Virus record (IMG/VR): IMGVR_UViG_3300033141_001695 | Coordinates: 1-60,000 of that record | DNA: 60,000 bases | Direction: 5' to 3' (one strand) | From: a virus | Shown: in pieces, positions 1 to 60,000 of the stretch | How the letters are laid out: each line of letters begins with the position of its first letter | Numbering within the stretch: the first letter of the stretch is position 1 | Made by a program: the position numbers and the translations under genes | Notes under the pieces: model-generated | Database searches by the model: none | Told to the model about the DNA's origin: nothing | What the model saw: the letters and a program-made list of their open reading frames with translations, nothing else

Positions 1-114
1 AAATCTTTGAGTTTTCCGGCTAAGCCCGGCTGCCCCGCAGTTCGGGCTTAGCTATTTTCCAGGGCACCACCTCAGGCATATAAACATCATACCCCAACAA
101 AGCGGACATCCCCG
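1..114. repeat. Direct repeat of window ends (genome closure)
   Basis: Bases 1-114 are identical to 59887-60000 as far as the window goes. Both copies carry the same 3' end of the HTH-like gene and the same hairpin. The gene order also makes sense across the join: the minus-strand gene ending at 20 is followed 36 bases later by the gene starting at 59850. This supports a circular or terminally redundant genome of 59,886 bp. Whether it is a circular contig read past its start or a physical terminal repeat cannot be told here. Confidence 0.93.
19..52. other. GC-rich hairpin at 3' end of HTH-like gene
   Basis: A perfect 10-bp inverted repeat (GCTAAGCCCG at 19-28, CGGGCTTAGC at 43-52) has a second small stem (CTGC/GCAG) in its loop. 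It overlaps the last codons and stop of the minus-strand gene ending at 20. No U-run follows on the minus side, so it looks like an intergenic RNA hairpin or processing/stability element rather than a classical terminator. It is copied in the repeat at the window end. Confidence 0.6.
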
Positions 115-343
115 GCAGCTTAACCGGCCCCACCTCCTTTTCTTGAACTTCCGGAATTTCAACACGATTTTTTTTGGCATAATAGATCAGAGCCGGACTC
201 ACCCCAAAAAAATCAGCTACATTTTTCCATGTGCCCAATCTTTCTTTTTCGTTGTACAACATTGCTCCAACACCTTTGATCTCCGTGCCGTTTTCAGCAT
301 TATATTTTCTCAGAATCGGCTTCCAATCTTTTTTTACGGTCAT
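20..343 (-). CDS. Small HTH-like DNA-binding protein (unknown role)
   Basis: This 107-residue protein has a central segment (TWKNVADFFGVSPALIYY) that reads like a helix-turn-helix: 'VADFFGVS' then 'ALIYYAKK'. The C-terminal half is Pro/Val-rich and not recognised. The start is placed at ATG 341-343 because GAGGAG lies just upstream; a longer open frame reaches 376 but would overlap the methyltransferase end without a ribosome site. It is cotranscribed with the MT-A70 gene upstream and, across the genome join, with the gene at 59191-59850. A regulatory role is inferred only. Confidence 0.7.
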   Translation of the reverse strand: MTVKKDWKPILRKYNAENGTEIKGVGAMLYNEKERLGTWKNVADFFGVSPALIYYAKKNRVEIPEVQEKEVGPVKLPGMSALLGYDVYMPEVVPWKIAKPELRGSRA

Positions 344-344
344 T

Positions 345-926
345 TTATTCTCCTCGGTCCGATAAGTTGAATTCAATTTTTTTGCCGTCTACCTCGAGCC
401 CCATCGAATCCCAACCATCCACACGTTCTCTCGCGAATAGTTCAATCCGTGGGATATCACCCAACAATTCCACAATTTTATGTCTGAACACATCCGGCTT
501 TTTGCTATGCTTCTCAATAGAGGTTTCTACTATCTGATGAACACTATGAGAAACAACAGCTTGTTTTGCTCTTGTTTTTTTACTGATTCCGATCAATAGA
601 GGTTCTGCATTTGCTCTCGTATACGCTCCCATGCCCCAAAAATTAGTACCTGATTTTTTATTTTTCTTTACCCAGACAAAGGCTGCGGTTTTGTATTGAA
701 ACCCCCAAGCATTCATAACTTTTAATGCCTGATCATAATTCGGGTAAGTCGCCCACATAAAGCATATGCAATCATCTGTAGCTATTTTCTTGACGCCAAG
801 GTTACATATTTCAGCCGTGGACATAGTATCATAATACTGTTTTGCCATTCCGCGGGAGTTTTTTTTGCTGCCCGTTTGTTTGTATTCCCATGGTGGATCT
901 GCGTATATAATCTGATATTTCTTCAT
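345..926 (-). CDS. MT-A70 family N6-adenine DNA methyltransferase
   Basis: The 193-residue protein opens with a near-canonical MT-A70 core: YADPPW at residues 8-13 is the catalytic motif IV that binds the target adenine, and 'CICFMWATYP' and 'WGFQYKTAAFVWVK' follow in family order. 'KKPDVFRHKIVELLGD' and 'ELFARERVDGWDSMG' complete the C-terminal part. MT-A70 enzymes transfer methyl from SAM to adenine N6. In phages they usually protect DNA from host restriction. Its ATG overlaps the stop of the small membrane protein gene upstream (TAATG), so translation is probably coupled. A second MT-A70 domain is encoded three genes upstream. Confidence 0.93.
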   Translation of the reverse strand: MKKYQIIYADPPWEYKQTGSKKNSRGMAKQYYDTMSTAEICNLGVKKIATDDCICFMWATYPNYDQALKVMNAWGFQYKTAAFVWVKKNKKSGTNFWGMGAYTRANAEPLLIGISKKTRAKQAVVSHSVHQIVETSIEKHSKKPDVFRHKIVELLGDIPRIELFARERVDGWDSMGLEVDGKKIEFNLSDRGE

Positions 927-1072
927 TATCCCTTATCTCCTTTCACATTTTGTTCCCCTCGAATTTCCCTCCAAAGTTTTTCATTTTTCCGATGCAGAAT
1001 CACTGCCACCGGGACCAAGCTCACAATTAATATAACCATAATGCAAATTATTAATGTCAGATCAAATTTCAT
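926..1072 (-). CDS. 48-residue single-pass membrane protein
   Basis: A short open frame starts at ATG 1070-1072 behind a strong GGGAGGG site and stops at 926-928, overlapping the methyltransferase start. After a short MKFDLT head comes about 20 hydrophobic residues (LIICIMVILIVSLVPVAVIL), then a charged tail (HRKNEKLWREIRGEQ). That is a typical one-helix inner-membrane topology. The function is unknown. Tight coupling on both sides and the good ribosome site argue that it is real. Confidence 0.7.
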   Translation of the reverse strand: MKFDLTLIICIMVILIVSLVPVAVILHRKNEKLWREIRGEQNVKGDKG

Positions 1073-1091
1073 TTTCCCTCCCTTCTGAATT

Positions 1092-1592
1092 TTAAAAATT
1101 AATTCTCAAAGCCTGGCCGATAGCCAAGAATAAGGTCTTGATCGGGATCGGGCAATTAAGCGTGTTGTAATTTTTATTTTTAGCCAGCCGTGTCCCGAAT
1201 TCTGACAACCAAAGTTTTTTGTTCTCTATCCACGCTTTTTGAAGTTGAGGAACTGGCAACAAATAACACATATAACTTGGCAAGATTGCATATGCTATAT
1301 AATCGCAGAACAAAGGTTTCTCGGCCCACCCTTTGGTGTTTGTCTTGTCGTTGCTGACATATTCAACCAAGATATCTCCATAGTCTTTCCTCCTGACCTT
1401 TTCATCGATGTAGATAGCTTTGCCAGAACTTAAAATAACTGTCCTATCTATCCCAAGTCTTTGCAGTTGGCCATCCTCGCGCATATTGACAAAGCCATGA
1501 TTTTCAGGGAAAGCCTTACCATAAATTTCAGACCAAATTGGTAAATCCTCTGCCGAATGACTAAATGCTAAATCATTTTTGAAGTTATTCAT
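1092..1592 (-). CDS. Hypothetical phage protein, possible PD-(D/E)XK-like fold
   Basis: The 166-residue protein has no family I can name firmly. 'LGIDRTVIL' followed by 'AIYIDEKVRRKDYGDILVEY' has the acidic-Lys spacing (D-E-K, then D-x-x-x-E) often seen in PD-(D/E)XK nuclease cores. A Trp (KGWAEKP) and a hydrophobic Tyr-rich strand follow. The start overlaps the stop of the ParB-methyltransferase gene by ATGA. A nuclease role is only a suggestion from motif spacing. Confidence 0.72.
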   Translation of the reverse strand: MNNFKNDLAFSHSAEDLPIWSEIYGKAFPENHGFVNMREDGQLQRLGIDRTVILSSGKAIYIDEKVRRKDYGDILVEYVSNDKTNTKGWAEKPLFCDYIAYAILPSYMCYLLPVPQLQKAWIENKKLWLSEFGTRLAKNKNYNTLNCPIPIKTLFLAIGQALRINF

Positions 1593-2803
1593 ATTTCGTT
1601 ACCGAATACTGACCATCCCGGCCTTGACTCTCTGCAATACATTTCAAGCTTGACTCTATCTCCAAACGCTTGTTCTATCCATTCATAAACGCACTTTGGC
1701 TTTTTGCTGTGCTGTGTTCTGGCCTCCCTAAAAACTGAAGGTACCCTGAAGTTACTCAGCGGTGGCGAAACCTTGCCTTTGGTAGCAACAAACAATAGTT
1801 CGTGTCGTCCACGAAACCAGTAGCCCATCCCAATTTTTTCTTTATCCCAAACTGCATGAGTTTTGTACTCAAAACCCCATAAATCAATAAGTTCAAAAGC
1901 CTCTCTTAACTTTGGAGCGGTTGCCCACATCAAAAGAATGCAGTCGCTTTGGGTTTCCGGCAAATGGTCTTTCATATCTGAAACCGTTGCAGTGTCGTAT
2001 TGGTTCTCAATTTGCCTGTTTGAAGTTTCGGCAAAATCATATTTCCACGGAGGATCGGCAAGAATGAGGTTCGGCAATTCGGTTATCATGGGTTCTTCAA
2101 CCCTTTTTTGTTCTACCTCCTGAACACGTTCCTGATATTCTTCTTTCCGTATCTCACGCTTTGCCTCTTTAACATTTTTGACCTTCCCGGCCTCGACACG
2201 CTCAAGGATATCTTTTTGTACTTCAGGCGTTTCCCGGATAAGTATCTTCGCATCCGGAATTTTAACGGCACCAGATTTAACCTTTTCGTGAATTTCTGGA
2301 GATTTTTCTTTGATTTTTTGTGCGTCTGATATGTAGCGCGGGCTTGCGCCAGTCATGTTCGATAATTTTGTCCTGGTTTCGTTATCTTCCTTGTGAATCT
2401 GTTCCGGTAATTTTGCCGGAACAGAATCTTTAGGCTCAGGTTGTCCGATTTCTTCCACAGGTTTTCTGATCTGCCGCTCTTTGGCCTCGGCTTTCAACGT
2501 ATCAACCACGCTCTGCATGTCTACCGCTACAGCCGCGCGCTGGCTGGGGGTCAAATGCCGCCTGTGAAGGTTTTCAGATACTACGAAGGATAACGGATCA
2601 CTGCCTTGATATGTTTCGAACCTGGGCGTTACTCCCGATCTTTGGCAGGCAAGATACCGATTGCGGCCATCAAGTATTTGGTCTTCATGCAAGATAATCG
2701 GATTGTTTAAACCGTTTTGGCCGATATCGACTATCAGCTCCTCTAACTCTACGCCCGCCAACATGGGAAAAATATTAGCATATGAATGATTTTCTTTTTT
2801 CAT
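1589..2803 (-). CDS. ParB-like N-terminal domain fused to MT-A70 adenine methyltransferase
   Basis: This 404-residue protein has two recognisable parts. The first ~100 residues are ParB/Sulfiredoxin-like: 'ELIVDIGQNGLNNPIIL', 'ILDGRNRYLAC' and 'SENLHRRHLTPSQRAAVAV'. Residues ~100-240 are charged and helical, including a region like the HTH of ParB (TGASPRYISDAQKIKEKSP). From about 245 an MT-A70 domain follows, with the ADPPW catalytic motif near residues 249-253, 'LLMWATAPKLREAFELIDLW' and a C-terminal 'HSKKPKCVYEWIEQAFGD'. The start at 2803 is preferred over 2827 because AAGGAG precedes it. The fusion suggests site-directed adenine methylation guided by a ParB-type DNA-binding module, which is inference. 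Confidence 0.93.
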   Translation of the reverse strand: MKKENHSYANIFPMLAGVELEELIVDIGQNGLNNPIILHEDQILDGRNRYLACQRSGVTPRFETYQGSDPLSFVVSENLHRRHLTPSQRAAVAVDMQSVVDTLKAEAKERQIRKPVEEIGQPEPKDSVPAKLPEQIHKEDNETRTKLSNMTGASPRYISDAQKIKEKSPEIHEKVKSGAVKIPDAKILIRETPEVQKDILERVEAGKVKNVKEAKREIRKEEYQERVQEVEQKRVEEPMITELPNLILADPPWKYDFAETSNRQIENQYDTATVSDMKDHLPETQSDCILLMWATAPKLREAFELIDLWGFEYKTHAVWDKEKIGMGYWFRGRHELLFVATKGKVSPPLSNFRVPSVFREARTQHSKKPKCVYEWIEQAFGDRVKLEMYCRESRPGWSVFGNEI

Positions 2804-2813
2804 GTAATCTCCT

Positions 2814-2996
2814 TTATTTATTATCATTTAAAAGTTTTTGAATCTGAAAAATCAACTCAGAATTCGGCAAGGTCTTCCCGTTTTCATACCTGTGTATCTC
2901 GGCCGGGGTTTTCCCTAACAATTTTCCGAATTCTTTCTGAGTGATCTGTAATGATAGCCTGCTTGTTTTGATAAATTTTTCTGTTTCTGATTTCAT
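2814..2996 (-). CDS. XRE-family HTH regulator (Cro/CI-like, HTH only)
   Basis: At 60 residues this is only the helix-turn-helix: 'LSLQITQKEFGKLLGKTPAE' and 'IHRYENGKTLPNSELIFQIQ' match the XRE/HTH_3 pattern, with the invariant ENGK. The start is ATG 2994-2996 with AAAGGA upstream; a longer open frame to 3068 runs through the promoter region and has no ribosome site. It is the first gene of the leftward early operon and faces the divergent rightward module. That is the classical position for a lysis-lysogeny regulator. Confidence 0.88.
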   Translation of the reverse strand: MKSETEKFIKTSRLSLQITQKEFGKLLGKTPAEIHRYENGKTLPNSELIFQIQKLLNDNK

Positions 2997-3003
2997 AGGT
3001 TCC

Positions 3004-3032
3004 TTTATATAGCATAAAAAAAGATTAATCAA
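3004..3032 (-). promoter_or_regulatory. Leftward sigma70-like promoter for the XRE operon
   Basis: Read on the minus strand, TTGATT (3027-3032) is followed after exactly 17 bases by TATAAA (3004-3009). The expected transcript start is around 2997, directly at the XRE ATG (2996). The message would then be leaderless or nearly so, as known for lambda cI from PRM. The AAAGGA site overlaps the -10 box, so a second upstream start would be needed to use it. Confidence 0.55.
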
Positions 3033-3050
3033 GCAAAAAAAAAGATTAAT
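3016..3050. repeat. Twin AT-rich direct repeat between divergent promoters (operator candidate)
   Basis: AAAAAAAGATTAAT occurs at 3016-3029 and again at 3037-3050, offset by 21 bp (two helical turns), so both copies lie on the same DNA face. The first copy covers the leftward -35 box and the second sits just upstream of the rightward -35 box. The XRE regulator next door is the obvious candidate ligand. Confidence 0.6.
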
Positions 3051-3055
3051 AACGC

Positions 3056-3084
3056 TTGACAGGAACAAAACTAAAGTGTAGATT
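3056..3084 (+). promoter_or_regulatory. Rightward sigma70-like promoter for the recombination module
   Basis: A perfect TTGACA (3056-3061) is followed after 17 bases by TAGATT (3079-3084). It drives toward the small Cys-rich gene at 3257 and the recombination genes beyond. It lies immediately beside the twin AT-rich repeat and back-to-back with the leftward promoter, so both could be controlled by one regulator. Confidence 0.65.
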
Positions 3085-3103
3085 GATTTTCACGTAACAT
3101 CAA

Positions 3104-3140
3104 AAAGGAGGTGCCCCATGAAACGCCGCTAATCCCGGCA
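3104..3140 (+). promoter_or_regulatory. Leader minicistron MKRR with hairpin-sequestered SD
   Basis: About 30 bases after the expected transcript start comes a strong AAAGGAGG, then ATG AAA CGC CGC TAA (3118-3132), a four-codon reading frame. GGTGCC at 3110-3115 can pair with GGCACC at 3135-3140, enclosing the minicistron and part of the ribosome site. Leader peptides of this size can act by ribosome occupancy or stalling. No function can be shown here. Confidence 0.4.
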
Positions 3141-3256
3141 CCCAAAATTGTTCTAATGTAGTTTCAAGTAAATGATGGGAGTGGCCGTTCGGGTGGCAGA
3201 ACTTGGGCGGCCGCTTCAACTGTAAAGAAATCCTTAACAGTTCAAAGGGAGGTTTC

Positions 3257-3709
3257 ATGAAAGGCAAAATAGGTAGCTTAGGTTCGTTATATATTGAAAG
3301 AGGCGGTTTGATGGTCATAGCTGATTGTAAATATAACGAAGGGGTTGCCTGCTCACACCGCTGCGCACACTTCGGCAATCCGGAAAGAGGCGATATGGAC
3401 ATGCCCTGTCACTGGACGCTGGAACTCTGCGACGGCAAGAAACTTGTTTTTGAAGAATTTATCGACGAAAGGGTGAACGATCAAAAAATAATACATGGTA
3501 TTAACTGTAAGAAAGAACCCCATATCAGGACTGGCTATCTCCATGCCGATGATGACGATTCTCCATATAGAGTAGATGGTTGTTACTATTGCGGACGATG
3601 CCATAGAAGTTTAGATTCATGCGACTTGAAGGAAATAAAAAACAATGCTGATCGGCAAACTCAGGCAAGACATGGACATGATGTCAATTTCAACAAGGGG
3701 ACAAAATGA
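3257..3709 (+). CDS. Cys-rich hypothetical protein (zinc-binding type)
   Basis: The 150-residue protein is rich in Cys and His in small clusters: 'ACSHRCAHFG', 'CHWTLELCDG' and 'CYYCGRCHRSLDSC'. The last is a CxxC-xx-C arrangement typical of a zinc ribbon. Start ATG 3257 follows GGGAGG; the frame stays open upstream to 3203 without a ribosome site. It is the first sizeable gene of the rightward operon, and its TGA overlaps the next ATG. Confidence 0.75.
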   Translation: MKGKIGSLGSLYIERGGLMVIADCKYNEGVACSHRCAHFGNPERGDMDMPCHWTLELCDGKKLVFEEFIDERVNDQKIIHGINCKKEPHIRTGYLHADDDDSPYRVDGCYYCGRCHRSLDSCDLKEIKNNADRQTQARHGHDVNFNKGTK

Positions 3710-3876
3710 CCGGAAATCTCAGGCAAGACATCAAATATCTCAGACAATTATGCGACATGTATCCTGGCAGAAGATTCAAAGAGATCATGCAGATTGAAAG
3801 CCAAAAACTCGGCTGGATGGCGACAACCGGACAGCAGATTATATCGGTAATGGGAGGAAATGGATATGCATATTGA
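3706..3876 (+). CDS. 56-residue hypothetical protein
   Basis: A short open frame begins at ATG 3706-3708, overlapping the previous TGA (ATGA), and ends at TGA 3874-3876 inside the next gene. It is a basic helical peptide (MTGNLRQDIKYLRQLCDM, PGRRFKEIMQIESQKLGW). It fills an otherwise empty 150-base gap in a tightly packed operon, which is the main argument that it is real. No family is recognised. Confidence 0.55.
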   Translation: MTGNLRQDIKYLRQLCDMYPGRRFKEIMQIESQKLGWMATTGQQIISVMGGNGYAY

Positions 3877-4228
3877 AACTACTGTGGACAACTATGTCGG
3901 AAGGGACAACTTTATCGGCACAATCAACGTCCCGTACTGCGACAAATGCAAGGCCCAAAAACCGGATGATTCGGTAGAGGCTCTCGTATGGTATCACGAA
4001 ACACGGAAAGTACAAGGCGTTGAGTCTTCATATGATATATGCCCGGATTGCCAGACCAAAGAGCAAGGAGGGTTGACAAAGCTCTTGGCAGAAAACGAAC
4101 TAAAAAACATTGATGCTGGAATCAATCGACTCAGACAGGAATCCCGGAAGATAGAAACCAGGATTGCACGGAAAGAATTGAAATATCAAATGATCAGGAG
4201 GATGTTGAGGGGGATGGACAATGTCTAA
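3866..4228 (+). CDS. Zinc-ribbon plus coiled-coil hypothetical protein
   Basis: The 120-residue protein carries CDKC (with KAQKP) and CPDC about 40 residues apart, a probable treble-clef or zinc-ribbon pair. A charged C-terminal helix (RLRQESRKIETRIARKEL) is likely coiled coil. Start ATG 3866 is chosen because GGAGG lies 8 bases upstream; ATG 3860 is only 2 bases from it. The end overlaps the next gene by 8 bases. Function unknown. Confidence 0.72.
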   Translation: MHIETTVDNYVGRDNFIGTINVPYCDKCKAQKPDDSVEALVWYHETRKVQGVESSYDICPDCQTKEQGGLTKLLAENELKNIDAGINRLRQESRKIETRIARKELKYQMIRRMLRGMDNV

Positions 4229-4493
4229 CGTAATCTGGAAAAAAACCGACAAGCACGTATATGCTACGATCTATAGGGAACATTGTAAGGAATTATTCGT
4301 CTTTTCTTCGTTTTCTGACCCGAGCGGGTGGAGCCCCATTGGTAACGGAAGACCCCGAATGATTACTGAATGGGGTTTCAAAGATTCAGATTTCCCTTTG
4401 ATTAAATCTATTGGTACGAAAAAAGATGAAGATCAATCAGAATATGACTATCAATATTTTATAGCGGTTATCTTGGAGAACGACAATGCCTAA
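4221..4493 (+). CDS. Hypothetical protein
   Basis: This 90-residue acidic/aromatic protein has no recognised motif. It begins inside the end of the zinc-ribbon gene (GACAATGTCTAAC) and ends inside the start of the exonuclease gene, so it is translationally coupled on both sides. Its place just ahead of the exonuclease suggests a role in the recombination module, but nothing in the sequence proves that. Confidence 0.65.
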   Translation: MSNVIWKKTDKHVYATIYREHCKELFVFSSFSDPSGWSPIGNGRPRMITEWGFKDSDFPLIKSIGTKKDEDQSEYDYQYFIAVILENDNA

Positions 4494-5376
4494 TATTGCT
4501 ATCAAAACCAACCCAACAATTACCGAGGCCGAATACCGCAAATACCCGGCCATGAATTATTCAAACCTTGCCAATTTCTATCAATCCCCGGATCACGCCT
4601 TAATGCCGACTGAGCCGAAAAGCTATTTTGAACACGGCAAGATATTTGAATCTTTGCTCTGTGATACTGCAACTGGGAGCGATATTTTTTCCAAACGATA
4701 CTTTTTCAGCAGACTTTCCGGGATACTGCCTGATGACCTGATTCAGCCTATTGAGCAGGGAGAGGATCTGGAACAATACGTCAGGTATAATAAGGATAAA
4801 ATAACTCGAAGCGGAACCCACAAAAAACGGCATGCTTTCATTGACGAGTGCATGGCAAACCCCGGCCTGATTCCGGTATCCACCACAGAGACAGAAATGT
4901 TAAAGCGCATGACTGAGAACATGCTCAAGATGAAGTACCAGGGTACATTAATAAGGGACATATTGAGCAACGCCCTCTTTCAAGTCCCGGTTATTTGGGA
5001 GAGTAATGGGATGCGAAAGAAGGCATTGTTTGACGTGGTGTTACATTTGGACGAGGAAACAACACTGATTGGAGACATTAAATCTACGGCAGATATGAGC
5101 CGGGTCCATAGCCAACTCTCACAAAGGCTATGGATTCAGGACCGGCACTATACTGAGGGTGCTAATGTCACATGGGGTTGCAAAGTATCCCACATGCCGT
5201 TCTTAGTGTCAAGTAAGCAAAAGCCATATCTATCACAGATCCACACTATTGACTTGGAACAGGTTGAGGATCTTGACGGAGCGTATGAGAAGGTATGTTC
5301 CGACTTTCACGCATGGAATGGTATGCCGAAGGGGTGGCTGCCGGAACGTTCACATCGAATATTTTTGAGACAATAA
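4486..5376 (+). CDS. RecE-like / PD-(D/E)XK exonuclease
   Basis: The 296-residue protein fits the C-terminal nuclease domain of exodeoxyribonuclease VIII and related phage exonucleases. 'YSNLANFYQSPDHAL' and 'YFEHGKIFESLL' (His50, Glu55) form the N-terminal signature. The catalytic D-x-K appears as 'FDVVLHL' (Asp183) then 'LIGDIKSTADMS' (Asp197, Lys199), with 'HYTEGA' downstream. Such enzymes resect DNA 5' to 3' to expose single strands for annealing. The gene for a Sak4-like ATPase follows 10 bases later, forming a recombination pair. Confidence 0.85.
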   Translation: MPNIAIKTNPTITEAEYRKYPAMNYSNLANFYQSPDHALMPTEPKSYFEHGKIFESLLCDTATGSDIFSKRYFFSRLSGILPDDLIQPIEQGEDLEQYVRYNKDKITRSGTHKKRHAFIDECMANPGLIPVSTTETEMLKRMTENMLKMKYQGTLIRDILSNALFQVPVIWESNGMRKKALFDVVLHLDEETTLIGDIKSTADMSRVHSQLSQRLWIQDRHYTEGANVTWGCKVSHMPFLVSSKQKPYLSQIHTIDLEQVEDLDGAYEKVCSDFHAWNGMPKGWLPERSHRIFLRQ

Positions 5377-5386
5377 GGAGCTTAAA

Positions 5387-6508
5387 ATGGGAATTTTGCA
5401 AATTAGGGAAGCTAAAAAGGCTGGCTCCAGGACGGTTATAGGATTAGCTGGACCATCAGGAGCAGGGAAAACATATACAGCACTTTTATTGGCATATGGA
5501 ATGGTAAATCAAAATGCAAAAAAAATCGGTTTGCTTGATACTGAAAATAAAAGAGGTTCGCTCTATGCTGACATTCTCAAGACACCTAACGGAGATATTG
5601 ACCGTTTTTTAATCGGGGATCTGCACCCGCCGTTTTCCCCATCAAGATACAGTGAAGCTATTAAGGAATTTGAAGCATCTGGAATTGAAGTTCTGGTCAT
5701 TGATAGCGTAACTCATGAATGGGAAAGTATCGGTGGTTGTGATGAGATTGCCAACAATACATCTGACAAAATGGCAAATTGGAAATTGGCTAAACGGGAA
5801 CACAAGGCGTTCATGTCGACCATGTTGCAATGTGATATGCATATTATCGTTTGTATTCGTGCCAGGGAAAAAACATCTTACAGAAACCCTAAAGCCCTTA
5901 TCAGTTTAGGTATTCAACCCATTCAAGAAAAAAACTTTATGTATGAAATGACAGCTTCTATGATGCTGTGCGATGAAGGCAAAAGCCAAAACCTAATAAA
6001 AATGCCGGAAGATTTAAGACCGATTTTGGGGAGGCGTGACGGATATTTGGGTGTCAATGACGGGGTTATGCTGAGAGATTGGGTTGCCGGAATCGTTCCA
6101 GAGGATCGAGAGGTTGAGCGATGGAAAAACAAACTGCTGATGAACACCAACCAGGGGATAGGTCACATTCAAGAATGTTGGGGTAAGGTTCCTGTTGATA
6201 TGCAGACGAAGATAGGAGAGCCTTTCCGAGAATCATTGTTTGAAGCGGCCAAAGGTTATGATGACATGAATAGTCAAAATGGTCAGGACGGTGACAATAC
6301 TGACCTTGCTAAAAAACTCAGTAGCCTCAAGCCCAAGGAGCCCGCATCCGAAATCCTTGCCGCACTTAAAGACCGCCTCGCAAAAATCCCTGCGGACATC
6401 CGCAAGCAAGCCGCAGAAGATGTGAACTGTTCTGAGGATACCGAGAGCGTGAATGAATTGCAGTTTTTAATCGAGCAATGCCGGAAACTGCTGAAGAAAG
6501 CTGATTGA
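5387..6508 (+). CDS. RecA-like AAA ATPase, Sak4-type recombinase
   Basis: This 373-residue protein has a clear Walker A (GPSGAGKT, residues 22-29) and Walker B (VLVIDS, 102-107), followed by 'THEWESIGGCDEIANN' and 'IIVCIRAREKTSYRN', as in phage nucleotide-binding AAA_24/Sak4 proteins. Sak4 proteins are trimmed RecA paralogues that anneal or exchange single-stranded DNA with SSB. The last ~120 residues are charged, helical and poorly conserved. Pairing with the RecE-like exonuclease directly upstream supports a homologous recombination role. SSB is encoded far away at 49432-49890. Confidence 0.85.
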   Translation: MGILQIREAKKAGSRTVIGLAGPSGAGKTYTALLLAYGMVNQNAKKIGLLDTENKRGSLYADILKTPNGDIDRFLIGDLHPPFSPSRYSEAIKEFEASGIEVLVIDSVTHEWESIGGCDEIANNTSDKMANWKLAKREHKAFMSTMLQCDMHIIVCIRAREKTSYRNPKALISLGIQPIQEKNFMYEMTASMMLCDEGKSQNLIKMPEDLRPILGRRDGYLGVNDGVMLRDWVAGIVPEDREVERWKNKLLMNTNQGIGHIQECWGKVPVDMQTKIGEPFRESLFEAAKGYDDMNSQNGQDGDNTDLAKKLSSLKPKEPASEILAALKDRLAKIPADIRKQAAEDVNCSEDTESVNELQFLIEQCRKLLKKAD

Positions 6509-6526
6509 TAACCAATAATCGCAAGT

Positions 6527-6550
6527 CGGACTGCACATCCTGGCTTTGAA
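6527..6550 (+). repeat. 24-bp imperfect direct repeat, copy 1
   Basis: This copy matches 22 of 24 bases at 7049-7072. In one frame it encodes SDCTSWL followed by a stop, a near copy of the last residues (PDCISWL) of the gene ending at 7071. It lies in the 98-base gap between the Sak4-like gene and the next one and looks like the stump of a second copy of that gene's 3' end. Confidence 0.65.
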
Positions 6551-6606
6551 AAACTCACCGGCAAATCTGTTTATGTTGCTGGAAAATAAAGAAATGGAGG
6601 CCAATA

Positions 6607-7071
6607 ATGCCAACAGATTTTTCAAAAGCAAGAATTGGAGATAAAGTTGCTGATAGATTTATGCAAAAGTGGGGAATCATCGACGGTATATACAAGAATG
6701 ATGTCAGTCGTATCCATGTTAATTTTGGAGGTAAAATACTTTATTATATGAAAGATGGAAGAATTTCTGAGGATCACACAATTCCAGCTCTTGTTTGGGA
6801 TATGCAAAAGCCCGAAGATGATTGGTCAATTCTTCCTGAAATGCCCAAGCGAACGGTTAAGAAGAAGATTGAAGGATGGATTAATGTTTATCCAAAAGCT
6901 GAGTATAATTATGGAGATTTATTTACTTTAGGAGACGTTATACACAAAACAAAAGAAAAAGCTTTAAAATCCAGAACAGTAGATGCCTTAGGCGAACCAC
7001 TTTTTATCTCACATGAATACGAAGTTGAGGAGGATCAACCCAACCAGCCGGACTGCATATCTTGGCTTTGA
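6607..7071 (+). CDS. Hypothetical phage protein
   Basis: The 154-residue protein starts at ATG 6607 behind TGGAGG. The N-terminal half (ARIGDKVADRFMQKWGIIDG ... IHVNF ... YMKDGRISED ... PALVW) follows a layout common among phage proteins of unknown function. There a beta-rich N-terminus sets 'GDKV...G.I..I' against '..DG.....P.L.W'. The C-terminus ends PNQPDCISWL, the sequence duplicated as a stump at 6527-6550. No function is known. Confidence 0.75.
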   Translation: MPTDFSKARIGDKVADRFMQKWGIIDGIYKNDVSRIHVNFGGKILYYMKDGRISEDHTIPALVWDMQKPEDDWSILPEMPKRTVKKKIEGWINVYPKAEYNYGDLFTLGDVIHKTKEKALKSRTVDALGEPLFISHEYEVEEDQPNQPDCISWL

Positions 7072-7072
7072 A
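7049..7072 (+). repeat. 24-bp imperfect direct repeat, copy 2
   Basis: This copy covers the last codons and stop of the gene ending at 7071 and matches 6527-6550 with two mismatches, both silent-type pyrimidine changes (T/C). The pair brackets the gene 6607-7071, so recombination between the copies could delete or duplicate it. Confidence 0.65.
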
Positions 7073-7087
7073 TATAACGGAACAATT

Positions 7088-7645
7088 ATGACAATTAATC
7101 ACACCCAATCAAACCCATACTCCCCACCACCATTTACAGGTACACAGACTATGAAAAATAAAGAACCTCTCAGCCTGTCAAACAACCAGAAGCGGCAACT
7201 GATCATCCTGGACACCCTGGAAGCCTGTATCGTTTCCCTTCCTCCAGGGACACCCAAAAAAACCAAAGATGTTGCCAAGCGCATCATGATCCGGAATAAA
7301 AACATCATCCACCTGATCATCCCCGAAGCCAACCGGGGCCGACTCGACGGCAAGATCAAACGCCAGTACCACCGGATCATGGAATCACTCAAGACCTATA
7401 TCAACAAAAGCTTCCCGGACACCATCGACATGGTCCTGTATTTTAACACCCTGCTTTGCCTGACCGAAGATATCCGCCGGCAGATACCCAAACAAAAAAA
7501 AGCCTTCCGCCGGGAATGGGACGCCTTGGCCAGAAGCCTCAACACATTGTACCGGCATTATGATCCGGATCTGACCGGAGAAGCCCAGATGATCAGGGGA
7601 GAATTCTTCGCCGGTAAACTGCAAGAAATAATTGAAACCGCATAA
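7088..7645 (+). CDS. Hypothetical basic helical protein
   Basis: The 185-residue frame from ATG 7088 (weak site ACGGAAC) is rich in Lys/Arg and predicted helical: 'KKTKDVAKRIMIRNKN', 'GKIKRQYHRIMESLKTYINK' and 'QIPKQKKAFRREWDALARSL'. ATG 7151 is an alternative start, but nothing resembling a ribosome site precedes it. It uses more GC-rich codons than its upstream neighbours. No family is recognised. Confidence 0.6.
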   Translation: MTINHTQSNPYSPPPFTGTQTMKNKEPLSLSNNQKRQLIILDTLEACIVSLPPGTPKKTKDVAKRIMIRNKNIIHLIIPEANRGRLDGKIKRQYHRIMESLKTYINKSFPDTIDMVLYFNTLLCLTEDIRRQIPKQKKAFRREWDALARSLNTLYRHYDPDLTGEAQMIRGEFFAGKLQEIIETA

Positions 7646-7668
7646 ATAGGTGAAAAAAGGAAGAAGCT

Positions 7669-7818
7669 ATGAAATGTAAATGGGAGAAAGATGTTCATGG
7701 GTTTTATATTACGCCTTTTTTGGGCATAAGCAAAGTTAAAGGGATTTGGTCTATTTGGATTGGTTGGTTTTATTGGCTGTTTACATGGCAAATAACAAGT
7801 CATTCAAGAAGATCATAA
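7669..7818 (+). CDS. 49-residue Trp-rich probable membrane peptide
   Basis: A short frame follows AAGGAAGAAGCT with ATG 7669 and ends at TAA 7816-7818. After MKCKWEKDVHG the middle is hydrophobic and aromatic (IWSIWIGWFYWLFTW), likely membrane-inserted, and the tail is basic (SHSRRS). It sits between the last recombination-module gene and the integrase remnant. Function unknown. Confidence 0.55.
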   Translation: MKCKWEKDVHGFYITPFLGISKVKGIWSIWIGWFYWLFTWQITSHSRRS

Positions 7819-7884
7819 CCCATGTTGAACAATCCTTTCATATATAGTAATATCCCTGTCCCAAATACACTGGGGGGCATCTGC

Positions 7885-8457
7885 ATGAAGGGGAATATCT
7901 ATTCGCGGCAAAAATGCTTTGTATGCGGCGCAAAACTGGCGCATGACGAACGGCGTAACGGGTGTTTCTGCCTGAAACATCCCCAGGTGGCAGCCACGCG
8001 GTTTTATGTCCGGTTTGAAAAGGTATTTAAAAATTTCAAATCCTACCCGGAAGCCGCGCAGTTTCTCAGCGGCCTTCGTTTCAAAACAGTCGAAGGCTCT
8101 TTTGATGCCCGCGACTATCAGAAAGACGCGCCCATGGGATTCGAAACCCAGGCCAAAGAGTTCATCCGCTCCAAGGAGCAGCTCAAGATCAAATCGATCA
8201 ACAACATCAGGAATTACATGAACCGTGCCATGGCCGTCTTCGGGCAGAAAAACGTCAAGACGTTCAACCGCAAAGACATTCGCTTATTTCTGTACGGCAT
8301 CCAGGGGATCTCGGAAAAGACCAGGCACAACCACCGGTCTTGCCTGCATGATTTTTTCAAAAGCCTGGTCGATGACGACGTGATCCCGCCTATTAAGCGA
8401 CCAACTTCATCTATTTTCCTAATCAATATTTCAAACTTTTTGAAAGACAAAAACTGA
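7885..8457 (+). pseudogene. Tyrosine integrase, N-terminal fragment (catalytic domain missing)
   Basis: The first ~170 residues look like a phage tyrosine recombinase. There is a zinc-binding start (KCFVCGAKLAHDERRNGCFC), 'FKSYPEAAQFLSGLRFKT', 'ARDYQKDAPMGFETQAKEFI', then the SAM-like core-binding region ('NNIRNYMNRAMAVFGQKNVK', 'GISEKTRHNHRSCLHDFF'). At about 8385-8400 the integrase sequence stops, and the frame reads through antisense avd sequence to a chance stop at 8457. The catalytic half (Arg...His-x-x-Arg...Tyr) is absent from the window. ATG 7885 follows GGGGGG and matches the usual MKG-type integrase start better than ATG 7822. The product should be unable to recombine DNA. Confidence 0.85.
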
Positions 8458-8696
8458 AGATTTTTAGCCATTTCGATCTGGCGTCTTAGAATTTCATGCT
8501 CCACATCCATCTCCTGCATTGTCGTCTTTTTATAGTATCGTTTATTTGCGCTGATCATCAGCTTCAATACTATGTATATCTGCTTTTTGATATCCGCCGC
8601 CAGGCCGAATTTTTCCGATTTTGGGAATTGACGAAGCGCAATATATGCATATTCCGTAAGTTCCAGCATTTTTTGATATACGATTAAATTTTCCAT
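8214..8696 (-). CDS. avd: DGR accessory variability determinant (avd), 3' end replaced
   Basis: Residues 1-104 match the Avd four-helix-bundle family: 'YQKMLELTEYAYIALRQFPK', 'AADIKKQIYIVLKLMISANK', 'EHEILRRQIEMAKNL' and the closing 'IDEVGRLIGG'. Avd is a basic pentameric partner of the DGR reverse transcriptase, needed for mutagenic cDNA synthesis. Normally only about 15-20 residues follow the 'VGR.IG' motif. Here the frame instead reads ~56 residues of antisense integrase sequence to a stop at 8214. It lies just downstream of the variable-region gene, the usual DGR order, but no template repeat or reverse transcriptase follows. Confidence 0.85.
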   Translation of the reverse strand: MENLIVYQKMLELTEYAYIALRQFPKSEKFGLAADIKKQIYIVLKLMISANKRYYKKTTMQEMDVEHEILRRQIEMAKNLQFLSFKKFEILIRKIDEVGRLIGGITSSSTRLLKKSCRQDRWLCLVFSEIPWMPYRNKRMSLRLNVLTFFCPKTAMARFM

Positions 8697-8710
8697 TATT
8701 ACTTTCTTAA

Positions 8711-8728
8711 GGCCTGCTATCGCAGGCC
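8711..8728 (-). other. DGR hairpin/cruciform downstream of the variable region
   Basis: A perfect 7-bp stem GGCCTGC/GCAGGCC encloses a 4-base loop that reads GATA on the coding strand. It lies 15 bases past the stop of the target gene. In studied DGRs a 7-10 bp stem with a GRNA tetraloop at this place promotes target recognition in retrohoming. The fit in stem length, loop and position is very good. Confidence 0.8.
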
Positions 8729-8743
8729 AAAACAGATCACACG

Positions 8744-9955
8744 CTACAGATTACTGATCGACAAGGCGGCGCGAAAGCCAAGGCTGTAGTCCGTGCCCGT
8801 CGGCGTACCGAGCGTACTGACAAGCAAACCGGAACGGGCGTACGAGGTCTTGTCCCAGTCGCCGCAACGTCGCAAAGCACGGGAATTATTGTTGTCATAA
8901 GCATACCAAGAATCCAGATATGTGCTATAGTGCGTCGATGGATCAGCTTTATTCGGCAGTACCATATATTTACCGGTAGCATCCTCCAACAATGCTCCGA
9001 TATTTTTCCATCCGGATGCTGCACCATTGCTGATATCCACGGCGGTTTTAAGCTGGATTAAGTCATTATCGCCGTGGGGCAATGTAAGAGCAGACGATAA
9101 AATTGCTCGCCCTGTAAATCGTCCTGTGATGATTATTCGTTTTATAGTAACATCTTCGTCCCCATTTATTATATCGGTGATTGTATAAACACCGGGTGTT
9201 AGTTGAGATACATCAACGCCATCGCCTGCGGCGTTATCATCATAATCAATATATGTGTCCGTAGCGATTCTTGCCCCAGCCAGATACGCTTTCGGCTGAT
9301 ATAGTCCACTCTCGATCCGGCAGTCTTCCCACTCGTAAATATTGGCAACCAGATTATGAATCCCTCGGCCGGGTAATCCATTATGCCACCACGAAGCGGG
9401 ACCAGAGCCGGTTAGTTTTCGATATGCAGTATATACCGGATCAGTAATGCCGTAATTCTCCCAACTATCCGCATCCCGAATGTCTTTCCCACTGTTATTA
9501 TTGCCTCGTTGCTGTCCCCACATTCCTGATTTCATAATAAGAGACAGAATTGAAAACCGCTCAAACGGTGTAAGCAAATGGCAAAATCTATCTCCAATCT
9601 TTCGATTGCTTGCGGCAATTCTTGCATTAAGCCATGAAATATCTGTCCACGGCACAACGCCTGGTTTTGAGCATGCAGCCACAAGACCGGGTGAATCGGC
9701 TGAAGTAGAACCTCGACTTGTTGAAGATGCATCGGGCTGACAAGCTTCATATACATCAGCCCAAAAACCTCCTGCTTCCAAATCATTCAATGCTGCTTGA
9801 GGCCAACCGGACGTTTTGAATCGCGGAATAAATGCCATGGTTGAAATAACATCATCACCAGTACCATCATTATTTGATTTATGAACGAAATCCCGAACAT
9901 CCAAAGATGAATTCAAGGCAGCCTGTATGCCACCTAAACTTAAAGGTATATCCAA
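8744..9955 (-). CDS. DGR target protein with C-type-lectin-like variable domain (tail tip/adhesin)
   Basis: The 403-residue protein starts at TTG 9953-9955 behind GGAG. The C-terminal ~200 residues resemble the formylglycine-generating-enzyme/C-type lectin fold of DGR targets: 'GRGIHNLVANIYEWEDCRIE', then 'SRALRRCGDWDKTSYARSG' and the closing 'LGFRAALSI'. The last ~50 residues form the variable region. It is the final tail gene of the late operon, so it probably sits at the fibre tip and decides receptor binding. It is followed by the DGR hairpin and avd. The N-terminal 200 residues are unassigned and may anchor it to the tail. Confidence 0.88.
   Translation of the reverse strand: MDIPLSLGGIQAALNSSLDVRDFVHKSNNDGTGDDVISTMAFIPRFKTSGWPQAALNDLEAGGFWADVYEACQPDASSTSRGSTSADSPGLVAACSKPGVVPWTDISWLNARIAASNRKIGDRFCHLLTPFERFSILSLIMKSGMWGQQRGNNNSGKDIRDADSWENYGITDPVYTAYRKLTGSGPASWWHNGLPGRGIHNLVANIYEWEDCRIESGLYQPKAYLAGARIATDTYIDYDDNAAGDGVDVSQLTPGVYTITDIINGDEDVTIKRIIITGRFTGRAILSSALTLPHGDNDLIQLKTAVDISNGAASGWKNIGALLEDATGKYMVLPNKADPSTHYSTYLDSWYAYDNNNSRALRRCGDWDKTSYARSGLLVSTLGTPTGTDYSLGFRAALSISNL
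8747..8905 (-). other. DGR variable region (VR)
   Basis: Within the last ~53 codons, a run of codons ends in C or T (GAC, TAC, CTT, GTC, AGT, GGT, GGC, GAC, TAC, AGC, CTT), interspersed with constant codons. This is what adenine-specific mutagenesis of AAC/AAT codons in a template leaves behind. The 3' end (8761-8785 region) is GC-rich, like an initiation-of-mutagenic-homing site. No template repeat was found in the window for direct comparison, so exact limits are approximate. Confidence 0.7.
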
Positions 9956-9958
9956 AAT

Positions 9959-10303
9959 TTAATCTCCTTCCGGCAACTGCCAATATACGATGTCAATATC
10001 ATTTTCGGTGAGTACAGTTCTAATTGATCGGGTCTCGGGCATACCGTTTTCATCTAAAATCGGTTGGTCAAATTCATCCAAAACCGGCTCAGTGTGATAC
10101 GCAATTCCCGGAAGAGCTATCTCAGCTATCAACCAGAATCCTGAACCATCCAGAGTTAATTTGTCCTCTGATCTGTAAATTCTGACAACGTAAGGAGTGT
10201 ATCGCTGCAAAGTGCTTAGATTTAATTCTTGCTCACGGAATTCGAGCGAACTTATAAAGAATTCATTGTCTTGGGTTAAAAATACCGGTGTTAATTGGCT
10301 CAT
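9959..10303 (-). CDS. Tail-region hypothetical protein (chaperone or fibre connector?)
   Basis: This 114-residue acidic protein starts at ATG 10303 (GGAGGTGATATT upstream), overlapping the previous stop as ATGA. The middle is beta-rich ('YTPYVVRIYRSEDKLTLDGS'), and a repeated 'VLDEFDQPILDENGMPETRS' stretch lies near the end. It is sandwiched between two virion genes and the DGR target, 3 bases from the latter. A structural or assembly role is inferred from position only. Confidence 0.68.
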   Translation of the reverse strand: MSQLTPVFLTQDNEFFISSLEFREQELNLSTLQRYTPYVVRIYRSEDKLTLDGSGFWLIAEIALPGIAYHTEPVLDEFDQPILDENGMPETRSIRTVLTENDIDIVYWQLPEGD

Positions 10304-10632
10304 AATATCACCTCCCAATCGAATCCAGTTGTTATATCTGAACCGCTGCATTTTACAACGAACGAATTAGCAGCTTTTGATTCCACGCTGATCTCACCGA
10401 TAAATCCGCTTGAACTATGAGGCGTTATGTCAACCTTGTAGTCTGTTGTTTCAAGTGCATGAGAAGTTATGTCAATAGTCGCACCGATTGTACTGTTGAA
10501 TGTGCTGGACCCTCTGGCCAAGTTTTTAGACCGAGTAAGTGTTGCCGTTCCGCCAATGGCTACGTCGCCTGAAAAGTCGCCTGTGGTTCCCCTGACTGCA
10601 CCATTGAACGAGCCTACACCCATAAAACCCAT
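10300..10632 (-). CDS. Tail-fibre-like protein with Gly-rich N-terminal motif
   Basis: The 110-residue protein begins MGFMGVGSFNGAVRGTTG, almost the same pattern as the gene at 11020-11649 (MSFKGIGPFFGAIRGPTG). The rest is Ser/Thr-rich beta sequence. The shared head suggests a common virion docking motif carried by different distal domains. Ribosome site AAGGGGAAATT precedes ATG 10632. The exact role is unknown. Confidence 0.7.
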   Translation of the reverse strand: MGFMGVGSFNGAVRGTTGDFSGDVAIGGTATLTRSKNLARGSSTFNSTIGATIDITSHALETTDYKVDITPHSSSGFIGEISVESKAANSFVVKCSGSDITTGFDWEVIL

Positions 10633-10642
10633 AATTTCCCCT

Positions 10643-11023
10643 TTACAACGTTGCCAGATTAACAGTTATGGTCACAGCAGCCGCCCCGCCAGTTTCAATC
10701 GCCACAATTTTGTAATACCGCGCAAAATGCGGACTGAATTGAATCAGAACCTTGCCGTTACTCCCTGGGCCGGATGTTTTGGTGAGTCCTGACATAATTT
10801 CGACAAAGTTGGAGCCGGAATAACTTCCTTCTGGGGCTAAAAAATCATTTCCGTCATTGCTGGCTATATAGCCCAACTTGACCGTACCATCCCCTGCAAT
10901 AGTGGCCTGAAGTGAGAAGAAGCCGTTTGCACCGCTGATATCGGTAATGTCAGACGTTTCCGTTTCACTTTTGGCAACTTCCTTCGCTCCAAAAACTGTT
11001 TTAACTTTTAGATTATTATTCAT
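10643..11023 (-). CDS. Virion-associated hypothetical protein
   Basis: The 126-residue protein is beta-rich with Thr/Gly repeats ('DISGANGFFSLQATIAGDGT', 'SGPGSNGKVLIQF', 'HFARYYKIVAIETGG'). It resembles small phage structural proteins that describe a sampled beta-sandwich, but I cannot name a family. ATG overlaps the upstream stop as ATGA, so it is coupled to the Gly-rich fibre-like gene. Confidence 0.68.
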   Translation of the reverse strand: MNNNLKVKTVFGAKEVAKSETETSDITDISGANGFFSLQATIAGDGTVKLGYIASNDGNDFLAPEGSYSGSNFVEIMSGLTKTSGPGSNGKVLIQFSPHFARYYKIVAIETGGAAAVTITVNLATL

Positions 11024-11649
11024 ATCGGATCACCTATTTTATTTTTTGCATAAAGAATACCAATACCAACATAATGCGCCACATCATCGGCAGTGTCTAA
11101 TTCGTCGTCAGAACCAATACGCGCAATTTTTACAGTACAATATCTATCGTCCGAATCCGGTAATACTGCTATGTCAAAAACTGTATATTGATAACCGTTA
11201 GCCGTGCTTGATACTGCCACTGTTTCGGTTACTGTCTCATCTGGTGTTGAGCTGCTTGTATCTTCATTAAGTTTGCGCCAAAGATATTGTATCTCCCATT
11301 TCACATTTCCAGTATTCACACCACATGACCAGCCTATAATAAACTTAAAAGGAACTGTTCGATCTGTGCCTTTTTGTAAAGTGAAAGTTATGGATATTTC
11401 ATTATCAGCAGCTTTCGCAAATTCCCAAGCTCCGCCTATTCCATGAGTTACATAAGTTGCAGGTTTTATTCCTGGCGCCCGCGCAGAGCCAGCACTTATT
11501 TGAATATATTCTGTTATTCTGGCATCACCATACAATGTAATTTCGCCATTGTTTGCAATTTCAATGTAATCGCCTGTTGCAACATTGCCTATAAGTCCAG
11601 TCGGGCCCCTGATTGCACCGAAGAACGGGCCTATTCCTTTAAAGCTCAT
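11020..11649 (-). CDS. Tail-fibre-like protein with Gly-rich N-terminal motif
   Basis: The 209-residue protein opens MSFKGIGPFFGAIRGPTG, paralogous to the head of the 110-residue protein two genes downstream. The remainder is beta-rich with polar repeats ('TSSSTPDETVTETVAVSSTA'). It is the first gene after the terminator that closes the giant-protein gene, with GGAGG upstream. It probably forms part of the tail tip together with the DGR target. Confidence 0.7.
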   Translation of the reverse strand: MSFKGIGPFFGAIRGPTGLIGNVATGDYIEIANNGEITLYGDARITEYIQISAGSARAPGIKPATYVTHGIGGAWEFAKAADNEISITFTLQKGTDRTVPFKFIIGWSCGVNTGNVKWEIQYLWRKLNEDTSSSTPDETVTETVAVSSTANGYQYTVFDIAVLPDSDDRYCTVKIARIGSDDELDTADDVAHYVGIGILYAKNKIGDPI

Positions 11650-11671
11650 AGTGTATTTATTCCTCCATAAA

Positions 11672-11707
11672 AAAGCCGTACCAGATTAAGATATCTGACA
11701 CGGCTTT
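11672..11707 (-). terminator. Intrinsic terminator after the giant ejection-protein gene
   Basis: On the minus strand a 15-bp stem (two G-U pairs) with a 6-base loop ends in GGCTTTTTT. The left arm is at 11693-11707 and the right arm at 11672-11686. It follows the stop of the 2,583-codon gene by 60 bases and precedes the tail-tip genes, so distal genes may be expressed by read-through or from a further promoter. Confidence 0.75.
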
Positions 11708-11766
11708 CGGGGAAGCTCTGTTGAGTTTGTGTATATTATTATAATATTAATGATTTTTCAACCATA

Positions 11767-14700
11767 TTACCTTTTCCGCTTCATCTTTAAATAATGTAAC
11801 CGATACCATTTTAAAGCAATATTATAGCTCTTTCGTTGTTTTTTATTCAGTGATCTCAAAAACTTACGTCTTAATCGTTTTGGAACAGAAGCCAATGGAT
11901 GAGTTGCTTTTATGCTTATTTTAATGCCACCAAGCGTTCCACCTAACTTTTTATATTTTTCCAAATACCGTTTAGCTGCACTTAAATCTCCATACTTCAG
12001 AGATTGTTTGTAATAATATAAAGCATTGGATTTTGTTGTCGGAATAAATCCAGGCTTTTCAATGCCTTCTTTATCCAAAAAATCGAATGATGCTTTCTTA
12101 ACATCATAATACGCCGATTCCCCAGGATCGGACGTATAGAACCCCAAAGATAGCACGTCATTAAAAAGACGTTCCGTTATATCTTCTCCTCTCTTTGGTT
12201 TTCCGGCTATCCACTTATAGGGTAGATTCATGGAGAATGTCCGTGCAATATGCTCCCATTTATCACGGATAGGACGAGGGAAAAATGGGTCCGGATAAGT
12301 CGTTCTCCCAAGAACAGTTTCTCCAAGAGTTTTAATTATAGGCCTTGAACCATGCCATATTTTTATTACAGGCGCCTTGAAAGCTTCTTCCATTTTTGTA
12401 CCAATTGGTTGTATCCCTTTTGCCACATCGCTTATGTCATGGACAATATCTTCAGCACCAAACCATGACAGCGTATCGCTTAATGCTCCTTGGAATCGCA
12501 AAGAAATGATACTACCATCTTCCCTCCTACCTAAAATCAAATGAAGCTGTCTGCGTTGAGCTTCCCCCAATTCTTTTTCTTCGTCCGGAAAGAAGGTCAT
12601 ATTCCACAATATGACAGCGCCGTATAAAGCAGTTGCTTTCAATCCTAATTTGGTTGCTTTCCATGCCATAGCACCAGATACAACTTTTGTGCTTTTGCCT
12701 TCATGCGGAAGGTTTTGAAGTAATCTCACATATCTTGGGGCATTGATTTCTTGCCATGACCAGAACGGGATCATGTGCGCTCTGAGCCATTGCCCTGCCT
12801 GTGAAATATTTCCGTAATCACCGATTAATTCTCGCGCTAATTTTGCAGCCATTTCATCGGACGTTGCGCTTTCAGCCATCTTTTGCAACTCCGCCCGAAT
12901 GGAAACACCATTGAGATTGATCCCGGGCTTTTTACCTTTTGCAATTTCATCTTTGAAATATCGGAAAGCTGCAAGCCTGAGAAGATTTTCTCGATAAGTT
13001 GTATATTGCACTGCACTTCGCCAATATTTTTGTATAAGATTTGGCTTTTCTCCAAGCAACATTGACATGTGCTTGTCATGGGATAATTGACTAGTCACTT
13101 CAGCAACTTCCTGAATAGACCATCCAGAACCTAATACATCTAATTTATACGATTGATCTATTTCAGCTTGAAGTTCATCTGATATCTTTTTCTTTTTGAG
13201 TTCCTGCCATAAATCCTTAGTGGCTTTTGGAAAATAATTTTTTATAATTCGCGGTTCATAAGCAAGGATGATATCTGAATCGCCAGAAGTATTATTGATA
13301 TTGTATTTTATCCATCGGAACGGATTCATCAATATCCATTTTTTCCATGCACTAATCATAGTTACCGATGCTTTTTCTAAGACATTATCTTCAGGAAACT
13401 TTCTGAACTCATCCATTGTTAAGGCTAATTCTTGTGGAATTACCCATGTTTCATCGATACCTCGGGCTAAAATCTGTTTGACATCTTCCGGCTTTAACTG
13501 GCTGGTTCCTTCTTGAATTTCCATTAACATTCGGTCTGTAATAGAGTTGGCTTTAAACCATGCCGTTCCTGGTCTTGGTTTCCAAGTTGTGTAGCCTTCA
13601 GGGATTAGTTTTGTCCAATCTTTTATTTCCTTGGCCTTGGCTTCTGCTTTTAAACTTGGGACAATATTGGCTAAGTCCTTGATTCTGTCTAATGTTTTCT
13701 TTGTTTCAATCTGAGATAAAGCTTGAGCTATTACCTCAAATTCAGAATCAACATATTGAGTGTTGTAATCTTTGATGGAACCTTTACGGGCTATCTGCCA
13801 ACCTTTTCTATGAGCACGAACATCTTTTGCCGATGTTCCCGTACCTGGTTTGTAATCCTCACCCATGGCCTTGGCCAATTGGTATTCCATTACCTGATGG
13901 TGAAAATAATCATCATATTTCATTACATCTTCAGAAAGCAATTTATTTTCAACCAATTCTTTCTTGAGCGAATGGTTAAATTCCCTACGTCTTTTCAAAG
14001 CTTCCTTTATTTTTGGATCCTTTTCGGCAATCTTATTCAGATAATCATAATATGACTTAACGTCTTTTCTGTCTTTAAACCCAAAAGGCAATTCTTCCTT
14101 GTCTGCAAGCAAGCCATTATCAATATCACGAATCATATCACCCATGATAATATGCATGGTAAAGAAATCATATCTTTTTGGTGTCAATATTCGCAAAAAA
14201 TTATCAATGGCAGCACTCGCCCTTCTGCGTGAATCTGTAGGTATATTGGAATATATCCGTAAAATATTGAGATAATCACCATGTGTTTTAGGGTCAAGGT
14301 GTTTGTGTGTCCGTTTAAACGCTTGATAAGCTTTGGTAAATCCCCGTTTAGCTTTGTCTATCAACTTTGGTTTTGGGATACCTTTGGCCAAACCGATGCG
14401 CTCTTTCTGTTTGTCTGTTCGTCCATAAAGTGGATCTGCGTCTATTTCTGGTGTATCTTTTTTGACGCTATAGAGGATGTCTGCCTCAGTCGCAACTTCA
14501 TCCCTTACTTCTGATATTATTTTACCGGTTTCGATATCACGAACAACTCCTCTTACAGTTCTTATCCCCATCTTATTAATCACAAGATCAATAAAGTCAG
14601 CAATCTTCTGAAGTATCCTTTGGATAGGTCGAATTTGTGCATCCCTGGTCTTAAACGCTTCTTCAATAAACTTTGCTCTCGTCTCTTCGTTGGGCGACTG

Positions 14701-17700
14701 TCCTTTACGTTTAATGGCTTTATTCAGCGCAGACATATCTTTAGTGTCAAGGATTCCTGACTTTTCAAGAAAATGCGTAAATTCATGGTCAATAGTCCAT
14801 CTATTCCCTACGCCTTCAACAATATTAATCGATTTGTCAGCATGATCATAGAAGCCTGCCACTTGCTCCCCAGGCTTGAGCCCGTGTCTTCCATATCCGA
14901 CATTGAGCGTTACACTTCCCGGGTCAACACCTTCAATACTGTTGATTATGAAACCCAAATTATTCCTGAACTTGACTGATATTTTTCCGTCCTCTGCTTG
15001 GGTTACTGCGGCGGTTTTGAATCGGGGGTGAGCCTTGATTGATTCCAAGTTGATTTGGGTTAAGGATGGCACTTCTGTTATGGCGTAGACTTTTGGTTCT
15101 TTCCTCAAACCAATAAAAGGCTTAACCTCGATTTCAGGATGATGCTTTTTAAAATAAGCTTCTTTTACCGCTTGAATTGTTTCAGCTTTTTTAACTCGTA
15201 TTTCTTTCCCGGCCTTTGTCGTTTTGATCACTTGCCATTTACTGACAAAATCGTTTGCCTCTTTTAAATCATCAGTGAAAAGCTTAACATTAAAGGTTTT
15301 GCCTTGTGTTATTATTTCTTTGGCAACTTCTTTCGGCTTTGCGGGTTCTTCGGCCACGGGCTTAATTTTGGCTCGTTCAATTCTGCCTGGTTCGCCTTCC
15401 TTACGGATTGGCTCATCACCTGGTCGAAAACCGATAATTTCCTGTTGGGCTTTTCCATAATATTGTTCCTCTACTTTTTGGATGGCATTTTCAATAATTT
15501 CCGATGGAGATATTTCGGCATCATCTTCAAACAAGGCTTTTGTTTGAGCATCCATCTTAATTCTTCTGATGGCTTTTGCGGATTCGCTGAACACAAGACC
15601 CATTCGTTTTGCACTTCTGATGTTTTCATTAAGAAAACGGGTTGTTTTATGAACCTCTTCCGGGATCTGTTCAAACATGCCGATTTGCGAAAGGATCGTA
15701 TCTATCGGTTCTCCGGTTCTACGGGATTGCCTTATCAGCTTTGCCGCTGCAATGATATTGCTTGATACTTCTGACGCTGCACCGGTTCTCCCTTTAACAG
15801 CTTTTGCCTGGATAAAATGCGGAGCAGCCACGTTCAGGGCATTAAGAATGGTTTTAATGTCCGGGTCCGCTTCCTCGGCAATCAGAGTCAACAATGTATC
15901 ATCATTGTACGCCTTGTGAAAAATAGCCATTTGTATTCGATCAATCAACTGCTTAGTGTACCGGCCATCTTCTGTTAAAAAACCTGCGGCCTCGCTTGGT
16001 CCCAACTGCTTGATGAACCGATTAATAAAAGTAGAATTGCTCCTTGCTGTTATATCCCCTTCGTCGGACGGTTTGAACGTGGATAAGTCCGCATCGGTGA
16101 GTTTTTCAGCATCATTCTTGGCAACTTCAACAGGTGACATTCTGGCAACTTCATCCTGATTGGCACGTTTGGCAAAGTCCACCCGGTCAACATCTGTCTT
16201 GCGAGCCCGTACCAAAACAGGCTGATCAAGAGCTTCGATATCCTCTTTTTTCAGCCCAAACTTTTCAGCATTGGCGGTGAGCCATTCTTTATATTTTTGT
16301 CCTATATCACGCCCGTATGCCTTCCTGATAGCAATAGTTCGTCCATTGCCGGACTCAACCACCATGTCATCACCAACAATCGGAGCCCCTGATGCAACGC
16401 TGGCAGACTCGCCCAACCGTTCAGGATTCAACTTTTTTGCCATCTCTTCAATTTGAAGCTTCATGGCAGATCGTTCCCGGTCACGGGGTTGCATCTCTTG
16501 TGGGTATGCCTTGTTTATAGCCAAAGTGTCGGTATGGGAGGTTATCAAGTTATTGGCATTGGTTACGGCGTATTGTGTTTTGATAGGAGTATTGTCGCTG
16601 AGATATGAAGTTGATTCTTTACCTTTCTCGGCCACTGGCGGCACTACGATTTCCGGCTCTTTAGCAACGGGAGGCTCAACCTTCAGATCAACTTCAACCA
16701 ACTCAACCTTCTCCATCCTCGGTGCATACGTCTTCCCGTCCTCCCCTCGTACCGTATAGGAAGCCTTGTTCACCTTCTCAACGGTTCCCCGCATCGGCTT
16801 CCCGCCTTTGCCTGTCCATGTGACTGTGGCGCCGGGGATGATCTCTTTAGGTTCTACAACCTCGGGTTTCTCTTCAATGGGTGGTTTTGGTTCAGGCAGC
16901 TTTTTTTCTTCAATCCCAAGTCTTTCTTTATAATTATGAATCAGCCTTTCATTCTCTCTATAATTTTCGTATTCATCTCCAACGCCAGCTTCTTTATATA
17001 ATTGCCTTGCTTCCAATAATCTTTGCAATGCATTTTTGGGTTTTAATCCATAAGACTTTTTGTGAAGTTTATCTGCTTTGGCAACTATGTCAGTTTTTGG
17101 CTTTATTGGTTCAATTTTCACTTCAGGCTCAACAATAGGTACAACTTTCGGTTCAGGCTTAACTTCTTCAGGCTTCTTTTTCGGTAACGTCTTTTGAGCG
17201 TATTCCCGCGCATACCGACCTACGGCATCATCCGTATCGTAGAACTTTTCAACCGCTTCCATGGATCCAAGTTCTTTGACTTTGTTTTCGATGAAGGGTT
17301 TGTTGATTTCGGGTGCTGGTTTAGGTTCTTCAGGTTTTACTTCAGCTTCCGGCAACGGCTCGACTTTGGCCTCTTCAGGTTTTGGCTCTACGGGAGGCAC
17401 AGGTTTCTCTTCCGGTATTTCCTCAACAACGGGCGGCGCAGGTTCAGGCACAACTTCCGGTGGTATTACCGCTTCCGGTTCAACCCTCGCTTCTTCTCGT
17501 CGTAATTCCTCGTCACTGGCCGCTCTTCTGGCTGCCTCTGGGAATTGAATATCCTCGCGGCTAACTCTTTCGCCCTCTTCAACGGCAATCCTTGGCGCTG
17601 GAACTTTTTTTTCAGCTTCACGTATTTCTCTGGCATATTCTTCCCCCCTTTCTATTTCTGGTCTTGTAGGTTCAACAGTTTCGACTTTTGCAAATCTCGG

Positions 17701-19518
17701 TGCGTATTTTTTACCATCCTCACCCTTAACGGTATAGGATGCTTTGTTTACTTTCTCAACGACTCCGCGTATCGCCTTGCCGTCTCTATCTGTCCAGGTT
17801 ACGGTTGTCCCTGGCGGAATTGCTTCTGTCACTGGTTCTTCGGGAATGATTCCTTCGGGCAATGTGGGTTCTATTTCTTCAACCAATTCATCTTGAATCT
17901 CTTGTGCGGCTTGTCTCCTTTGAAGCCTGATATTTTCTGTAGCGTCTATTCTGGATTCTGGATCTGTGACATATTTTTTTGCAGCAATATCACGAACCAT
18001 CATCCCGGCTTTGGCTGCTCCACCCATCACCGTAGTTGTTAAAAATACTGAAGGTGCAACTTCTCGAAGTGATTTCAAATGAGCCACGGGATCTGTCCAC
18101 TCTCTTTTTTCACCACCTAAACCAGCAGCATATTCAATATTAGACTGCCCCATCTGCGTTAATTCTTCTGTCACCAATTCAGTGCCATAAAGCGCACCTA
18201 ATTTTGTGATTAATCTTGAAATAATATTTTCACCCAAAACCGGAGCCATCCTTTTCAATGGGGTGGCTATTATCTTCAAACCCGTAGCTTGTCCTATGGC
18301 TTCCGGCAAAGCCTCCCAAAGTCCGTATTTCTGGGCAAGATTGCCGAAATCTTCTTTTAGCTTAGTTTCCTCATCAAGTGTGAGTGTCTTCCCGGTTCTT
18401 TTTAATTTTTCTTCATTTTGAACTTCAAGGTACCTCTTCATGAAATCATAAGAAGCCATGTTATAGGCAGCTTTACCGGCTGCTGCCGTACCTGCCGCCC
18501 ATGCAGCCGGTCTTGCACCAGGAATGGGAGCCATTGCAGTAGGCAACCCGACGCCTACACCGGCTAAAGCAGACAACCCAGAGAACGCCAAATTCTCAGG
18601 AAGCTGTGCAACGTCTCTTTCTGATATTCCTGGAAATATCCTTTCTTCGCCATATTGCCTTGAAAATTCTTCTGATTGTTTTTGGGCTTTTTCATATTGC
18701 TTATCAAACCAATCTTGATTGACAATACTTGCACCTTTCCAACCTTGAACCGCTGCGGCAGATTTCCCAAGCATTTGACGAGGAAGCTTTGTTAGACCTT
18801 TAGCGAATATCTTTAATCCTTCAATTGGGTGAAGTGAACCTGTCCTTTCAGGGTCTTGTTTTTTTTGTTGGCTATATATTTTGTCGATCAAAGAACCTAC
18901 GTCTCGTTTCCAAGGATCTATATATCCAAATGCACGTTTCCATTCAGGGGATCGTTGTATCCCTGCTCTGGCCAAACCTCTTGTTGTTGGTTGTTTGGCC
19001 TCTCTTATGGTTGTCGGTTGAAATTCACCACGCACAGTTGGTTGTTGAATCTCCCCGGGATAATGTTTTGAAATATTTTTAAGATATTGCCTCGTCTCAT
19101 CTGCATGGCGACCGGTAACCTTGTGGAGATTTTCAAGCCATTTATCTCCATGGGCTTTTATGGCCTTGTCCACATTCCCAGGTCCAGCGTTGTAGGCGGC
19201 GGATGCTTTTAAGGGATCTCCACCATATTTTTTCAAATTCTGAGCAAGGTACTTGGTCCCGCCCATGATACTTTGTTCTGGATCAAACGGATCTGTTACG
19301 CCCAAGTCACCAGCAGTCGCATCCATGATTTGCATTAAACCCTTCGCGCCGGCGCTTGATATGGCCTTGGGATTGAAATTACTTTCCGATTTGATTATGG
19401 CCTTGATATAATTAGGGTCAACTCCATATTCGGAAGAGGCCGAAGCAACAATGTCATCAATATTGGATGATTGTTTTTTCAATCCGGTTGTTTCCATGAT
19501 TAAGCCTTGATTAGCCAT
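11767..19518 (-). CDS. Giant virion protein: lytic transglycosylase plus polyvalent-protein domains (ejection protein)
   Basis: The protein is 2,583 residues long. Residues ~25-145 are an SLT lytic transglycosylase: 'YGVDPNYIKAIIKSESNFNP' with catalytic Glu45, 'GAKGLMQIM' and 'ASAAYNAGPGNVDKAI'. A hydrophobic Ala/Gly stretch spans ~308-350. Two copies of a ~48-residue beta module ('VTWT...RG.VEKVNKASYTV.GEDGK.YAPR') sit near 566-615 and 893-940, joined by Pro/Glu-rich linkers. Residues ~970-1290 resemble the ddrB-like ParB domain of polyvalent proteins ('GAPIVGDDMVVESGNGRTIA'). Near 1578 lies a zinc-protease motif, DHEFTHFLE. Such proteins are carried in the virion and injected to cross the cell wall and act early in the host; that role is inferred. 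Confidence 0.88.
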   Translation of the reverse strand: MANQGLIMETTGLKKQSSNIDDIVASASSEYGVDPNYIKAIIKSESNFNPKAISSAGAKGLMQIMDATAGDLGVTDPFDPEQSIMGGTKYLAQNLKKYGGDPLKASAAYNAGPGNVDKAIKAHGDKWLENLHKVTGRHADETRQYLKNISKHYPGEIQQPTVRGEFQPTTIREAKQPTTRGLARAGIQRSPEWKRAFGYIDPWKRDVGSLIDKIYSQQKKQDPERTGSLHPIEGLKIFAKGLTKLPRQMLGKSAAAVQGWKGASIVNQDWFDKQYEKAQKQSEEFSRQYGEERIFPGISERDVAQLPENLAFSGLSALAGVGVGLPTAMAPIPGARPAAWAAGTAAAGKAAYNMASYDFMKRYLEVQNEEKLKRTGKTLTLDEETKLKEDFGNLAQKYGLWEALPEAIGQATGLKIIATPLKRMAPVLGENIISRLITKLGALYGTELVTEELTQMGQSNIEYAAGLGGEKREWTDPVAHLKSLREVAPSVFLTTTVMGGAAKAGMMVRDIAAKKYVTDPESRIDATENIRLQRRQAAQEIQDELVEEIEPTLPEGIIPEEPVTEAIPPGTTVTWTDRDGKAIRGVVEKVNKASYTVKGEDGKKYAPRFAKVETVEPTRPEIERGEEYAREIREAEKKVPAPRIAVEEGERVSREDIQFPEAARRAASDEELRREEARVEPEAVIPPEVVPEPAPPVVEEIPEEKPVPPVEPKPEEAKVEPLPEAEVKPEEPKPAPEINKPFIENKVKELGSMEAVEKFYDTDDAVGRYAREYAQKTLPKKKPEEVKPEPKVVPIVEPEVKIEPIKPKTDIVAKADKLHKKSYGLKPKNALQRLLEARQLYKEAGVGDEYENYRENERLIHNYKERLGIEEKKLPEPKPPIEEKPEVVEPKEIIPGATVTWTGKGGKPMRGTVEKVNKASYTVRGEDGKTYAPRMEKVELVEVDLKVEPPVAKEPEIVVPPVAEKGKESTSYLSDNTPIKTQYAVTNANNLITSHTDTLAINKAYPQEMQPRDRERSAMKLQIEEMAKKLNPERLGESASVASGAPIVGDDMVVESGNGRTIAIRKAYGRDIGQKYKEWLTANAEKFGLKKEDIEALDQPVLVRARKTDVDRVDFAKRANQDEVARMSPVEVAKNDAEKLTDADLSTFKPSDEGDITARSNSTFINRFIKQLGPSEAAGFLTEDGRYTKQLIDRIQMAIFHKAYNDDTLLTLIAEEADPDIKTILNALNVAAPHFIQAKAVKGRTGAASEVSSNIIAAAKLIRQSRRTGEPIDTILSQIGMFEQIPEEVHKTTRFLNENIRSAKRMGLVFSESAKAIRRIKMDAQTKALFEDDAEISPSEIIENAIQKVEEQYYGKAQQEIIGFRPGDEPIRKEGEPGRIERAKIKPVAEEPAKPKEVAKEIITQGKTFNVKLFTDDLKEANDFVSKWQVIKTTKAGKEIRVKKAETIQAVKEAYFKKHHPEIEVKPFIGLRKEPKVYAITEVPSLTQINLESIKAHPRFKTAAVTQAEDGKISVKFRNNLGFIINSIEGVDPGSVTLNVGYGRHGLKPGEQVAGFYDHADKSINIVEGVGNRWTIDHEFTHFLEKSGILDTKDMSALNKAIKRKGQSPNEETRAKFIEEAFKTRDAQIRPIQRILQKIADFIDLVINKMGIRTVRGVVRDIETGKIISEVRDEVATEADILYSVKKDTPEIDADPLYGRTDKQKERIGLAKGIPKPKLIDKAKRGFTKAYQAFKRTHKHLDPKTHGDYLNILRIYSNIPTDSRRRASAAIDNFLRILTPKRYDFFTMHIIMGDMIRDIDNGLLADKEELPFGFKDRKDVKSYYDYLNKIAEKDPKIKEALKRRREFNHSLKKELVENKLLSEDVMKYDDYFHHQVMEYQLAKAMGEDYKPGTGTSAKDVRAHRKGWQIARKGSIKDYNTQYVDSEFEVIAQALSQIETKKTLDRIKDLANIVPSLKAEAKAKEIKDWTKLIPEGYTTWKPRPGTAWFKANSITDRMLMEIQEGTSQLKPEDVKQILARGIDETWVIPQELALTMDEFRKFPEDNVLEKASVTMISAWKKWILMNPFRWIKYNINNTSGDSDIILAYEPRIIKNYFPKATKDLWQELKKKKISDELQAEIDQSYKLDVLGSGWSIQEVAEVTSQLSHDKHMSMLLGEKPNLIQKYWRSAVQYTTYRENLLRLAAFRYFKDEIAKGKKPGINLNGVSIRAELQKMAESATSDEMAAKLARELIGDYGNISQAGQWLRAHMIPFWSWQEINAPRYVRLLQNLPHEGKSTKVVSGAMAWKATKLGLKATALYGAVILWNMTFFPDEEKELGEAQRRQLHLILGRREDGSIISLRFQGALSDTLSWFGAEDIVHDISDVAKGIQPIGTKMEEAFKAPVIKIWHGSRPIIKTLGETVLGRTTYPDPFFPRPIRDKWEHIARTFSMNLPYKWIAGKPKRGEDITERLFNDVLSLGFYTSDPGESAYYDVKKASFDFLDKEGIEKPGFIPTTKSNALYYYKQSLKYGDLSAAKRYLEKYKKLGGTLGGIKISIKATHPLASVPKRLRRKFLRSLNKKQRKSYNIALKWYRLHYLKMKRKR

Positions 19519-19553
19519 TTACTTGAAGTTCTCCTGATCTGATTGACTGTTAT

Positions 19554-20675
19554 TTACGGCCTTGAACGATATGGATATGATGGTATTGGATATTTGTGTA
19601 AACCTTGTGTTGTATTAATCGGAACATCTTTCATATCAGGAACTTCATCCGGCTCTGGTTTGTCAAGCTTGAATTTTTTTCGGAATCCTTCAAGTGTTGC
19701 ATTTGGATCATCCAAGTATCCTTGCATTTCTTCTTGAGAAACACCTGTATCCATAGCTTGTTGTATATATCGTTCAAGAGTTGGGTCTGATGGAGGGGTC
19801 GCAGTTTCACCGAAACCTTTCCCCGCTCTGGTCATGCCTCCTTCTACCCTTCTCTCAATAGCCGATAAACCATCAATAATTCTACTTCTTTCAGATTGAA
19901 TTTGCCTTCTTTCCGCTATGATTTCTTTATCATCAAATCCCAATTCACCAAGCTCTTGCTCTTGTGTATCTAAAATTTTTAAACGACCAGTTAAATAATT
20001 ATATTCCTGTGTATCTGCATGTGACCATTTTGGGGCACCTGCTTTTTTTGTCGGTATTTCGGTTATGGTTTCGGGTGGCCTATCTTCCGGTCTGCCGTAA
20101 TGGGTTGTCTCTCTGCCGGTTGCTGGATCAATTGATTTCCACGAAACAGTTTTAGGTCTTTCAAGTTTCGGTATTCCGGTTATTGTTTCGCTTGGTCTAT
20201 CTTCCGGTCTGCCATAAAAGGTTCTTTCCTGTCCGGTTACAGGATCAATCGATTTCCATGAAACGGTTTCAGGTCTTTCAAGTTTTCTTAATTGTGCTTC
20301 TCTTACCTTACGTTGCAAAGCCCTTTCAGGTTCCTCTTCCTCTCGCCTCATGCGTCTTCCGTAAACACCACCAGCCATTCGTGCCAATCCGCCACCAAGC
20401 CTGCCAGCAGGTGAAGTCGGTGCAATAGCTTGCGCGGCTTGACCTGTTAATGTCATAAATAAATCACGCGGTATTCCACCAACAATCGGTTGTTTCCAAT
20501 AATCCATTTCAGACCGTTTTTGTGGCATGAATGATTGAGCGATTGTTGCTTGAGGAAGAACTTGTGGTTGCACCCTTGCTAAACCTCCCCTTGGGACAGG
20601 ATCAAAAACAGGTTCGGCTAATCTGGCTGTTTCTTCTGGTGGAACGTACAAGGGTTCATTGTATAAAGGAGGCAT
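19554..20675 (-). CDS. Virion/ejection-associated protein with 39-residue tandem repeat
   Basis: This 373-residue protein contains a tandem duplication of 39 residues (131-169 and 170-208), each 'KLERP.TVSWKSIDP.TG' then 'YGRPEDRP.ETIT.IP'. The N-terminus is Pro-rich, followed by a Gly/Ala segment and a long charged helix ('LGFDDKEIIAERRQIQSERS'). The start is put at ATG 20675, with AAGGA upstream, rather than TTG 20681. Its place beside the giant transglycosylase suggests another internal virion protein. Confidence 0.75.
   Translation of the reverse strand: MPPLYNEPLYVPPEETARLAEPVFDPVPRGGLARVQPQVLPQATIAQSFMPQKRSEMDYWKQPIVGGIPRDLFMTLTGQAAQAIAPTSPAGRLGGGLARMAGGVYGRRMRREEEEPERALQRKVREAQLRKLERPETVSWKSIDPVTGQERTFYGRPEDRPSETITGIPKLERPKTVSWKSIDPATGRETTHYGRPEDRPPETITEIPTKKAGAPKWSHADTQEYNYLTGRLKILDTQEQELGELGFDDKEIIAERRQIQSERSRIIDGLSAIERRVEGGMTRAGKGFGETATPPSDPTLERYIQQAMDTGVSQEEMQGYLDDPNATLEGFRKKFKLDKPEPDEVPDMKDVPINTTQGLHKYPIPSYPYRSRP
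20052..20285 (-). repeat. 117-bp in-frame tandem repeat (two units)
   Basis: Units at 20169-20285 and 20052-20168 encode the two 39-residue repeats in the virion protein. The DNA copies are clearly similar (shared 'GTCTGCC', 'CGATTTCCA' and 'TTTCAAGTTT' stretches on the plus strand) but diverged, so the duplication is not brand new. Unequal recombination could add or remove whole units without breaking the frame. Confidence 0.75.
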
Positions 20676-20694
20676 AATCAATTTTCCTTTTTAG

Positions 20695-21429
20695 CTATCT
20701 AATAGTATTTTGGTAACTGCCTGTAGTTGGAAACGATGAAGAAACTTGTTGATCTGGGTTAGCAGAGTTGTATTGAAGCTGTGGCAATCTTCTTGAAGTC
20801 CTTCTTTGCATACCTTCAATCCCCGTTGGCCTTTCCTGGAAAACCATTTGTTGTTGTGGTGGAATCCTTCTCAAACCCTCTTCTTTGTCTGCACCACCTG
20901 TTAACATTTCCTGTAATTTACTTAAATCCATTTGGCCAGGAATAGTTCCTCTTGTGGCTTGAGCAGGTGCAGTAGCTCTCCTTGTCGCTATATTAGGAAT
21001 GATGCCTGTCCTTGCAACTTGAGTAGGCGCTGCTGCTCTTTGCAATGGACCTTTAACGGCAAACTGAGTCTGAGGCAACGCCGAAGGTCCACGTCCAGTC
21101 GATCCTCTAAACCCAGGGTCATAAGCTTGTAAATATGGTCCTCCTGTATGGATATATTGACTCATGGTAGTAGGATCAGGATGGGAAGCCAGATGCTCTA
21201 ACTCTTTTTGAGATTCAAGACGCCCTCTCTCTATATCTCCAGAAATTTCAGAGAAAGGATCAACTTCCAACAAATTAGGATCAACCTGCACTGGTCTATC
21301 GCCAATATAAGCAGGAGTATAACCTTGTTTAAGTTGTTTATAAGGGAAGGGTTTTGGCATATTCATTGCTTCTGTATATTCTGTTTCAGGTGTTATACCT
21401 GGAAACGCAGAATCAGTTAATGTAGGCAT
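20695..21429 (-). CDS. Virion-associated hypothetical protein (Pro/Gln-rich)
   Basis: The 244-residue protein is low in complexity: Pro, Gln, Arg and Thr rich, with repeated 'ATRRATAPAQATRGTIPGQM'-type segments and probable disorder. It lies between two internal virion protein genes and starts after AAGGAAAAATATT. Likely a structural or ejection-complex component by position; no domain is recognised. Confidence 0.65.
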   Translation of the reverse strand: MPTLTDSAFPGITPETEYTEAMNMPKPFPYKQLKQGYTPAYIGDRPVQVDPNLLEVDPFSEISGDIERGRLESQKELEHLASHPDPTTMSQYIHTGGPYLQAYDPGFRGSTGRGPSALPQTQFAVKGPLQRAAAPTQVARTGIIPNIATRRATAPAQATRGTIPGQMDLSKLQEMLTGGADKEEGLRRIPPQQQMVFQERPTGIEGMQRRTSRRLPQLQYNSANPDQQVSSSFPTTGSYQNTIR

Positions 21430-21451
21430 AATATTTTTCCTTTACAATTAA

Positions 21452-22285
21452 TTAAAAAAATGAACTGGCAAGACCTAAAAGACCGCCGGCGGCTGCACCC
21501 ACAGGGCCAAAAGTAGACCCAGCACTTACGCCAGCTAAAGCCCCTGATAAAGCACCAGCAATACCGCCTTGCTTCTCAATTCCACTTGTGGTCTTCTGCG
21601 CTCCTGTTAATGCTCCCAATGCCGCACGCTCATAATCTAAAACAGTAAACGGCCAAAGCTTGTTTTTGGCATCTATTGTGGAATTAAAGTCTGTTATATC
21701 CATCTTTGCCGAAAAATAAAATTTCATAATTTCAGCATAGGTCATTATAGTTGCCTTGTTCCATTCAAGATGGGTTTTCCATCTGTCGGAGGCAATTGGA
21801 ATCAAGCGATACTTTAATTCTGATCTGAATTTTTCCAAGGCCTTGACGCGGGTATCTTCAATCATAGCTTTGCCGGTCACAAAAGAACTGCTCATTACAG
21901 AATTTATGTCTCGCATTCCGACCTGAAACCGTGGCAAAACATTGGCATCGATGTCATCATCCATCAAATCGGCTTCGGCTGCCACAAAATCATTTACTTC
22001 CGGGGCATTCACCGTGTCCTCAAAAACCTGAGAGAACAGAATATCTATGTCAAGCCCAGCCATGAACTTGCCGTACATATCATATAGGCTCGGAAAAGAA
22101 GCTATCGTATATCCGGTCCCAAAAAAAGCAGCCTCAACAACGATGTCAGTATATCCATCAAACGGAGAATCATCTGTGGTTGCTTCTCGATAAGTTGCGA
22201 CCGCATTAAGGAATGCTTGGTGTTTGTCCTCTATGTATGGGGCATATCTCGTTGTGACCGTTTGATCTCCGCCGGAATCTCCCAT
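21452..22285 (-). CDS. Virion protein with Gly/Ala-rich hydrophobic C-terminus
   Basis: The 277-residue protein has a helical acidic body ('DLMDDDIDANVLPRFQVGMR', 'FVTGKAMIEDTRVKALEKFR') and ends in a glycine-zipper-like hydrophobic tail (GIAGALSGALAGVSAG, then GPVGAAAGGLLGLASS). Such tails occur in phage ejection proteins that enter membranes. AGGAG precedes ATG 22285. Membrane insertion during DNA delivery is a reasonable inference. Confidence 0.7.
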   Translation of the reverse strand: MGDSGGDQTVTTRYAPYIEDKHQAFLNAVATYREATTDDSPFDGYTDIVVEAAFFGTGYTIASFPSLYDMYGKFMAGLDIDILFSQVFEDTVNAPEVNDFVAAEADLMDDDIDANVLPRFQVGMRDINSVMSSSFVTGKAMIEDTRVKALEKFRSELKYRLIPIASDRWKTHLEWNKATIMTYAEIMKFYFSAKMDITDFNSTIDAKNKLWPFTVLDYERAALGALTGAQKTTSGIEKQGGIAGALSGALAGVSAGSTFGPVGAAAGGLLGLASSFF

Positions 22286-22306
22286 GGGTAATCTCCTTTT
22301 GTCGGA

Positions 22307-22741
22307 TTAATTCAAATCAAATGCGAAAACTCGGAACTGTTCACGACATCCGAAAGACATTGTTAGTTCCCATATCTTGGAATGCCGGGAATTAAAAGTT
22401 ATATTTTCACAGCCTTCCTGTTTGGCAAATTGAATCAGCATATCAAAATCTTTCTGCCAAATATTCAAGGGTACTTCATTATAAGAAAAAATACATTGCA
22501 AATGTAGGGACTTCTTGGAGTTTATCTTATTCACTTTGAAGCGGGTTATCAGCAATGCGATAATCGTTCTGTTCTCATCCAGCCTGATCCAGCATTGGGC
22601 TTTGTCCGAAAGAAGGTCATGCAAAAGTTCGATCAAGTATGATTGCAGGTCTTCCTTGTCAATTTCATCCGCGGTTGTGGTCGCAAACTTAATCGCCTCA
22701 AAATAGTGAGGGATTTGTGTTGACAAAAGTTTGATAATCAA
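22307..22741 (-). CDS. Hypothetical protein, possible GNAT-like fold
   Basis: This 144-residue protein starts at TTG 22739-22741, overlapping the gp10-like gene end. Its order of elements (helix, 'CWIRLDENRTIIALLITRF', 'LHLQCIFSYNEVP', 'FDMLIQFAKQEGCENITFNS', 'MSFGCREQFRVFAFDLN') resembles the strand-helix run of acetyltransferase-like proteins sometimes found among podovirus virion genes. Catalytic residues cannot be confirmed; similarity is low. Confidence 0.6.
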   Translation of the reverse strand: MIIKLLSTQIPHYFEAIKFATTTADEIDKEDLQSYLIELLHDLLSDKAQCWIRLDENRTIIALLITRFKVNKINSKKSLHLQCIFSYNEVPLNIWQKDFDMLIQFAKQEGCENITFNSRHSKIWELTMSFGCREQFRVFAFDLN

Positions 22742-23871
22742 TGTTGGTGTACCTCTCCGTTAATAATAATATAATCTAAGCCCATGTCAGACTCCCAAGC
22801 AAATGTCTTTACCCGAAACCTGAACTCTTTCCCGTAACAGGCAACATGCACCATGCCTCTGCGGTCTACCGTAAACCAATCTGTTGTGGTGAACGCCTCT
22901 TTCTTGTCGGTTCGCCAGTCTATGGCTGCTTGCAGATCCCCACCAAGGTCGGTTCCTATTTCCAGAGAAAAAATAGTTTTCCCGCGCCGGGTCCCAAGAT
23001 CGTAAATATCGGTACAGATTTCGAAGGTCGGCATGACGATTGCCACAGGGGAAGTCACATACAACGTTCCGCCCTGTGAGGAAATTCCAGTAATGCTTAT
23101 CGGACCGGTTCCAAGACTCTTGTTTGCATGGTTGTAAACAAATCCGTATTCACCATCACAGATATACAGGAGGCCTGTTTCAAGATCATAGGATAATACC
23201 GGACTTGTCAAAACGGATAGATATTCGGAATAGTCAAGTTTTTGCAGCGATTCACTGAGGCTGAACAGTTGATCTTTATTATCGATGAAGAAATGAACGC
23301 TCTCATCACCTGCAATCGCATTTTTACTTTTCAGCCCTATTCGATAAACAGTCTGCAATCCCCAAGCATTGCCCGAAGGAATCAGTGCCGAAACCCCGTT
23401 TTTACCATAGGCAATCGCCCTGCCACCCAATTTTTTGATGGCATAGACCCAACCTTTCCAGTCAAGAGGACGCTCACCGGCAACATTGTCTCTCCCGATT
23501 GTAAAATCCATCTGGCCGATATTCGACCACTTGATCCAGTTGGATCTCAGGTTTTCAAGCAGTAGGTCGCCTTCAGCAAAAGCATAAGCAGTTGCCGTGG
23601 CCTCATAAGTATTACCCCAAATTGGCGTACCTGATGCAGTGGCGTAAGCTATAGCAGTAGCCGTGCAATCTATACCACTTTTATCACCTGTTGCTATGGC
23701 ATAAGCAAAAGCTACGCCTTGATATGGATTTCCGTTTTTGTCATACCCATTGCAATCAAATGTAATATCTAAATCAGGATTTAGCTCTCCACCAAGTAGG
23801 GAACCTTGCGTAAGAACACCCTTTGCTATTCCATAACCATAAGCTGTACCGGCTTCGTAATTTGTAGCCAT
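22738..23871 (-). CDS. gp10-like tail hub protein, C-terminal part (P22-type packaged-DNA stabilisation)
   Basis: The 377-residue protein has ~105 N-terminal residues made of Ala/Tyr/Gly repeats ('AFAYAIATGDKSG', 'ATAIAYATASG', 'ATAYAFAEGD'). After these comes a beta-propeller-like body: 'NIGQMDFTIGRDNVAGERP', 'GGRAIAYGKNGVSALIPSG', 'HFFIDNKDQLFSLSESLQKL' and an end 'FRFRVKTFAW'. The layout matches the distal part of P22 gp10-like tail accessory factors. The matching N-terminal part seems to be the separate gene at 28189-28665. Between them lie BNR, HNH and small structural genes. Confidence 0.68.
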   Translation of the reverse strand: MATNYEAGTAYGYGIAKGVLTQGSLLGGELNPDLDITFDCNGYDKNGNPYQGVAFAYAIATGDKSGIDCTATAIAYATASGTPIWGNTYEATATAYAFAEGDLLLENLRSNWIKWSNIGQMDFTIGRDNVAGERPLDWKGWVYAIKKLGGRAIAYGKNGVSALIPSGNAWGLQTVYRIGLKSKNAIAGDESVHFFIDNKDQLFSLSESLQKLDYSEYLSVLTSPVLSYDLETGLLYICDGEYGFVYNHANKSLGTGPISITGISSQGGTLYVTSPVAIVMPTFEICTDIYDLGTRRGKTIFSLEIGTDLGGDLQAAIDWRTDKKEAFTTTDWFTVDRRGMVHVACYGKEFRFRVKTFAWESDMGLDYIIINGEVHQH

Positions 23872-23883
23872 ACAAACTTACCC

Positions 23884-24318
23884 CTAACAGTTCGTTGGTA
23901 ATTCATATTTAGGATTACTAATTGTGAAGGTCCCGGTATCTGGCTCTGTGCCCTCTTCTCCGAAATCAACATAAAAAAGAAGGGGATCGTCTGTAACAGT
24001 ATCATCAAGAAGAAACGCTCCTGGGGATGGACCTATCGAGCCACCCGAAGCTGTCCAACTTGGATTGCTCCAAGTAATGGTAACTTTGTATAAGGTATCA
24101 TTTCTCGTGATAGATATACCAGTCGCCGCCTTGCTTTTCTGGGTATAGCCGTTCCCGGTACCTAATTCTGAAGCTGAAATGTCAGAATATTGGTGATGAT
24201 TCGCTCGGTCAAATGTAAAACCCGAATCCATTAATATCCATATCAAACTATCAGTATCAAGATCAACCTGTCCTTTAGCCATGAGGTATAAAAAGTTTTG
24301 CGTTGCTTGTGCACTCAT
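23884..24318 (-). CDS. Tail-region structural protein
   Basis: The 144-residue protein starts MSAQATQNFLYLMAKGQVDL, then 'GFTFDRANHHQYSDI', 'KVTITWSNPSWTASGG' and 'LLFYVDFGEEGTEP'. This arrangement occurs in small phage tail or fibre-associated beta proteins, though I cannot assign a named family. AAGGGGAAATAATT precedes the start. Confidence 0.68.
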   Translation of the reverse strand: MSAQATQNFLYLMAKGQVDLDTDSLIWILMDSGFTFDRANHHQYSDISASELGTGNGYTQKSKAATGISITRNDTLYKVTITWSNPSWTASGGSIGPSPGAFLLDDTVTDDPLLFYVDFGEEGTEPDTGTFTISNPKYELPTNC

Positions 24319-24330
24319 AATTATTTCCCC

Positions 24331-24804
24331 TTAATCTATCTTTATTACAGTTTCGCCTAAAGTTTCTACAGCTTTTTTGTAGACCATAAATGCTTTTCGT
24401 TCATGTATAAATCTGCCCAAATGTTTTCTTTTGCCGTTTATTACAATTTGTGCTTTCCATTTTTGTGCCCATTTATCCCAACACACTCCAGGGAATCGAG
24501 AACTTTTATTCATATTTTGTTTATTCTGAGTATTCTGTCGTCTTGTTACAAATCTTAAATTCTTTTTTTGATTGTCAAATCCACACCCATTAATATGATC
24601 AGTTTCAAATCCTTTTAAAGGTTTACCCATGATTTCATGATGCATTTTAATTGTTTTTTGTTTTCCATTAACAGTAGGCCCGCTTCTATGAGCATAAAAT
24701 GTTTTTGGATATTTTTTCACACACCATTTATATTGATTAATCCTCTCAAAATCTTCATCATCAACCAGTGCAATTTTTCCCTGCGTTAACTTAATCTCTT
24801 TCAT
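24331..24804 (-). CDS. Free-standing HNH homing endonuclease with AP2 DNA-binding domain
   Basis: The 157-residue protein has an HNH_3-type nuclease centre ('MHHEIMGKPLKGFETDHING', 'NQKKNLRFVTRRQN') followed by an AP2-like DNA-binding domain ('FPGVCWDKWAQKWKAQIVIN', 'KRKHLGRF', 'AFMVYKKAVETL'). This is a common architecture of phage homing endonucleases that nick intron-less alleles and spread by repair. It sits between tail genes and is more AT-rich than them, consistent with insertion. Good ribosome site AGGAGATATC. Confidence 0.92.
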   Translation of the reverse strand: MKEIKLTQGKIALVDDEDFERINQYKWCVKKYPKTFYAHRSGPTVNGKQKTIKMHHEIMGKPLKGFETDHINGCGFDNQKKNLRFVTRRQNTQNKQNMNKSSRFPGVCWDKWAQKWKAQIVINGKRKHLGRFIHERKAFMVYKKAVETLGETVIKID

Positions 24805-24835
24805 GATATCTCCTGTAAATACCCCTGAAATAAAA

Positions 24836-24892
24836 TTGGTGGAAAGCCAGTCAGGATTCCGGCCTTGTCAGGTGTACAGCCCTATCCACCAA
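24836..24892 (-). other. Inverted repeat in the leader of the HNH gene
   Basis: TTGGTGGA (24836-24843) and TCCACCAA (24885-24892) can pair across 41 bases that include a repeated GTCAGG. This 100-base gap between the tail gene at 24907 and the HNH start at 24804 is unusually long for the operon. Mobile HNH genes often carry such 5' hairpins to limit expression. It has no U-run, so it is not an obvious terminator. Confidence 0.45.
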
Positions 24893-24906
24893 GATTTATT
24901 TATCTA

Positions 24907-25371
24907 CTATCTCTCCGCATTCCAAGCCCCATACCCTTTAGTCGCAGCCGTTGATAAATGAACATATCCAACCAGAGTCACAACATACATAGCTGCCTGG
25001 TCGGTAACAACTTGGAAGTCAGCCTCTTTCCATCCCTTAAGTCCACCTTGAAAAGCATGGGGAAACTCAATCGGAGCAGAGGCACCTTCCATTACCATCA
25101 AAACCTCGGTATTTGTTCCGTCAGAGAATTGTATGGTAACAGTGCTTGAAGCCACCTTTTTCGAAGACGTGATGATTATATCCGTAAGCATGATGGATTG
25201 ATTCGGCTTGGCTTCAACAACCGTTATGGTTTCGGCAGCATCGTTTATGCCTGATTTCCAATGTGCATCTAAAGTCTTTAGGCTTTCAGCAACCAATACA
25301 ACGTTATCATCTAAGCCTGTACGCACATTAACTGGTGTGCCGTCTTTATGTGCTATGATATATTTTAACAT
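24907..25371 (-). CDS. Structural hypothetical protein
   Basis: The 154-residue beta-rich protein ('ETITVVEAKPNQSIMLTDII', 'SSTVTIQFSDGTNTEVLMVM', 'MYVVTLVGYVHLS') resembles small phage baseplate/decoration beta-sandwich proteins. Its ATG overlaps the preceding stop (TAATG). It belongs to the run of small structural genes between the two gp10-like halves. No specific function can be assigned. Confidence 0.66.
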   Translation of the reverse strand: MLKYIIAHKDGTPVNVRTGLDDNVVLVAESLKTLDAHWKSGINDAAETITVVEAKPNQSIMLTDIIITSSKKVASSTVTIQFSDGTNTEVLMVMEGASAPIEFPHAFQGGLKGWKEADFQVVTDQAAMYVVTLVGYVHLSTAATKGYGAWNAER

Positions 25372-25916
25372 TATTCGTGAAAATAAAAGAAGAGGTTAAG
25401 ATTGATCAGCCCGTCCAACGCCGCTTCCATATGCAGTCTTTGGTTTTTGGGTACAATAATACCCTCCGGAAAAGTCCACGAATCTCTTTCCAGTGCCGTT
25501 GTCGGAAACTTTAAAAGCGTAACCACGCTTCCCCCTGTAATGGCCAAATCTGTTGCGTCCTGGGTGCAATCTATATCAGCAACATTCCCGCTACCAGTAT
25601 TCATATTAACCGGAGTAAGGGCGTCACCGGCATCAGTACCAGCATCAGTAGCCCCTGTAAGAACTTTTATCTCCTGATTGGCATCGTCACACCATCCTTC
25701 AATCCTGAAAAGAACCAGGTACTTATCATCATTATTCTTTAGATAGAAAAAGTCGTCATCGGTGGTGGCCGTGATAACATCGACTAAAACAGAATAACAT
25801 TCTCCTTCATGCTCATTGGTATGGTGTGCATCACAGGATGTCACAGATACTGTGTTTAATTTCCCTTCGCTATTAATTAATGCTGGAGTTCCGCTCGGAT
25901 CGTTAAGTGTCGGCAT
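25371..25916 (-). CDS. Structural hypothetical protein
   Basis: This 181-residue protein has alternating beta strands and acidic turns ('ITATTDDDFFYLKNNDDKYL', 'DAGTDAGDALTPVNM') and three early Cys residues in 'SCDAHHTNEHEGECYS'. It starts after TAGGAG and is coupled to the next gene. Likely virion component, judged from neighbours. Confidence 0.66.
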   Translation of the reverse strand: MPTLNDPSGTPALINSEGKLNTVSVTSCDAHHTNEHEGECYSVLVDVITATTDDDFFYLKNNDDKYLVLFRIEGWCDDANQEIKVLTGATDAGTDAGDALTPVNMNTGSGNVADIDCTQDATDLAITGGSVVTLLKFPTTALERDSWTFPEGIIVPKNQRLHMEAALDGLINLNLFFYFHE

Positions 25917-25919
25917 TTA

Positions 25920-26105
25920 TCATTCTCCTACATCTTGATCTTTTAGTTCTGTGTCAGTTCCTAAATACAAATGATATTCAATCTTCTTCAATTCGGTTAA
26001 TATCGAAATTAAAAGCTGTTTGACATCAAGGTCTTCAACATTAATGCCGTCATCGATAATTGTATCAATACCGTGGACCTCTAACGGCCATTGTTCTCGT
26101 GGCAT
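25920..26105 (-). CDS. 61-residue hypothetical protein
   Basis: A small acidic protein (MPREQWPLEVHGIDTIIDDG) with a C-terminal helix ('LLISILTELKKIEYHLYL'). AAGGGG precedes the ATG and spacing to neighbours is 3 and 9 bases, so it is a real operon member. A short coiled-coil assembly partner is possible. Confidence 0.65.
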   Translation of the reverse strand: MPREQWPLEVHGIDTIIDDGINVEDLDVKQLLISILTELKKIEYHLYLGTDTELKDQDVGE

Positions 26106-26114
26106 ATTTTCCCC

Positions 26115-26426
26115 TTAAGCCCAAACAGTGAAATTTACATTACTTGTGTCTGAATATCCGACAATAGATTGACCTGGTGTCAACTCAAGACCTAATCTCT
26201 CTACCACTCCACCGGCCCTGATTGTGACACCGTATTCAATCCAATCTGCATTGGTCATATCAGAAACGCCACCATCGACAATAGCCCACCGGATATCCGC
26301 ATCCGAATTATTCCGGTTACAGATATTGAGGGTTGCCTTGAAAATACCACTTCTTTCCGGTACGGTATAAATTAAAGTGTTTGTTCCTGCGCCTATATCA
26401 ATTGCACTTAAACGTCCAAGTGTCAT
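26115..26426 (-). CDS. Small beta-rich structural protein
   Basis: The 103-residue protein reads as a single beta-sandwich: 'GAGTNTLIYTVPERSGIFKA', 'LNICNRNNSDADIRWAIVDG' and 'ELTPGQSIVGYSDTSNVNFT'. That pattern (T-L-Y-T-V-P, N-x-C-N-R, then G-x-x-V-x-L-x-P-G-x-x-I) is common in phage tail/baseplate or decoration proteins. Role inferred. Confidence 0.7.
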   Translation of the reverse strand: MTLGRLSAIDIGAGTNTLIYTVPERSGIFKATLNICNRNNSDADIRWAIVDGGVSDMTNADWIEYGVTIRAGGVVERLGLELTPGQSIVGYSDTSNVNFTVWA

Positions 26427-26482
26427 GTCAACCCCCTAAGTTATGTTCAAAAGGTCTTCTATGCTAAACGTCGCCTCTTGAT

Positions 26483-26647
26483 TTAAAGGCAGATCGTTTC
26501 CGTAGGTAGATATGCGATCCGCTCCGCATGTCCGGGAGTAGTGCCAACCTCGCCAATAATGGCAGTTGCGGCCTTCTGCATAAAATATTTGATTCGCTGT
26601 TGGTTGTGTGGGTTATTTGCCCATACCATACATTCATGTGGTGCCAT
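26483..26647 (-). CDS. 54-residue hypothetical protein
   Basis: A short frame begins at ATG 26645-26647, behind GGAGAGC, and stops at 26483-26485. It starts MAPHECMVWANNPHNQQRIK and ends TTPGHAERIAYLPTETICL. It fills a 260-base space between the BNR-protein gene and the small beta protein gene. No family recognised; the ribosome site and position support it. Confidence 0.55.
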   Translation of the reverse strand: MAPHECMVWANNPHNQQRIKYFMQKAATAIIGEVGTTPGHAERIAYLPTETICL

Positions 26648-26689
26648 TTTGCTCTCCATTAATAAATTGTTGTCGAAAAATATTCATTC

Positions 26690-28189
26690 TTAATCCATCG
26701 GCCACACTTGCGGTTCATTCGCAGTCGTTATTGCTCCAGAAGGCAATTTAGTCTCGGCACCGACTGAGGTATTTTGCACTTCCGTCTCAAGCACGCTCCA
26801 GGTTGCTCCATTATCATACGAGATTATCATGTTATTGGTATCGTTCCTACTTGCCGCAGGATAAAAGGATTCTCCACATTCTATGTATAATATCGTATCC
26901 CCTTCCTGCTGCTGATCTAAATAAGTACCCGTAAGCGGAATAGGATCAGGGTCAACCTCACTGAAATTAACACCATAATCAATACTTCTTAAGAACACTT
27001 CCTTACCATCTGATCTTCGTGATGCCAAAACAGTCATATACTGTTTATTGGTCGTTAGCTGATCCCAAAGTACATAGTCATACAACCATTGTTGATGGGT
27101 ATTGAAGGTAACTCCACAATCTCTTGATTCATAGATTACATGATGAAAGTCAGGGGTTTTGTAACCACCGTTTAAGAAAATGGCTATATACTTCCCATCC
27201 TCATAATCAACATTAAAATTCCATCCTGTAGCCCTAAGATCGTTCAAGTCAGAATAATAATCCTTTTCCCATATCTTATTCCAGCTTGTAGCTCCTGCAT
27301 TAGATTTCCAAAGTTCTACTTTCGTTGCAGTAATAAGAGAACTTCTCAAATAACCAACCCATACAATACCATCCTTGCTTATCTTAACTTTAATATCATC
27401 TGGCTCATCCTCTGCGCCTATTGAAGATACTGCATCAGGAAAAGTCCAAGTAACGGGAAAACTTACCCCGGCATCATTGGAAATCTTTATCTGGCACTTA
27501 TTAAGAACGCCACCACCTTCCTTATAAAGATATGCCACGCAAGCAATTCTGTTGCCATAGCAATCCATCACCCCGTAATAGACATTACTCTTTGCGTAAT
27601 AAGGATCTCCGTCACTTGCATCGGATTCCCATACAATAGTTTTGATAGGGTCTTCTCCAAGTCGGAAGATGAAAATATCAAAATATATCTTACTAAGTCC
27701 AGGATCAATATTCGTGTCATAACAGCTACAAAAGTATGCAGTGTAATCATCGGTAGTTCTGGCGGTATTAGGCACGGCATAGGCTATACTAATGCCCCTA
27801 ACGAGTCCCAAAGCAATCCACTCTCCATTTATATAGGCCATTCCCACAATGCCATCACGTATGTCAAAATTTTCAACATACATAAAGACGATGGCATACT
27901 CAATTCCATCGCTTCCATCATCACTTTGATCGCCTACTGATAAATCTATAGAACCCTGATTCCAGAAATGTGAACCTATATTTACCGTAATAGGAACTGA
28001 AACTGAACCTTTATGCCAATGACCACATGGCCTATGGGTATGAGTCGGGTCGAGTGATATACCCATATCCTCGCAAAATTCCTGAGCGTCCTGTTGTGAG
28101 GACCACCTTTTATTATTGAGGTAGCCAAACTTGTTCCCCTGTTCGGTAAAGTTCCAAGAACCTAAATCTTTATCATCCTTCCATGACAT
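26690..28189 (-). CDS. BNR/Asp-box beta-propeller tail protein
   Basis: The 499-residue protein has at least four Asp-box motifs (S-x-D-x-G-x-x-F/W): SNDAGVSF, SRDCGVTF, SIDYGVNF and SYDNGATW, spaced as in sialidase-like propellers. Such domains bind or cleave glycans and would suit a receptor-binding fibre. The N-terminal ~60 residues (MSWKDDKDLGSWNFTEQGNK) may form the attachment part. Start ATG overlaps the stop of the gp10-like N-terminal gene (TAATG), exactly where that protein is cut short. Confidence 0.78.
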   Translation of the reverse strand: MSWKDDKDLGSWNFTEQGNKFGYLNNKRWSSQQDAQEFCEDMGISLDPTHTHRPCGHWHKGSVSVPITVNIGSHFWNQGSIDLSVGDQSDDGSDGIEYAIVFMYVENFDIRDGIVGMAYINGEWIALGLVRGISIAYAVPNTARTTDDYTAYFCSCYDTNIDPGLSKIYFDIFIFRLGEDPIKTIVWESDASDGDPYYAKSNVYYGVMDCYGNRIACVAYLYKEGGGVLNKCQIKISNDAGVSFPVTWTFPDAVSSIGAEDEPDDIKVKISKDGIVWVGYLRSSLITATKVELWKSNAGATSWNKIWEKDYYSDLNDLRATGWNFNVDYEDGKYIAIFLNGGYKTPDFHHVIYESRDCGVTFNTHQQWLYDYVLWDQLTTNKQYMTVLASRRSDGKEVFLRSIDYGVNFSEVDPDPIPLTGTYLDQQQEGDTILYIECGESFYPAASRNDTNNMIISYDNGATWSVLETEVQNTSVGAETKLPSGAITTANEPQVWPMD

Positions 28190-28665
28190 TATTCATACCC
28201 CGAATCCGGTGATCCGATGATAACTTGTCCCTGAAAATCGCAAGCCGCCATAGCCGTTGGCAAATCCGTAGTTGTCGAATACGTCTTGTCCAAAGCATTC
28301 CTTTCAACCGCCATTGTCCCATTGCTCAAATAAATATAGTCTGCAAACGCAACTGCCGACCAGGTTGAGCCGGCAGATACCGTCAGCTTTTCCACAAGAG
28401 CATCGGAAATCCATTCATAAATCTTCGTTTCCCCGCAAACGATAATGACATTAGTAAATACAAAAATTTGAGGATACGGAAAGCCATCTGTTATAGCCGT
28501 TGTTGCTATTCGGGTGATTTCGTCCAATGAGCATAAAACCCCGTCAATGCCCACAGCGCCATTGCACTCCACGAGGAATTTACTATTCCGCGGCATCCGC
28601 TTGGAGGGGCGCAAGCCCCTGGAAAGTTCTGCGGGGCCGATGTTGAATAAAGGGCGGCTTGACAT
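28189..28665 (-). CDS. gp10-like tail hub protein, N-terminal part
   Basis: The 158-residue protein begins MSSRPLFNIGPAELSRGLRP and runs through short beta repeats ('CSLDEITRIATTAI', 'IFVFTNVIIVCGETKIYEWI', 'GSTWSAVAFADYIYLSNG'), as in the proximal blades of P22 gp10-like tail factors. It ends abruptly with 'QVIIGSPDSGYE'. The continuation seems to be the gene at 22738-23871. Whether the two parts assemble as one hub is unknown. Confidence 0.62.
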   Translation of the reverse strand: MSSRPLFNIGPAELSRGLRPSKRMPRNSKFLVECNGAVGIDGVLCSLDEITRIATTAITDGFPYPQIFVFTNVIIVCGETKIYEWISDALVEKLTVSAGSTWSAVAFADYIYLSNGTMAVERNALDKTYSTTTDLPTAMAACDFQGQVIIGSPDSGYE

Positions 28666-29033
28666 TAAATGACTCCGTTGGGATTGATTTTGGGTGATTC
28701 AAGCGGCTCAAACTGCCGGTTCGGATTGGTGGTTACGGTATCTGTATCTACTGATCCCAAGGTATTAATGCGTTTACGGATTTCGGGAACTGCTTTTTCT
28801 AAAATTTTGTCGTACTTGGCCAAAGGAGAAGATCCCTCAACTTTTTCAACTACGGAAGCCACTAACTTTTTGTGATCCTTGAACTCAGGGTACTTGGCAT
28901 AGAATTCACGAGTGAGTTTGTGAAAACTTGCTTGGTTGGCCATGAGTGCGCCAACAGTTTCCGGCAAAAGCAAAAGTGCCTTTTCAACGGCTGCGTCAAT
29001 TATCTCTTGTTTTTCTTCTTCGCTTATTGGCAT
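28665..29033 (-). CDS. Hypothetical helical protein in the tail operon
   Basis: At 122 residues it is helical and charged ('SEEEKQEIIDAAVEKALLLL', 'KLTREFYAKYPEFKDHKKLV'). ATG 29033 is chosen because AAGGAG lies 7 bases upstream; the GTG at 29051 has no site. It overlaps the stop of the HNH gene. Position between gp4-like and gp10-like genes suggests tail assembly. Confidence 0.68.
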   Translation of the reverse strand: MPISEEEKQEIIDAAVEKALLLLPETVGALMANQASFHKLTREFYAKYPEFKDHKKLVASVVEKVEGSSPLAKYDKILEKAVPEIRKRINTLGSVDTDTVTTNPNRQFEPLESPKINPNGVI

Positions 29034-29883
29034 TTTGCGACTCCTTGCCACGATTCATTCTTATTGTTTTTAATATGGGTGCTATTAACATAAACTCTTC
29101 GTATGTAAATCTATCGCCACGAGTTTTGTTGCAACTTCCACAACAAGGTATAATGTTATTTACTTCATATCCTTTAGAATTATCTTTTCTGTCAAAGTTG
29201 TGGCCGCTACGGCGTTTAGGTGAGTTTTTGGGTTCTTCATGTTTATCCCAAAAAATAGGTTCACCACAATAATGACAAAAGCCAGAACCATCTTTAGGGA
29301 TAAGGCTGATAAGGTCAGTGTAATTAATATCCACTTTAATCAAATTATTTTTTCTTTTTTTATTTCTGTTATTAACTGAATTCCTTATACGATTAAGATA
29401 AAAGCTGTATGGTTTAGTATGTTTTAATCTTTTTTGACGATTGCGCTCTTTACTCCAACAGCCACAAGAACCAAAACCAGTTTCCTTTTGTTTCCTTAAT
29501 GTTTGTGTCTGTAATGTTTTTTCAACTCCACAATCACATTTAACATGCCATCTTCTATGTTTTTTGTTACCATTTGTGGATATCGGCTCTGTTTGTTTTA
29601 AGACTTTTAATCTACCAATGCGCTCTCCCGTATAATCATGTAGCATTTTATTTTTATCTGTATCTTTTTTTAAACACCCACAAGACCGAGAAATCCCTTG
29701 TCGCAAAGATGCTCCATTAATTACCTTCTCGTTGCCACAATCACACACGCATTTCCATAAAACAAATCCCCCATTGCTACGACCTGCTTCTTCAACAACA
29801 GTTAGACGCCCAAACTTTAGCCCGGTCATAGGGATTTTTCTATTGTTTTTTATTTTTTGTTTTGTTACAAACATATCGGTCAT
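28996..29883 (-). CDS. Free-standing HNH homing endonuclease with two zinc-ribbon-like repeats
   Basis: The 295-residue protein has two copies of a DNA-binding module ('GLKFGRLTVVEEAG'...'CDCGNEKVINGASLRQG'...'SCGC' and 'IGRLKVLKQTEP'...'CDCGVEKTLQTQTL'...'SCGC'). A C-terminal HNH-like nuclease follows ('GFCHYCGEPIFWDK', 'GHNFDRKDNSKGYEVNNIIP', 'CCGSCNKTRGD'). The gene is AT-rich, overlaps the next gene, and splits the gp4-like/tail cluster, typical of a mobile endonuclease. ATG 29883 follows AAAGGAG. Confidence 0.9.
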   Translation of the reverse strand: MTDMFVTKQKIKNNRKIPMTGLKFGRLTVVEEAGRSNGGFVLWKCVCDCGNEKVINGASLRQGISRSCGCLKKDTDKNKMLHDYTGERIGRLKVLKQTEPISTNGNKKHRRWHVKCDCGVEKTLQTQTLRKQKETGFGSCGCWSKERNRQKRLKHTKPYSFYLNRIRNSVNNRNKKRKNNLIKVDINYTDLISLIPKDGSGFCHYCGEPIFWDKHEEPKNSPKRRSGHNFDRKDNSKGYEVNNIIPCCGSCNKTRGDRFTYEEFMLIAPILKTIRMNRGKESQNANKRRRKTRDN

Positions 29884-29989
29884 TGATACTATCTCCTTTC
29901 CAGATAGTGTTGTTGGCAAGAAACAGGTAGAGAACCACTCTCTATCTGTTTCACTATTTATGGCATTATTTCTTAGCAATGTCAATATC

Positions 29990-30928
29990 TTATCCGCTTA
30001 GCCCAAGCGGAGTTCTCTCCCTGTCAAACAATGCAACATTCCTCTTAAAAACCAACGCTTTGGCCTCAAAATCCGGTGTTACTGTTTTGCCAAATTTTGG
30101 ACTAATCAAAATAGCCAAATTCCAGGCCAGCGCAAGCAACCACTCCTGTGGCAGATCAGGCGAATTAAGCACATCATCGAAGTCCTGAATCGGGATTTTG
30201 GCCGTGAATTTCAAGAAGTTTTGCACATCATCGCAAGCCGGATAGATATACAGTTTACCACTGGTCAATCTCGGATCGTAATAACTCAAATCCGCAGTCC
30301 CGGTAGCCTCCTTGTCCGCAATCGCTAAGTACTGATTTCGGTGCCGGATATTTAAAACCGTTTCTGTGCAATTGTCATTATCGTCCTCACTCTCAATCCT
30401 GATCCGTGCCTCTGTGATCCGTAAAGGCTTTTGCAGCTTTGTGGTGTATGTATAAACGTGATTATCAACCGCAACGTCATCGGTAAGCGCATCCGTGAGA
30501 GTAATCACATCAGCCGCCGGAGTCCCGTTCACCGTAGTCCATTGCAAGGTTTCATCGTCAAGTTCGATTCCGATATAATCACCGTCTGAAACACCAGTAT
30601 CAGAATCAACTGTAACAGTCGAAGCACCGGAAGAAGCTGCGGTCGCAACCTCGGTTTTTACCCATGAGTCAGTGCAGTGATCCCCGGACGGGCCTATCTC
30701 GTACTCATGCTCCCCATACTCCAAAAATAAAGCGGCTTCTTTAAGCGTCCAAAGACCAACGCCCTCCGCGCTCCATGCTTTTACGAGCATTTCCAAGGTT
30801 CTCAAGCACGAGGCTTTATGCTCGTCAATCACAGTTCCGCCAGTGACATAGATCCCGAGCAGTTCAAGAGCCTCGGTGATTATATTCTCGGCGGTTAAGC
30901 CGAAATCATAACTTCCGGATAATGCCAC
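29990..30928 (-). CDS. P22 gp4-like head-to-tail adaptor
   Basis: The 312-residue protein starts with the helical signature of podovirus connector proteins ('TAENIITEALELLGIYVTGG', 'CLRTLEMLVKAWSAEGVGLW'). A beta insertion with 'TVTVDSDTGVSDGDYIGIEL' comes next. It ends 'PQEWLLALAWNLAILISPKF', as in gp4/gp11-type tail tube adaptors. Start is GTG 30926-30928, with GGGAG upstream. It would sit under the portal and receive the gp10-like hub. Confidence 0.82.
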   Translation of the reverse strand: MALSGSYDFGLTAENIITEALELLGIYVTGGTVIDEHKASCLRTLEMLVKAWSAEGVGLWTLKEAALFLEYGEHEYEIGPSGDHCTDSWVKTEVATAASSGASTVTVDSDTGVSDGDYIGIELDDETLQWTTVNGTPAADVITLTDALTDDVAVDNHVYTYTTKLQKPLRITEARIRIESEDDNDNCTETVLNIRHRNQYLAIADKEATGTADLSYYDPRLTSGKLYIYPACDDVQNFLKFTAKIPIQDFDDVLNSPDLPQEWLLALAWNLAILISPKFGKTVTPDFEAKALVFKRNVALFDRERTPLGLSG

Positions 30929-30930
30929 GA

Positions 30931-31317
30931 TTAACTCCCTTCCGGTACGCCATCAAAACCAAACTTGGCAATGTGAGACTTGGTTTGTTTGTCCCCCGTC
31001 TGTTTCAAGTCAAAAAAGTCCTTCTTGCTGGCCTCGCCAATCAGTTGATAAGGATATCTCTTGATTGTTCCGCACAATTTTCTCGGCTTACCCGGCACTT
31101 GCGTAAACTGCTGATACGTGGCATTATCGGCACATATTTTAAACCGGCCTGGAATAACAACTTCAACGCCGCGCTGAATGACCAAGGTTTCACCATTCAC
31201 CGATAGTTCAACATCATCGGTATCGTTGGTTGATGTTTTTTCGCTGAACAGAACCTTGAAATATTTTTTACATTCCGGCTTTTCTGTTTCCTTAGCTTTC
31301 ACTTTTTGATTTTCCAT
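30931..31317 (-). CDS. Hypothetical protein downstream of capsid genes
   Basis: This 128-residue protein starts at ATG 31317 behind AAGGAGAGC; the longer frame to 31356 lacks a ribosome site. Lys/Glu-rich N-terminus, then 'FKVLFSEKTSTNDTDDVELS', 'GVEVVIPGRFKICADNATYQ'. A similar small gene often sits between capsid and connector genes in podoviruses. Function unknown. Confidence 0.68.
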   Translation of the reverse strand: MENQKVKAKETEKPECKKYFKVLFSEKTSTNDTDDVELSVNGETLVIQRGVEVVIPGRFKICADNATYQQFTQVPGKPRKLCGTIKRYPYQLIGEASKKDFFDLKQTGDKQTKSHIAKFGFDGVPEGS

Positions 31318-31410
31318 CTTGAAGCTCTCCTTATCTTGACAACCTATGTTAAGCATAGACCGTTCTTCTTTATGATAGAACGACTCTCTTTTGAAGTTCT
31401 GTTGTTTCAG

Positions 31411-32112
31411 TTAATTGTCATACTTACCGGCTTCAAACGCACATGTCGCATCATCAACATTGACGGTAGTATTGCTAATAAGAAAACCCTCAGAGGTCAC
31501 TTCACCCTCAATCATGGGTTTCATTGAATACATACCGCCGATAAACTGAACGTCGCCAGACTTCACGCTGTGGCTCAGGGTGACTTCATTGGCCGCTTCG
31601 CCCTCGGTCGCGGTCAGATCAACAATGGTGTAAACCTTTCCGTCAATGATGATCTTTGAACCTTCACCGACATACGTTCCAGTCACATCCTCATTGAAAT
31701 GGCCAGTATTATTGGCAGCCGTATCCAGAGTCCACGAATCAATATCGACAGCCACGGCATCACCAAGGCCATGAGGGGAATTTCCACTGTAATGGCGATA
31801 ATCGACGTTATCCCACTTCAGGTAAACGCCCTCTCCATAGGTTACGACTCCGGCCTGAGTTGCAGTGAGCGTATCACCACCGAAGTAAGGCAGAAGTCCG
31901 GTGCCTTTTGTGAGGGCCGCAGCTGCAACATCAGCCCCGGTAAACTGAATACCCTCAACAATTTCGGCCGATCTCATCATGCCAAAATTCCAATCAAGTC
32001 TTATGATTTGAGTCCCTTCCAGATTCCAGATGGTCACCCAATCCGGCACAAATCCAATGCCAAAATAAAGGTCTGCGCCTGTTCCATTAAATACTCCACC
32101 TATACGCCTCAT
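31411..32112 (-). CDS. Capsid-associated structural protein
   Basis: The 233-residue protein is Gly/Asp/Thr-rich and beta-structured ('MRRIGGVFNGTGADLYFGIG', 'DWNFGMMRSAEIVEGIQFTG', 'SKIIIDGKVYTIVDL'). It follows the major capsid gene by ~43 bases with AAGGAAAAATAA upstream, the place where head decoration or fibre-like proteins are often found. Assignment to the capsid is positional. Confidence 0.7.
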   Translation of the reverse strand: MRRIGGVFNGTGADLYFGIGFVPDWVTIWNLEGTQIIRLDWNFGMMRSAEIVEGIQFTGADVAAAALTKGTGLLPYFGGDTLTATQAGVVTYGEGVYLKWDNVDYRHYSGNSPHGLGDAVAVDIDSWTLDTAANNTGHFNEDVTGTYVGEGSKIIIDGKVYTIVDLTATEGEAANEVTLSHSVKSGDVQFIGGMYSMKPMIEGEVTSEGFLISNTTVNVDDATCAFEAGKYDN

Positions 32113-32155
32113 TTATTTTTCCTTTTTTTAAGAGGTTAATTATTTAGTAAAATCA

Positions 32156-33175
32156 TCAACTTGGTGAACTTGTCGCTGAAGTTTCAAGTCTGGCACACCA
32201 GTTGTTATTCAAAATCGCCGCAGTTTGATAGGTTTTCCACGCCACATAACCCAACTGAGCCAGCGGATCGCTCTTGGTCGGCTTATCAGGATTGATAACA
32301 TAGGGAATAACCGCCTCAAACCCCTGTAATGGAACAATCCCGTAAGCATCCCGAGCAACGAATATCAGAGGATATACGTCACACTGAGCCGCCACCGAAA
32401 CCTCAACGCCACCAGACAGGTAAGTGGTCCCGCTTGCGCCAGCAGTTTCCCAAGGCTCAAACATCGGAGTTAGAATGATTCTGAATTCTTCCAGACTTCC
32501 GACTTCACCGGGCAAGGCCTTCATTGATTCGGAATAATTGGCAACCGGGATAAAGCCGGAAATGTCCCGAAGGTCGGCTTTTAGATCGGTGTGTCCCATG
32601 CAGAAATATGCGGGTTCAACCGGTTCCGTAGATATCTTGTCGGATGCCCGGATAATCTGTGAAATCTCCCGCGCCTTGTTCTTTTTGAAGGAACGGTAAA
32701 TCTTCCTGAAGTCTCCACGGGTGGGCGGAGAATTAACGGAAGCCCTTGCCGTAACACCATTGGCGTAAAATACATTGGTTCCGGATTTGAGTACCGCAAT
32801 TCTTAATTCTTCAACGGTTTCTGCCGCCTGTTCCCCACAAAGATCCATTGATTCCTGAAAAATAGGATCTTCGTGAGTATCCGAGATAACATCTGTGATC
32901 TCAAGCAAATCTCCAAACTGCTCAAGAGTCGCATTGACATCCGTGTAAGTCAGACGTTTTCCCTTGGGAGTCACGCCCTCGGCCAACGGTGCGGATGCCC
33001 TTGCCAGTGAATTGTATCTTCTCCATTTAACGGTCTTTGTGCTGTTTTTGCGGAGCGGGTCTTTCTGACCGAAACGCTCTACAACCATCAAATGCTGACC
33101 CCTTTTCAGGAGTCGCTTCATCGCCTTGCCTGCGGTTCTTGGGGAGATATCCCCGTAACTTGTTCTGTCGCTCAT
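32156..33175 (-). CDS. Major capsid protein, N4-gp56 family
   Basis: The 339-residue protein matches the N4-gp56 capsid family pattern: 'KTVKWRRYNSLARASAPLAE' then 'GVTPKGKRLTYTDVNATLEQ', 'FGDLLEITDVISDTHEDPIF' and a C-terminal 'PLAQLGYVAWKTYQTAAILN'. These are HK97-fold shells. GAGAGGATTCAGGACT precedes ATG 33175. It sits downstream of scaffold and portal in the normal head-gene order. Length fits the family. Confidence 0.93.
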   Translation of the reverse strand: MSDRTSYGDISPRTAGKAMKRLLKRGQHLMVVERFGQKDPLRKNSTKTVKWRRYNSLARASAPLAEGVTPKGKRLTYTDVNATLEQFGDLLEITDVISDTHEDPIFQESMDLCGEQAAETVEELRIAVLKSGTNVFYANGVTARASVNSPPTRGDFRKIYRSFKKNKAREISQIIRASDKISTEPVEPAYFCMGHTDLKADLRDISGFIPVANYSESMKALPGEVGSLEEFRIILTPMFEPWETAGASGTTYLSGGVEVSVAAQCDVYPLIFVARDAYGIVPLQGFEAVIPYVINPDKPTKSDPLAQLGYVAWKTYQTAAILNNNWCARLETSATSSPS

Positions 33176-33244
33176 AGTCCTGAATCCTCTCTATTAAATA
33201 ATTAGAGTCTCGGAGGACTTCAGAATGAGTATTTTGTTTTTTGT

Positions 33245-33451
33245 TCATGGTAATTTTGTAATTCGGCTCAACTGTTTGCACCTGGGACACATATGCTCTA
33301 TGGCACCACCGGGACCAAGATTACCAACACAAAGTTTTCGATTGCAGACTTCACCCTGCCTACGACCATGGGTTATGATGTTTGTGCAACGAATTTCCTT
33401 AGACCTGTTAATCGGTATTACAAACTCGCCAATTGCTTCAGTCATCTTCAT
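33245..33451 (-). CDS. Com-like zinc-finger protein
   Basis: The 68-residue frame ends with 'SKEIRCTNIITHGRRQGEVC', 'CNRKLCVGNLGPGGAIEHMC' and 'CPRCKQLSRITKLP'. This resembles the Mu Com family, small zinc proteins with an 'EIRC...C..LL' then 'IE.KCPRCK' plan; Com activates translation of mom. ATG 33449-33451 lies inside the scaffold gene end (13-base overlap) with GAGGG upstream. Finding it between scaffold and capsid genes is odd; a regulator of capsid translation is a guess. Confidence 0.68.
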   Translation of the reverse strand: MKMTEAIGEFVIPINRSKEIRCTNIITHGRRQGEVCNRKLCVGNLGPGGAIEHMCPRCKQLSRITKLP

Positions 33452-34361
33452 TGAAGGCAGCCCTCGCATCGTCCATGTTAACTTCATCGGTAACTCTGAC
33501 ATTGGCCTTGCTACGCATCGTACCCCTGTGGAGATCGTCACTCTTTTTCTTCTGCGCCGTGGCCTTTTCGCTGGCATCATTAACCTTAGCTTTTTCTTGA
33601 CTCTTTTTGTAATAGTCCAGAACCATAATGCCATCTTCGGGTGCCTCCATGTTCTTAGCAATCCGCTGTATGGGGGCATCTTGTTTGTCGAGCCAGTCTA
33701 AAAACTCCTTACTCTGATTGACTGCTTTAGCATCTGAATGTTTGTCGGTAATGGTACCCCAAAAATCATTATCAGATTGTTTGGCCGCCACATGGTTGAC
33801 TATATTATTAAGATCATCAATCTTTTTCAGTGGTTCAAGATGTTTCTCAACAATCTTGTTGGCGATAGTGTTGCTGACTGCCATGATAACTGCATAATCT
33901 TCAGGGTAGTCCTTCTTATACTCTTTCAGATTAACGGTTAAATCACCAACCGTGATATCCTTATCCGGCAAATCTATTTCCTGCAAATCACCGAAAGAAT
34001 CCTTTGTCGTGGCCTCAGTTTTCTTTTCCGGTTCTGCCGGCAGTTGTTCTGGTTTGGGCTTTTCCGGTTCCGGCTCTTTGGGCTTGTCGCCAACATTCTT
34101 TATGCGTTGATCTATTTCATCTGAATAGACCGGATCATCTACATCTTTTTTCTTATCCGGTTCCGGCTCCGGTTCTGTTTTCTCCCCGTCCGGCTTTTCG
34201 GGTTTGGGGTCTTCCGCCTGTTTATCAGTCGCTTTCGAACCCTCTTCCCCTGCATCCTTCTCCGGCTCATCATCTTCCAGAAATGAATCCAGCGCCCCGT
34301 CAGAATCATCGGTAACTGTGACTTCTTGCTCTGCGATTTCTTCTTTAACATCGTCTGGCAT
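33438..34361 (-). CDS. Head scaffolding protein (putative)
   Basis: The 307-residue protein is very acidic with a disordered first third of Glu/Pro/Lys repeats ('TEPEPEPDKKKDVDDP', 'KPKEPEPEKPKPEQLP'). A helical middle ('NLNNIVNHVAAKQ'-like region) and a short basic end ('KKKSDDLHRGTMRSKANVR') follow. This is the usual shape of phage scaffolds, whose basic C-terminus binds the coat. It lies between portal and capsid genes. TAGGAG precedes ATG 34361. Confidence 0.82.
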   Translation of the reverse strand: MPDDVKEEIAEQEVTVTDDSDGALDSFLEDDEPEKDAGEEGSKATDKQAEDPKPEKPDGEKTEPEPEPDKKKDVDDPVYSDEIDQRIKNVGDKPKEPEPEKPKPEQLPAEPEKKTEATTKDSFGDLQEIDLPDKDITVGDLTVNLKEYKKDYPEDYAVIMAVSNTIANKIVEKHLEPLKKIDDLNNIVNHVAAKQSDNDFWGTITDKHSDAKAVNQSKEFLDWLDKQDAPIQRIAKNMEAPEDGIMVLDYYKKSQEKAKVNDASEKATAQKKKSDDLHRGTMRSKANVRVTDEVNMDDARAAFNEDD

Positions 34362-34373
34362 TGTTTTATTCTC

Positions 34374-34635
34374 CTATTCCAAAAATGCTACCATTGCTTC
34401 TTCAAAATCGTTAATGCTTGTATCTTTTTGCATCATCTCTGTAACTTTTGCGATTTCATCAATCTGGATATCTGGCAAAGGCGTTTGCTTGTCATTCTTT
34501 TCAACTTCTTTAATTGTTCCTATCCTTCTAAGTGTTCGGAAAGAATATCCATCTTTGGATAGTTTTGCCATAATTAGAACCAGCCATTGCCGGACCATCA
34601 TCAGAATATTCAATTTCTACTTGATATTTTGGCAT
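34374..34635 (-). CDS. Small virion-region protein, apparent +1 frameshift
   Basis: A good start (GAGGTTCAA then ATG 34633-34635) opens MPKYQVEIEYSDDGPAMAGS, then NYGK. This frame runs out at a TAG at 34528-34530. At the AAAA run (34564-34567) skipping one base joins it to the second frame, LSKDGYSFRTLRRIGTIKEV, which continues to 34374. The joined product would be about 86 residues and reads naturally. Alternatively the second frame starts separately at ATG 34569-34571, but no ribosome site precedes that. Confidence 0.55.
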
Positions 34636-34669
34636 TTGAACCTCAAAGGATTTCTTAATTAATCATCAA

Positions 34670-35650
34670 TTAAGCATCATCCGCAGTTGCCGTAACAGAT
34701 GCAAACGCACCAGCCTCTATAGCTGCTTTGGCTCCTCCAACATCATCATCGGCAATAAGATAGTTCTGAAAACTCAAACAATTTCCGATATCAAGAGCAG
34801 CCGCAGCATTAGCAGCATTCATCGTGATAATATTGTTTGATACAATCCCGGTTGAAGCCGCCACCAGGTTAAAGGTATCTGCCGAGCCACCTGTAAAAAA
34901 ATAGTTTCCGTCAATCAACAAGTTGGTACTCGCCGTGGTGGAGCCAGCTATCGGCGCCGTACTGTAGGTCCCTGTGATCATATTTCCGATAACTTGGGTT
35001 TCGTCCGTATCCTTCGCAAAGTGTATAGCATTCACAGCGGCTTGCGCCCCGGCTGGAAACTTATTGTATAGAATACGTGCTCTATTGCTTGCGTCGCCTG
35101 TGCGAAGAGCTATGGCAAATTCGTCTGTGGCAGTTTCCGCGCTTCCAAGTCGGCAATACGCTACGGTTGCATCGTCAACCCCGTCCTCAATGTCCAGACC
35201 TATGGTAACGGCATTAGCCGAACATCTAAGAAGCAAATTGAACAATGTAACATTGTTGGCTCCAATAGCCACGGACGCATCAGCATGGTCAAAATCTATG
35301 GTGGGTCTAAGTGTACCATTGCCGACACCAATCACGGAAATCCCCGCAATATCAAAATCAATGGCCGCTGCTGCTATTATCCCCTCATTGTGTCCAGGTA
35401 ATACGATGATGATATCGCCTTGATTCGCAGTACATTTATTTATTGCATACTCAAGAGTTGCAAACGGTTTCTGCCATGTTATCCCGTAGTGAGAAACGTC
35501 CGCCCCGGCAACCGAACTAACGAAAAACTTGTTGCTGTAGTTGGCAATCCCGTTCAGATAACCATCAACAACAACGTCTTTCTTTGCTGCAATGTCCTGT
35601 TCAAAAGTAACCTTCCCTTTAAATAGGGTGTCCATCCGTTCTATGTGCAT
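34670..35650 (-). CDS. Right-handed beta-helix virion protein
   Basis: The 326-residue protein begins with 'VSHYGITWQKPFATLEYAIN' and 'CTANQGDIIIVLPGHNEGI', the usual entry of pectate-lyase-like beta-helices. Repeated Ala/Asn/Ile coils follow ('ISVIGVGNGTLRPTIDF', 'NNVTLFNLLLRCSANAVTIG', 'SNNIITMNAANAAAALDIGN'). No catalytic acid cluster is obvious. GGGAG precedes ATG 35650. Its position between portal and scaffold suggests a head-decoration or spike protein. Confidence 0.78.
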   Translation of the reverse strand: MHIERMDTLFKGKVTFEQDIAAKKDVVVDGYLNGIANYSNKFFVSSVAGADVSHYGITWQKPFATLEYAINKCTANQGDIIIVLPGHNEGIIAAAAIDFDIAGISVIGVGNGTLRPTIDFDHADASVAIGANNVTLFNLLLRCSANAVTIGLDIEDGVDDATVAYCRLGSAETATDEFAIALRTGDASNRARILYNKFPAGAQAAVNAIHFAKDTDETQVIGNMITGTYSTAPIAGSTTASTNLLIDGNYFFTGGSADTFNLVAASTGIVSNNIITMNAANAAAALDIGNCLSFQNYLIADDDVGGAKAAIEAGAFASVTATADDA

Positions 35651-35662
35651 TTTTTTACTCCC

Positions 35663-35926
35663 TTACTCTGGCAAACTGTTTATATACTTTTCGGCCTCGC
35701 TCGGGAGGCTCAAGACCCAATTTAAAGCCCATATTGCACCTGCCTTGAATCTGAAATCTTTGGCGATATCTTCGTCACAGATCATGGGCTTGGTTTCGTT
35801 CTGTTCTCTGATTTCATCCCGCTTAGTTTCAATACCATCAAGCAAGGCTCTGGCCACACCTATTTGCCGGATGTCTGCTAAGTGTTGGTAGTGCTGGCCT
35901 TTTGGGATGTATTTATTTAGCTTCAT
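35663..35926 (-). CDS. Hypothetical helical protein after portal
   Basis: The 87-residue protein starts at ATG 35926 (AAAGGGC upstream), overlapping the end of the portal gene; the longer frame to 35959 has no site. Charged helices: 'HLADIRQIGVARALLDGIET', 'KDFRFKAGAIWALNWVLSLP'. Similar small genes commonly follow phage portals. No function known. Confidence 0.7.
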   Translation of the reverse strand: MKLNKYIPKGQHYQHLADIRQIGVARALLDGIETKRDEIREQNETKPMICDEDIAKDFRFKAGAIWALNWVLSLPSEAEKYINSLPE

Positions 35927-37904
35927 CTGCCCTTTTCTTCTCCGGCTTACTCTGGTCAAGTTTTTTCAACACCAAATCCCCCTCAAACTTTTCCTCAACT
36001 TTTTGAATATCGCCTTGAATCTTAACCTGAAGCTCTTCCATATTTCGCTGGTGATCCTGCTGTTTGGCCGCTTCCGCCATCATCATTTGTTCTTGAATCA
36101 TTTGCTGTTGTTTGGCTTCGGCCTGTGCTTGCATTTCTGCCGCTTGTTGCGCTTCGGCCTGTTTTTCTTCTGGGGTTTTCATCACTTGCCCCGCATCAAT
36201 ATCAAATGCCTTCCAGATTTCTTCGAGAACTTCCTTGACTTTGGTTTCGGCCAGCAATACCTCGGAAGACATAACCAGATTTAATCCCTGCATTAGCTTT
36301 TGCAATCTTACAACCTGATTCTGAAAACTCGTGAATCCAAGAGGTTTGGCGATATAATTGCCCTTCCCTTTTTGGATTTCCGGGTCCGCCATATTGTACT
36401 TGTAGAAATCCGTGACAACCGGCTCAATTAACCCTTCGTCAAAGTTCTTGATCACGCCGCCCAAGTATTTTCCGGCATTGGCCTGAAGCATGTTCATTTC
36501 ACCCAAAGTATCCGGTCTTTGTTTGTCGTGGGTTACGCCTTGCATGATTTTCGGGAGTTGAGACGCTTCATCAGCATAACGCTCAAAGATACCGATTAAA
36601 TCAAGCAAGGTCTGGCCCACATCCTGAATGATGACTTGTTGGATTGCTTTTCGTGCATCGTCACATTCATCTGAAAGTTCAATTTCAAGCCCTGGTTTAA
36701 AAGCTCCGTCCCAATTCGGAATGTATTGACGCTTGACTGCGGCCATTACATTTGCGGAAAGTTTCTTGTTGTCCTCAAACGCTCGGACACCACCATTGAT
36801 AACTTTTTGAACTGATCTCAAGTTCTTCGGGATACCCGTGCCTGACGTTTCATCAAGCGCAATCTCCCACACTGTCCGGTAATACGGCCTTGAATCCGGC
36901 TTGTTTCTTGAATATCGAACAATCTCATCATCAGCCATGACTGCCATGATCTCAACCTCATCACCGTCATGCTCATAATCCAAGAAGTCAAACATCTGTA
37001 TAGATGCTTCTTTAGTTGCGCTTTTCCGCTCTATGTCAGCCTCAAACTGTTCAACCAATATCCTCGGCACCCGTCCCCAAAATTCCATGCCTTCCATTGT
37101 CTTGTGACGATGCTGGATATTCCGGAGTCCTGGTGGCAAAGCGCTTGTGTCTGTTGATCCTTGTGTCTGTGACGGCTCATCGGCTTCGGCAATCGCCCTC
37201 ATAATGGCATCGTCAATCCAATACCCGTCTCCCCCCATTTTTTGCCGGAGTTCATAGGGGCTGATCATGCTACGCTGGATTATGCCCTGGCCGGCCTGTA
37301 AATCTTCTGTTTCAAGATCCCGGTAAATAGCCCAATTAGAGACATATTCAAATGCGGGAGATGTGACGGTATTGCGGTAAGGTTCCCATTGACCGTTAGC
37401 TTCCTGAAATCCCGTTCTTTCAACTTCATGCACGTAATATTTCGCATAGGTTTCACCATAAATGGCTGCTGACATAACGGTTTTCATTAGCTGTCGGTCT
37501 GCATGACAATCGACCAACTGCTGTTGAATAAGCCCTTTCATATCGTCCATGGCATCTTCGATCTGATTTCGCTGCTCAATTGGCAAATCCTCAAGCACAA
37601 CCATATCCCACGGACTGGATTTCAGCGTAAACGGTATCTTCCCGCCTTGCAGAAGAATATCGATCACCATTGAATAAGCTGTCATAACCTTCATTTTTGT
37701 GATCTGGACAAAGGTGTCCGACCGCCACCCCTCGGCTTCGCCCTGCTTCCAGAAATCGCCGGTTACAACCGCATTGAAGGCATCCAAATTGGTCTGCATT
37801 TCGATTTCAATGCCCTGACGTTCTTTTTTCCAGTTGTCGAAAAGGGTTTCCTTTATATAATATCCGAGACTTGATAATTCTGATGGTGGTAATCTGTTAG
37901 GCAT
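35913..37904 (-). CDS. Portal protein
   Basis: The 663-residue protein has portal-like features: 'TKMKVMTAYSMVIDILLQGG', 'LMKTVMSAAIYGETYAKYYV', 'EFWGRVPRILVEQFEADIER', and 'IQDVGQTLLDLIGIFERYAD', then 'LPKIMQG', with a Gln/Ala-rich coiled-coil tail (~590-640). Portals form the dodecameric ring through which DNA enters and leaves. It is placed two genes after the large terminase, as expected. AAGGAG precedes ATG 37904. Confidence 0.9.
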   Translation of the reverse strand: MPNRLPPSELSSLGYYIKETLFDNWKKERQGIEIEMQTNLDAFNAVVTGDFWKQGEAEGWRSDTFVQITKMKVMTAYSMVIDILLQGGKIPFTLKSSPWDMVVLEDLPIEQRNQIEDAMDDMKGLIQQQLVDCHADRQLMKTVMSAAIYGETYAKYYVHEVERTGFQEANGQWEPYRNTVTSPAFEYVSNWAIYRDLETEDLQAGQGIIQRSMISPYELRQKMGGDGYWIDDAIMRAIAEADEPSQTQGSTDTSALPPGLRNIQHRHKTMEGMEFWGRVPRILVEQFEADIERKSATKEASIQMFDFLDYEHDGDEVEIMAVMADDEIVRYSRNKPDSRPYYRTVWEIALDETSGTGIPKNLRSVQKVINGGVRAFEDNKKLSANVMAAVKRQYIPNWDGAFKPGLEIELSDECDDARKAIQQVIIQDVGQTLLDLIGIFERYADEASQLPKIMQGVTHDKQRPDTLGEMNMLQANAGKYLGGVIKNFDEGLIEPVVTDFYKYNMADPEIQKGKGNYIAKPLGFTSFQNQVVRLQKLMQGLNLVMSSEVLLAETKVKEVLEEIWKAFDIDAGQVMKTPEEKQAEAQQAAEMQAQAEAKQQQMIQEQMMMAEAAKQQDHQRNMEELQVKIQGDIQKVEEKFEGDLVLKKLDQSKPEKKRADEAK

Positions 37905-38543
37905 TTATCTCCTTCTCGGCGGGAATCTCTCTATCCCCATTAATACACATTGCAAGGCTCGAACTGCTGGCAATATCTGTTTTTTCTTATCATCCTGCTT
38001 GATATGTTGAAGCTGATTGTAAAGCTCTGCATTCTGATCATGTCGTAATAATCGCTGCTTGATCTTGGCCCAAATCAGATGTTCTGCGTCCTGATCCTCT
38101 CCCCATGGTACTTCGATCAACTGGGGTTTGAGGCCTATCGCCGGGGAGCGCAAAATATCCAACCGCCATTTTTTTGAGAACTCATAATTCTGGTGCCAAT
38201 AATATTTCCGGCAATAGTAATTCGAGAACGCATTATTGATGAAATTGGAGATTCCCGGATAGTCAATCACTTGTGTTTCGCGGTTAATGATAGGTTCCAC
38301 AACCAAAAACTGTTGCTGCTCGAATATCGTGATAACCCCTGTTTTCAGATTCTTTCCTGCAACAACGATATACCCCTGAGAATCAACATATCCGTCCTTC
38401 CGGAATGTGACCGGCCAGCATATACCGCCCCGGATATCAAACTCGGCTTGCGGGTAAATCAATTCTTCATCGTCAAAGTCGAAATACAGGGTGACGCTTT
38501 GATCTTCATTCAGGATTGCGGTTCGTGGTTTTTCAATTATCAT
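37905..38543 (-). CDS. Hypothetical protein between terminase and portal
   Basis: The 212-residue protein starts at ATG 38543, overlapping the terminase stop (TGA/ATG), with GAGAGGG upstream. Beta-rich first half ('QSVTLYFDFDDEELIYPQAE', 'YVDSQGYIVVAGKNLKTG'), then a Tyr/Arg-rich helical end. Similar proteins occur in this position in podoviruses, but no function is established. Confidence 0.7.
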   Translation of the reverse strand: MIIEKPRTAILNEDQSVTLYFDFDDEELIYPQAEFDIRGGICWPVTFRKDGYVDSQGYIVVAGKNLKTGVITIFEQQQFLVVEPIINRETQVIDYPGISNFINNAFSNYYCRKYYWHQNYEFSKKWRLDILRSPAIGLKPQLIEVPWGEDQDAEHLIWAKIKQRLLRHDQNAELYNQLQHIKQDDKKKQILPAVRALQCVLMGIERFPPRRR

Positions 38544-41362
38544 CAAACTGCCCTCTCCGGCATATTCGCCAAATCCGTCGGATCAATCAACCTGTCATGC
38601 TCGACAAATGTCAGACACAGTGCATCTGCCCTGTCCGGTGATCGTTTAAGTGCCTCTTTCATAACATCTTTTTTCATAACTTCGATCTTGCCATTAACGA
38701 CCTCGTAAGTCGGTGTTGCAAGCTCTTCGAGAAGTATTTCATCCGGGGGTAACATCGCATCATCTGTCCGCAACCATTCACGAACCGACCACCACATCTG
38801 GTCCCGCAGAATCTTGAACTCGCCTATCTCAATTTCAAATGTAGGGCTCTTTGCAACCTTAATCGGATAGACATTGTTACAACCATTCCGTACCATCTGC
38901 GGTGCCGTTCCAGATCCCACGCCTGTTGCATCCACATTGCACTCGATTACGTCCCGCTTTTTCATCTCTACGGCTGCTCTATCGCCCGTAACAAGCGGAT
39001 CAACACCATCCCAGGTCAAAAACCGTTCAACATAATTGCCGTATCGGAAACAGGTGCAGTTCGCATCAGTACCGAACTCTGCAACGTCTTGGCCCATAAT
39101 TGCAGATGTGCCTTGTGGCGGAACTTCTCCATGCTCTGCTACATACACATCCCATCTTGATCGGGCTGCTGAAATCCAGGCTGTTGATATGAGTTGATTG
39201 CTCCCCTTGGCTGGATACCTGCCAAGAACCATATAGCTGAAAGAAGGTTCCATGATCTTGTAATATCCAGCTTCCAACATCGGATATTCTTTTCCTGCGT
39301 GACTTTTCGCAACCGCACCAGCCAAAAAGTCCGGCAATTCAAAACATTCATTATCCGATGTTTCATCATCAGCTAACGGTCGACACCATTCATTAATCCT
39401 GCGAACAGTCGTATCGCGGGTAACAGCGCCGGGAACAACATCATCACCGGTGATTACGTTGGGATGTCCAAATGCCGACAAATAGACGACATTGGCCTGG
39501 CCGTCTCTGATCTTCCGGTACGCTTCCCCGATCTGTGCCTTGGGATTGAACATGATTAACATTCTGACATGACCACCAGACATGCAACCGTCCGAACCTT
39601 TATAAACTTCGTCAGGAACCGCATCGCCTTCGTCAAAAATAAACAGCATGTTAGGAGCGTGTTTTCCACTGTTATGTTCAACTAAATTTGTCAAATATGT
39701 GTTATTTTTCGGAACATGAACCCTAACAGTAGGTTTTTTGCTTAACAATTTAATAGATTTGATCTTATCCCAACAAAAACCATTATGTTTGCTCTTTCTC
39801 CATACGGCATAAGATCGCCTATTCTTAGCATAAATTACACATTCAGATAGAGCATCTTCTTTGCCATAGATTCCTATTAAGTCAGCAAACTTAATAATAT
39901 CTGCTGCACGGCAAATTGTGAGAAACCAGTAATATGCAGATTTTTTTATTCCTTTATGCATCCAAGTTTTTTTGCACGTTGACACCTTTGAGGATATTCC
40001 AAATTTAAAGAGAAGTCGCTGAATGTCTCTGACAAGACCTTCGCTTTTACTGGTGTACCCTATTTCTGCTTTTTTATACGCACCACAATTACACATACAA
40101 GCATGGCCATCCGTAGAAAAAAGCCGGCTTAAAAATAAGGCTATACAGTTTTGATTTGACTGATTAATTTTCCCAGGAACGCACTTTGTGGCGCTGTCTT
40201 TACCAAGTAAACCGTGATCCCTGAGTAAATTCAAAACCACATTGCTTCCTTTTAACCCTGAACCGTCTCCATTTACTTTCCAGCTATACTCAGCAAGGTT
40301 GTGCTCTATGACTCTCGCCCCTAAAACTGAAACAGCCCCCTTAAACTCAGATAGTTGCTTATTGTTTTCTTGAATAAACAAAACTCTTTTACAGTTATTT
40401 ATACAACCATCTCCAATAAGATACGCCATAACTTTAATCTCGTTGGAGTCTAATTCCAGAGAACCAAAATTAAAAGATGTATCTTCTGGAACGAGGATGG
40501 CATCTCCAACTTGAATATCTTCTACTTTTACCCACTTTTCATCCTGAACAAGATAACGCCTTCCATATTTTTTTTTACTTTGTTTAATCTTCCCAACATA
40601 AAAAGGATGTTGCCCTGTCCGATTAATTACTGCTCCATTTGATAAGGTAATTTTATAAACCGGTTGTATGCCATTATCGGAAAACTCTGCCGTAGCTGGT
40701 TCTTTTATAAATTCAGGGTTCACACTAATAACATCGGCAGTTTTTCCAATTAAGCTTTTATACGAAACCAATTCGCCTGTAGTTAATTCAAACAGATCGT
40801 CTGCATCTGCACAAAATTTGCTCTCTCTTTCGTGCGATGTGCCGGATGTAGGGATAGTTACGCCTTTGATGAAACTGACTTCCTCTTCATCCTCCATATC
40901 ATCCATCATGGTCTGGGAGCTTAATGGGGGTGTTGAGGAAATACTGAGACGGGTAATGTAATCGTTTGTGAACATCCGCTTGTTTTTTCTGACCACATTG
41001 CCCATTTCACCCCAGAGCAGGGTTTCCAAGTTGTCAATCGGCGGGGCTGCGGCTGTAAAAACTTTTGCTTGCGGAAATGCTTTATAGAACCAAGTTGCAA
41101 TTCGGGCGGCTGAATGGGTTTTTCCTGTTCCCGTAGCTGAGACAGCAATGGTAATCGGATAATCCCGGACCGACTCCATCAGGATTTTGACTTCATCCGT
41201 ATAAGTTTCTCCCAGGACATTCTCACCAAATCCTATGGGGTCGGCCTGATAGTCCGTGTATCCACGTTTCGACTTGAGGTAGTCAATCGCTTCAGGGGAT
41301 AAATTATCCCTTACAGCATCAGCTAAAATACCCATTTTGTCAGGATTTAGGCTTATCATCAT
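38543..41362 (-). CDS. terL: Terminase large subunit with in-frame intein
   Basis: The 939-residue precursor should splice to 558 residues. ATPase: 'TIAVSATGTGKTHSAARIAT' (Walker A, ~76-82) and after the intein 'NMLFIFDEGDAVPDEVYKGS' (Walker B). Nuclease (RuvC-like): 'IMGQDVAEFGTDANCTCFRY', 'ECNVDATGVGSGTAPQMVRN' and 'PDRADALCLTF'. The motor packages DNA into the prohead through the portal. The intein interrupts the host protein between 'ERESKF' and 'SGKHAPN', just before Walker B. Without splicing the ATPase would not form. The start overlaps the small subunit end by 23 bases. Confidence 0.95.
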   Translation of the reverse strand: MMISLNPDKMGILADAVRDNLSPEAIDYLKSKRGYTDYQADPIGFGENVLGETYTDEVKILMESVRDYPITIAVSATGTGKTHSAARIATWFYKAFPQAKVFTAAAPPIDNLETLLWGEMGNVVRKNKRMFTNDYITRLSISSTPPLSSQTMMDDMEDEEEVSFIKGVTIPTSGTSHERESKFCADADDLFELTTGELVSYKSLIGKTADVISVNPEFIKEPATAEFSDNGIQPVYKITLSNGAVINRTGQHPFYVGKIKQSKKKYGRRYLVQDEKWVKVEDIQVGDAILVPEDTSFNFGSLELDSNEIKVMAYLIGDGCINNCKRVLFIQENNKQLSEFKGAVSVLGARVIEHNLAEYSWKVNGDGSGLKGSNVVLNLLRDHGLLGKDSATKCVPGKINQSNQNCIALFLSRLFSTDGHACMCNCGAYKKAEIGYTSKSEGLVRDIQRLLFKFGISSKVSTCKKTWMHKGIKKSAYYWFLTICRAADIIKFADLIGIYGKEDALSECVIYAKNRRSYAVWRKSKHNGFCWDKIKSIKLLSKKPTVRVHVPKNNTYLTNLVEHNSGKHAPNMLFIFDEGDAVPDEVYKGSDGCMSGGHVRMLIMFNPKAQIGEAYRKIRDGQANVVYLSAFGHPNVITGDDVVPGAVTRDTTVRRINEWCRPLADDETSDNECFELPDFLAGAVAKSHAGKEYPMLEAGYYKIMEPSFSYMVLGRYPAKGSNQLISTAWISAARSRWDVYVAEHGEVPPQGTSAIMGQDVAEFGTDANCTCFRYGNYVERFLTWDGVDPLVTGDRAAVEMKKRDVIECNVDATGVGSGTAPQMVRNGCNNVYPIKVAKSPTFEIEIGEFKILRDQMWWSVREWLRTDDAMLPPDEILLEELATPTYEVVNGKIEVMKKDVMKEALKRSPDRADALCLTFVEHDRLIDPTDLANMPERAV
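39671..40813 (-). mobile_element. Intein with LAGLIDADG homing endonuclease in terL
   Basis: The 381-residue insert spans residues 184-564. It starts with Cys184 (CADADDLFELTTGELVSYKS), has the block-B motif TGQH (TGQHPFYV), and ends 'YLTNLVEHN', with the terminal His-Asn and Ser565 as +1 nucleophile. All residues for class-1 splicing are present. Two LAGLIDADG blocks are visible: 'VMAYLIGDGCI' and 'LFLSRLFSTDGHA'. Removing it leaves a continuous terminase sequence. It is AT-richer than the flanking exteins. Confidence 0.95.
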
Positions 41363-41786
41363 CTATTAATAAGGTCTTAAAGGTTTCGACTCCTGATTTA
41401 CCGGCAATCTTTTCAATTGCATCCATAATTTGCATAAGGCCTGGTATGTCAATCTCTGTCTTATTTTCTCTTTTTATTTTGTCGGTGAAATCAGCCTCAG
41501 ATTTTCCTAACAATTCTGAGGCTTTAAGCCTATCTTTCGGGTCAAGTTCTTCGTCTCTCAAAAAATCAGTCCAAAACCTTTGCCTTTCTTCTCGGGTGGC
41601 AATGAGTTTGTCACTACGTTCCTTTTCCCTTTCTGCAATAGCAGAGGCAATATTAGTATTCTTTAGTAGCTTATCGGTATTTGTGGCAGCATATTTCTGG
41701 TTATAACCAGCCTTGATTGCCGCCTCTGTAGCGTTTCCATCATAGCAATCTACAAATCTCTGTTGCTTTATCGTTAATTTTGCCAC
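41340..41786 (-). CDS. terS: Terminase small subunit
   Basis: The 148-residue protein has the Terminase_2 start 'LTIKQQRFVDCYDGNATEAA', 'IKAGYNQKYAATNTDKLLKN' (HTH) followed by a helical oligomerisation part ('REERQRFWTDFLRDEELDPK', 'DRLKASELLGKSEADF'). It recognises the packaging site and hands DNA to the large subunit. GTG 41784-41786 is chosen because GGAAGG lies 6 bases upstream; another GTG at 41790-41792 is too close. Confidence 0.88.
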   Translation of the reverse strand: MAKLTIKQQRFVDCYDGNATEAAIKAGYNQKYAATNTDKLLKNTNIASAIAEREKERSDKLIATREERQRFWTDFLRDEELDPKDRLKASELLGKSEADFTDKIKRENKTEIDIPGLMQIMDAIEKIAGKSGVETFKTLLIDDDKPKS

Positions 41787-41929
41787 CCACACACCTTCCG
41801 CAACCGTTCCAAGGTTTCCCGTTTCTCAGCATTCCGCTTCCGCTCACGCATAATCCATATAATTAATCCAATTACTGGAGCAACTGACATTGCGGCAACT
41901 ATAAATCTTTGATCAATCATCATGTCCAT
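41774..41929 (-). CDS. 51-residue single-pass membrane protein in the lysis region
   Basis: This short frame runs from ATG 41927-41929 to TAA 41774-41776. It has one hydrophobic segment (FIVAAMSVAPVIGLIIWIM) followed by a basic/coiled tail (RERKRNAEKRETLERLRKVC). It overlaps the coiled-coil gene upstream and the terminase small subunit start downstream. The size, membrane helix and charged tail fit an inner-membrane lysis accessory such as an i-spanin or antiholin-like protein, but no outer-membrane partner is seen. Confidence 0.6.
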   Translation of the reverse strand: MDMMIDQRFIVAAMSVAPVIGLIIWIMRERKRNAEKRETLERLRKVCGWQN

Positions 41930-42236
41930 TTTCAAGCTTCTTCACCCTCTCGACAACCGCATATAACCGTTCACTATGTCTCGATAATGCTGTGCAATTT
42001 TTAAGTAATTTCGTTTCAACCTTATCGATTTCTTTTTTGGTTGCATATATCGTTGGCAATTCTTTCTGGCAGACAAGGTATTCTCTGTCAACTCTATCTA
42101 TTCTCTTATTTAATTTTTCAACTTCTTTCTTAATATCTGATAATTTTGCATCCAGCCAATTTCGTGCAAAATATCCAGCAACGCCAAGAATTGTAGCTTG
42201 TTGAGCAGATTGCAAAAATACCTCTGGTATATCCAT
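41913..42236 (-). CDS. Membrane-anchored coiled-coil protein (lysis region)
   Basis: The 107-residue protein has an N-terminal amphipathic/hydrophobic stretch ('ATILGVAGYFARNWLDAKLS') and then a long heptad region ('IKKEVEKLNKRIDRVDREYL', 'KVETKLLKNC', 'LYAVVERVKKLENG'). It lies between the 3TM holin-like gene and the 51-residue membrane gene. A lysis-control role is likely from position only. Confidence 0.65.
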   Translation of the reverse strand: MDIPEVFLQSAQQATILGVAGYFARNWLDAKLSDIKKEVEKLNKRIDRVDREYLVCQKELPTIYATKKEIDKVETKLLKNCTALSRHSERLYAVVERVKKLENGHDD

Positions 42237-42778
42237 TATTTTTTCAACACCCCGACAACCTTTTCACCACTCCTATCCAAGATACGTCCACCGGTGTCCC
42301 AGCTTGGAGCGTGACTTCCCGCTATTTCCTTGTTCCTTGTTTCTTTTTTCAAGCCGAACAATTGAGTCCCGACATAGCCACCGAAAAAAAAGAAAGCCAC
42401 AGCTATGACAATATTATTCAGCGTCACAGCCACGGCTATGACATGTAAAGCCCAGGCGGAATCGAATCGATATATTATTGCCGAAGCAATTAGAAGAAAC
42501 AGATAAGTCTCTATGATCATCACAGCAAGCTTGCGCCGTGTAATACTTCGGACTGTGTTCTCCGATCCGGTTTTTTCCATCAACTCAATATGTAGTTTCG
42601 TCAGGTCTCTGAACGAATCAATCCGAGCCTGAAGGCTTTCGGCCCTTTCCTCTTGCGTGTAGAAAGCCCTGTCAAACCCCGCAATGATACCGTCTGTTCC
42701 TTTTTCGACGACATCGAGTGCAGTATCAAGGGCTTTCGGAGCAGAAAGAATTGATTTAATGGTTGAAAAAATTGCCAT
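42236..42778 (-). CDS. Holin-like protein (3TM family)
   Basis: The 180-residue protein has a soluble N-terminal helix region and then hydrophobic segments 'LAVMIIETYLFLLIASAIIY', 'ALHVIAVAVTLNNIVIAVAF' and 'FFFGGYVGTQLFG', as in the GTA-type 3TM holins. Holins form membrane lesions that release endolysin. It follows the GH108 endolysin gene directly. ATG 42778 is preferred to TTG 42784. Confidence 0.78.
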   Translation of the reverse strand: MAIFSTIKSILSAPKALDTALDVVEKGTDGIIAGFDRAFYTQEERAESLQARIDSFRDLTKLHIELMEKTGSENTVRSITRRKLAVMIIETYLFLLIASAIIYRFDSAWALHVIAVAVTLNNIVIAVAFFFFGGYVGTQLFGLKKETRNKEIAGSHAPSWDTGGRILDRSGEKVVGVLKK

Positions 42779-42780
42779 AT

Positions 42781-43350
42781 TCAAATAGTTAGATCATTTT
42801 TTGTAACTCTGTTTAGACTACGGACCCTGTTGAGCCAACCTGGTAAAAATTTTCGTAAGTTTTTGTTATAGTTGCAGATATTCAGATATTGCCAAATTCG
42901 TTCCAAAAAAAATTGTCTAAGCAACAGATCGCAGGAAACCATTATAGCTGCGGCATGGGTTTTGGGGCCCATAATGCCATCAACAACGATGCAAAATTCC
43001 ATCTGCACCAAGGCGAGTTGTAAAATTTTGACCGCCCGCGATTTCCCCATGTTGACCGCCGTGTCCATTAGGACCACGGATAAGCCGTCGGGTAAACGCG
43101 ACAATTCCAAAGCATTCCAAAATCGGTCGGTATAAATCCGAACCGCATCGTCTTCGGTCAACGAAAAAATATCATCGAAATCCACATCCCCATCACGGTC
43201 AATATCCGCCAATTCAGGTGCCAGAGATTTCAAAAATCGAAAGCTGATGCCATATTTGGTCGCACCGCCTGGGTCTTTGGGATCATCGATAAATCCACCT
43301 TCCCATTTCAGAACAAAATCAAGTGCTTTTTTCAAGCTCTTTAAACTCAT
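42781..43350 (-). CDS. GH108 endolysin with EF-hand-like loop
   Basis: The 189-residue protein starts with the GH108 signature 'VLKWEGGFIDDPKDPGGATK' (catalytic Glu17), then 'YGIS'. A 'DIDRDGDVDFDD' loop (49-60) has Asp spacing like a dockerin/EF-hand calcium site. The C-terminal half is the peptidoglycan-binding type ('SVVLMDTAVNMGKSRAVKIL', 'VDGIMGPKTHAAAI'). It cleaves the murein glycan strand at lysis. AGGAGAATATTT precedes ATG 43350. First gene of the late operon. Confidence 0.92.
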   Translation of the reverse strand: MSLKSLKKALDFVLKWEGGFIDDPKDPGGATKYGISFRFLKSLAPELADIDRDGDVDFDDIFSLTEDDAVRIYTDRFWNALELSRLPDGLSVVLMDTAVNMGKSRAVKILQLALVQMEFCIVVDGIMGPKTHAAAIMVSCDLLLRQFFLERIWQYLNICNYNKNLRKFLPGWLNRVRSLNRVTKNDLTI

Positions 43351-43368
43351 AAATATTCTCCTGCTATT

Positions 43369-43397
43369 TTTATAATCTAAAAAACGCTCGAAAACAA
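43369..43397 (-). promoter_or_regulatory. Probable leftward late promoter
   Basis: On the minus strand TTGTTT (43392-43397), 17 bases, then TATAAA (43369-43374), about 20 bases upstream of the endolysin start. The -35 box is weak, so an activator or phage-specific factor may help. It would head the ~35-kb late operon. Confidence 0.45.
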
Positions 43398-43517
43398 CAC
43401 TTTTTTCATTATTTAGATTCTTTTTTTTGTATTTCCGATTTCCAAAGCTGTAATTTCACTATGATTGTTTAATTATCTCACTAACTTATAAATAATTCAT
43501 TTTGTGAATAATTTTTC

Positions 43518-43545
43518 TTGACATGAATTATTAATAGTGTATGAT
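43518..43545 (+). promoter_or_regulatory. Rightward sigma70 promoter for the small-gene operon
   Basis: TTGACA (43518-43523), 16 bases, TATGAT (43540-43545). AATAATTCA (near 43490) and TGAATTATT (43524-43532) form an inverted repeat that straddles the -35 region and could be an operator. It diverges from the late promoter and drives the five to six small genes up to the terminator at 45033. Confidence 0.7.
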
Positions 43546-43587
43546 GAAATCAAACAGTGAGGGAATTAACAACAATAAGGAGGCGGG

Positions 43588-43878
43588 ATGAAAAAGCAAA
43601 TAATGAAACGAGCATGGGAAATCAGAAAAGAAGCCGCAGAAAAGTTATGGAAGGAAAGCAATGTGGATAACAAAATAATCGCAAATATTATCGGAACTGC
43701 AAAAAATGGATGTAACGGAATATTAATAAGCGCCCCAATTGACGGATATCCGGAAGTTGTTAGAGTTATGTGGGAAGACGGCTCATGGGCACCCGGATTT
43801 ATAGACTATGAAGCTTTTGAAATTTGGGCATGCCCTGAATTTAACACATACGTGGATAGCGTTGAGCTTATCAGTTAA
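43588..43878 (+). CDS. Hypothetical protein, first gene of small operon
   Basis: The 96-residue protein follows AAGGAGGCGGG with ATG 43588. N-terminal Lys/Arg-rich helix ('MKKQIMKRAWEIRKEAAEKL'), then a small beta part ('GILISAPIDGYPEVVRVMWE'). The 'KRAWEI+KEAA' head appears on many small phage proteins of unknown function. It diverges from the late promoter, so it may be expressed early or in the lysogen. Confidence 0.7.
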   Translation: MKKQIMKRAWEIRKEAAEKLWKESNVDNKIIANIIGTAKNGCNGILISAPIDGYPEVVRVMWEDGSWAPGFIDYEAFEIWACPEFNTYVDSVELIS

Positions 43879-43885
43879 CCCAATC

Positions 43886-43901
43886 GCCCCGGCAACGGGG
43901 C
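43886..43901 (+). repeat. GCAA-tetraloop hairpin, copy 1
   Basis: GCCCCG-GCAA-CGGGGC, a perfect 6-bp stem closed by a GNRA tetraloop, 21 bases ahead of the ATG at 43923. The same element precedes the next two genes. Confidence 0.8.
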
Positions 43902-43922
43902 TTAGAGCAAAAGGAGGAAATC

Positions 43923-44135
43923 ATGACAAAAACGAGCATAAAAAATTACGAAGAAATTGACTATCAGGACGCTGAAAATGACATGATAACTTTTGACTAT
44001 GCCGGCCATACATTCACGCTCAACCCAGACGACATACACCAAGTTTCAGCCGACGATGATGGAAGTGTAGTTTTTGACCCTCGCACCATCCTGGATGTAG
44101 ACGAAGACAATCAGATTCTTTTTATTGAAAAATGA
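43923..44135 (+). CDS. Hypothetical acidic protein
   Basis: A 70-residue, strongly acidic protein ('YEEIDYQDAENDMITFDYAG', 'VVFDPRTILDVDEDNQILFI'). AAAGGAGG precedes the ATG, and the GCAA hairpin stands directly upstream. Acidic small phage proteins can act as DNA mimics or inhibitors, but nothing specific is seen. Confidence 0.68.
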   Translation: MTKTSIKNYEEIDYQDAENDMITFDYAGHTFTLNPDDIHQVSADDDGSVVFDPRTILDVDEDNQILFIEK

Positions 44136-44180
44136 CTATACAAGAACTTTTATTAAAATCCTTATTGATAATAACTAACC

Positions 44181-44196
44181 GCCCCGGCAACGGGGC
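44181..44196 (+). repeat. GCAA-tetraloop hairpin, copy 2
   Basis: An identical 16-base GCCCCG-GCAA-CGGGGC element, 23 bases ahead of ATG 44220. Confidence 0.8.
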
Positions 44197-44219
44197 TTAA
44201 TTGAAAAGAAGATCGAAAT

Positions 44220-44357
44220 ATGAATTCAAAAAAATACTATGCTGAAATAGAATGGATTCTTGATTCAGACAGATTTTCCAGGCCAATCGGAAAGCAAAAT
44301 CGACTTAAAAAGATAAGTCGCTTAAGAAAAGCAAGAAGATTACGAAGAAATATCTAA
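44220..44357 (+). CDS. 45-residue basic protein
   Basis: A short frame from ATG 44220 to TAA 44355-44357. Acidic head (MNSKKYYAEIEWILDSDRFS) and a strongly basic tail (LKKISRLRKARRLRRNI), suited to nucleic-acid binding. AAGAAGA precedes it weakly and the second GCAA hairpin is upstream. Unknown function. Confidence 0.55.
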   Translation: MNSKKYYAEIEWILDSDRFSRPIGKQNRLKKISRLRKARRLRRNI

Positions 44358-44366
44358 ACACAACCC

Positions 44367-44382
44367 GCCCCGGCAACGGTGC
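44367..44382 (+). repeat. GCAA-tetraloop hairpin, copy 3 (one mismatch)
   Basis: GCCCCG-GCAA-CGGTGC, the same element with one changed base in the right arm, 17 bases ahead of ATG 44400. Confidence 0.75.
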
Positions 44383-44399
44383 TAAAAGGGGGTTAGGTC

Positions 44400-44558
44400 A
44401 TGGAAAAAAGAATAGAGCAAGCAATCAAAAACGCAACACCCTTCACCGGATCAAATGAATCTTGGGTTTTCTATCATGGTAACAAGGCGGAAGAAAAAAA
44501 ACAAAAATATATAAACGAATGCAACGCAAGACTTGAAAAATTAAAAAAGAAATTATAA
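44400..44558 (+). CDS. 52-residue hypothetical protein
   Basis: A short frame from ATG 44400 (AAAGGGGG upstream) to TAA 44556-44558. It reads MEKRIEQAIKNATPFTGSNE, then 'WVFYHGNKAEEKKQKYINEC', and ends in a Lys-rich helix. The third GCAA hairpin precedes it. No family recognised. Confidence 0.55.
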   Translation: MEKRIEQAIKNATPFTGSNESWVFYHGNKAEEKKQKYINECNARLEKLKKKL

Positions 44559-44605
44559 CCCCAACCTGTCATAGGCACGGCTCAAACTGCCTGAAAGGAA
44601 GTTTC

Positions 44606-44812
44606 TTGAACCGATTCAAAGACCTGCACACAACTCAACAGATAGCCGAGCAGACCGGGCTTACATCTGAGCGGATATGCCAGCTGTATAAAGAGTTGGA
44701 AGGCCACAGACTGGCTCAAAAGATGGGACGCTTCACGGTGTATCATATTGACGCTGTGGACTATATTAATAACAGGCCGGAAAAAAGGGGGAGAAGGAAA
44801 AATGAAAACTGA
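44606..44812 (+). CDS. MerR/excisionase-like HTH protein
   Basis: The 68-residue protein is a winged-helix HTH_17 type: 'TTQQIAEQTGLTSERICQLY', then 'KMGRFTVYHIDAVDYI'. Such small proteins act as excisionases (Xis) or regulators. TTG 44606 is the start, with AAGGAAG upstream; no ATG fits. With the integrase broken elsewhere, an excision role may no longer matter. Confidence 0.7.
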   Translation: MNRFKDLHTTQQIAEQTGLTSERICQLYKELEGHRLAQKMGRFTVYHIDAVDYINNRPEKRGRRKNEN

Positions 44813-45011
44813 AGCAGTGACGTATAAACAGTGGGACAGCTACGCAAAAAAAATTGAAAGGAAAAATCTAAAAGAAAGTGGCGAATCCCTTACGTTTTCC
44901 AGCATCGCGCAGAAAGCGAGTAACTACATTGTAGAAAGCCAACCAGATAACAAGATAATCATCGCAAAAAAGGGCTGGCGCGAGGCAATGAAGAGGAAGG
45001 AACAGATATAA
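44802..45011 (+). CDS. Hypothetical protein, last gene of small operon
   Basis: The 69-residue protein starts at ATG 44802 behind GGAGAAGG, overlapping the HTH gene end by 11 bases. It has a Lys/Ser-rich body ('SYAKKIERKNLKESGESLTF') and ends 'KKGWREAMKRKEQI'. A terminator follows 22 bases later. Function unknown. Confidence 0.65.
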   Translation: MKTEAVTYKQWDSYAKKIERKNLKESGESLTFSSIAQKASNYIVESQPDNKIIIAKKGWREAMKRKEQI

Positions 45012-45032
45012 TAAACAGATCAAATATTAACC

Positions 45033-45063
45033 AAGGCCCCGATGCAAACCGGGGCCTTTTTTT
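45033..45063 (+). terminator. Intrinsic terminator of the small plus operon
   Basis: AAGGCCCCG/CGGGGCCTT (9-bp stem), loop ATGCAAAC, then seven T. It lies between the convergent end of the plus operon (45011) and the end of the minus-strand Rha gene (45068). Confidence 0.88.
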
Positions 45064-45067
45064 GTTA

Positions 45068-45820
45068 CTAAAAATCGGTTAAGATTCCGTACAGCACCAT
45101 GAACGTATCTTCAAAGTAGTGACTTTGTGTCTCTAACGGGTTCGATGGTGAAACATCGTTCTGCCCATACTCAAGGCCGGATTCGGTGAGTGCCTTGAAC
45201 TTTTTCACACCCTTGCTCTTGGAAGGCCGTTCTTTTTTTTCCATGTATCCACTTGATATCATCAACTGATTAAAAGCACGCACACCAATCTTGCATTGAT
45301 TCTTTTTCAAAAGCTCAGTAGCGGAAAAGGTGACACGGACGTTTTCGATGTATTCTGGAAGGGCATTGGTGGGCAATTTATAGCCTTCATAATGCTTATG
45401 AACCAATCCAAGATATGAAACGTCACTTATTTTCAAGGCATCTTTAACAAGGCTCAATCCTTTAAGGCCAAGTTCAAATTGATCTTTAGCAAGTGATGAT
45501 AAACCCGATGCTTGTTTTTCCGATTCAAGAGCATCCAATCTACGAATTATTTTAGCTCGAAGTGAAATAGAATAACCGGAAACCAAAGTTAAAATATCAT
45601 TCTTTTGGAGAGAATAACACTGATATGTTCTGTTTTTAGAGTCATTGTAGACCTCCCCAAAGTTGGGGAGATTGTTTTCTCCATATAATTCAACCAACAT
45701 TTGTCTGGTGTCTCTAAAAACATGATCATGCCGTTTGCCGGTAAGCTTGGCAATTTCAACCGTGGACATTCTGAAATCTTGACTCTTTGAAATAAAGCTG
45801 GTAGGTAATTGTTCAGTCAT
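45068..45820 (-). CDS. Rha-family phage regulatory protein
   Basis: The 250-residue protein has an N-terminal Rha domain: 'STVEIAKLTGKRHDHVFRDT', 'RTYQCYSLQKNDILTLVSGY' and 'SLRAKIIRRLDALE'. The C-terminal part ('LKKNQCKIGVRAFNQLMISS' and 'GLEYGQ') resembles the tail domain often attached to Rha/antirepressor proteins. Rha proteins interfere with phage growth or repressor action. It ends the leftward early operon at the terminator. Another Rha-type domain is encoded at 49951-51024. Confidence 0.85.
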   Translation of the reverse strand: MTEQLPTSFISKSQDFRMSTVEIAKLTGKRHDHVFRDTRQMLVELYGENNLPNFGEVYNDSKNRTYQCYSLQKNDILTLVSGYSISLRAKIIRRLDALESEKQASGLSSLAKDQFELGLKGLSLVKDALKISDVSYLGLVHKHYEGYKLPTNALPEYIENVRVTFSATELLKKNQCKIGVRAFNQLMISSGYMEKKERPSKSKGVKKFKALTESGLEYGQNDVSPSNPLETQSHYFEDTFMVLYGILTDF

Positions 45821-45856
45821 GTGGATAATTCCTTTTCAATTATTTATTGTGATTAG

Positions 45857-45888
45857 AACCCGGCTGAAGCCCAATACTTCACCGGGTT
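45857..45888 (-). other. Hairpin in the 195-base gap before the Rha gene
   Basis: AACCCGG plus TGAAG pair with CTTCA and CCGGGTT (one bulged G), a strong stem in a stretch (45821-46015) without a gene. The rest of the gap is AT-rich and shows no reading frame I can support. The hairpin belongs to a family of CCCGG-type intergenic hairpins in this early region. Confidence 0.55.
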
Positions 45889-46015
45889 TGTTGTTTCAAT
45901 ATATCGAAAACCTAACAGAGTTGCAATAAGTTTAATTCTTTTCTGGAATTCAGGCAGTCAAAAATCCTCAGCCCAAATTTGTGACACCATATCCATCACG
46001 ATATTGTTTTTTTGT

Positions 46016-46609
46016 TTATATTGATACTTTTTCGTAAGCTTGATATTTTAATTTTTGTCTGGCTACCCTACTTACTGATGCTTGGGATGAGCCATATTTC
46101 ATAGCTATCTCTCTTTGGCTCATGCCTTGCGACAATAATTCTAATATCTTAGATTCATATTTAATTAGCTTTGATTGAGCTTTGGACTTGTTTTTCCTCC
46201 AAGAGTCTTTTCTTTCCCACTTAGCAGCATTTCTTAGTATGTTTCTATGAGACTCACTCATTCTACGACCTAATTTATACTGGTGTTTTATATTTTCAGA
46301 ATGCTCAATCCATTCCAAATTATCTACATTGTTGTTTAATTTATCTCCATCTATATGATTCACCTCAATATTTATGCCTTTTGGCTTTTCTAAAAATGCA
46401 TTAGCAACAAGACGATGGATCATTACTGGATATTTCTTGCCACTTTTATTGAGCGAAACCATCGCATAACCAGGAGTTCCCATTTGAAGACTTAAAAACA
46501 TACCCGTATGACTCTTTTTTGGGTAGCTCCATATACGCCCATCTTGAGTAACTGCGTATAGTCCTTCAAATCCATTAATATCAACCAAGCCTTTCATCTC
46601 TGTTTTCAT
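46016..46609 (-). CDS. NUMOD4-HNH homing endonuclease
   Basis: The 197-residue protein has a NUMOD4 head ('INGFEGLYAVTQDGRIWSYP'), an HNH core ('VMIHRLVANAFLEKP', 'EVNHIDGDKLNNNVDNLEWI', 'EHSENIKH') and a C-terminal helix-turn-helix ('SQGMSQREIAMKYGSSQASV'). It is the third free-standing HNH gene in the genome. It overlaps the end of the preceding gene by 29 bases, typical of a recent insertion. ATG 46609 is used, with GAAGA upstream. Confidence 0.9.
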   Translation of the reverse strand: MKTEMKGLVDINGFEGLYAVTQDGRIWSYPKKSHTGMFLSLQMGTPGYAMVSLNKSGKKYPVMIHRLVANAFLEKPKGINIEVNHIDGDKLNNNVDNLEWIEHSENIKHQYKLGRRMSESHRNILRNAAKWERKDSWRKNKSKAQSKLIKYESKILELLSQGMSQREIAMKYGSSQASVSRVARQKLKYQAYEKVSI

Positions 46610-46976
46610 TCTTCGCATCTCGCTCTATAAGCATTTGTTTAAAATACATAGTCAAATCCAAAAGTTCTTGGTACGCATCCATAAGGGCATCACGTCCATT
46701 ATTAACTTTTAAACGGGTTCCATATTTCACTTTGCCAACGTCCGACCTTGCAACTAAATCTTTTATGACTTCAGGTAATACGCTTTTCCCATCTCCTCGT
46801 GGCATCGGTTCTGGTACTGCCGGACTTGACTTCCAGTCCTCCTCACCATCCTGCACCGGCATCACCCGCCACCCTTTCTGCTCTTCCATCATTTCCTCCT
46901 GAATCTTTGCAATGCTTCGCCAGAATTCCTTTTTTTCTTTGGCAACCTGTCGTTTATCGTCCACAGTAGGCCTCAT
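46581..46976 (-). CDS. Conserved phage protein, MazG-like helical domain
   Basis: The 131-residue protein has a variable N-terminus and a conserved end 'LPEVIKDLVARSDVGKVKYG' 'TRLKVNNGRDALMDAYQELL' 'DLTMYFKQMLIE'. This 'KYGT.L..NNGRDALMDAYQELLDL' pattern is common in phage proteins thought to be related to MazG-type NTP pyrophosphohydrolases (E-E-L-x-D-like helices). Substrate unknown. Coupled TAATG to the deaminase gene. Confidence 0.72.
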   Translation of the reverse strand: MRPTVDDKRQVAKEKKEFWRSIAKIQEEMMEEQKGWRVMPVQDGEEDWKSSPAVPEPMPRGDGKSVLPEVIKDLVARSDVGKVKYGTRLKVNNGRDALMDAYQELLDLTMYFKQMLIERDAKNENRDERLG

Positions 46977-47419
46977 TATCTTTTGATCATCTCAATTTCG
47001 ACTCCGGCTTCCGTTAACATTTTGCCGGAAAATTTGTCTGAATATCCGTCCAGATAGTAAACTTTTTTGATACCTGCATTAATAATCATTTTGGTACATA
47101 TGGAACAGGGAAGGTTGGTGCAGAAAAGCGCCGCCCCTTTTATGGAAACTCCATGAAGAGCCGCCTGAATAATAGCATTTTGCTCGGCATGAACCCCTCT
47201 GCATAGCTCGTGACGTTCACCTGATGGTATATTTAGTTTTTCACGCAAACAACCGATTTCGGTACAGTGGGGAACACCGCTGGGGGCTCCATTATAGCCG
47301 GTAGCCAGTATCCTCTTGTCCTTTACAATAATAGCCCCGACCGAACGTCTGAAACAGGTCGAGCGTGTTGCAACAAGAATACATATGTCCATGAAGTAGG
47401 TTTCCCATGAAGGGCGCAT
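46976..47419 (-). CDS. Deoxycytidylate (dCMP) deaminase
   Basis: The 147-residue protein has the zinc site '[13 protein letters not shown]' (His77, Glu79) and '[20 protein letters not shown]' (Cys105, Cys108), plus '[12 protein letters not shown]', all typical of the dCMP deaminase family. It makes dUMP from dCMP for thymidylate supply. The start at 47419, with AAAGGAGACATA, is better than 47482. It sits among nucleotide-metabolism-like genes. Confidence 0.93.
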
Positions 47420-47459
47420 TATGTCTCCTTTCAAACCAGCGAATGAGTTGGTTGATATT

Positions 47460-47948
47460 TCATTTTTCCATCCTTCTTCCACGTCTCAATTCATTCAAAT
47501 CGTCCCAAACCTTAGAAGCCAGCATATAACATGACAATATAGTATCTTCAATTTCTTCCATAAGCGATTGAGCATTCTTTTTTGTTGGGGCCTCGCTCCA
47601 ATCATTCAAAGCCTGTTTGGTCTCATGCGCTTCTTCAAATATTTTTTCAAGACATCGCCGGGTCGGATACCGTTCCTCTTCAAATGCTATCTTGTGATCA
47701 TGCCGCCTTGCTGAGTTCTCGGCAAGTTGTGGGAGGACATGGAAGCCATATCTGACACCACAACGGTTATTCCATGCGTCAATAGCATCTTGTTTATTTT
47801 CACAATAACCATTCAATGCCAACCCACAACATCCACTATCCCTTTCGCCTGAACATGTTACAACATATGCAGTAGAATAAATATTGGTTAATGTTGATAC
47901 AAGACCATCGCTTCTGCAAAACGGACACGGTAATAATTTATCGTTCAA
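47460..47948 (-). CDS. Lar-like zinc-finger protein with helical C-terminal domain
   Basis: The 162-residue protein begins '[20 protein letters not shown]' and continues to '[11 protein letters not shown]' and 'AIDAWNNRC', the Lar/restriction-alleviation zinc-finger plan (LPCPFCG...A.AWN.R). The C-terminal half is helical with '[15 protein letters not shown]', like a MazG-type helix bundle. Lar proteins reduce type I restriction. TTG start with GGAGG upstream. Confidence 0.8.
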
Positions 47949-47960
47949 TCAATCCTCCTT

Positions 47961-48395
47961 TCAAACCAGCACCAGCACCAGAAACTTAACTGCATCCGAA
48001 ATATAAACCATTGCGCCGTTGCGTTTGATTCGGTTCTGTTTGTTATTTTTGCGGTATCGCTTTTTCAAAAGTATTGGTAACGGCTGATCGTTGGTTATAG
48101 GCAAAAGCCTCGAAAACTGTTGAGAGGAAAGCTTTGTCATGTTCACAAGATATTGATAGTTAGAAATACGCTCAAGGTAACCGTGTAATAAACCGTACAT
48201 CGTACCTCCTCTATTTGTTATATAGAACAACTCTGTCCTCTTGTCTTCAACAATAAGTGTTTCCAAAATAGCCCTTAATCTCGACTTGATATATTCGGAC
48301 CCACCAATAACTACAAAACTTTGGCCAGCTGTCTTTGTGGGAGATGCGGAACCGGCGTAATATACATCCGTTGCATTGTATGTTCCTGCTCCCAT
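47961..48395 (-). CDS. Hypothetical protein, possible non-canonical AUA start upstream
   Basis: The frame from ATG 48395 encodes 144 residues (MGAGTYNATDVYYAGSASPT). The AGGAGG ribosome site, however, lies 24 bases upstream, too far for this ATG. Exactly 6 bases after the AGGAGG is ATA (48411-48413), in frame, adding INNITV ahead of MGAG. The protein then continues with 'AGQSFVVIGGSEYIKSRLRA' and a basic end. The function is unknown. The start is reported at the conventional ATG. Confidence 0.65.
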   Translation of the reverse strand: MGAGTYNATDVYYAGSASPTKTAGQSFVVIGGSEYIKSRLRAILETLIVEDKRTELFYITNRGGTMYGLLHGYLERISNYQYLVNMTKLSSQQFSRLLPITNDQPLPILLKKRYRKNNKQNRIKRNGAMVYISDAVKFLVLVLV

Positions 48396-48423
48396 TACTG
48401 TTATATTGTTTATTTTTGACCTC

Positions 48424-48888
48424 CTATTTCAAAAATAATTCTTTTGAATGCCAAGCCATCAAAAGTGCGTCGGCCCGTCCATTATGTTTCTTGAGATGCA
48501 GTTCCGCATCCGGGAAAAGCCGCCGGGCTGCTGTAAGACTCCGCGCCTTGGTGTCCTTTCCGTCATTTCTCAATATCAGGCCCTTTTGCCATTTTTGGGG
48601 GCGGATAAGGGAAAATGGAATGCCGACGGTCGCCAGTATTCCACGCCAGATTCCAAAGTTAGTTCCAAAGTTGAACATGCTGACTGCTCCGTTTCCCGGG
48701 AATGCCGAGACAGCCTCAAGGACACAGTATCGAATCTCAAAATTATCCGCAAGCTGCTTGATTTTCCTGGCTGCGCTCGCTTCATCCCCCGGCCAATCAA
48801 ATACATCGTATGTGGCGCCGTCTTCTGACATGTAAGCACAGGCGCCGGTTTTGCCAGGGTCAATTCCAGCGTAAACTATTGTTTTCAA
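48424..48888 (-). CDS. RuvC-like Holliday-junction resolvase
   Basis: The 154-residue protein follows RuvC: 'AGIDPGKTGACAYM' (Asp10), 'YCVLEAVSAFPGNGAVSMFN' (Glu58), and 'HNGRADALLMAWH' (Asp140). Length and order match cellular RuvC. It would resolve recombination or replication junctions before packaging. Start TTG 48886-48888, with GGAGGG upstream. Located in the early replication region. Confidence 0.9.
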   Translation of the reverse strand: MKTIVYAGIDPGKTGACAYMSEDGATYDVFDWPGDEASAARKIKQLADNFEIRYCVLEAVSAFPGNGAVSMFNFGTNFGIWRGILATVGIPFSLIRPQKWQKGLILRNDGKDTKARSLTAARRLFPDAELHLKKHNGRADALLMAWHSKELFLK

Positions 48889-48899
48889 TCGCCCTCCTT

Positions 48900-49073
48900 T
48901 TACCTCTGATTCAAAGCTTCCAGAAGTCTCAAAATGTGCCTTCCGTATTTATTAGTCGTATCTATTGTTATCCGCATCCTGTCGTAGCTCATATTGACAA
49001 AAGAATCACTCCTATAAGTCTCATGCTTAATCTGTATCTGTTTTTTAGCTTTCGTTATTTCGGATTCTTTCAA
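48900..49073 (-). CDS. Hypothetical small basic protein
   Basis: The 57-residue protein starts at TTG 49071-49073 (GGAGGAGC upstream) and is basic and helical ('SEITKAKKQIQIKHETYRSD', 'SYDRMRITIDTTNKYGRHIL'). It lies between the resolvase gene and a long non-coding stretch. Function unknown. Confidence 0.58.
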   Translation of the reverse strand: MKESEITKAKKQIQIKHETYRSDSFVNMSYDRMRITIDTTNKYGRHILRLLEALNQR

Positions 49074-49242
49074 AGCTCCTCCTTTCAAACTTTCAAATAT
49101 CGCTCAAATCCATTTTCTCGTCTTACTCCTTAAGGGTTTTATACACTCAATCTTTTTTTGTCCGAGGATTTGAAATTTACCCTGCTCACGTTAGGATTGT
49201 GGGCGTGGTGTAGATATGGTTTTAGGTTTTTCAATCAAGTTT

Positions 49243-49268
49243 TAACCGTATCGAATTCGACACGGTTA
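49243..49268. repeat. 26-bp near-perfect palindrome
   Basis: TAACCGT, one changed position, TCGAATTCGA, one changed position, ACGGTTA. Only one base pair breaks the symmetry, and that pair can be G-U in RNA. It could be a dimer binding site or a replication hairpin. Confidence 0.8.
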
Positions 49269-49271
49269 GAG

Positions 49272-49295
49272 TTTCTAATAATTTCAGATATTTAG
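49272..49295. repeat. 24-bp imperfect direct repeat, copy 1
   Basis: TTTCTAA.AATTTCA..A.TTAG pattern shared with 49408-49431 (20 of 24 bases the same). This copy starts 4 bases after the palindrome; the second copy starts right after the ssb stop. Confidence 0.7.
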
Positions 49296-49407
49296 AATGG
49301 TATGGACTTATACCCACGTCTCGTTTTTATTTTAGAGAATTGTGTTTCCCGGTATTTTTTCTTATTAGGCAGCGTAATGCATTTTATTGTTTTTATTATT
49401 TGCCATT

Positions 49408-49431
49408 TTTCTAACAATTTCAAACACTTAG
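49408..49431. repeat. 24-bp imperfect direct repeat, copy 2
   Basis: Second copy, ending at 49431 directly beside the ssb stop codon, 136 bases from the first. Confidence 0.7.
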
Positions 49432-49890
49432 TTAAAATGGGATATCGTTAAGAGAGTCATCCTGCGGAGATGGAGCTTGACTCTGCGGATTCTGTCTCTT
49501 GTATTCGGCTTCGGCGGTACTATGCGGACTTGGGTTCTGACCGGTGCCGCCCGAGTTGCTGTTTTTGCTACCCAACATCTGCATATCCTTAACAACAATC
49601 TCAGTTTGATATTTTGTCACGCCCTCATGTTCGTACTGCCGGGTTTGCATTTTGCCGGAAATAAATACCAAAGAGCCTTTTGTCAAATATTTTCCAATTA
49701 CATCCGCAAGCCCCCTCCATGCAACCGCACGTATCCATTCGGTTTTTTCCTGCTTCTGGCCCTGTTTATCTTTCCAGGTCTCACCGCAGGCTATCGTAAA
49801 GTTTGCGACAGCGTCTCCTGATGGGATATGTCTGATTTCCGGATCACGGGCCAACCGGCCTATGAAGTTGCAGCTATTGAGATCACTCAT
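49432..49890 (-). CDS. ssb: Single-stranded DNA-binding protein
   Basis: The 152-residue protein has the OB-fold of bacterial SSB ('NSCNFIGRLARDPEIRHIPS', 'ANFTIACGETWKDKQGQKQE', 'TEWIRAVAWRGLADVIGKYL', 'GSLVFISGKMQTRQYEHEG'). A Gln/Ser-rich linker and the acidic tip DDSLNDIPF complete it. The tip normally recruits repair and replication proteins. It serves the recombination and replication genes around it. Confidence 0.95.
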   Translation of the reverse strand: MSDLNSCNFIGRLARDPEIRHIPSGDAVANFTIACGETWKDKQGQKQEKTEWIRAVAWRGLADVIGKYLTKGSLVFISGKMQTRQYEHEGVTKYQTEIVVKDMQMLGSKNSNSGGTGQNPSPHSTAEAEYKRQNPQSQAPSPQDDSLNDIPF

Positions 49891-49950
49891 GCCTATTTAT
49901 TCCCCTTCTGATCGATTATAGCCATTATTTTGTTTCGGTTCCACTTCAGA

Positions 49951-51024
49951 TTATTCTCTTGAGAATTGAAAACCATCACTCTTGTAATATTCTTTGATAA
50001 AAGAGCTTTCAAGGGTATGATTTTCATTCTCTATTGCGCATATAGCCCTATCGAGATGAACATCATACCATTCACCGTTTACACCTTTGTCTTCAAACGA
50101 ACAATGGATAAGCCTCTCTATGTCAAAAGCATTTGAACAAACCATTGATTTATATAGCACCGAAAGCTTTGACCATGAACCTGTCTGTAACTGTTTGAGC
50201 CTTTTTTCTACATCTTTTGAGACACCGACCTTGATATAGTCGTTGTCTCCATTACCGATAATATAAACAAATTGCCTTTTCGCAAAACATTCAGGCAAAA
50301 CGCTTCTCACAGCTTCGGCTTGAAATCTTTTGACATATGCATCCCGCATAGCGAAAAATGAATTAATGAAATCAATCTTGAATTCTTGGGCTTTTCTGCC
50401 TGTAAACCCTAAAGCAATAAATGAAAACCCTTGCTCGGTCATGTCGTAAGATTTGCGTAACTCATTATTTCCGGCTATATATTCGACCGGCTGAAAATTG
50501 AGCCGGTTGAATTCACTAACCTTCTCGCTATGAGCATTATCTTTGAAGAGGTTATCGATTGTTTGAATAACGTTCTTATGCCTTTTCTCAAACTTTTCAG
50601 CAATAATCCTTGAATTAGTGTATCCCTTGCCGTCCTTAAAAAAAACAAGATCATTCACATTGCCTTTATAATCAATGTATTCAAGCTCGTTAAGCACTTT
50701 TTCGGCCTTACGTTGCATTCCGATAAAATAATCCCTTACTCGCTCACCAACCGTACTCTTAACTTGCATGGCAAGTTTTTTCGCAAAGGAAATATTCAAA
50801 ATAAAATCAATAGAAGGTCTGCCATTCGGGTTTTTCACCATGATGGTGGATACTTCGTAGTCTTCATTTTCAATTGCAAAAGTGTTGGTTACAATGTTCA
50901 TTGCAGACCATCTGGCCCAATGCGCTTGATTTAATCCGAGTACATTGTATAATTCTTTAGCCATCACAGCATTAACTTCATTATTCCCGATGGCTTGTTT
51001 CGTGACAACAATCAATTCATTCAT
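49951..51024 (-). CDS. Antirepressor: AntA, Rha and T5orf172 domains fused
   Basis: The 357-residue protein has an AntA-type domain at the N-terminus ('AKELYNVLGLNQAHWARWSA', 'SIDFILNISFAKKLAMQVKS', 'GERVRDYFI'). Next comes a Rha-type domain ('SRIIAEKFEKRHKNVIQTID', 'LRKSYDMTEQGFSFIALGFT', 'GRKAQEFKIDFINSFFAMRD'). The end is T5orf172/GIY-YIG-like ('FVYIIGNGDNDYIKVGVSKD', 'VEKRLKQLQTG'). Antirepressors inactivate the phage repressor and promote lytic growth. ATG 51024 follows GGAGG, which itself follows the U-run of the structured leader upstream. The longer frame to 51150 runs through that leader and is not used. Confidence 0.88.
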   Translation of the reverse strand: MNELIVVTKQAIGNNEVNAVMAKELYNVLGLNQAHWARWSAMNIVTNTFAIENEDYEVSTIMVKNPNGRPSIDFILNISFAKKLAMQVKSTVGERVRDYFIGMQRKAEKVLNELEYIDYKGNVNDLVFFKDGKGYTNSRIIAEKFEKRHKNVIQTIDNLFKDNAHSEKVSEFNRLNFQPVEYIAGNNELRKSYDMTEQGFSFIALGFTGRKAQEFKIDFINSFFAMRDAYVKRFQAEAVRSVLPECFAKRQFVYIIGNGDNDYIKVGVSKDVEKRLKQLQTGSWSKLSVLYKSMVCSNAFDIERLIHCSFEDKGVNGEWYDVHLDRAICAIENENHTLESSFIKEYYKSDGFQFSRE

Positions 51025-51036
51025 TTTCAATCCTCC

Positions 51037-51113
51037 AAAAAAAAGGCCGTATATCTGTATCGATCCCTTAGAAGGATTGCAGCCCTTGCGGTAACTGCCA
51101 GATATACGGCCAA
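51037..51113 (-). ncRNA. C4-like antisense RNA / structured leader of the antirepressor
   Basis: On the minus strand a 13-bp outer stem (CAGATATACGGCC at 51099-51111 with GGCCGTATATCTG at 51045-51057) encloses two inner hairpins, GCAG...CCGCAAGG...CTGC and ATCCTTCTAAGGGAT. That gives a Y-shaped fold. It is followed at once by eight U and then the GGAGG of the antirepressor gene. Phage P1/P7 C4 RNA has this Y-shape and controls the antirepressor just downstream. I judge it a C4-type element from shape and place, without a covariance search. Confidence 0.68.
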
Positions 51114-51192
51114 GATGAGTTTTATGATTTTCTAAGTTATCGATATTCAACTCAAATCACGTTTGGTTCCGAATGTCAAGAATATTTCCATT

Positions 51193-51813
51193 TTATTTAT
51201 TGACGTTAAAAAAAGCATTTGCAAAACCTTGCGGGCATAATGATCTAAAATCCATATCATTTGAAACGGAATCAACAAATATTGAAAACGCATGGATATG
51301 ATGGATAGCGGACTTGTGAAAAAAAGCCATTCCAGGCTTCTTTCTACCTGGCCTAATGTACAATTTTTTATTTTTAGGCACATCTGCCCAATTGGTATAA
51401 ATATATTCCGGGTGATTGAACTTTCCCCATAATGCCGTTTTTTTGGTCCAAGGGTCTCCGAACATCCAAGGTTCATATGTGTAATCTGGTTGACCTAAAA
51501 AATTCTTAAGTTTTCCAGTGGCTGGGTTTTCAATGACCCAAAATTTAGGATTAGACTCTCCTATTATCCGTTTGCAATGATTTACCAGGATCATACCTTT
51601 CTCGTAATCTCCGTCTTTATGAAACCCGCCCCGAACAACGCTGAATTCTGTACATACTGGATTTGCAATGATTCCATATACATTTGATGGTGGACTATAA
51701 GTTTCAATTCCAATATCTTTTCCAATACATCGCACTTCGTACCCAGCGTTTTTGTATGGATAAGAATCTGAGCCGACATCGGCACATAAATGTAAAATTA
51801 TTTTGTTTGTCAT
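51193..51813 (-). CDS. C5-cytosine methyltransferase-like protein (catalytic motif altered)
   Basis: The 206-residue protein has SAM-site-like 'IILHLCADVGSDSYPYKNAG', then 'VYGIIANPVCTEFSVVRGGF' (PC-type motif IV, here NPVC rather than PPC), and 'PKFWVIENPATG' (ENP-type motif VI). It ends with a target-recognition-like region. C5-MTases usually have more than 300 residues, so this is a short form common in phages. It may methylate DNA or modify cytosine; activity not certain. AGGAGATTACTG precedes ATG 51813. Confidence 0.75.
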   Translation of the reverse strand: MTNKIILHLCADVGSDSYPYKNAGYEVRCIGKDIGIETYSPPSNVYGIIANPVCTEFSVVRGGFHKDGDYEKGMILVNHCKRIIGESNPKFWVIENPATGKLKNFLGQPDYTYEPWMFGDPWTKKTALWGKFNHPEYIYTNWADVPKNKKLYIRPGRKKPGMAFFHKSAIHHIHAFSIFVDSVSNDMDFRSLCPQGFANAFFNVNK

Positions 51814-52001
51814 CAGTAATCTCCTATCCGCCCGTAGCGATTCCTTCGTTTCCATTCATCAAGGATCGCATAGTTAATCTTCCTGGCCGTGTCCTCATCC
51901 TCAGTTCCGACGGAATCTTTCAATGATCGCTGAAATGCCTGCAATTCGTCAGTTTCCATGAGTTCAAGATCTGAGTTTCTGATGTTTGATATGTTTTTCA
52001 T
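51813..52001 (-). CDS. Hypothetical small helical protein
   Basis: A 62-residue charged helical protein ('LMETDELQAFQRSLKDSVGT', 'TARKINYAILDEWKRRNRYG'). The ATG overlaps the previous stop (ATGA), with AAGGAAGGG upstream. It links the C5-MTase-like gene to the gene before. Function unknown. Confidence 0.66.
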   Translation of the reverse strand: MKNISNIRNSDLELMETDELQAFQRSLKDSVGTEDEDTARKINYAILDEWKRRNRYGRIGDY

Positions 52002-52282
52002 CGACCACCCTTCCTTTCAGTTTTCAACACTTCATGCCATAGAAAACAATAAAAACCTTCGCCGCTTGCAGGCAGGTACACATCGCCATCCAGAGTATCT
52101 ATCGCAAGGAAACCGTCAGCATCTACGGTAATCGGGATTGCATAATTATTGCCGTACATATCTTTTGCTGTGATTTCAGCCTCAAAATCTTCTCCGAATG
52201 TGATTTGGATGTCCTTTAGGTATTCTTCGAAATAGATATTTTGAAACGTTTTTACTTCTTTGATAAAATCTTCTTGTGTCAT
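51998..52282 (-). CDS. Hypothetical acidic protein
   Basis: A 94-residue acidic protein ('DIQITFGEDFEAEITAKDMY', 'GFLAIDTLDGDVYLPASGEG'), beta-rich in the second half. It overlaps both neighbours by 4 bases. Its place between helicase and methyltransferase genes gives no clear role. Confidence 0.66.
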   Translation of the reverse strand: MTQEDFIKEVKTFQNIYFEEYLKDIQITFGEDFEAEITAKDMYGNNYAIPITVDADGFLAIDTLDGDVYLPASGEGFYCFLWHEVLKTERKGGR

Positions 52283-53649
52283 TGTATTTCTCCCCTATAA
52301 GCCTTCTGCCGTGATTTCGCCGAAGCCACCAATGGTCCAATATGAATATCGACGTAGTCAAAAACCATTGCTTTTTCTTTCCCCTTTGCTGGTCTGAGTA
52401 CCCGGCCCAGGTATTGCAAGACTCGGCCTGAAAATCTGACAGGCGTAGCAAGAAAGAGGATTGAAAGGCCACCCATATCAAATCCTTCTCCGATTAGCTG
52501 ACCCGTGGCTATCAGAACTTTGACCTGACCACCATTCAGCTTGTCAACAATGGCTTTACGCTTCTTTGTAGTTACGTCCCCTGTAAGCAATTCAGACTCG
52601 ATTCCGTGATTTTCGTTTAAAGCGGTCTGTAACGCCTCACAGTGGCCTTTCCTGTCTGACAAGACCAAGCATATGCCTTCGCCGTTCTTTACTTGTTCTG
52701 CAACGTCTGAGGCAATCAGATCGTTCCTTTCTTCGTCCTTGGTAAGCTCACTTATCATCTTTGAATATTCTGCCGAAGGGTCAAAAGTCGTCCTGAACTC
52801 GGTTTCCCTGGTGACGACTTCCGCCTTCAGAATATGGCCCTGGGTTACAAGTTCGGCCTTGTCAACGGTATGGTGAATGTCTCCAATGGTCCAGAAAATA
52901 ACGTTTGATAACCCATCCCTGCGGTAAGGAGTTGCTGAAAGGCCTGTCATATACTTCGAATCAAATTGAGACACAACTCCGGCCATAGTATGACCAGGGA
53001 GGCGGTGAGTTTCATCTACGATCACATTGCCAATACTTTTAACGACTTCTGAAGCTCGTTTTGCAAGTGTCTGAACCATCCCGACAGTAATCTTTCCCCC
53101 AATCCTGAACTTGCCATTGCCAATCATACCTATTTCGGATTTTGGAATGCCCAGGAAAGTCTCAATCCGGTCACGCCATTGATTGAGCAGCTCCTTTGTG
53201 TGAACGATTATCAAGGTCGGTTGTTTGCGATGTGCAATGAGCGCAAGGCTCATCACCGTTTTTCCTGATCCGGTGCTGGAGCATAAAGTTCCAAAATCTT
53301 TCTTGAGCATATCGTCAACGGCTTCCCTTTGGAATGGCTTCAATATCCCTTTGAATTTAAAATCAACTTCCGGCAGCACCCGGCGCTGATCATCCCAAAC
53401 AAAAGGCTCTTTGTTTTTTCTGCACATGCTGATTAATTGACCGGTGAAACCTCTCGGCAACGTCAGGCTCCCATCTGGTTCCAGATCGTAATATTTCAGG
53501 TATTGCGGAATGTTTCCGGCATATCGACCTATTTTTACGGCCTCCTGGTGCTTGGGATTGGGGACGGTCAATGCGACTTTAATTGATTCGACCATAGCTG
53601 GATTAACGATGTTGTCTATTTTGATCTTGCTATTAACTATAATTCGCAT
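52279..53649 (-). CDS. SF2 DEAD/DEAH-type helicase
   Basis: The 456-residue protein has the SF2 motif set: 'LCSSTGSGKTVMSLALIAHR' (I), 'TLIIVHTKELLNQWRDRIET' (Ia), 'VIVDETHRLPG' (II, DETH), 'YMTGLSATPYRRDG' (III), 'LIATGQLIGEGFDMGGL' (V) and 'LQYLGRVLRP' (VI). Phages use such enzymes in replication, repair and recombination (UvsW-like). ATG 53649 follows GGAG, which the upstream frame (53664) overlaps. Confidence 0.93.
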   Translation of the reverse strand: MRIIVNSKIKIDNIVNPAMVESIKVALTVPNPKHQEAVKIGRYAGNIPQYLKYYDLEPDGSLTLPRGFTGQLISMCRKNKEPFVWDDQRRVLPEVDFKFKGILKPFQREAVDDMLKKDFGTLCSSTGSGKTVMSLALIAHRKQPTLIIVHTKELLNQWRDRIETFLGIPKSEIGMIGNGKFRIGGKITVGMVQTLAKRASEVVKSIGNVIVDETHRLPGHTMAGVVSQFDSKYMTGLSATPYRRDGLSNVIFWTIGDIHHTVDKAELVTQGHILKAEVVTRETEFRTTFDPSAEYSKMISELTKDEERNDLIASDVAEQVKNGEGICLVLSDRKGHCEALQTALNENHGIESELLTGDVTTKKRKAIVDKLNGGQVKVLIATGQLIGEGFDMGGLSILFLATPVRFSGRVLQYLGRVLRPAKGKEKAMVFDYVDIHIGPLVASAKSRQKAYRGEIQ

Positions 53650-53685
53650 ATAATCAAACTCCATTGTATTAATATTTGTTGATTG

Positions 53686-53710
53686 CCCCCGTGAGACTGG
53701 CTTGCGGGGG
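53686..53710. other. GC-rich intergenic hairpin
   Basis: CCCCCG (53686-53691) pairs with CGGGGG (53705-53710) around a 13-base loop, in the 66-base gap between the zinc-ribbon gene and the SF2 helicase start on the minus strand. No U-run follows on the minus side. It belongs with the other CCC/GGG hairpins of this operon. Confidence 0.6.
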
Positions 53711-53715
53711 TTTCT

Positions 53716-53913
53716 TTATTTTGCGGGCTCAACGGTTGTTCGTACCACATCAAGTCCCGGCATTACCGGGTGGCAAAAATTACACACCCACTTAATTTTC
53801 CCCGGACGGTTCAACCTCCAAAAATCTTTGCCTGAACATGTGTAACAGGGTTTTGGGATCATTGTGTCATGATTGTCAGCTTGAAGATTCGGAGTTTTAT
53901 TCTCTTTAGCCAT
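53716..53913 (-). CDS. Zinc-ribbon protein
   Basis: The 65-residue protein carries CYTC (in 'KPCYTCSGKDFWRLNRPGKI') and CNFC (KWVCNFCHPVMPG), an 18-20-residue spacing typical of a zinc ribbon that could bind DNA/RNA. GGAGG precedes the ATG. It is between DnaB and the SF2 helicase, so a replication accessory is possible. Confidence 0.74.
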   Translation of the reverse strand: MAKENKTPNLQADNHDTMIPKPCYTCSGKDFWRLNRPGKIKWVCNFCHPVMPGLDVVRTTVEPAK

Positions 53914-53916
53914 TTT

Positions 53917-55239
53917 TCATCCTCCCCTTTGCAAGTTAAAAAATCTTGTAGTTTCCTTCTGCCACATCAGCGACACCTTCCCTATCGGTCCCGTTCTCTG
54001 TTTGGCAATATCAATCTCCGCAATTCCCTTATTCGATGAATTTTCGTCTTTGTTGTAAACTTCATCTCGATAAATAAACATCACCATATCAGCATCCTGT
54101 TCCAAAGCACCAGAATCCCTCAAATCTGAAAGTATTGGACGTTTATTAGTCCGCATTTCAAGGGATCGATTAAGTTGCGACAAGGCAATAACCGGAACAT
54201 CCAATTCTTTTGCCATACCTTTCAGATTCCGGCTGATGGAGCTAACCTCCTCAACCCTGCCGTTCTTCGTATCGCCTCTCATCAATTGCACATAGTCAAT
54301 CAGGATGCAGTCAATTTGTTTCTGCTTTGACAGCCGCCTTACCCTTCTTCGCATTTCCAAATACGAAAGCCCTGCCGTATCGTCAATGTGAATCTGATAG
54401 TCTTGGCATCTATCCTGCGCTGCAATAATCCTGGCGAAATCCTCTTTTGAAAAATTACCGGACCTGAATTTGAACGAATTAACCCCTGACTCCATAGCAA
54501 TCATCCTATCCACAAGTTGATTTTTCGACATTTCCAAGGAAAAAACTGCACAAGATTTGCCACTCTCTGCCATATTCCAAGCAAAATTCAGCATGAGGGC
54601 CGTCTTGCCCATGCTCGGCCTTGCCGCCAAAAGAATCAAATCCGATTTCTGAAACCCGCAGGTCATGTTCTCGATTTCATAGTAACCACTCGGAACGCCG
54701 GTAAGCTGCCCCTTGCTTGCTGATAATTCCTCATATCGTTCAGCAGCGGTATCCATCAAGTCGTCAAAGCTCGAAAAACTGTCACTGCTATCACCATATT
54801 CTATTCCTACAATATCTTTCTGGGCTTGATCCAGGAACGTCTCGGCATTAACTCCAGGCTCGTAAGCCGTTTCTATAACCTTGTTCGCAATGGTTATGGT
54901 TTCACGAAGAGTCGCCTTGCCCTTAATTTTTTTCGCGCAAAATTCCATGGACGTTGCAGCTGGTACGGTATCCATGAGCTTCGCCAGATAGGTTGCTCCA
55001 CCGATGCTTTCAAGCTGTTCTGAATCTTTCAAGACTGATAAAAGTGCAGGTAGCTCGATTGGGATATTTTTTGAGACAAGAACTTGAAAGGCTTCAAAAA
55101 TTAGTCCGTGAGAAGTCCGGTAAAAATCCGAAGGCTTGAGCAGTTCCACGGCCTCCTGCGCGGATTCCGGGTAGAGTAGCATGGCCGACATGACTGATTC
55201 TTCCGTCTCGATGTCGTGCGGTAATATTCTACTTTCCAT
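53917..55239 (-). CDS. dnaB: Replicative DNA helicase DnaB
   Basis: The 440-residue protein has the DnaB N-terminal domain ('PHDIETEESVMSAMLLYPES', 'HGLIFEAFQVLV', 'GGATYLAKLMDTVPAA') and a RecA-like motor: 'LLAARPSMGKTALMLNFAWN' (Walker A ~206-213), 'CAVFSLEMSKNQLVDRMIAM', 'CILIDYVQLM', 'VIALSQLNRSLE' and 'DLRDSGALEQDADMVMFIYR'. It unwinds DNA at the fork. Start ATG overlaps the upstream gene by 11 bases. Confidence 0.96.
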   Translation of the reverse strand: MESRILPHDIETEESVMSAMLLYPESAQEAVELLKPSDFYRTSHGLIFEAFQVLVSKNIPIELPALLSVLKDSEQLESIGGATYLAKLMDTVPAATSMEFCAKKIKGKATLRETITIANKVIETAYEPGVNAETFLDQAQKDIVGIEYGDSSDSFSSFDDLMDTAAERYEELSASKGQLTGVPSGYYEIENMTCGFQKSDLILLAARPSMGKTALMLNFAWNMAESGKSCAVFSLEMSKNQLVDRMIAMESGVNSFKFRSGNFSKEDFARIIAAQDRCQDYQIHIDDTAGLSYLEMRRRVRRLSKQKQIDCILIDYVQLMRGDTKNGRVEEVSSISRNLKGMAKELDVPVIALSQLNRSLEMRTNKRPILSDLRDSGALEQDADMVMFIYRDEVYNKDENSSNKGIAEIDIAKQRTGPIGKVSLMWQKETTRFFNLQRGG

Positions 55240-55729
55240 CGGGGCTGCCTATTCGTTTTTGAGATTCATTGGCAAGCATAAGGTCGTTAAGCTTGTTACG
55301 GTCAAAAGAAAGGTATGCTGATTTGAACTCCTTTACCCACCATTGAATCTTGGCCTCAAGTAGAGACATGGCCCAATTCTGAAACGGCCATCGGTGTTTC
55401 ATCAGGTAGGCGGTTATCGGGTCGTCAAAAGCAGGTGACAGTTCACCCGGACTATATTTTCTGGATTCATCGACACACAAAATAGCCTGAATCTCTGCCG
55501 CATCATCAACTTTGCCTTTGATATGTTCAATGAAATCGGCATAGGTGGGCATATTGGTATATTTCCGGGTTCGGATAATCTGCTTTGCGGCCTGGGCGAT
55601 TTGATTAATGGTTACGCTGTCCTCTTGGAACATTTCCCACCAGAATTTGAGGGTTCGATCCGTAACCTTTGCCGAAAAATTATCAGCAACACAAAAAATG
55701 ATTTCACAAAATTTCTTTTTGTCTTTCAA
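55229..55729 (-). CDS. Putative helicase-loader-like replication protein
   Basis: The 166-residue protein has an N-terminal helical domain like phage helicase loader/inhibitor proteins ('TLKFWWEMFQEDSVTINQIA', 'QAAKQIIRTRKYTNMPTYAD') that load DnaB-type helicases. A Trp/Lys-rich helix end follows ('PFQNWAMSLLEAKIQWWVKE'). It is directly upstream of dnaB and overlaps it. No ATPase motif, so a G39P- rather than DnaC-type loader is suggested. Confidence 0.65.
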   Translation of the reverse strand: MKDKKKFCEIIFCVADNFSAKVTDRTLKFWWEMFQEDSVTINQIAQAAKQIIRTRKYTNMPTYADFIEHIKGKVDDAAEIQAILCVDESRKYSPGELSPAFDDPITAYLMKHRWPFQNWAMSLLEAKIQWWVKEFKSAYLSFDRNKLNDLMLANESQKRIGSPDGK

Positions 55730-56537
55730 GTTCTGACTCCTTTTCCAAAAAACTCATACATGCTTGAATATTATGATTGGTTCTGTGGTCGCCGGTTATT
55801 TGCTTAGGGTTTTTATTTTTAACCTCAAAAAAACCTTTCCATCCATTCGCAATGGTTTGATTTATTACCTCTCGATAATCATTGTCAAGCTTTATCAACT
55901 TTTCAAGCTCTGTCAGATTCTTTTTTTCAGCAAGAATTGAAAGAGGAACTTTTATCTCTTTTCTATGTTTTTTAAACTCTCCCCATAAAACCATATCAAG
56001 CCAAGATGGATAATCAATTTCAGATTCAGATTTTTTTGCTGGGGGTAAGGGGGGTATATACTGTTCCTGTTCCTGTTCCTGTTCCTGTTCCTGATTAGGC
56101 ATAGTCTTTCGGAAGCCTTCCGGTAAAGCTTTAGTAAAGGCTTTCGGAAGGCTTCCGGCAAATGATTTAACTTGCAGAATTAATTCGTTTTTTAATTCGC
56201 ACTCAGGAAGGTAGTCAAGAGAGGCTGTCCATGACTTTATGACATTTGGGGACTCTGGACGGTTGTATTTAAGAAAGTTGGGTAACCATACAAAACAAGC
56301 CTTTGGGTCATGCTTAACCATACCCTTAGAAGAGGCTTCCTGAAAGGCTTCCGCAAAGGCTTTCTCTTTCCATCCTAACTCAGAAGCAAGTCCCGGAACT
56401 GTCGCTCTCATTGCTCCGAGTGATGTCATATGAGGATGTGTCAGCAAAAAGAAAAAGGTTAATTTTCCGCTATCAGAAAGCTCTCTGAACTTTTGATCGT
56501 TCCATATTCTTGGGTCTATTTTTCTATATTTAGCCAT
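55704..56537 (-). CDS. Replication initiation-like protein with Gln-Glu repeat
   Basis: The 277-residue protein begins with a winged-helix-like region ('YRKIDPRIWNDQKFRELSDS', 'FFLLTHPHMTSLGAMRATVP', 'WLPNFLKYNRPESPNVIKSW'), common at the start of phage DnaT/DnaD-type initiators. A low-complexity 'NQEQEQEQEQEQ' linker follows, encoded by a hexanucleotide repeat. The end ('PSWLDMVLWGEFKKHRKEIK' and later) resembles the C-terminal part of phage replication proteins. Upstream of the loader-like gene and dnaB. Confidence 0.72.
   Translation of the reverse strand: MAKYRKIDPRIWNDQKFRELSDSGKLTFFFLLTHPHMTSLGAMRATVPGLASELGWKEKAFAEAFQEASSKGMVKHDPKACFVWLPNFLKYNRPESPNVIKSWTASLDYLPECELKNELILQVKSFAGSLPKAFTKALPEGFRKTMPNQEQEQEQEQEQYIPPLPPAKKSESEIDYPSWLDMVLWGEFKKHRKEIKVPLSILAEKKNLTELEKLIKLDNDYREVINQTIANGWKGFFEVKNKNPKQITGDHRTNHNIQACMSFLEKESELERQKEIL
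56061..56093. repeat. Hexanucleotide microsatellite (CTGTTC)5
   Basis: Five perfect CTGTTC units (plus strand) and a trailing CTG encode the Gln-Glu repeat in the initiator-like protein. Slippage changes length by whole codon pairs, so the frame stays intact. Confidence 0.9.
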
Positions 56538-56555
56538 TTACAAAAACGCTCCTCT

Positions 56556-57143
56556 TTAACCTTTTTTCCCATGCTCAAACCGTGCTTGACGCGCTGCAAT
56601 ATAGGCATCATGGATAAGTTCTGGATATTTAGTATAATTATACCAATCAAACTCAGCCTCACCAAGTTCCCCTGTACCACAATTTGGATGATTGAGAGTA
56701 CCAACAAAGCCCTCCCTTGTGGTTGTTTTGTGTAGGCCGTGGAAACATGGGTATTCTTTATGATCCTTTATCATTTCTTCAATATGGCAAGGCTCAAGCC
56801 AATGTTTTAAAAATTTATATTCGTACCAAGTGCAATTAAAATAAGGCTCTCCAATAAAAAGCAAAACAGGTTCTTTGGTTTTCAAGGCTAATAGTTTACA
56901 TTTTAATTGTTCTTTTTTGGTCGGCTTTGTCCCCTTAATCTCAACCCAACATTTATGATCAGGTAATCTAAAATCAGGCAAATATCTCAATCCATCACCC
57001 ATCTCAAAACCTTCCGGCTCATACTCATATCTGATACCCAAAGTTTTAAAAAAGACCGCCCATTTTGCCTCGAGTCGGCTCCGGTAAAGATGGCCTAAAA
57101 ACTCAGTCTCTATTGCTTTAATTGTCTTGACTTTTTCACTCAT
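56556..57143 (-). CDS. PD-(D/E)XK-like nuclease-type protein
   Basis: The 195-residue protein has 'FLGHLYRSRLEAKWAVFFKT', 'LGIRYEYEPEGF', 'LRYLPDFRLPDHKCWVEIKG', i.e. a Glu, then PD and (acid)-x-K (E-I-K) as in phage PD-(D/E)XK nucleases related to VRR/T7 endo I-like families. A role in recombination or host DNA breakdown is possible. AAAGGATTATA precedes ATG. Confidence 0.76.
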   Translation of the reverse strand: MSEKVKTIKAIETEFLGHLYRSRLEAKWAVFFKTLGIRYEYEPEGFEMGDGLRYLPDFRLPDHKCWVEIKGTKPTKKEQLKCKLLALKTKEPVLLFIGEPYFNCTWYEYKFLKHWLEPCHIEEMIKDHKEYPCFHGLHKTTTREGFVGTLNHPNCGTGELGEAEFDWYNYTKYPELIHDAYIAARQARFEHGKKG

Positions 57144-57188
57144 TTTCTGTATAATCCTTTCTAATTTTAATGATTTATCTTGCCTCCT

Positions 57189-57207
57189 GCCCGGTTCATC
57201 GCCGGGC
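57189..57207 (-). repeat. Leader hairpin GCCCGG-N7-CCGGGC, copy 1
   Basis: 6-bp stem, loop CGATGAA (minus strand). The leader after it ends in GAAAGGATTATA, then the ATG at 57143. Very like the leader of the ASCH-like gene. Confidence 0.7.
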
Positions 57208-57231
57208 TTTCCTTTTGCCCTAAAAAATAAT

Positions 57232-57381
57232 TCATCCTTTCTTTGACATCAAAGTTCTAACCATGTTTTCAACAAGATTTTGCATGGTAGTTTCATTAAT
57301 TGCTGAATAAGCTTTAAATTTTCGGTGAAGATCAACAGGTAACTTTATAATAATTTGCTTGCGTTTAACTTGTTCTTTCAT
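57232..57381 (-). CDS. Ribbon-helix-helix DNA-binding protein (49 aa)
   Basis: A short frame from ATG 57379-57381 (GAGGACAAAAAT upstream) to TGA 57232-57234. 'KRKQIIIKLPVDLHRKFKAY' is an RHH beta strand and first helix, and 'SAINETTMQNLVENMVRTLM' a second helix, as in Arc/CopG/ParD-type regulators. It probably dimerises and represses a promoter nearby; a good minus-strand promoter lies just upstream. Confidence 0.75.
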   Translation of the reverse strand: MKEQVKRKQIIIKLPVDLHRKFKAYSAINETTMQNLVENMVRTLMSKKG

Positions 57382-57420
57382 ATTTTTGTCCTCATTTAAA
57401 ATAAATTGAAGTTAATATAT

Positions 57421-57449
57421 TTTATATAAGTTTATATTTACAATGGCAA
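57421..57449 (-). promoter_or_regulatory. Leftward sigma70 promoter before the RHH gene
   Basis: On the minus strand TTGCCA (57444-57449), 17 bases, then TATAAA (57421-57426); five of six bases match consensus in each box. The transcript would start near 57414 and read the RHH gene at 57381. RHH proteins usually autoregulate, so this is a likely operator. Confidence 0.68.
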
Positions 57450-57500
57450 ACAAAAAAAGATTCATACACGCAACATCAGCCTCAGCTAAAAGCCCTTTTC

Positions 57501-57731
57501 TCAATAAGGACGTATTCCTAAAAATATTGACGTCCATTCATTTCCTCTGGATTTCGCCTCTGCAACTGCATTGTTAATCAACCATTGACAATGATATTTT
57601 TCGCTCTTTTGCTTCGGGAACGGTGTTGTTTCTCTGCCTGTATTGGTTTTGAACACATCACCGGGCTTAATGCCTCCTTGCCCATCTTTTATCCTGCCTG
57701 TTTCGTCGAGCAATCTAATTGTTTTTTTCAA
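57501..57731 (-). CDS. Hypothetical protein
   Basis: A 76-residue protein with start TTG 57729-57731 (GGGTGA upstream). It reads 'TIRLLDETGRIKDGQGGIKP', 'GDVFKTNTGRETTPFPKQK', 'QWLINNAVAEAKSRGNEWTS'. No family recognised. It comes right after a terminator, so it should have its own promoter (a TTGACA lies just before it). Confidence 0.62.
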   Translation of the reverse strand: MKKTIRLLDETGRIKDGQGGIKPGDVFKTNTGRETTPFPKQKSEKYHCQWLINNAVAEAKSRGNEWTSIFLGIRPY

Positions 57732-57750
57732 AATTCACCCAATGTCAAAC

Positions 57751-57783
57751 AAAAAAAGGGACACCCGCAAGCATCCCTTAAAT
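57751..57783 (-). terminator. Intrinsic terminator after the ASCH-like gene
   Basis: On the minus strand AAGGGA (57774-57779) pairs with TCCCTT (57756-57761) around TGCTTGCGGGTG, ending in seven U. It follows the ASCH-like gene by about 20 bases. Confidence 0.78.
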
Positions 57784-57801
57784 TAAATTTGTATTTCAGT
57801 T

Positions 57802-58383
57802 TTATATCACCTCAAACTTAACTACAAAAACCCACGGGTTACTATCCCAACATTTTTCTCCGGTATAAACAGAATCCCACAAACACATGAATAATTCCGT
57901 GGCCGTTAACGTTTCATCAACATCGGGAACATATCTAAGAAAATCAACCCCCTCTTTTTCAGCGTCTTCATCGGATATATTCTGCAACCGATCAATCCGA
58001 ATATCCGTAATCGTCAGCCAAATCCGAGCGTGTTTTTTTCGCATATGAATTGACGGTTTCCATCCGCCCCGCTTTGGATTTTCAACATCAGCCCAGTAAT
58101 ATACCCCATTGGGTGCTGTATCGAGCGGCGCCCAAGTTTCGCGAACCCACAATCTATCCCCGATCTGCCCGAATGGATTAGTATATTTGAAATGCAATGT
58201 ATCATCGTATCCAGTTTCAACGAAATCTCCATTGTTGTATTTTTTCGGGTTAACAGGTCGAGACTTAGCTATTCTTCGTGTTTGCGTTTTTTTTCCGGAA
58301 AGAATTGCTTTCACCATTTCACCGTTGAACAGTATTGGCTTTCCTGATATGCCTTGAGAACATTTGTTGATTATTTTGCTCAT
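57802..58383 (-). CDS. ASCH/PUA-like phage protein
   Basis: The 193-residue protein has 'KPILFNGEMVKAILSGKKTQ' 'TRRIA', 'GQIGDRLWVRETWAPL', 'WKPSIHMRKKHARIWLTITD' and 'RIDRLQNISDEDAEKEGVDF', a well-known phage pattern with an ASCH-like RNA-binding fold. Such proteins may modify or bind RNA. GAAAGGATTATA precedes ATG 58383. Confidence 0.8.
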   Translation of the reverse strand: MSKIINKCSQGISGKPILFNGEMVKAILSGKKTQTRRIAKSRPVNPKKYNNGDFVETGYDDTLHFKYTNPFGQIGDRLWVRETWAPLDTAPNGVYYWADVENPKRGGWKPSIHMRKKHARIWLTITDIRIDRLQNISDEDAEKEGVDFLRYVPDVDETLTATELFMCLWDSVYTGEKCWDSNPWVFVVKFEVI

Positions 58384-58426
58384 TCTACTATAATCCTTTC
58401 ACTTTGGGTTGCTGTTTCTTCACTCA

Positions 58427-58445
58427 GCCCGGTTCCTCACCGGGC
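58427..58445 (-). repeat. Leader hairpin GCCCGG-N7-CCGGGC, copy 2
   Basis: 6-bp stem, loop TGAGGAA (minus strand), with a following leader that ends GAAAGGATTATA before ATG 58383. Same layout as copy 1 at 57189. Confidence 0.7.
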
Positions 58446-58455
58446 TTTTTCATGG

Positions 58456-58722
58456 CTAAATCTCATTTTCAAATTTACTTTTGCATTTATCGCAAATCAT
58501 CTTGTTGTTTTTGTCAGTAGATACCAACCATACATTGCCTGATAATTTTTCCCATGGGATTTTACAGCAATTACATCTTGTTCTTTTGCGATGCAGATTT
58601 AATCTTTTGTTCGACTCGATCCATTTTTTCACTTTCATAAAAGGCCTTTTCGATATGGCTGTTATCCTTACCCTTGTAGTAACAATTTCATCCCAACCAT
58701 TTTCTTTTATTGTTGTTTTCAT
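58456..58722 (-). CDS. Zinc-ribbon protein
   Basis: The 88-residue protein has CNCC and CDKC about 27 residues apart ('TRCNCCKIPWEKLSGNVWLV', 'KMICDKCKSKFENEI'), a zinc ribbon, behind a basic N-terminal part. AGGAGGCGGATAA precedes the ATG. No specific function. Confidence 0.7.
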   Translation of the reverse strand: MKTTIKENGWDEIVTTRVRITAISKRPFMKVKKWIESNKRLNLHRKRTRCNCCKIPWEKLSGNVWLVSTDKNNKMICDKCKSKFENEI

Positions 58723-58733
58723 TTATCCGCCTC

Positions 58734-58952
58734 CTAAATCTCATTATATTTCCGAATAGCTGTGTTCAGGCAGGTATAATCCCAAGCACCTATACAGACT
58801 CGATCTTTCCAATGCTCAACGGCAAAACCCACAACGCCTTCATCCAAAACCAACGACAACTGCTTCATTTCTTTTCTTATGGTCCCATCTATAGCTATCG
58901 TGAATCCAAGTTTTTGTTTTTCGATTTCTTCCAGCGTTATTTTGTGTTTCAT
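58734..58952 (-). CDS. Hypothetical protein
   Basis: A 72-residue protein with 'TLEEIEKQKLGFTIAIDGTI' and a basic/aromatic end ('VEHWKDRVCIGAWDYTCLNT'). It overlaps the previous gene by ATGA; GAGG lies 3 bases away. No family recognised. Confidence 0.62.
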   Translation of the reverse strand: MKHKITLEEIEKQKLGFTIAIDGTIRKEMKQLSLVLDEGVVGFAVEHWKDRVCIGAWDYTCLNTAIRKYNEI

Positions 58953-59230
58953 AAATCCTCGGCCTCAGCTGTGGAAACCCAACCCTTCAGGTTTGGGAAG
59001 AAACAACGCTTTAGCACGTTGCTTTTTTTGGGCTTGACAGCTAACTTAACCAAATGTATATTTTTGTTAAAAGTAACCTGAATCCTGACATTGTCAGAGG
59101 ACAGGCTAAGGGTGCCGTAACTGCACCTGTTAGAGTAAAGCTGCTTACGTAGTTCCTCTACAAAGCCCACGTGCTTTAGCCTTGGGATAGTTACACATCC
59201 TCCCCAATCAAAATAGAAACAAACCACCAT
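58949..59230 (-). CDS. Hypothetical protein, start uncertain
   Basis: The frame encodes up to 93 residues from ATG 59230, inside the end of the DNA-binding gene. The strong GGGGAGG lies further in, at about 59198-59204, and is followed in this frame by TGT GTA ACT ATC, with no standard start. So either ATG 59230 is used without a good site or the reading is shifted. Product: 'HVGFVEELRKQLYSNRCSYG', 'IQVTFNKNIHLVKLAVKPKK'. Confidence 0.5.
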   Translation of the reverse strand: MVVCFYFDWGGCVTIPRLKHVGFVEELRKQLYSNRCSYGTLSLSSDNVRIQVTFNKNIHLVKLAVKPKKSNVLKRCFFPNLKGWVSTAEAEDL

Positions 59231-59850
59231 TTGTCGATTTTCTTGAAATCCAGTTCGTGCACGTTCTCAACGATATATACTTTGATATCCTTATCCTTGA
59301 TAAACCACATCGATCCACCCTGCTGCTCTGTCCGGTTGTCCTGGCGCTTCTTCGCCTTCAATCGGCCCTGCTTAATCGCTCTTGTGACAAAGTGGATATC
59401 TTCACCCAGGCACTCGGCCAGTTGAGTGGCGCTCATGCCTCCCAGGTTTGACGGAAGCCGCATCCGCTTGCGCTTCAAAACGATCCCATTAACCGTCCTG
59501 TGGAAGCCGTGCTGCTTCAATTTTCGCTGAATTACTTCCGGACAATGTTGAGCGTTATTTTTCAGTATCCATATTTCAGATTCCGACCAATCCGGTTCTT
59601 TCTGCTGCTTCTCGATCCAGCCTTTCCGGACCGCATACCGGGAGACTTTCCAGCGGGGCAAGCCGAGCCTTTTTGCCAGATTCCGGATTTCACCGCTGCA
59701 TTGAACTCGGTTTTGGTATGCTCGTTTGATTCGTTCGTGCATATCCGGCGTAATGACATATTTGGCTGGCTTTTTGCTTTTTACCGATCTACACGCATCA
59801 AACGGCAGACATGAATTATCACTCGTAAATGTGTTGACATTCCCCATCAT
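59191..59850 (-). CDS. Phage DNA-binding protein with several HTH segments
   Basis: The 219-residue protein has at least two HTH-like regions: 'EIRNLAKRLGLPRWKVSRYA' 'VRKGW', and 'MSATQLAECLGEDIHFVTRA' 'IKQGRLKAKKR' (MerR/excisionase-like). In between 'PDWSESEIWILKNNAQHCPE' resembles a SANT/Myb-like segment. It may regulate early transcription. AAGGAG precedes ATG 59850. Across the genome join it follows the small HTH-like gene ending at 20. Confidence 0.76.
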   Translation of the reverse strand: MMGNVNTFTSDNSCLPFDACRSVKSKKPAKYVITPDMHERIKRAYQNRVQCSGEIRNLAKRLGLPRWKVSRYAVRKGWIEKQQKEPDWSESEIWILKNNAQHCPEVIQRKLKQHGFHRTVNGIVLKRKRMRLPSNLGGMSATQLAECLGEDIHFVTRAIKQGRLKAKKRQDNRTEQQGGSMWFIKDKDIKVYIVENVHELDFKKIDKWWFVSILIGEDV

Positions 59851-59886
59851 TCTGTTATTCTCCTTCCATATTGACCTTCATTTAAC

Positions 59887-60000
59887 AAATCTTTGAGTTT
59901 TCCGGCTAAGCCCGGCTGCCCCGCAGTTCGGGCTTAGCTATTTTCCAGGGCACCACCTCAGGCATATAAACATCATACCCCAACAAAGCGGACATCCCCG
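59887..60000. repeat. Direct repeat of window ends, second copy
   Basis: Identical to 1-114. It includes the 3' end of the small HTH-like gene and the hairpin at 19-52. Confidence 0.93.

Follow-up and report, generated by a model that had tools for sequence, protein, structure and literature searches.

The DGR of Bordetella phage BPP-1 consists of a target gene with its variable region (VR), a hairpin with a GRNA loop, the accessory gene avd, a template repeat (TR) and a reverse transcriptase (RT), in that order (PMC3240598). The published rule for target recognition in such elements is a hairpin with a GC-rich stem of 7-10 bp and a GRNA loop, and a laboratory deletion, BPP-1deltaATR, keeps the target and the hairpin while avd, TR and brt are gone (PMC3240598). 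For the target protein itself, a further point of reference is PDB 5VF4, the variable protein of a Thermus aquaticus DGR (PMC6328139).

Here we describe a viral genome in which such a system is present only in part. We analysed positions 1-60,000 of the record IMGVR_UViG_3300033141_001695, a stretch of 60,000 bases that we refer to as the window. The original prediction, made from the letters of this DNA, was of an orphan DGR target with a VR, a hairpin and avd in a closed genome that has neither an RT nor a TR. The three named parts are all in the sequence. The ends of the record are an exact 114-bp repeat, which closes it as had been claimed, and there is not a single N in between. The prediction recognized the orphan status of the locus and overlooked two of its features, a truncated avd and a neighbouring gene that is half of an integrase. 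With these included, the best explanation of the genome is that it carries a DGR remnant, produced by a deletion in which the integrase was broken as well.

Results

The target gene and its variable region

The target gene (8744..9955, minus strand) is an intact open reading frame of 403 amino acids with a TTG start, and encodes a C-type-lectin variable protein. When it was combined with 15 relatives into a profile, PDB 5vf4 was matched over its full length (E=3.8e-93). The window protein matches no Pfam family, while 10 of the 16 aligned target homologues individually match the FGE-sulfatase family. An AlphaFold model of the target had a mean pLDDT of 46 and its fold search was uninformative, therefore the sequence-profile match to 5VF4 was used instead. 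Relatives of the target are found in viral contigs and upstream of many avd genes; a search of 395 Desulfobacterota genomes returned a single weak, partial match.

The VR lies in the C-terminal part of this lectin-like protein, at about 8764..8881 (minus strand), and was placed by an ungapped alignment to the template repeat of the closest relative, L004. Differences fall at 17 of the 29 template adenines and at 21 of the 89 other positions (p=0.001), in a comparison between two different phages. An enrichment at adenines of this kind would be expected for the VR of a diverged phage. The closest relative of the target by identity (77%) is found on another contig, L002 (6001-6792), the end of which cuts the gene at residue 264, before the VR. 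Hypervariable DGR regions tend to break assemblies.

The recognition hairpin and a truncated avd

Behind the target gene is a hairpin (8711..8728, minus strand) with a 7-bp GC-rich stem and a GATA loop, GGCCTGC-GATA-GCAGGCC. It is more stable than expected from shuffled sequence (z=-4.8), with none of 200 shuffles as stable. In stem length, composition and loop the hairpin fits a GRNA-loop recognition element following the VR.

The next gene is a clear homologue of avd, with matches to bAvd (PF22296, E=6e-27) and to the PHROG family 'Avd protein of DGR' (E=1e-29). The earlier assignment holds for this part and fails for the rest: the open reading frame has 160 codons, and only the portion up to about residue 104 is genuine Avd (residues 1-104, 8386..8696, minus strand). 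The remainder (8214..8385, minus strand) is a foreign tail, the antisense of an integrase fragment. Of approximately 111 avd codons 104 are kept and the last seven or so are gone, among them Trp105 and Lys107, which are present in 74 and 76 of 80 relatives, respectively. Judged by its sequence, the local Avd is damaged.

The reverse transcriptase and template repeat are missing

An RVT_1 search of the entire record gave no matches. Likewise, ungapped comparison of the entire target gene with both strands of the record, with mismatches allowed at template A positions only, performed no better than shuffles. Both absences noted in the original prediction are thus confirmed at the scale of the whole genome.

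Such an arrangement is unusual among relatives. Of 80 avd relatives, 77 have a long enough flank beyond avd, and in 76 of the 77 an RT immediately adjoins avd. In 73 it lies downstream (median gap 288 bp), and in three the RT frame, counted from its most upstream start, overlaps avd. RVT_1 searches of the relatives' records agree with these counts. A TR/VR pair was detected at 67 of 72 avd loci. Since 76 of the 77 have an RT, the window locus is an exception in its family. We also considered that the missing halves had been inverted or moved to another place in the genome. This was rejected because no RT, TR or integrase catalytic domain is found elsewhere in it; the lack of inverted repeats around the locus is further evidence against this.

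Half an integrase meets avd at a single junction

Facing avd from the other side, on the plus strand, is an open reading frame (7822..8457) that begins as a tyrosine integrase and continues into the antisense of avd. The integrase part runs from 7822 to about 8388, about 189 of about 410 residues, and comprises a zinc-ribbon-like segment and the N-terminal arm/SAM-like domain. It matches the integrase family phrog_1 (E=8e-10), with Pfam SAM-like matches that are below the gathering score, and is 47% identical to L084, a full-length relative of 413 amino acids. Matches to the fragment occur in 23 of the 395 Desulfobacterota genomes. Most of these are full-length proteins of 400-440 amino acids, and they extend about 220 residues past the point at which the window protein is cut (around residue 189), with a catalytic domain. 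In the window the frame stops before this domain, and PF00589 is absent from the entire record. The fragment has no match among viral contigs, phages and plasmids, and no second recombinase was found among 30 window proteins scanned with Pfam, a subset of the open reading frames.

The two truncations meet at one junction, 8386..8388, where avd homology reaches 8386 and integrase homology reaches 8388. The broken genes have at least 3 nt (CCG) in common there. The junction pattern was found in none of the other viral contigs, and is therefore known from one assembly. An integrase frame that has stayed open over about 190 codons fits a recent event, which is an argument rather than a measurement.

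The intact arrangement in a relative

The closest relative, L004 (IMGVR_UViG_3300036941_000530), is a short contig with an avd that is 78% identical to that of the window. It carries the target, the hairpin, avd (2281-2616), the TR (2634-2751) and the RT (2914-3939) in this order, followed by a tRNA-like 3′ half. Of the 29 template adenines, 15 differ between its own TR and VR, and all 89 other bases are the same; because the differences are confined to template adenines, this is a proper DGR. DNA homology between the window and L004 (about 65% identity) spans the target, the hairpin and avd, and ends at the Gly-Gly codons of avd, where L004 2591 corresponds to window 8386. Beyond this point L004 continues with the avd tail, TR and RT within a few hundred bases, while the window continues with the antisense of another gene.

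The tRNA half of L004 resembles tRNA-Thr (an identity read by eye) and lies about 160 bp past the RT stop; ARAGORN called no whole tRNA on this contig. A tRNA or tmRNA 3′ end behind an integrase typically marks an attachment site, and the half in L004 looks like such a site. It has the orientation expected of an attachment site if the integrase gene lay beyond it. Of 13 integrase relatives whose sequence extends 600 bp downstream, only three (L084, L092 and L102) have the 3′ end of a tRNA or tmRNA there, 47-59 bp beyond the integrase stop. Taken together, the tRNA half and the attachment sites of the integrase relatives suggest that the parent had the circular order target-hairpin-avd-TR-RT-attP-integrase. 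Given that order, one deletion across attP would explain both truncations.

No strain-level sister with an intact gap was found, and the lost stretch is reconstructed from two different relatives. Two contigs from metagenome 3300022542, L087 and L088, are probably sister phages; their portal proteins share 96% and 90% identity with that of the window, and their DNA is mostly 78-86% identical. Both contigs are short and neither reaches the DGR locus. A search for sisters with the large lytic protein found none.

The rest of the genome

The phage retains anti-repressor and Rha-type regulators, thus its ancestor was probably temperate. Among the genes at 46016-51150 (minus strand) is one protein that joins AntA, Rha and a GIY-YIG/T5orf172-type domain; the same stretch encodes an HNH/NUMOD4 protein, a cytidine deaminase, a Lar-like anti-restriction protein and an SSB. 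A 2583-aa virion protein (11767-19518, minus strand) has an N-terminal part like a lytic transglycosylase, comparable with the internal virion proteins of podoviruses. At the start of the window are two nearby MT-A70 adenine methyltransferase genes (345-926 and 1589-2827, minus strand), the second behind a ParB-like part.

Discussion

We consider it likely that the avd tail, the TR, the RT, attP and the catalytic half of the integrase were all lost in one deletion spanning the attachment site, and that this froze the receptor. The parent would have been a temperate, podovirus-like phage with the order proposed above and a convergent integrase gene. Illegitimate recombination, on the phage circle or during an aberrant prophage excision, would have joined the end of avd to the middle of the integrase gene. 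We infer that the TR, the RT and attP of the ancestor lay in the gap, and that attP and the working half of the integrase were probably lost in the same deletion. The VR and its recognition hairpin would then remain in a genome that has no means of rewriting them, the receptor would be fixed at its last variant, and the phage's own integrase could no longer integrate it. The suggestion in the original prediction that the receptor may be frozen gains support, as the loss of the TR and the RT can be traced to the junction near 8386-8388. A receptor that is frozen, rather than driven from elsewhere, is most likely.

A chimeric assembly would produce the same junction, and so would a deletion molecule that is in the minority in a population really made up of intact DGR phages: with the graph broken by the variable cassette, an assembler could have connected the integrase with avd or followed a rare variant carrying the deletion. 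Contigs of the relatives are compatible with this, L002 ending inside its target ahead of the VR and L004 and L001 being likewise short, as is the absence of the junction from other viral contigs. However, the overlap of a few bases between avd and the integrase is far below an assembly k-mer, making a graph misjoin on these common bases unlikely, and the record is closed by its exact end repeat without any N. The junction may derive from a template that was chimeric, or from a deletion molecule present at low frequency. All in all, we regard an artefact as improbable, while giving it more weight than any of the biological alternatives.

Diversification of the VR in trans, raised in the original prediction, would need the RT, the TR and a working Avd to be supplied by a DGR in the host or in another phage resident there. 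By analogy with BPP-1deltaATR it is feasible in principle, and the VR, the GATA hairpin and the target frame are all intact. A second, independent orphan locus also exists, on the 16,232-bp contig L008 (IMGVR_UViG_3300002220_003632), which has a target, a GATA-loop hairpin and a complete avd (L008/L108, 212-1791), another gene 98 bp further on, and no TR or RT across the contig, although this contig is incomplete and a remote RT is possible. That said, other viral contigs contained no further copy of the VR/TR core in an exact-pattern search, near relatives have their own RT beside avd, the phage's own Avd is without near-invariant residues, and the two truncations indicate an accidental loss rather than a dispersed design. 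We hold this explanation to be quite unlikely, and the broader idea that phages such as this one and L008 are recurrent 'client' targets, rewritten in trans by DGRs of hosts or co-infecting phages, to be slightly less likely still. The least probable reading is that the target and avd entered this phage together, as a module, and never had an RT or TR in it, so that no DGR remnant is involved. In L008 the complete avd does lie directly before another gene, but the window avd is cut inside its conserved C-terminus exactly where the truncated integrase begins, and the recognition hairpin has been kept.

If a single deletion is indeed responsible, the phage seems to have lost receptor diversification and its own integration enzyme in one step. 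A DGR cassette beside attP and the integrase would be a vulnerable geometry, in which a phage can become tied to a single receptor, and probably to a non-integrating life, through imprecise excision. A VR and hairpin without a local RT also offer a concrete site for testing diversification in trans; should client targets truly be rewritten in this way, there is a small chance of something larger.

Comparison with known systems

The window phage can be seen as a natural counterpart of the laboratory construct BPP-1deltaATR. In both, the target and the hairpin are present and the TR and the RT are missing. The loss in the window is natural, however, and differs in extent, since most of avd is kept, the integrase has been cut in half and attP has probably been lost too. 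L004 shares a homologous target, hairpin and avd, and differs by its intact TR and RT and by the tRNA half that resembles an attachment site downstream of them. L008, like the window, has a target, a GATA-loop hairpin and avd without a TR or RT, but its Avd is complete and is followed by another gene, not by an integrase junction. The Thermus aquaticus protein 5VF4 belongs to the same full-length variable-protein family by profile; this comparison concerns the target protein only, and its source is a Thermus DGR and not a phage remnant.
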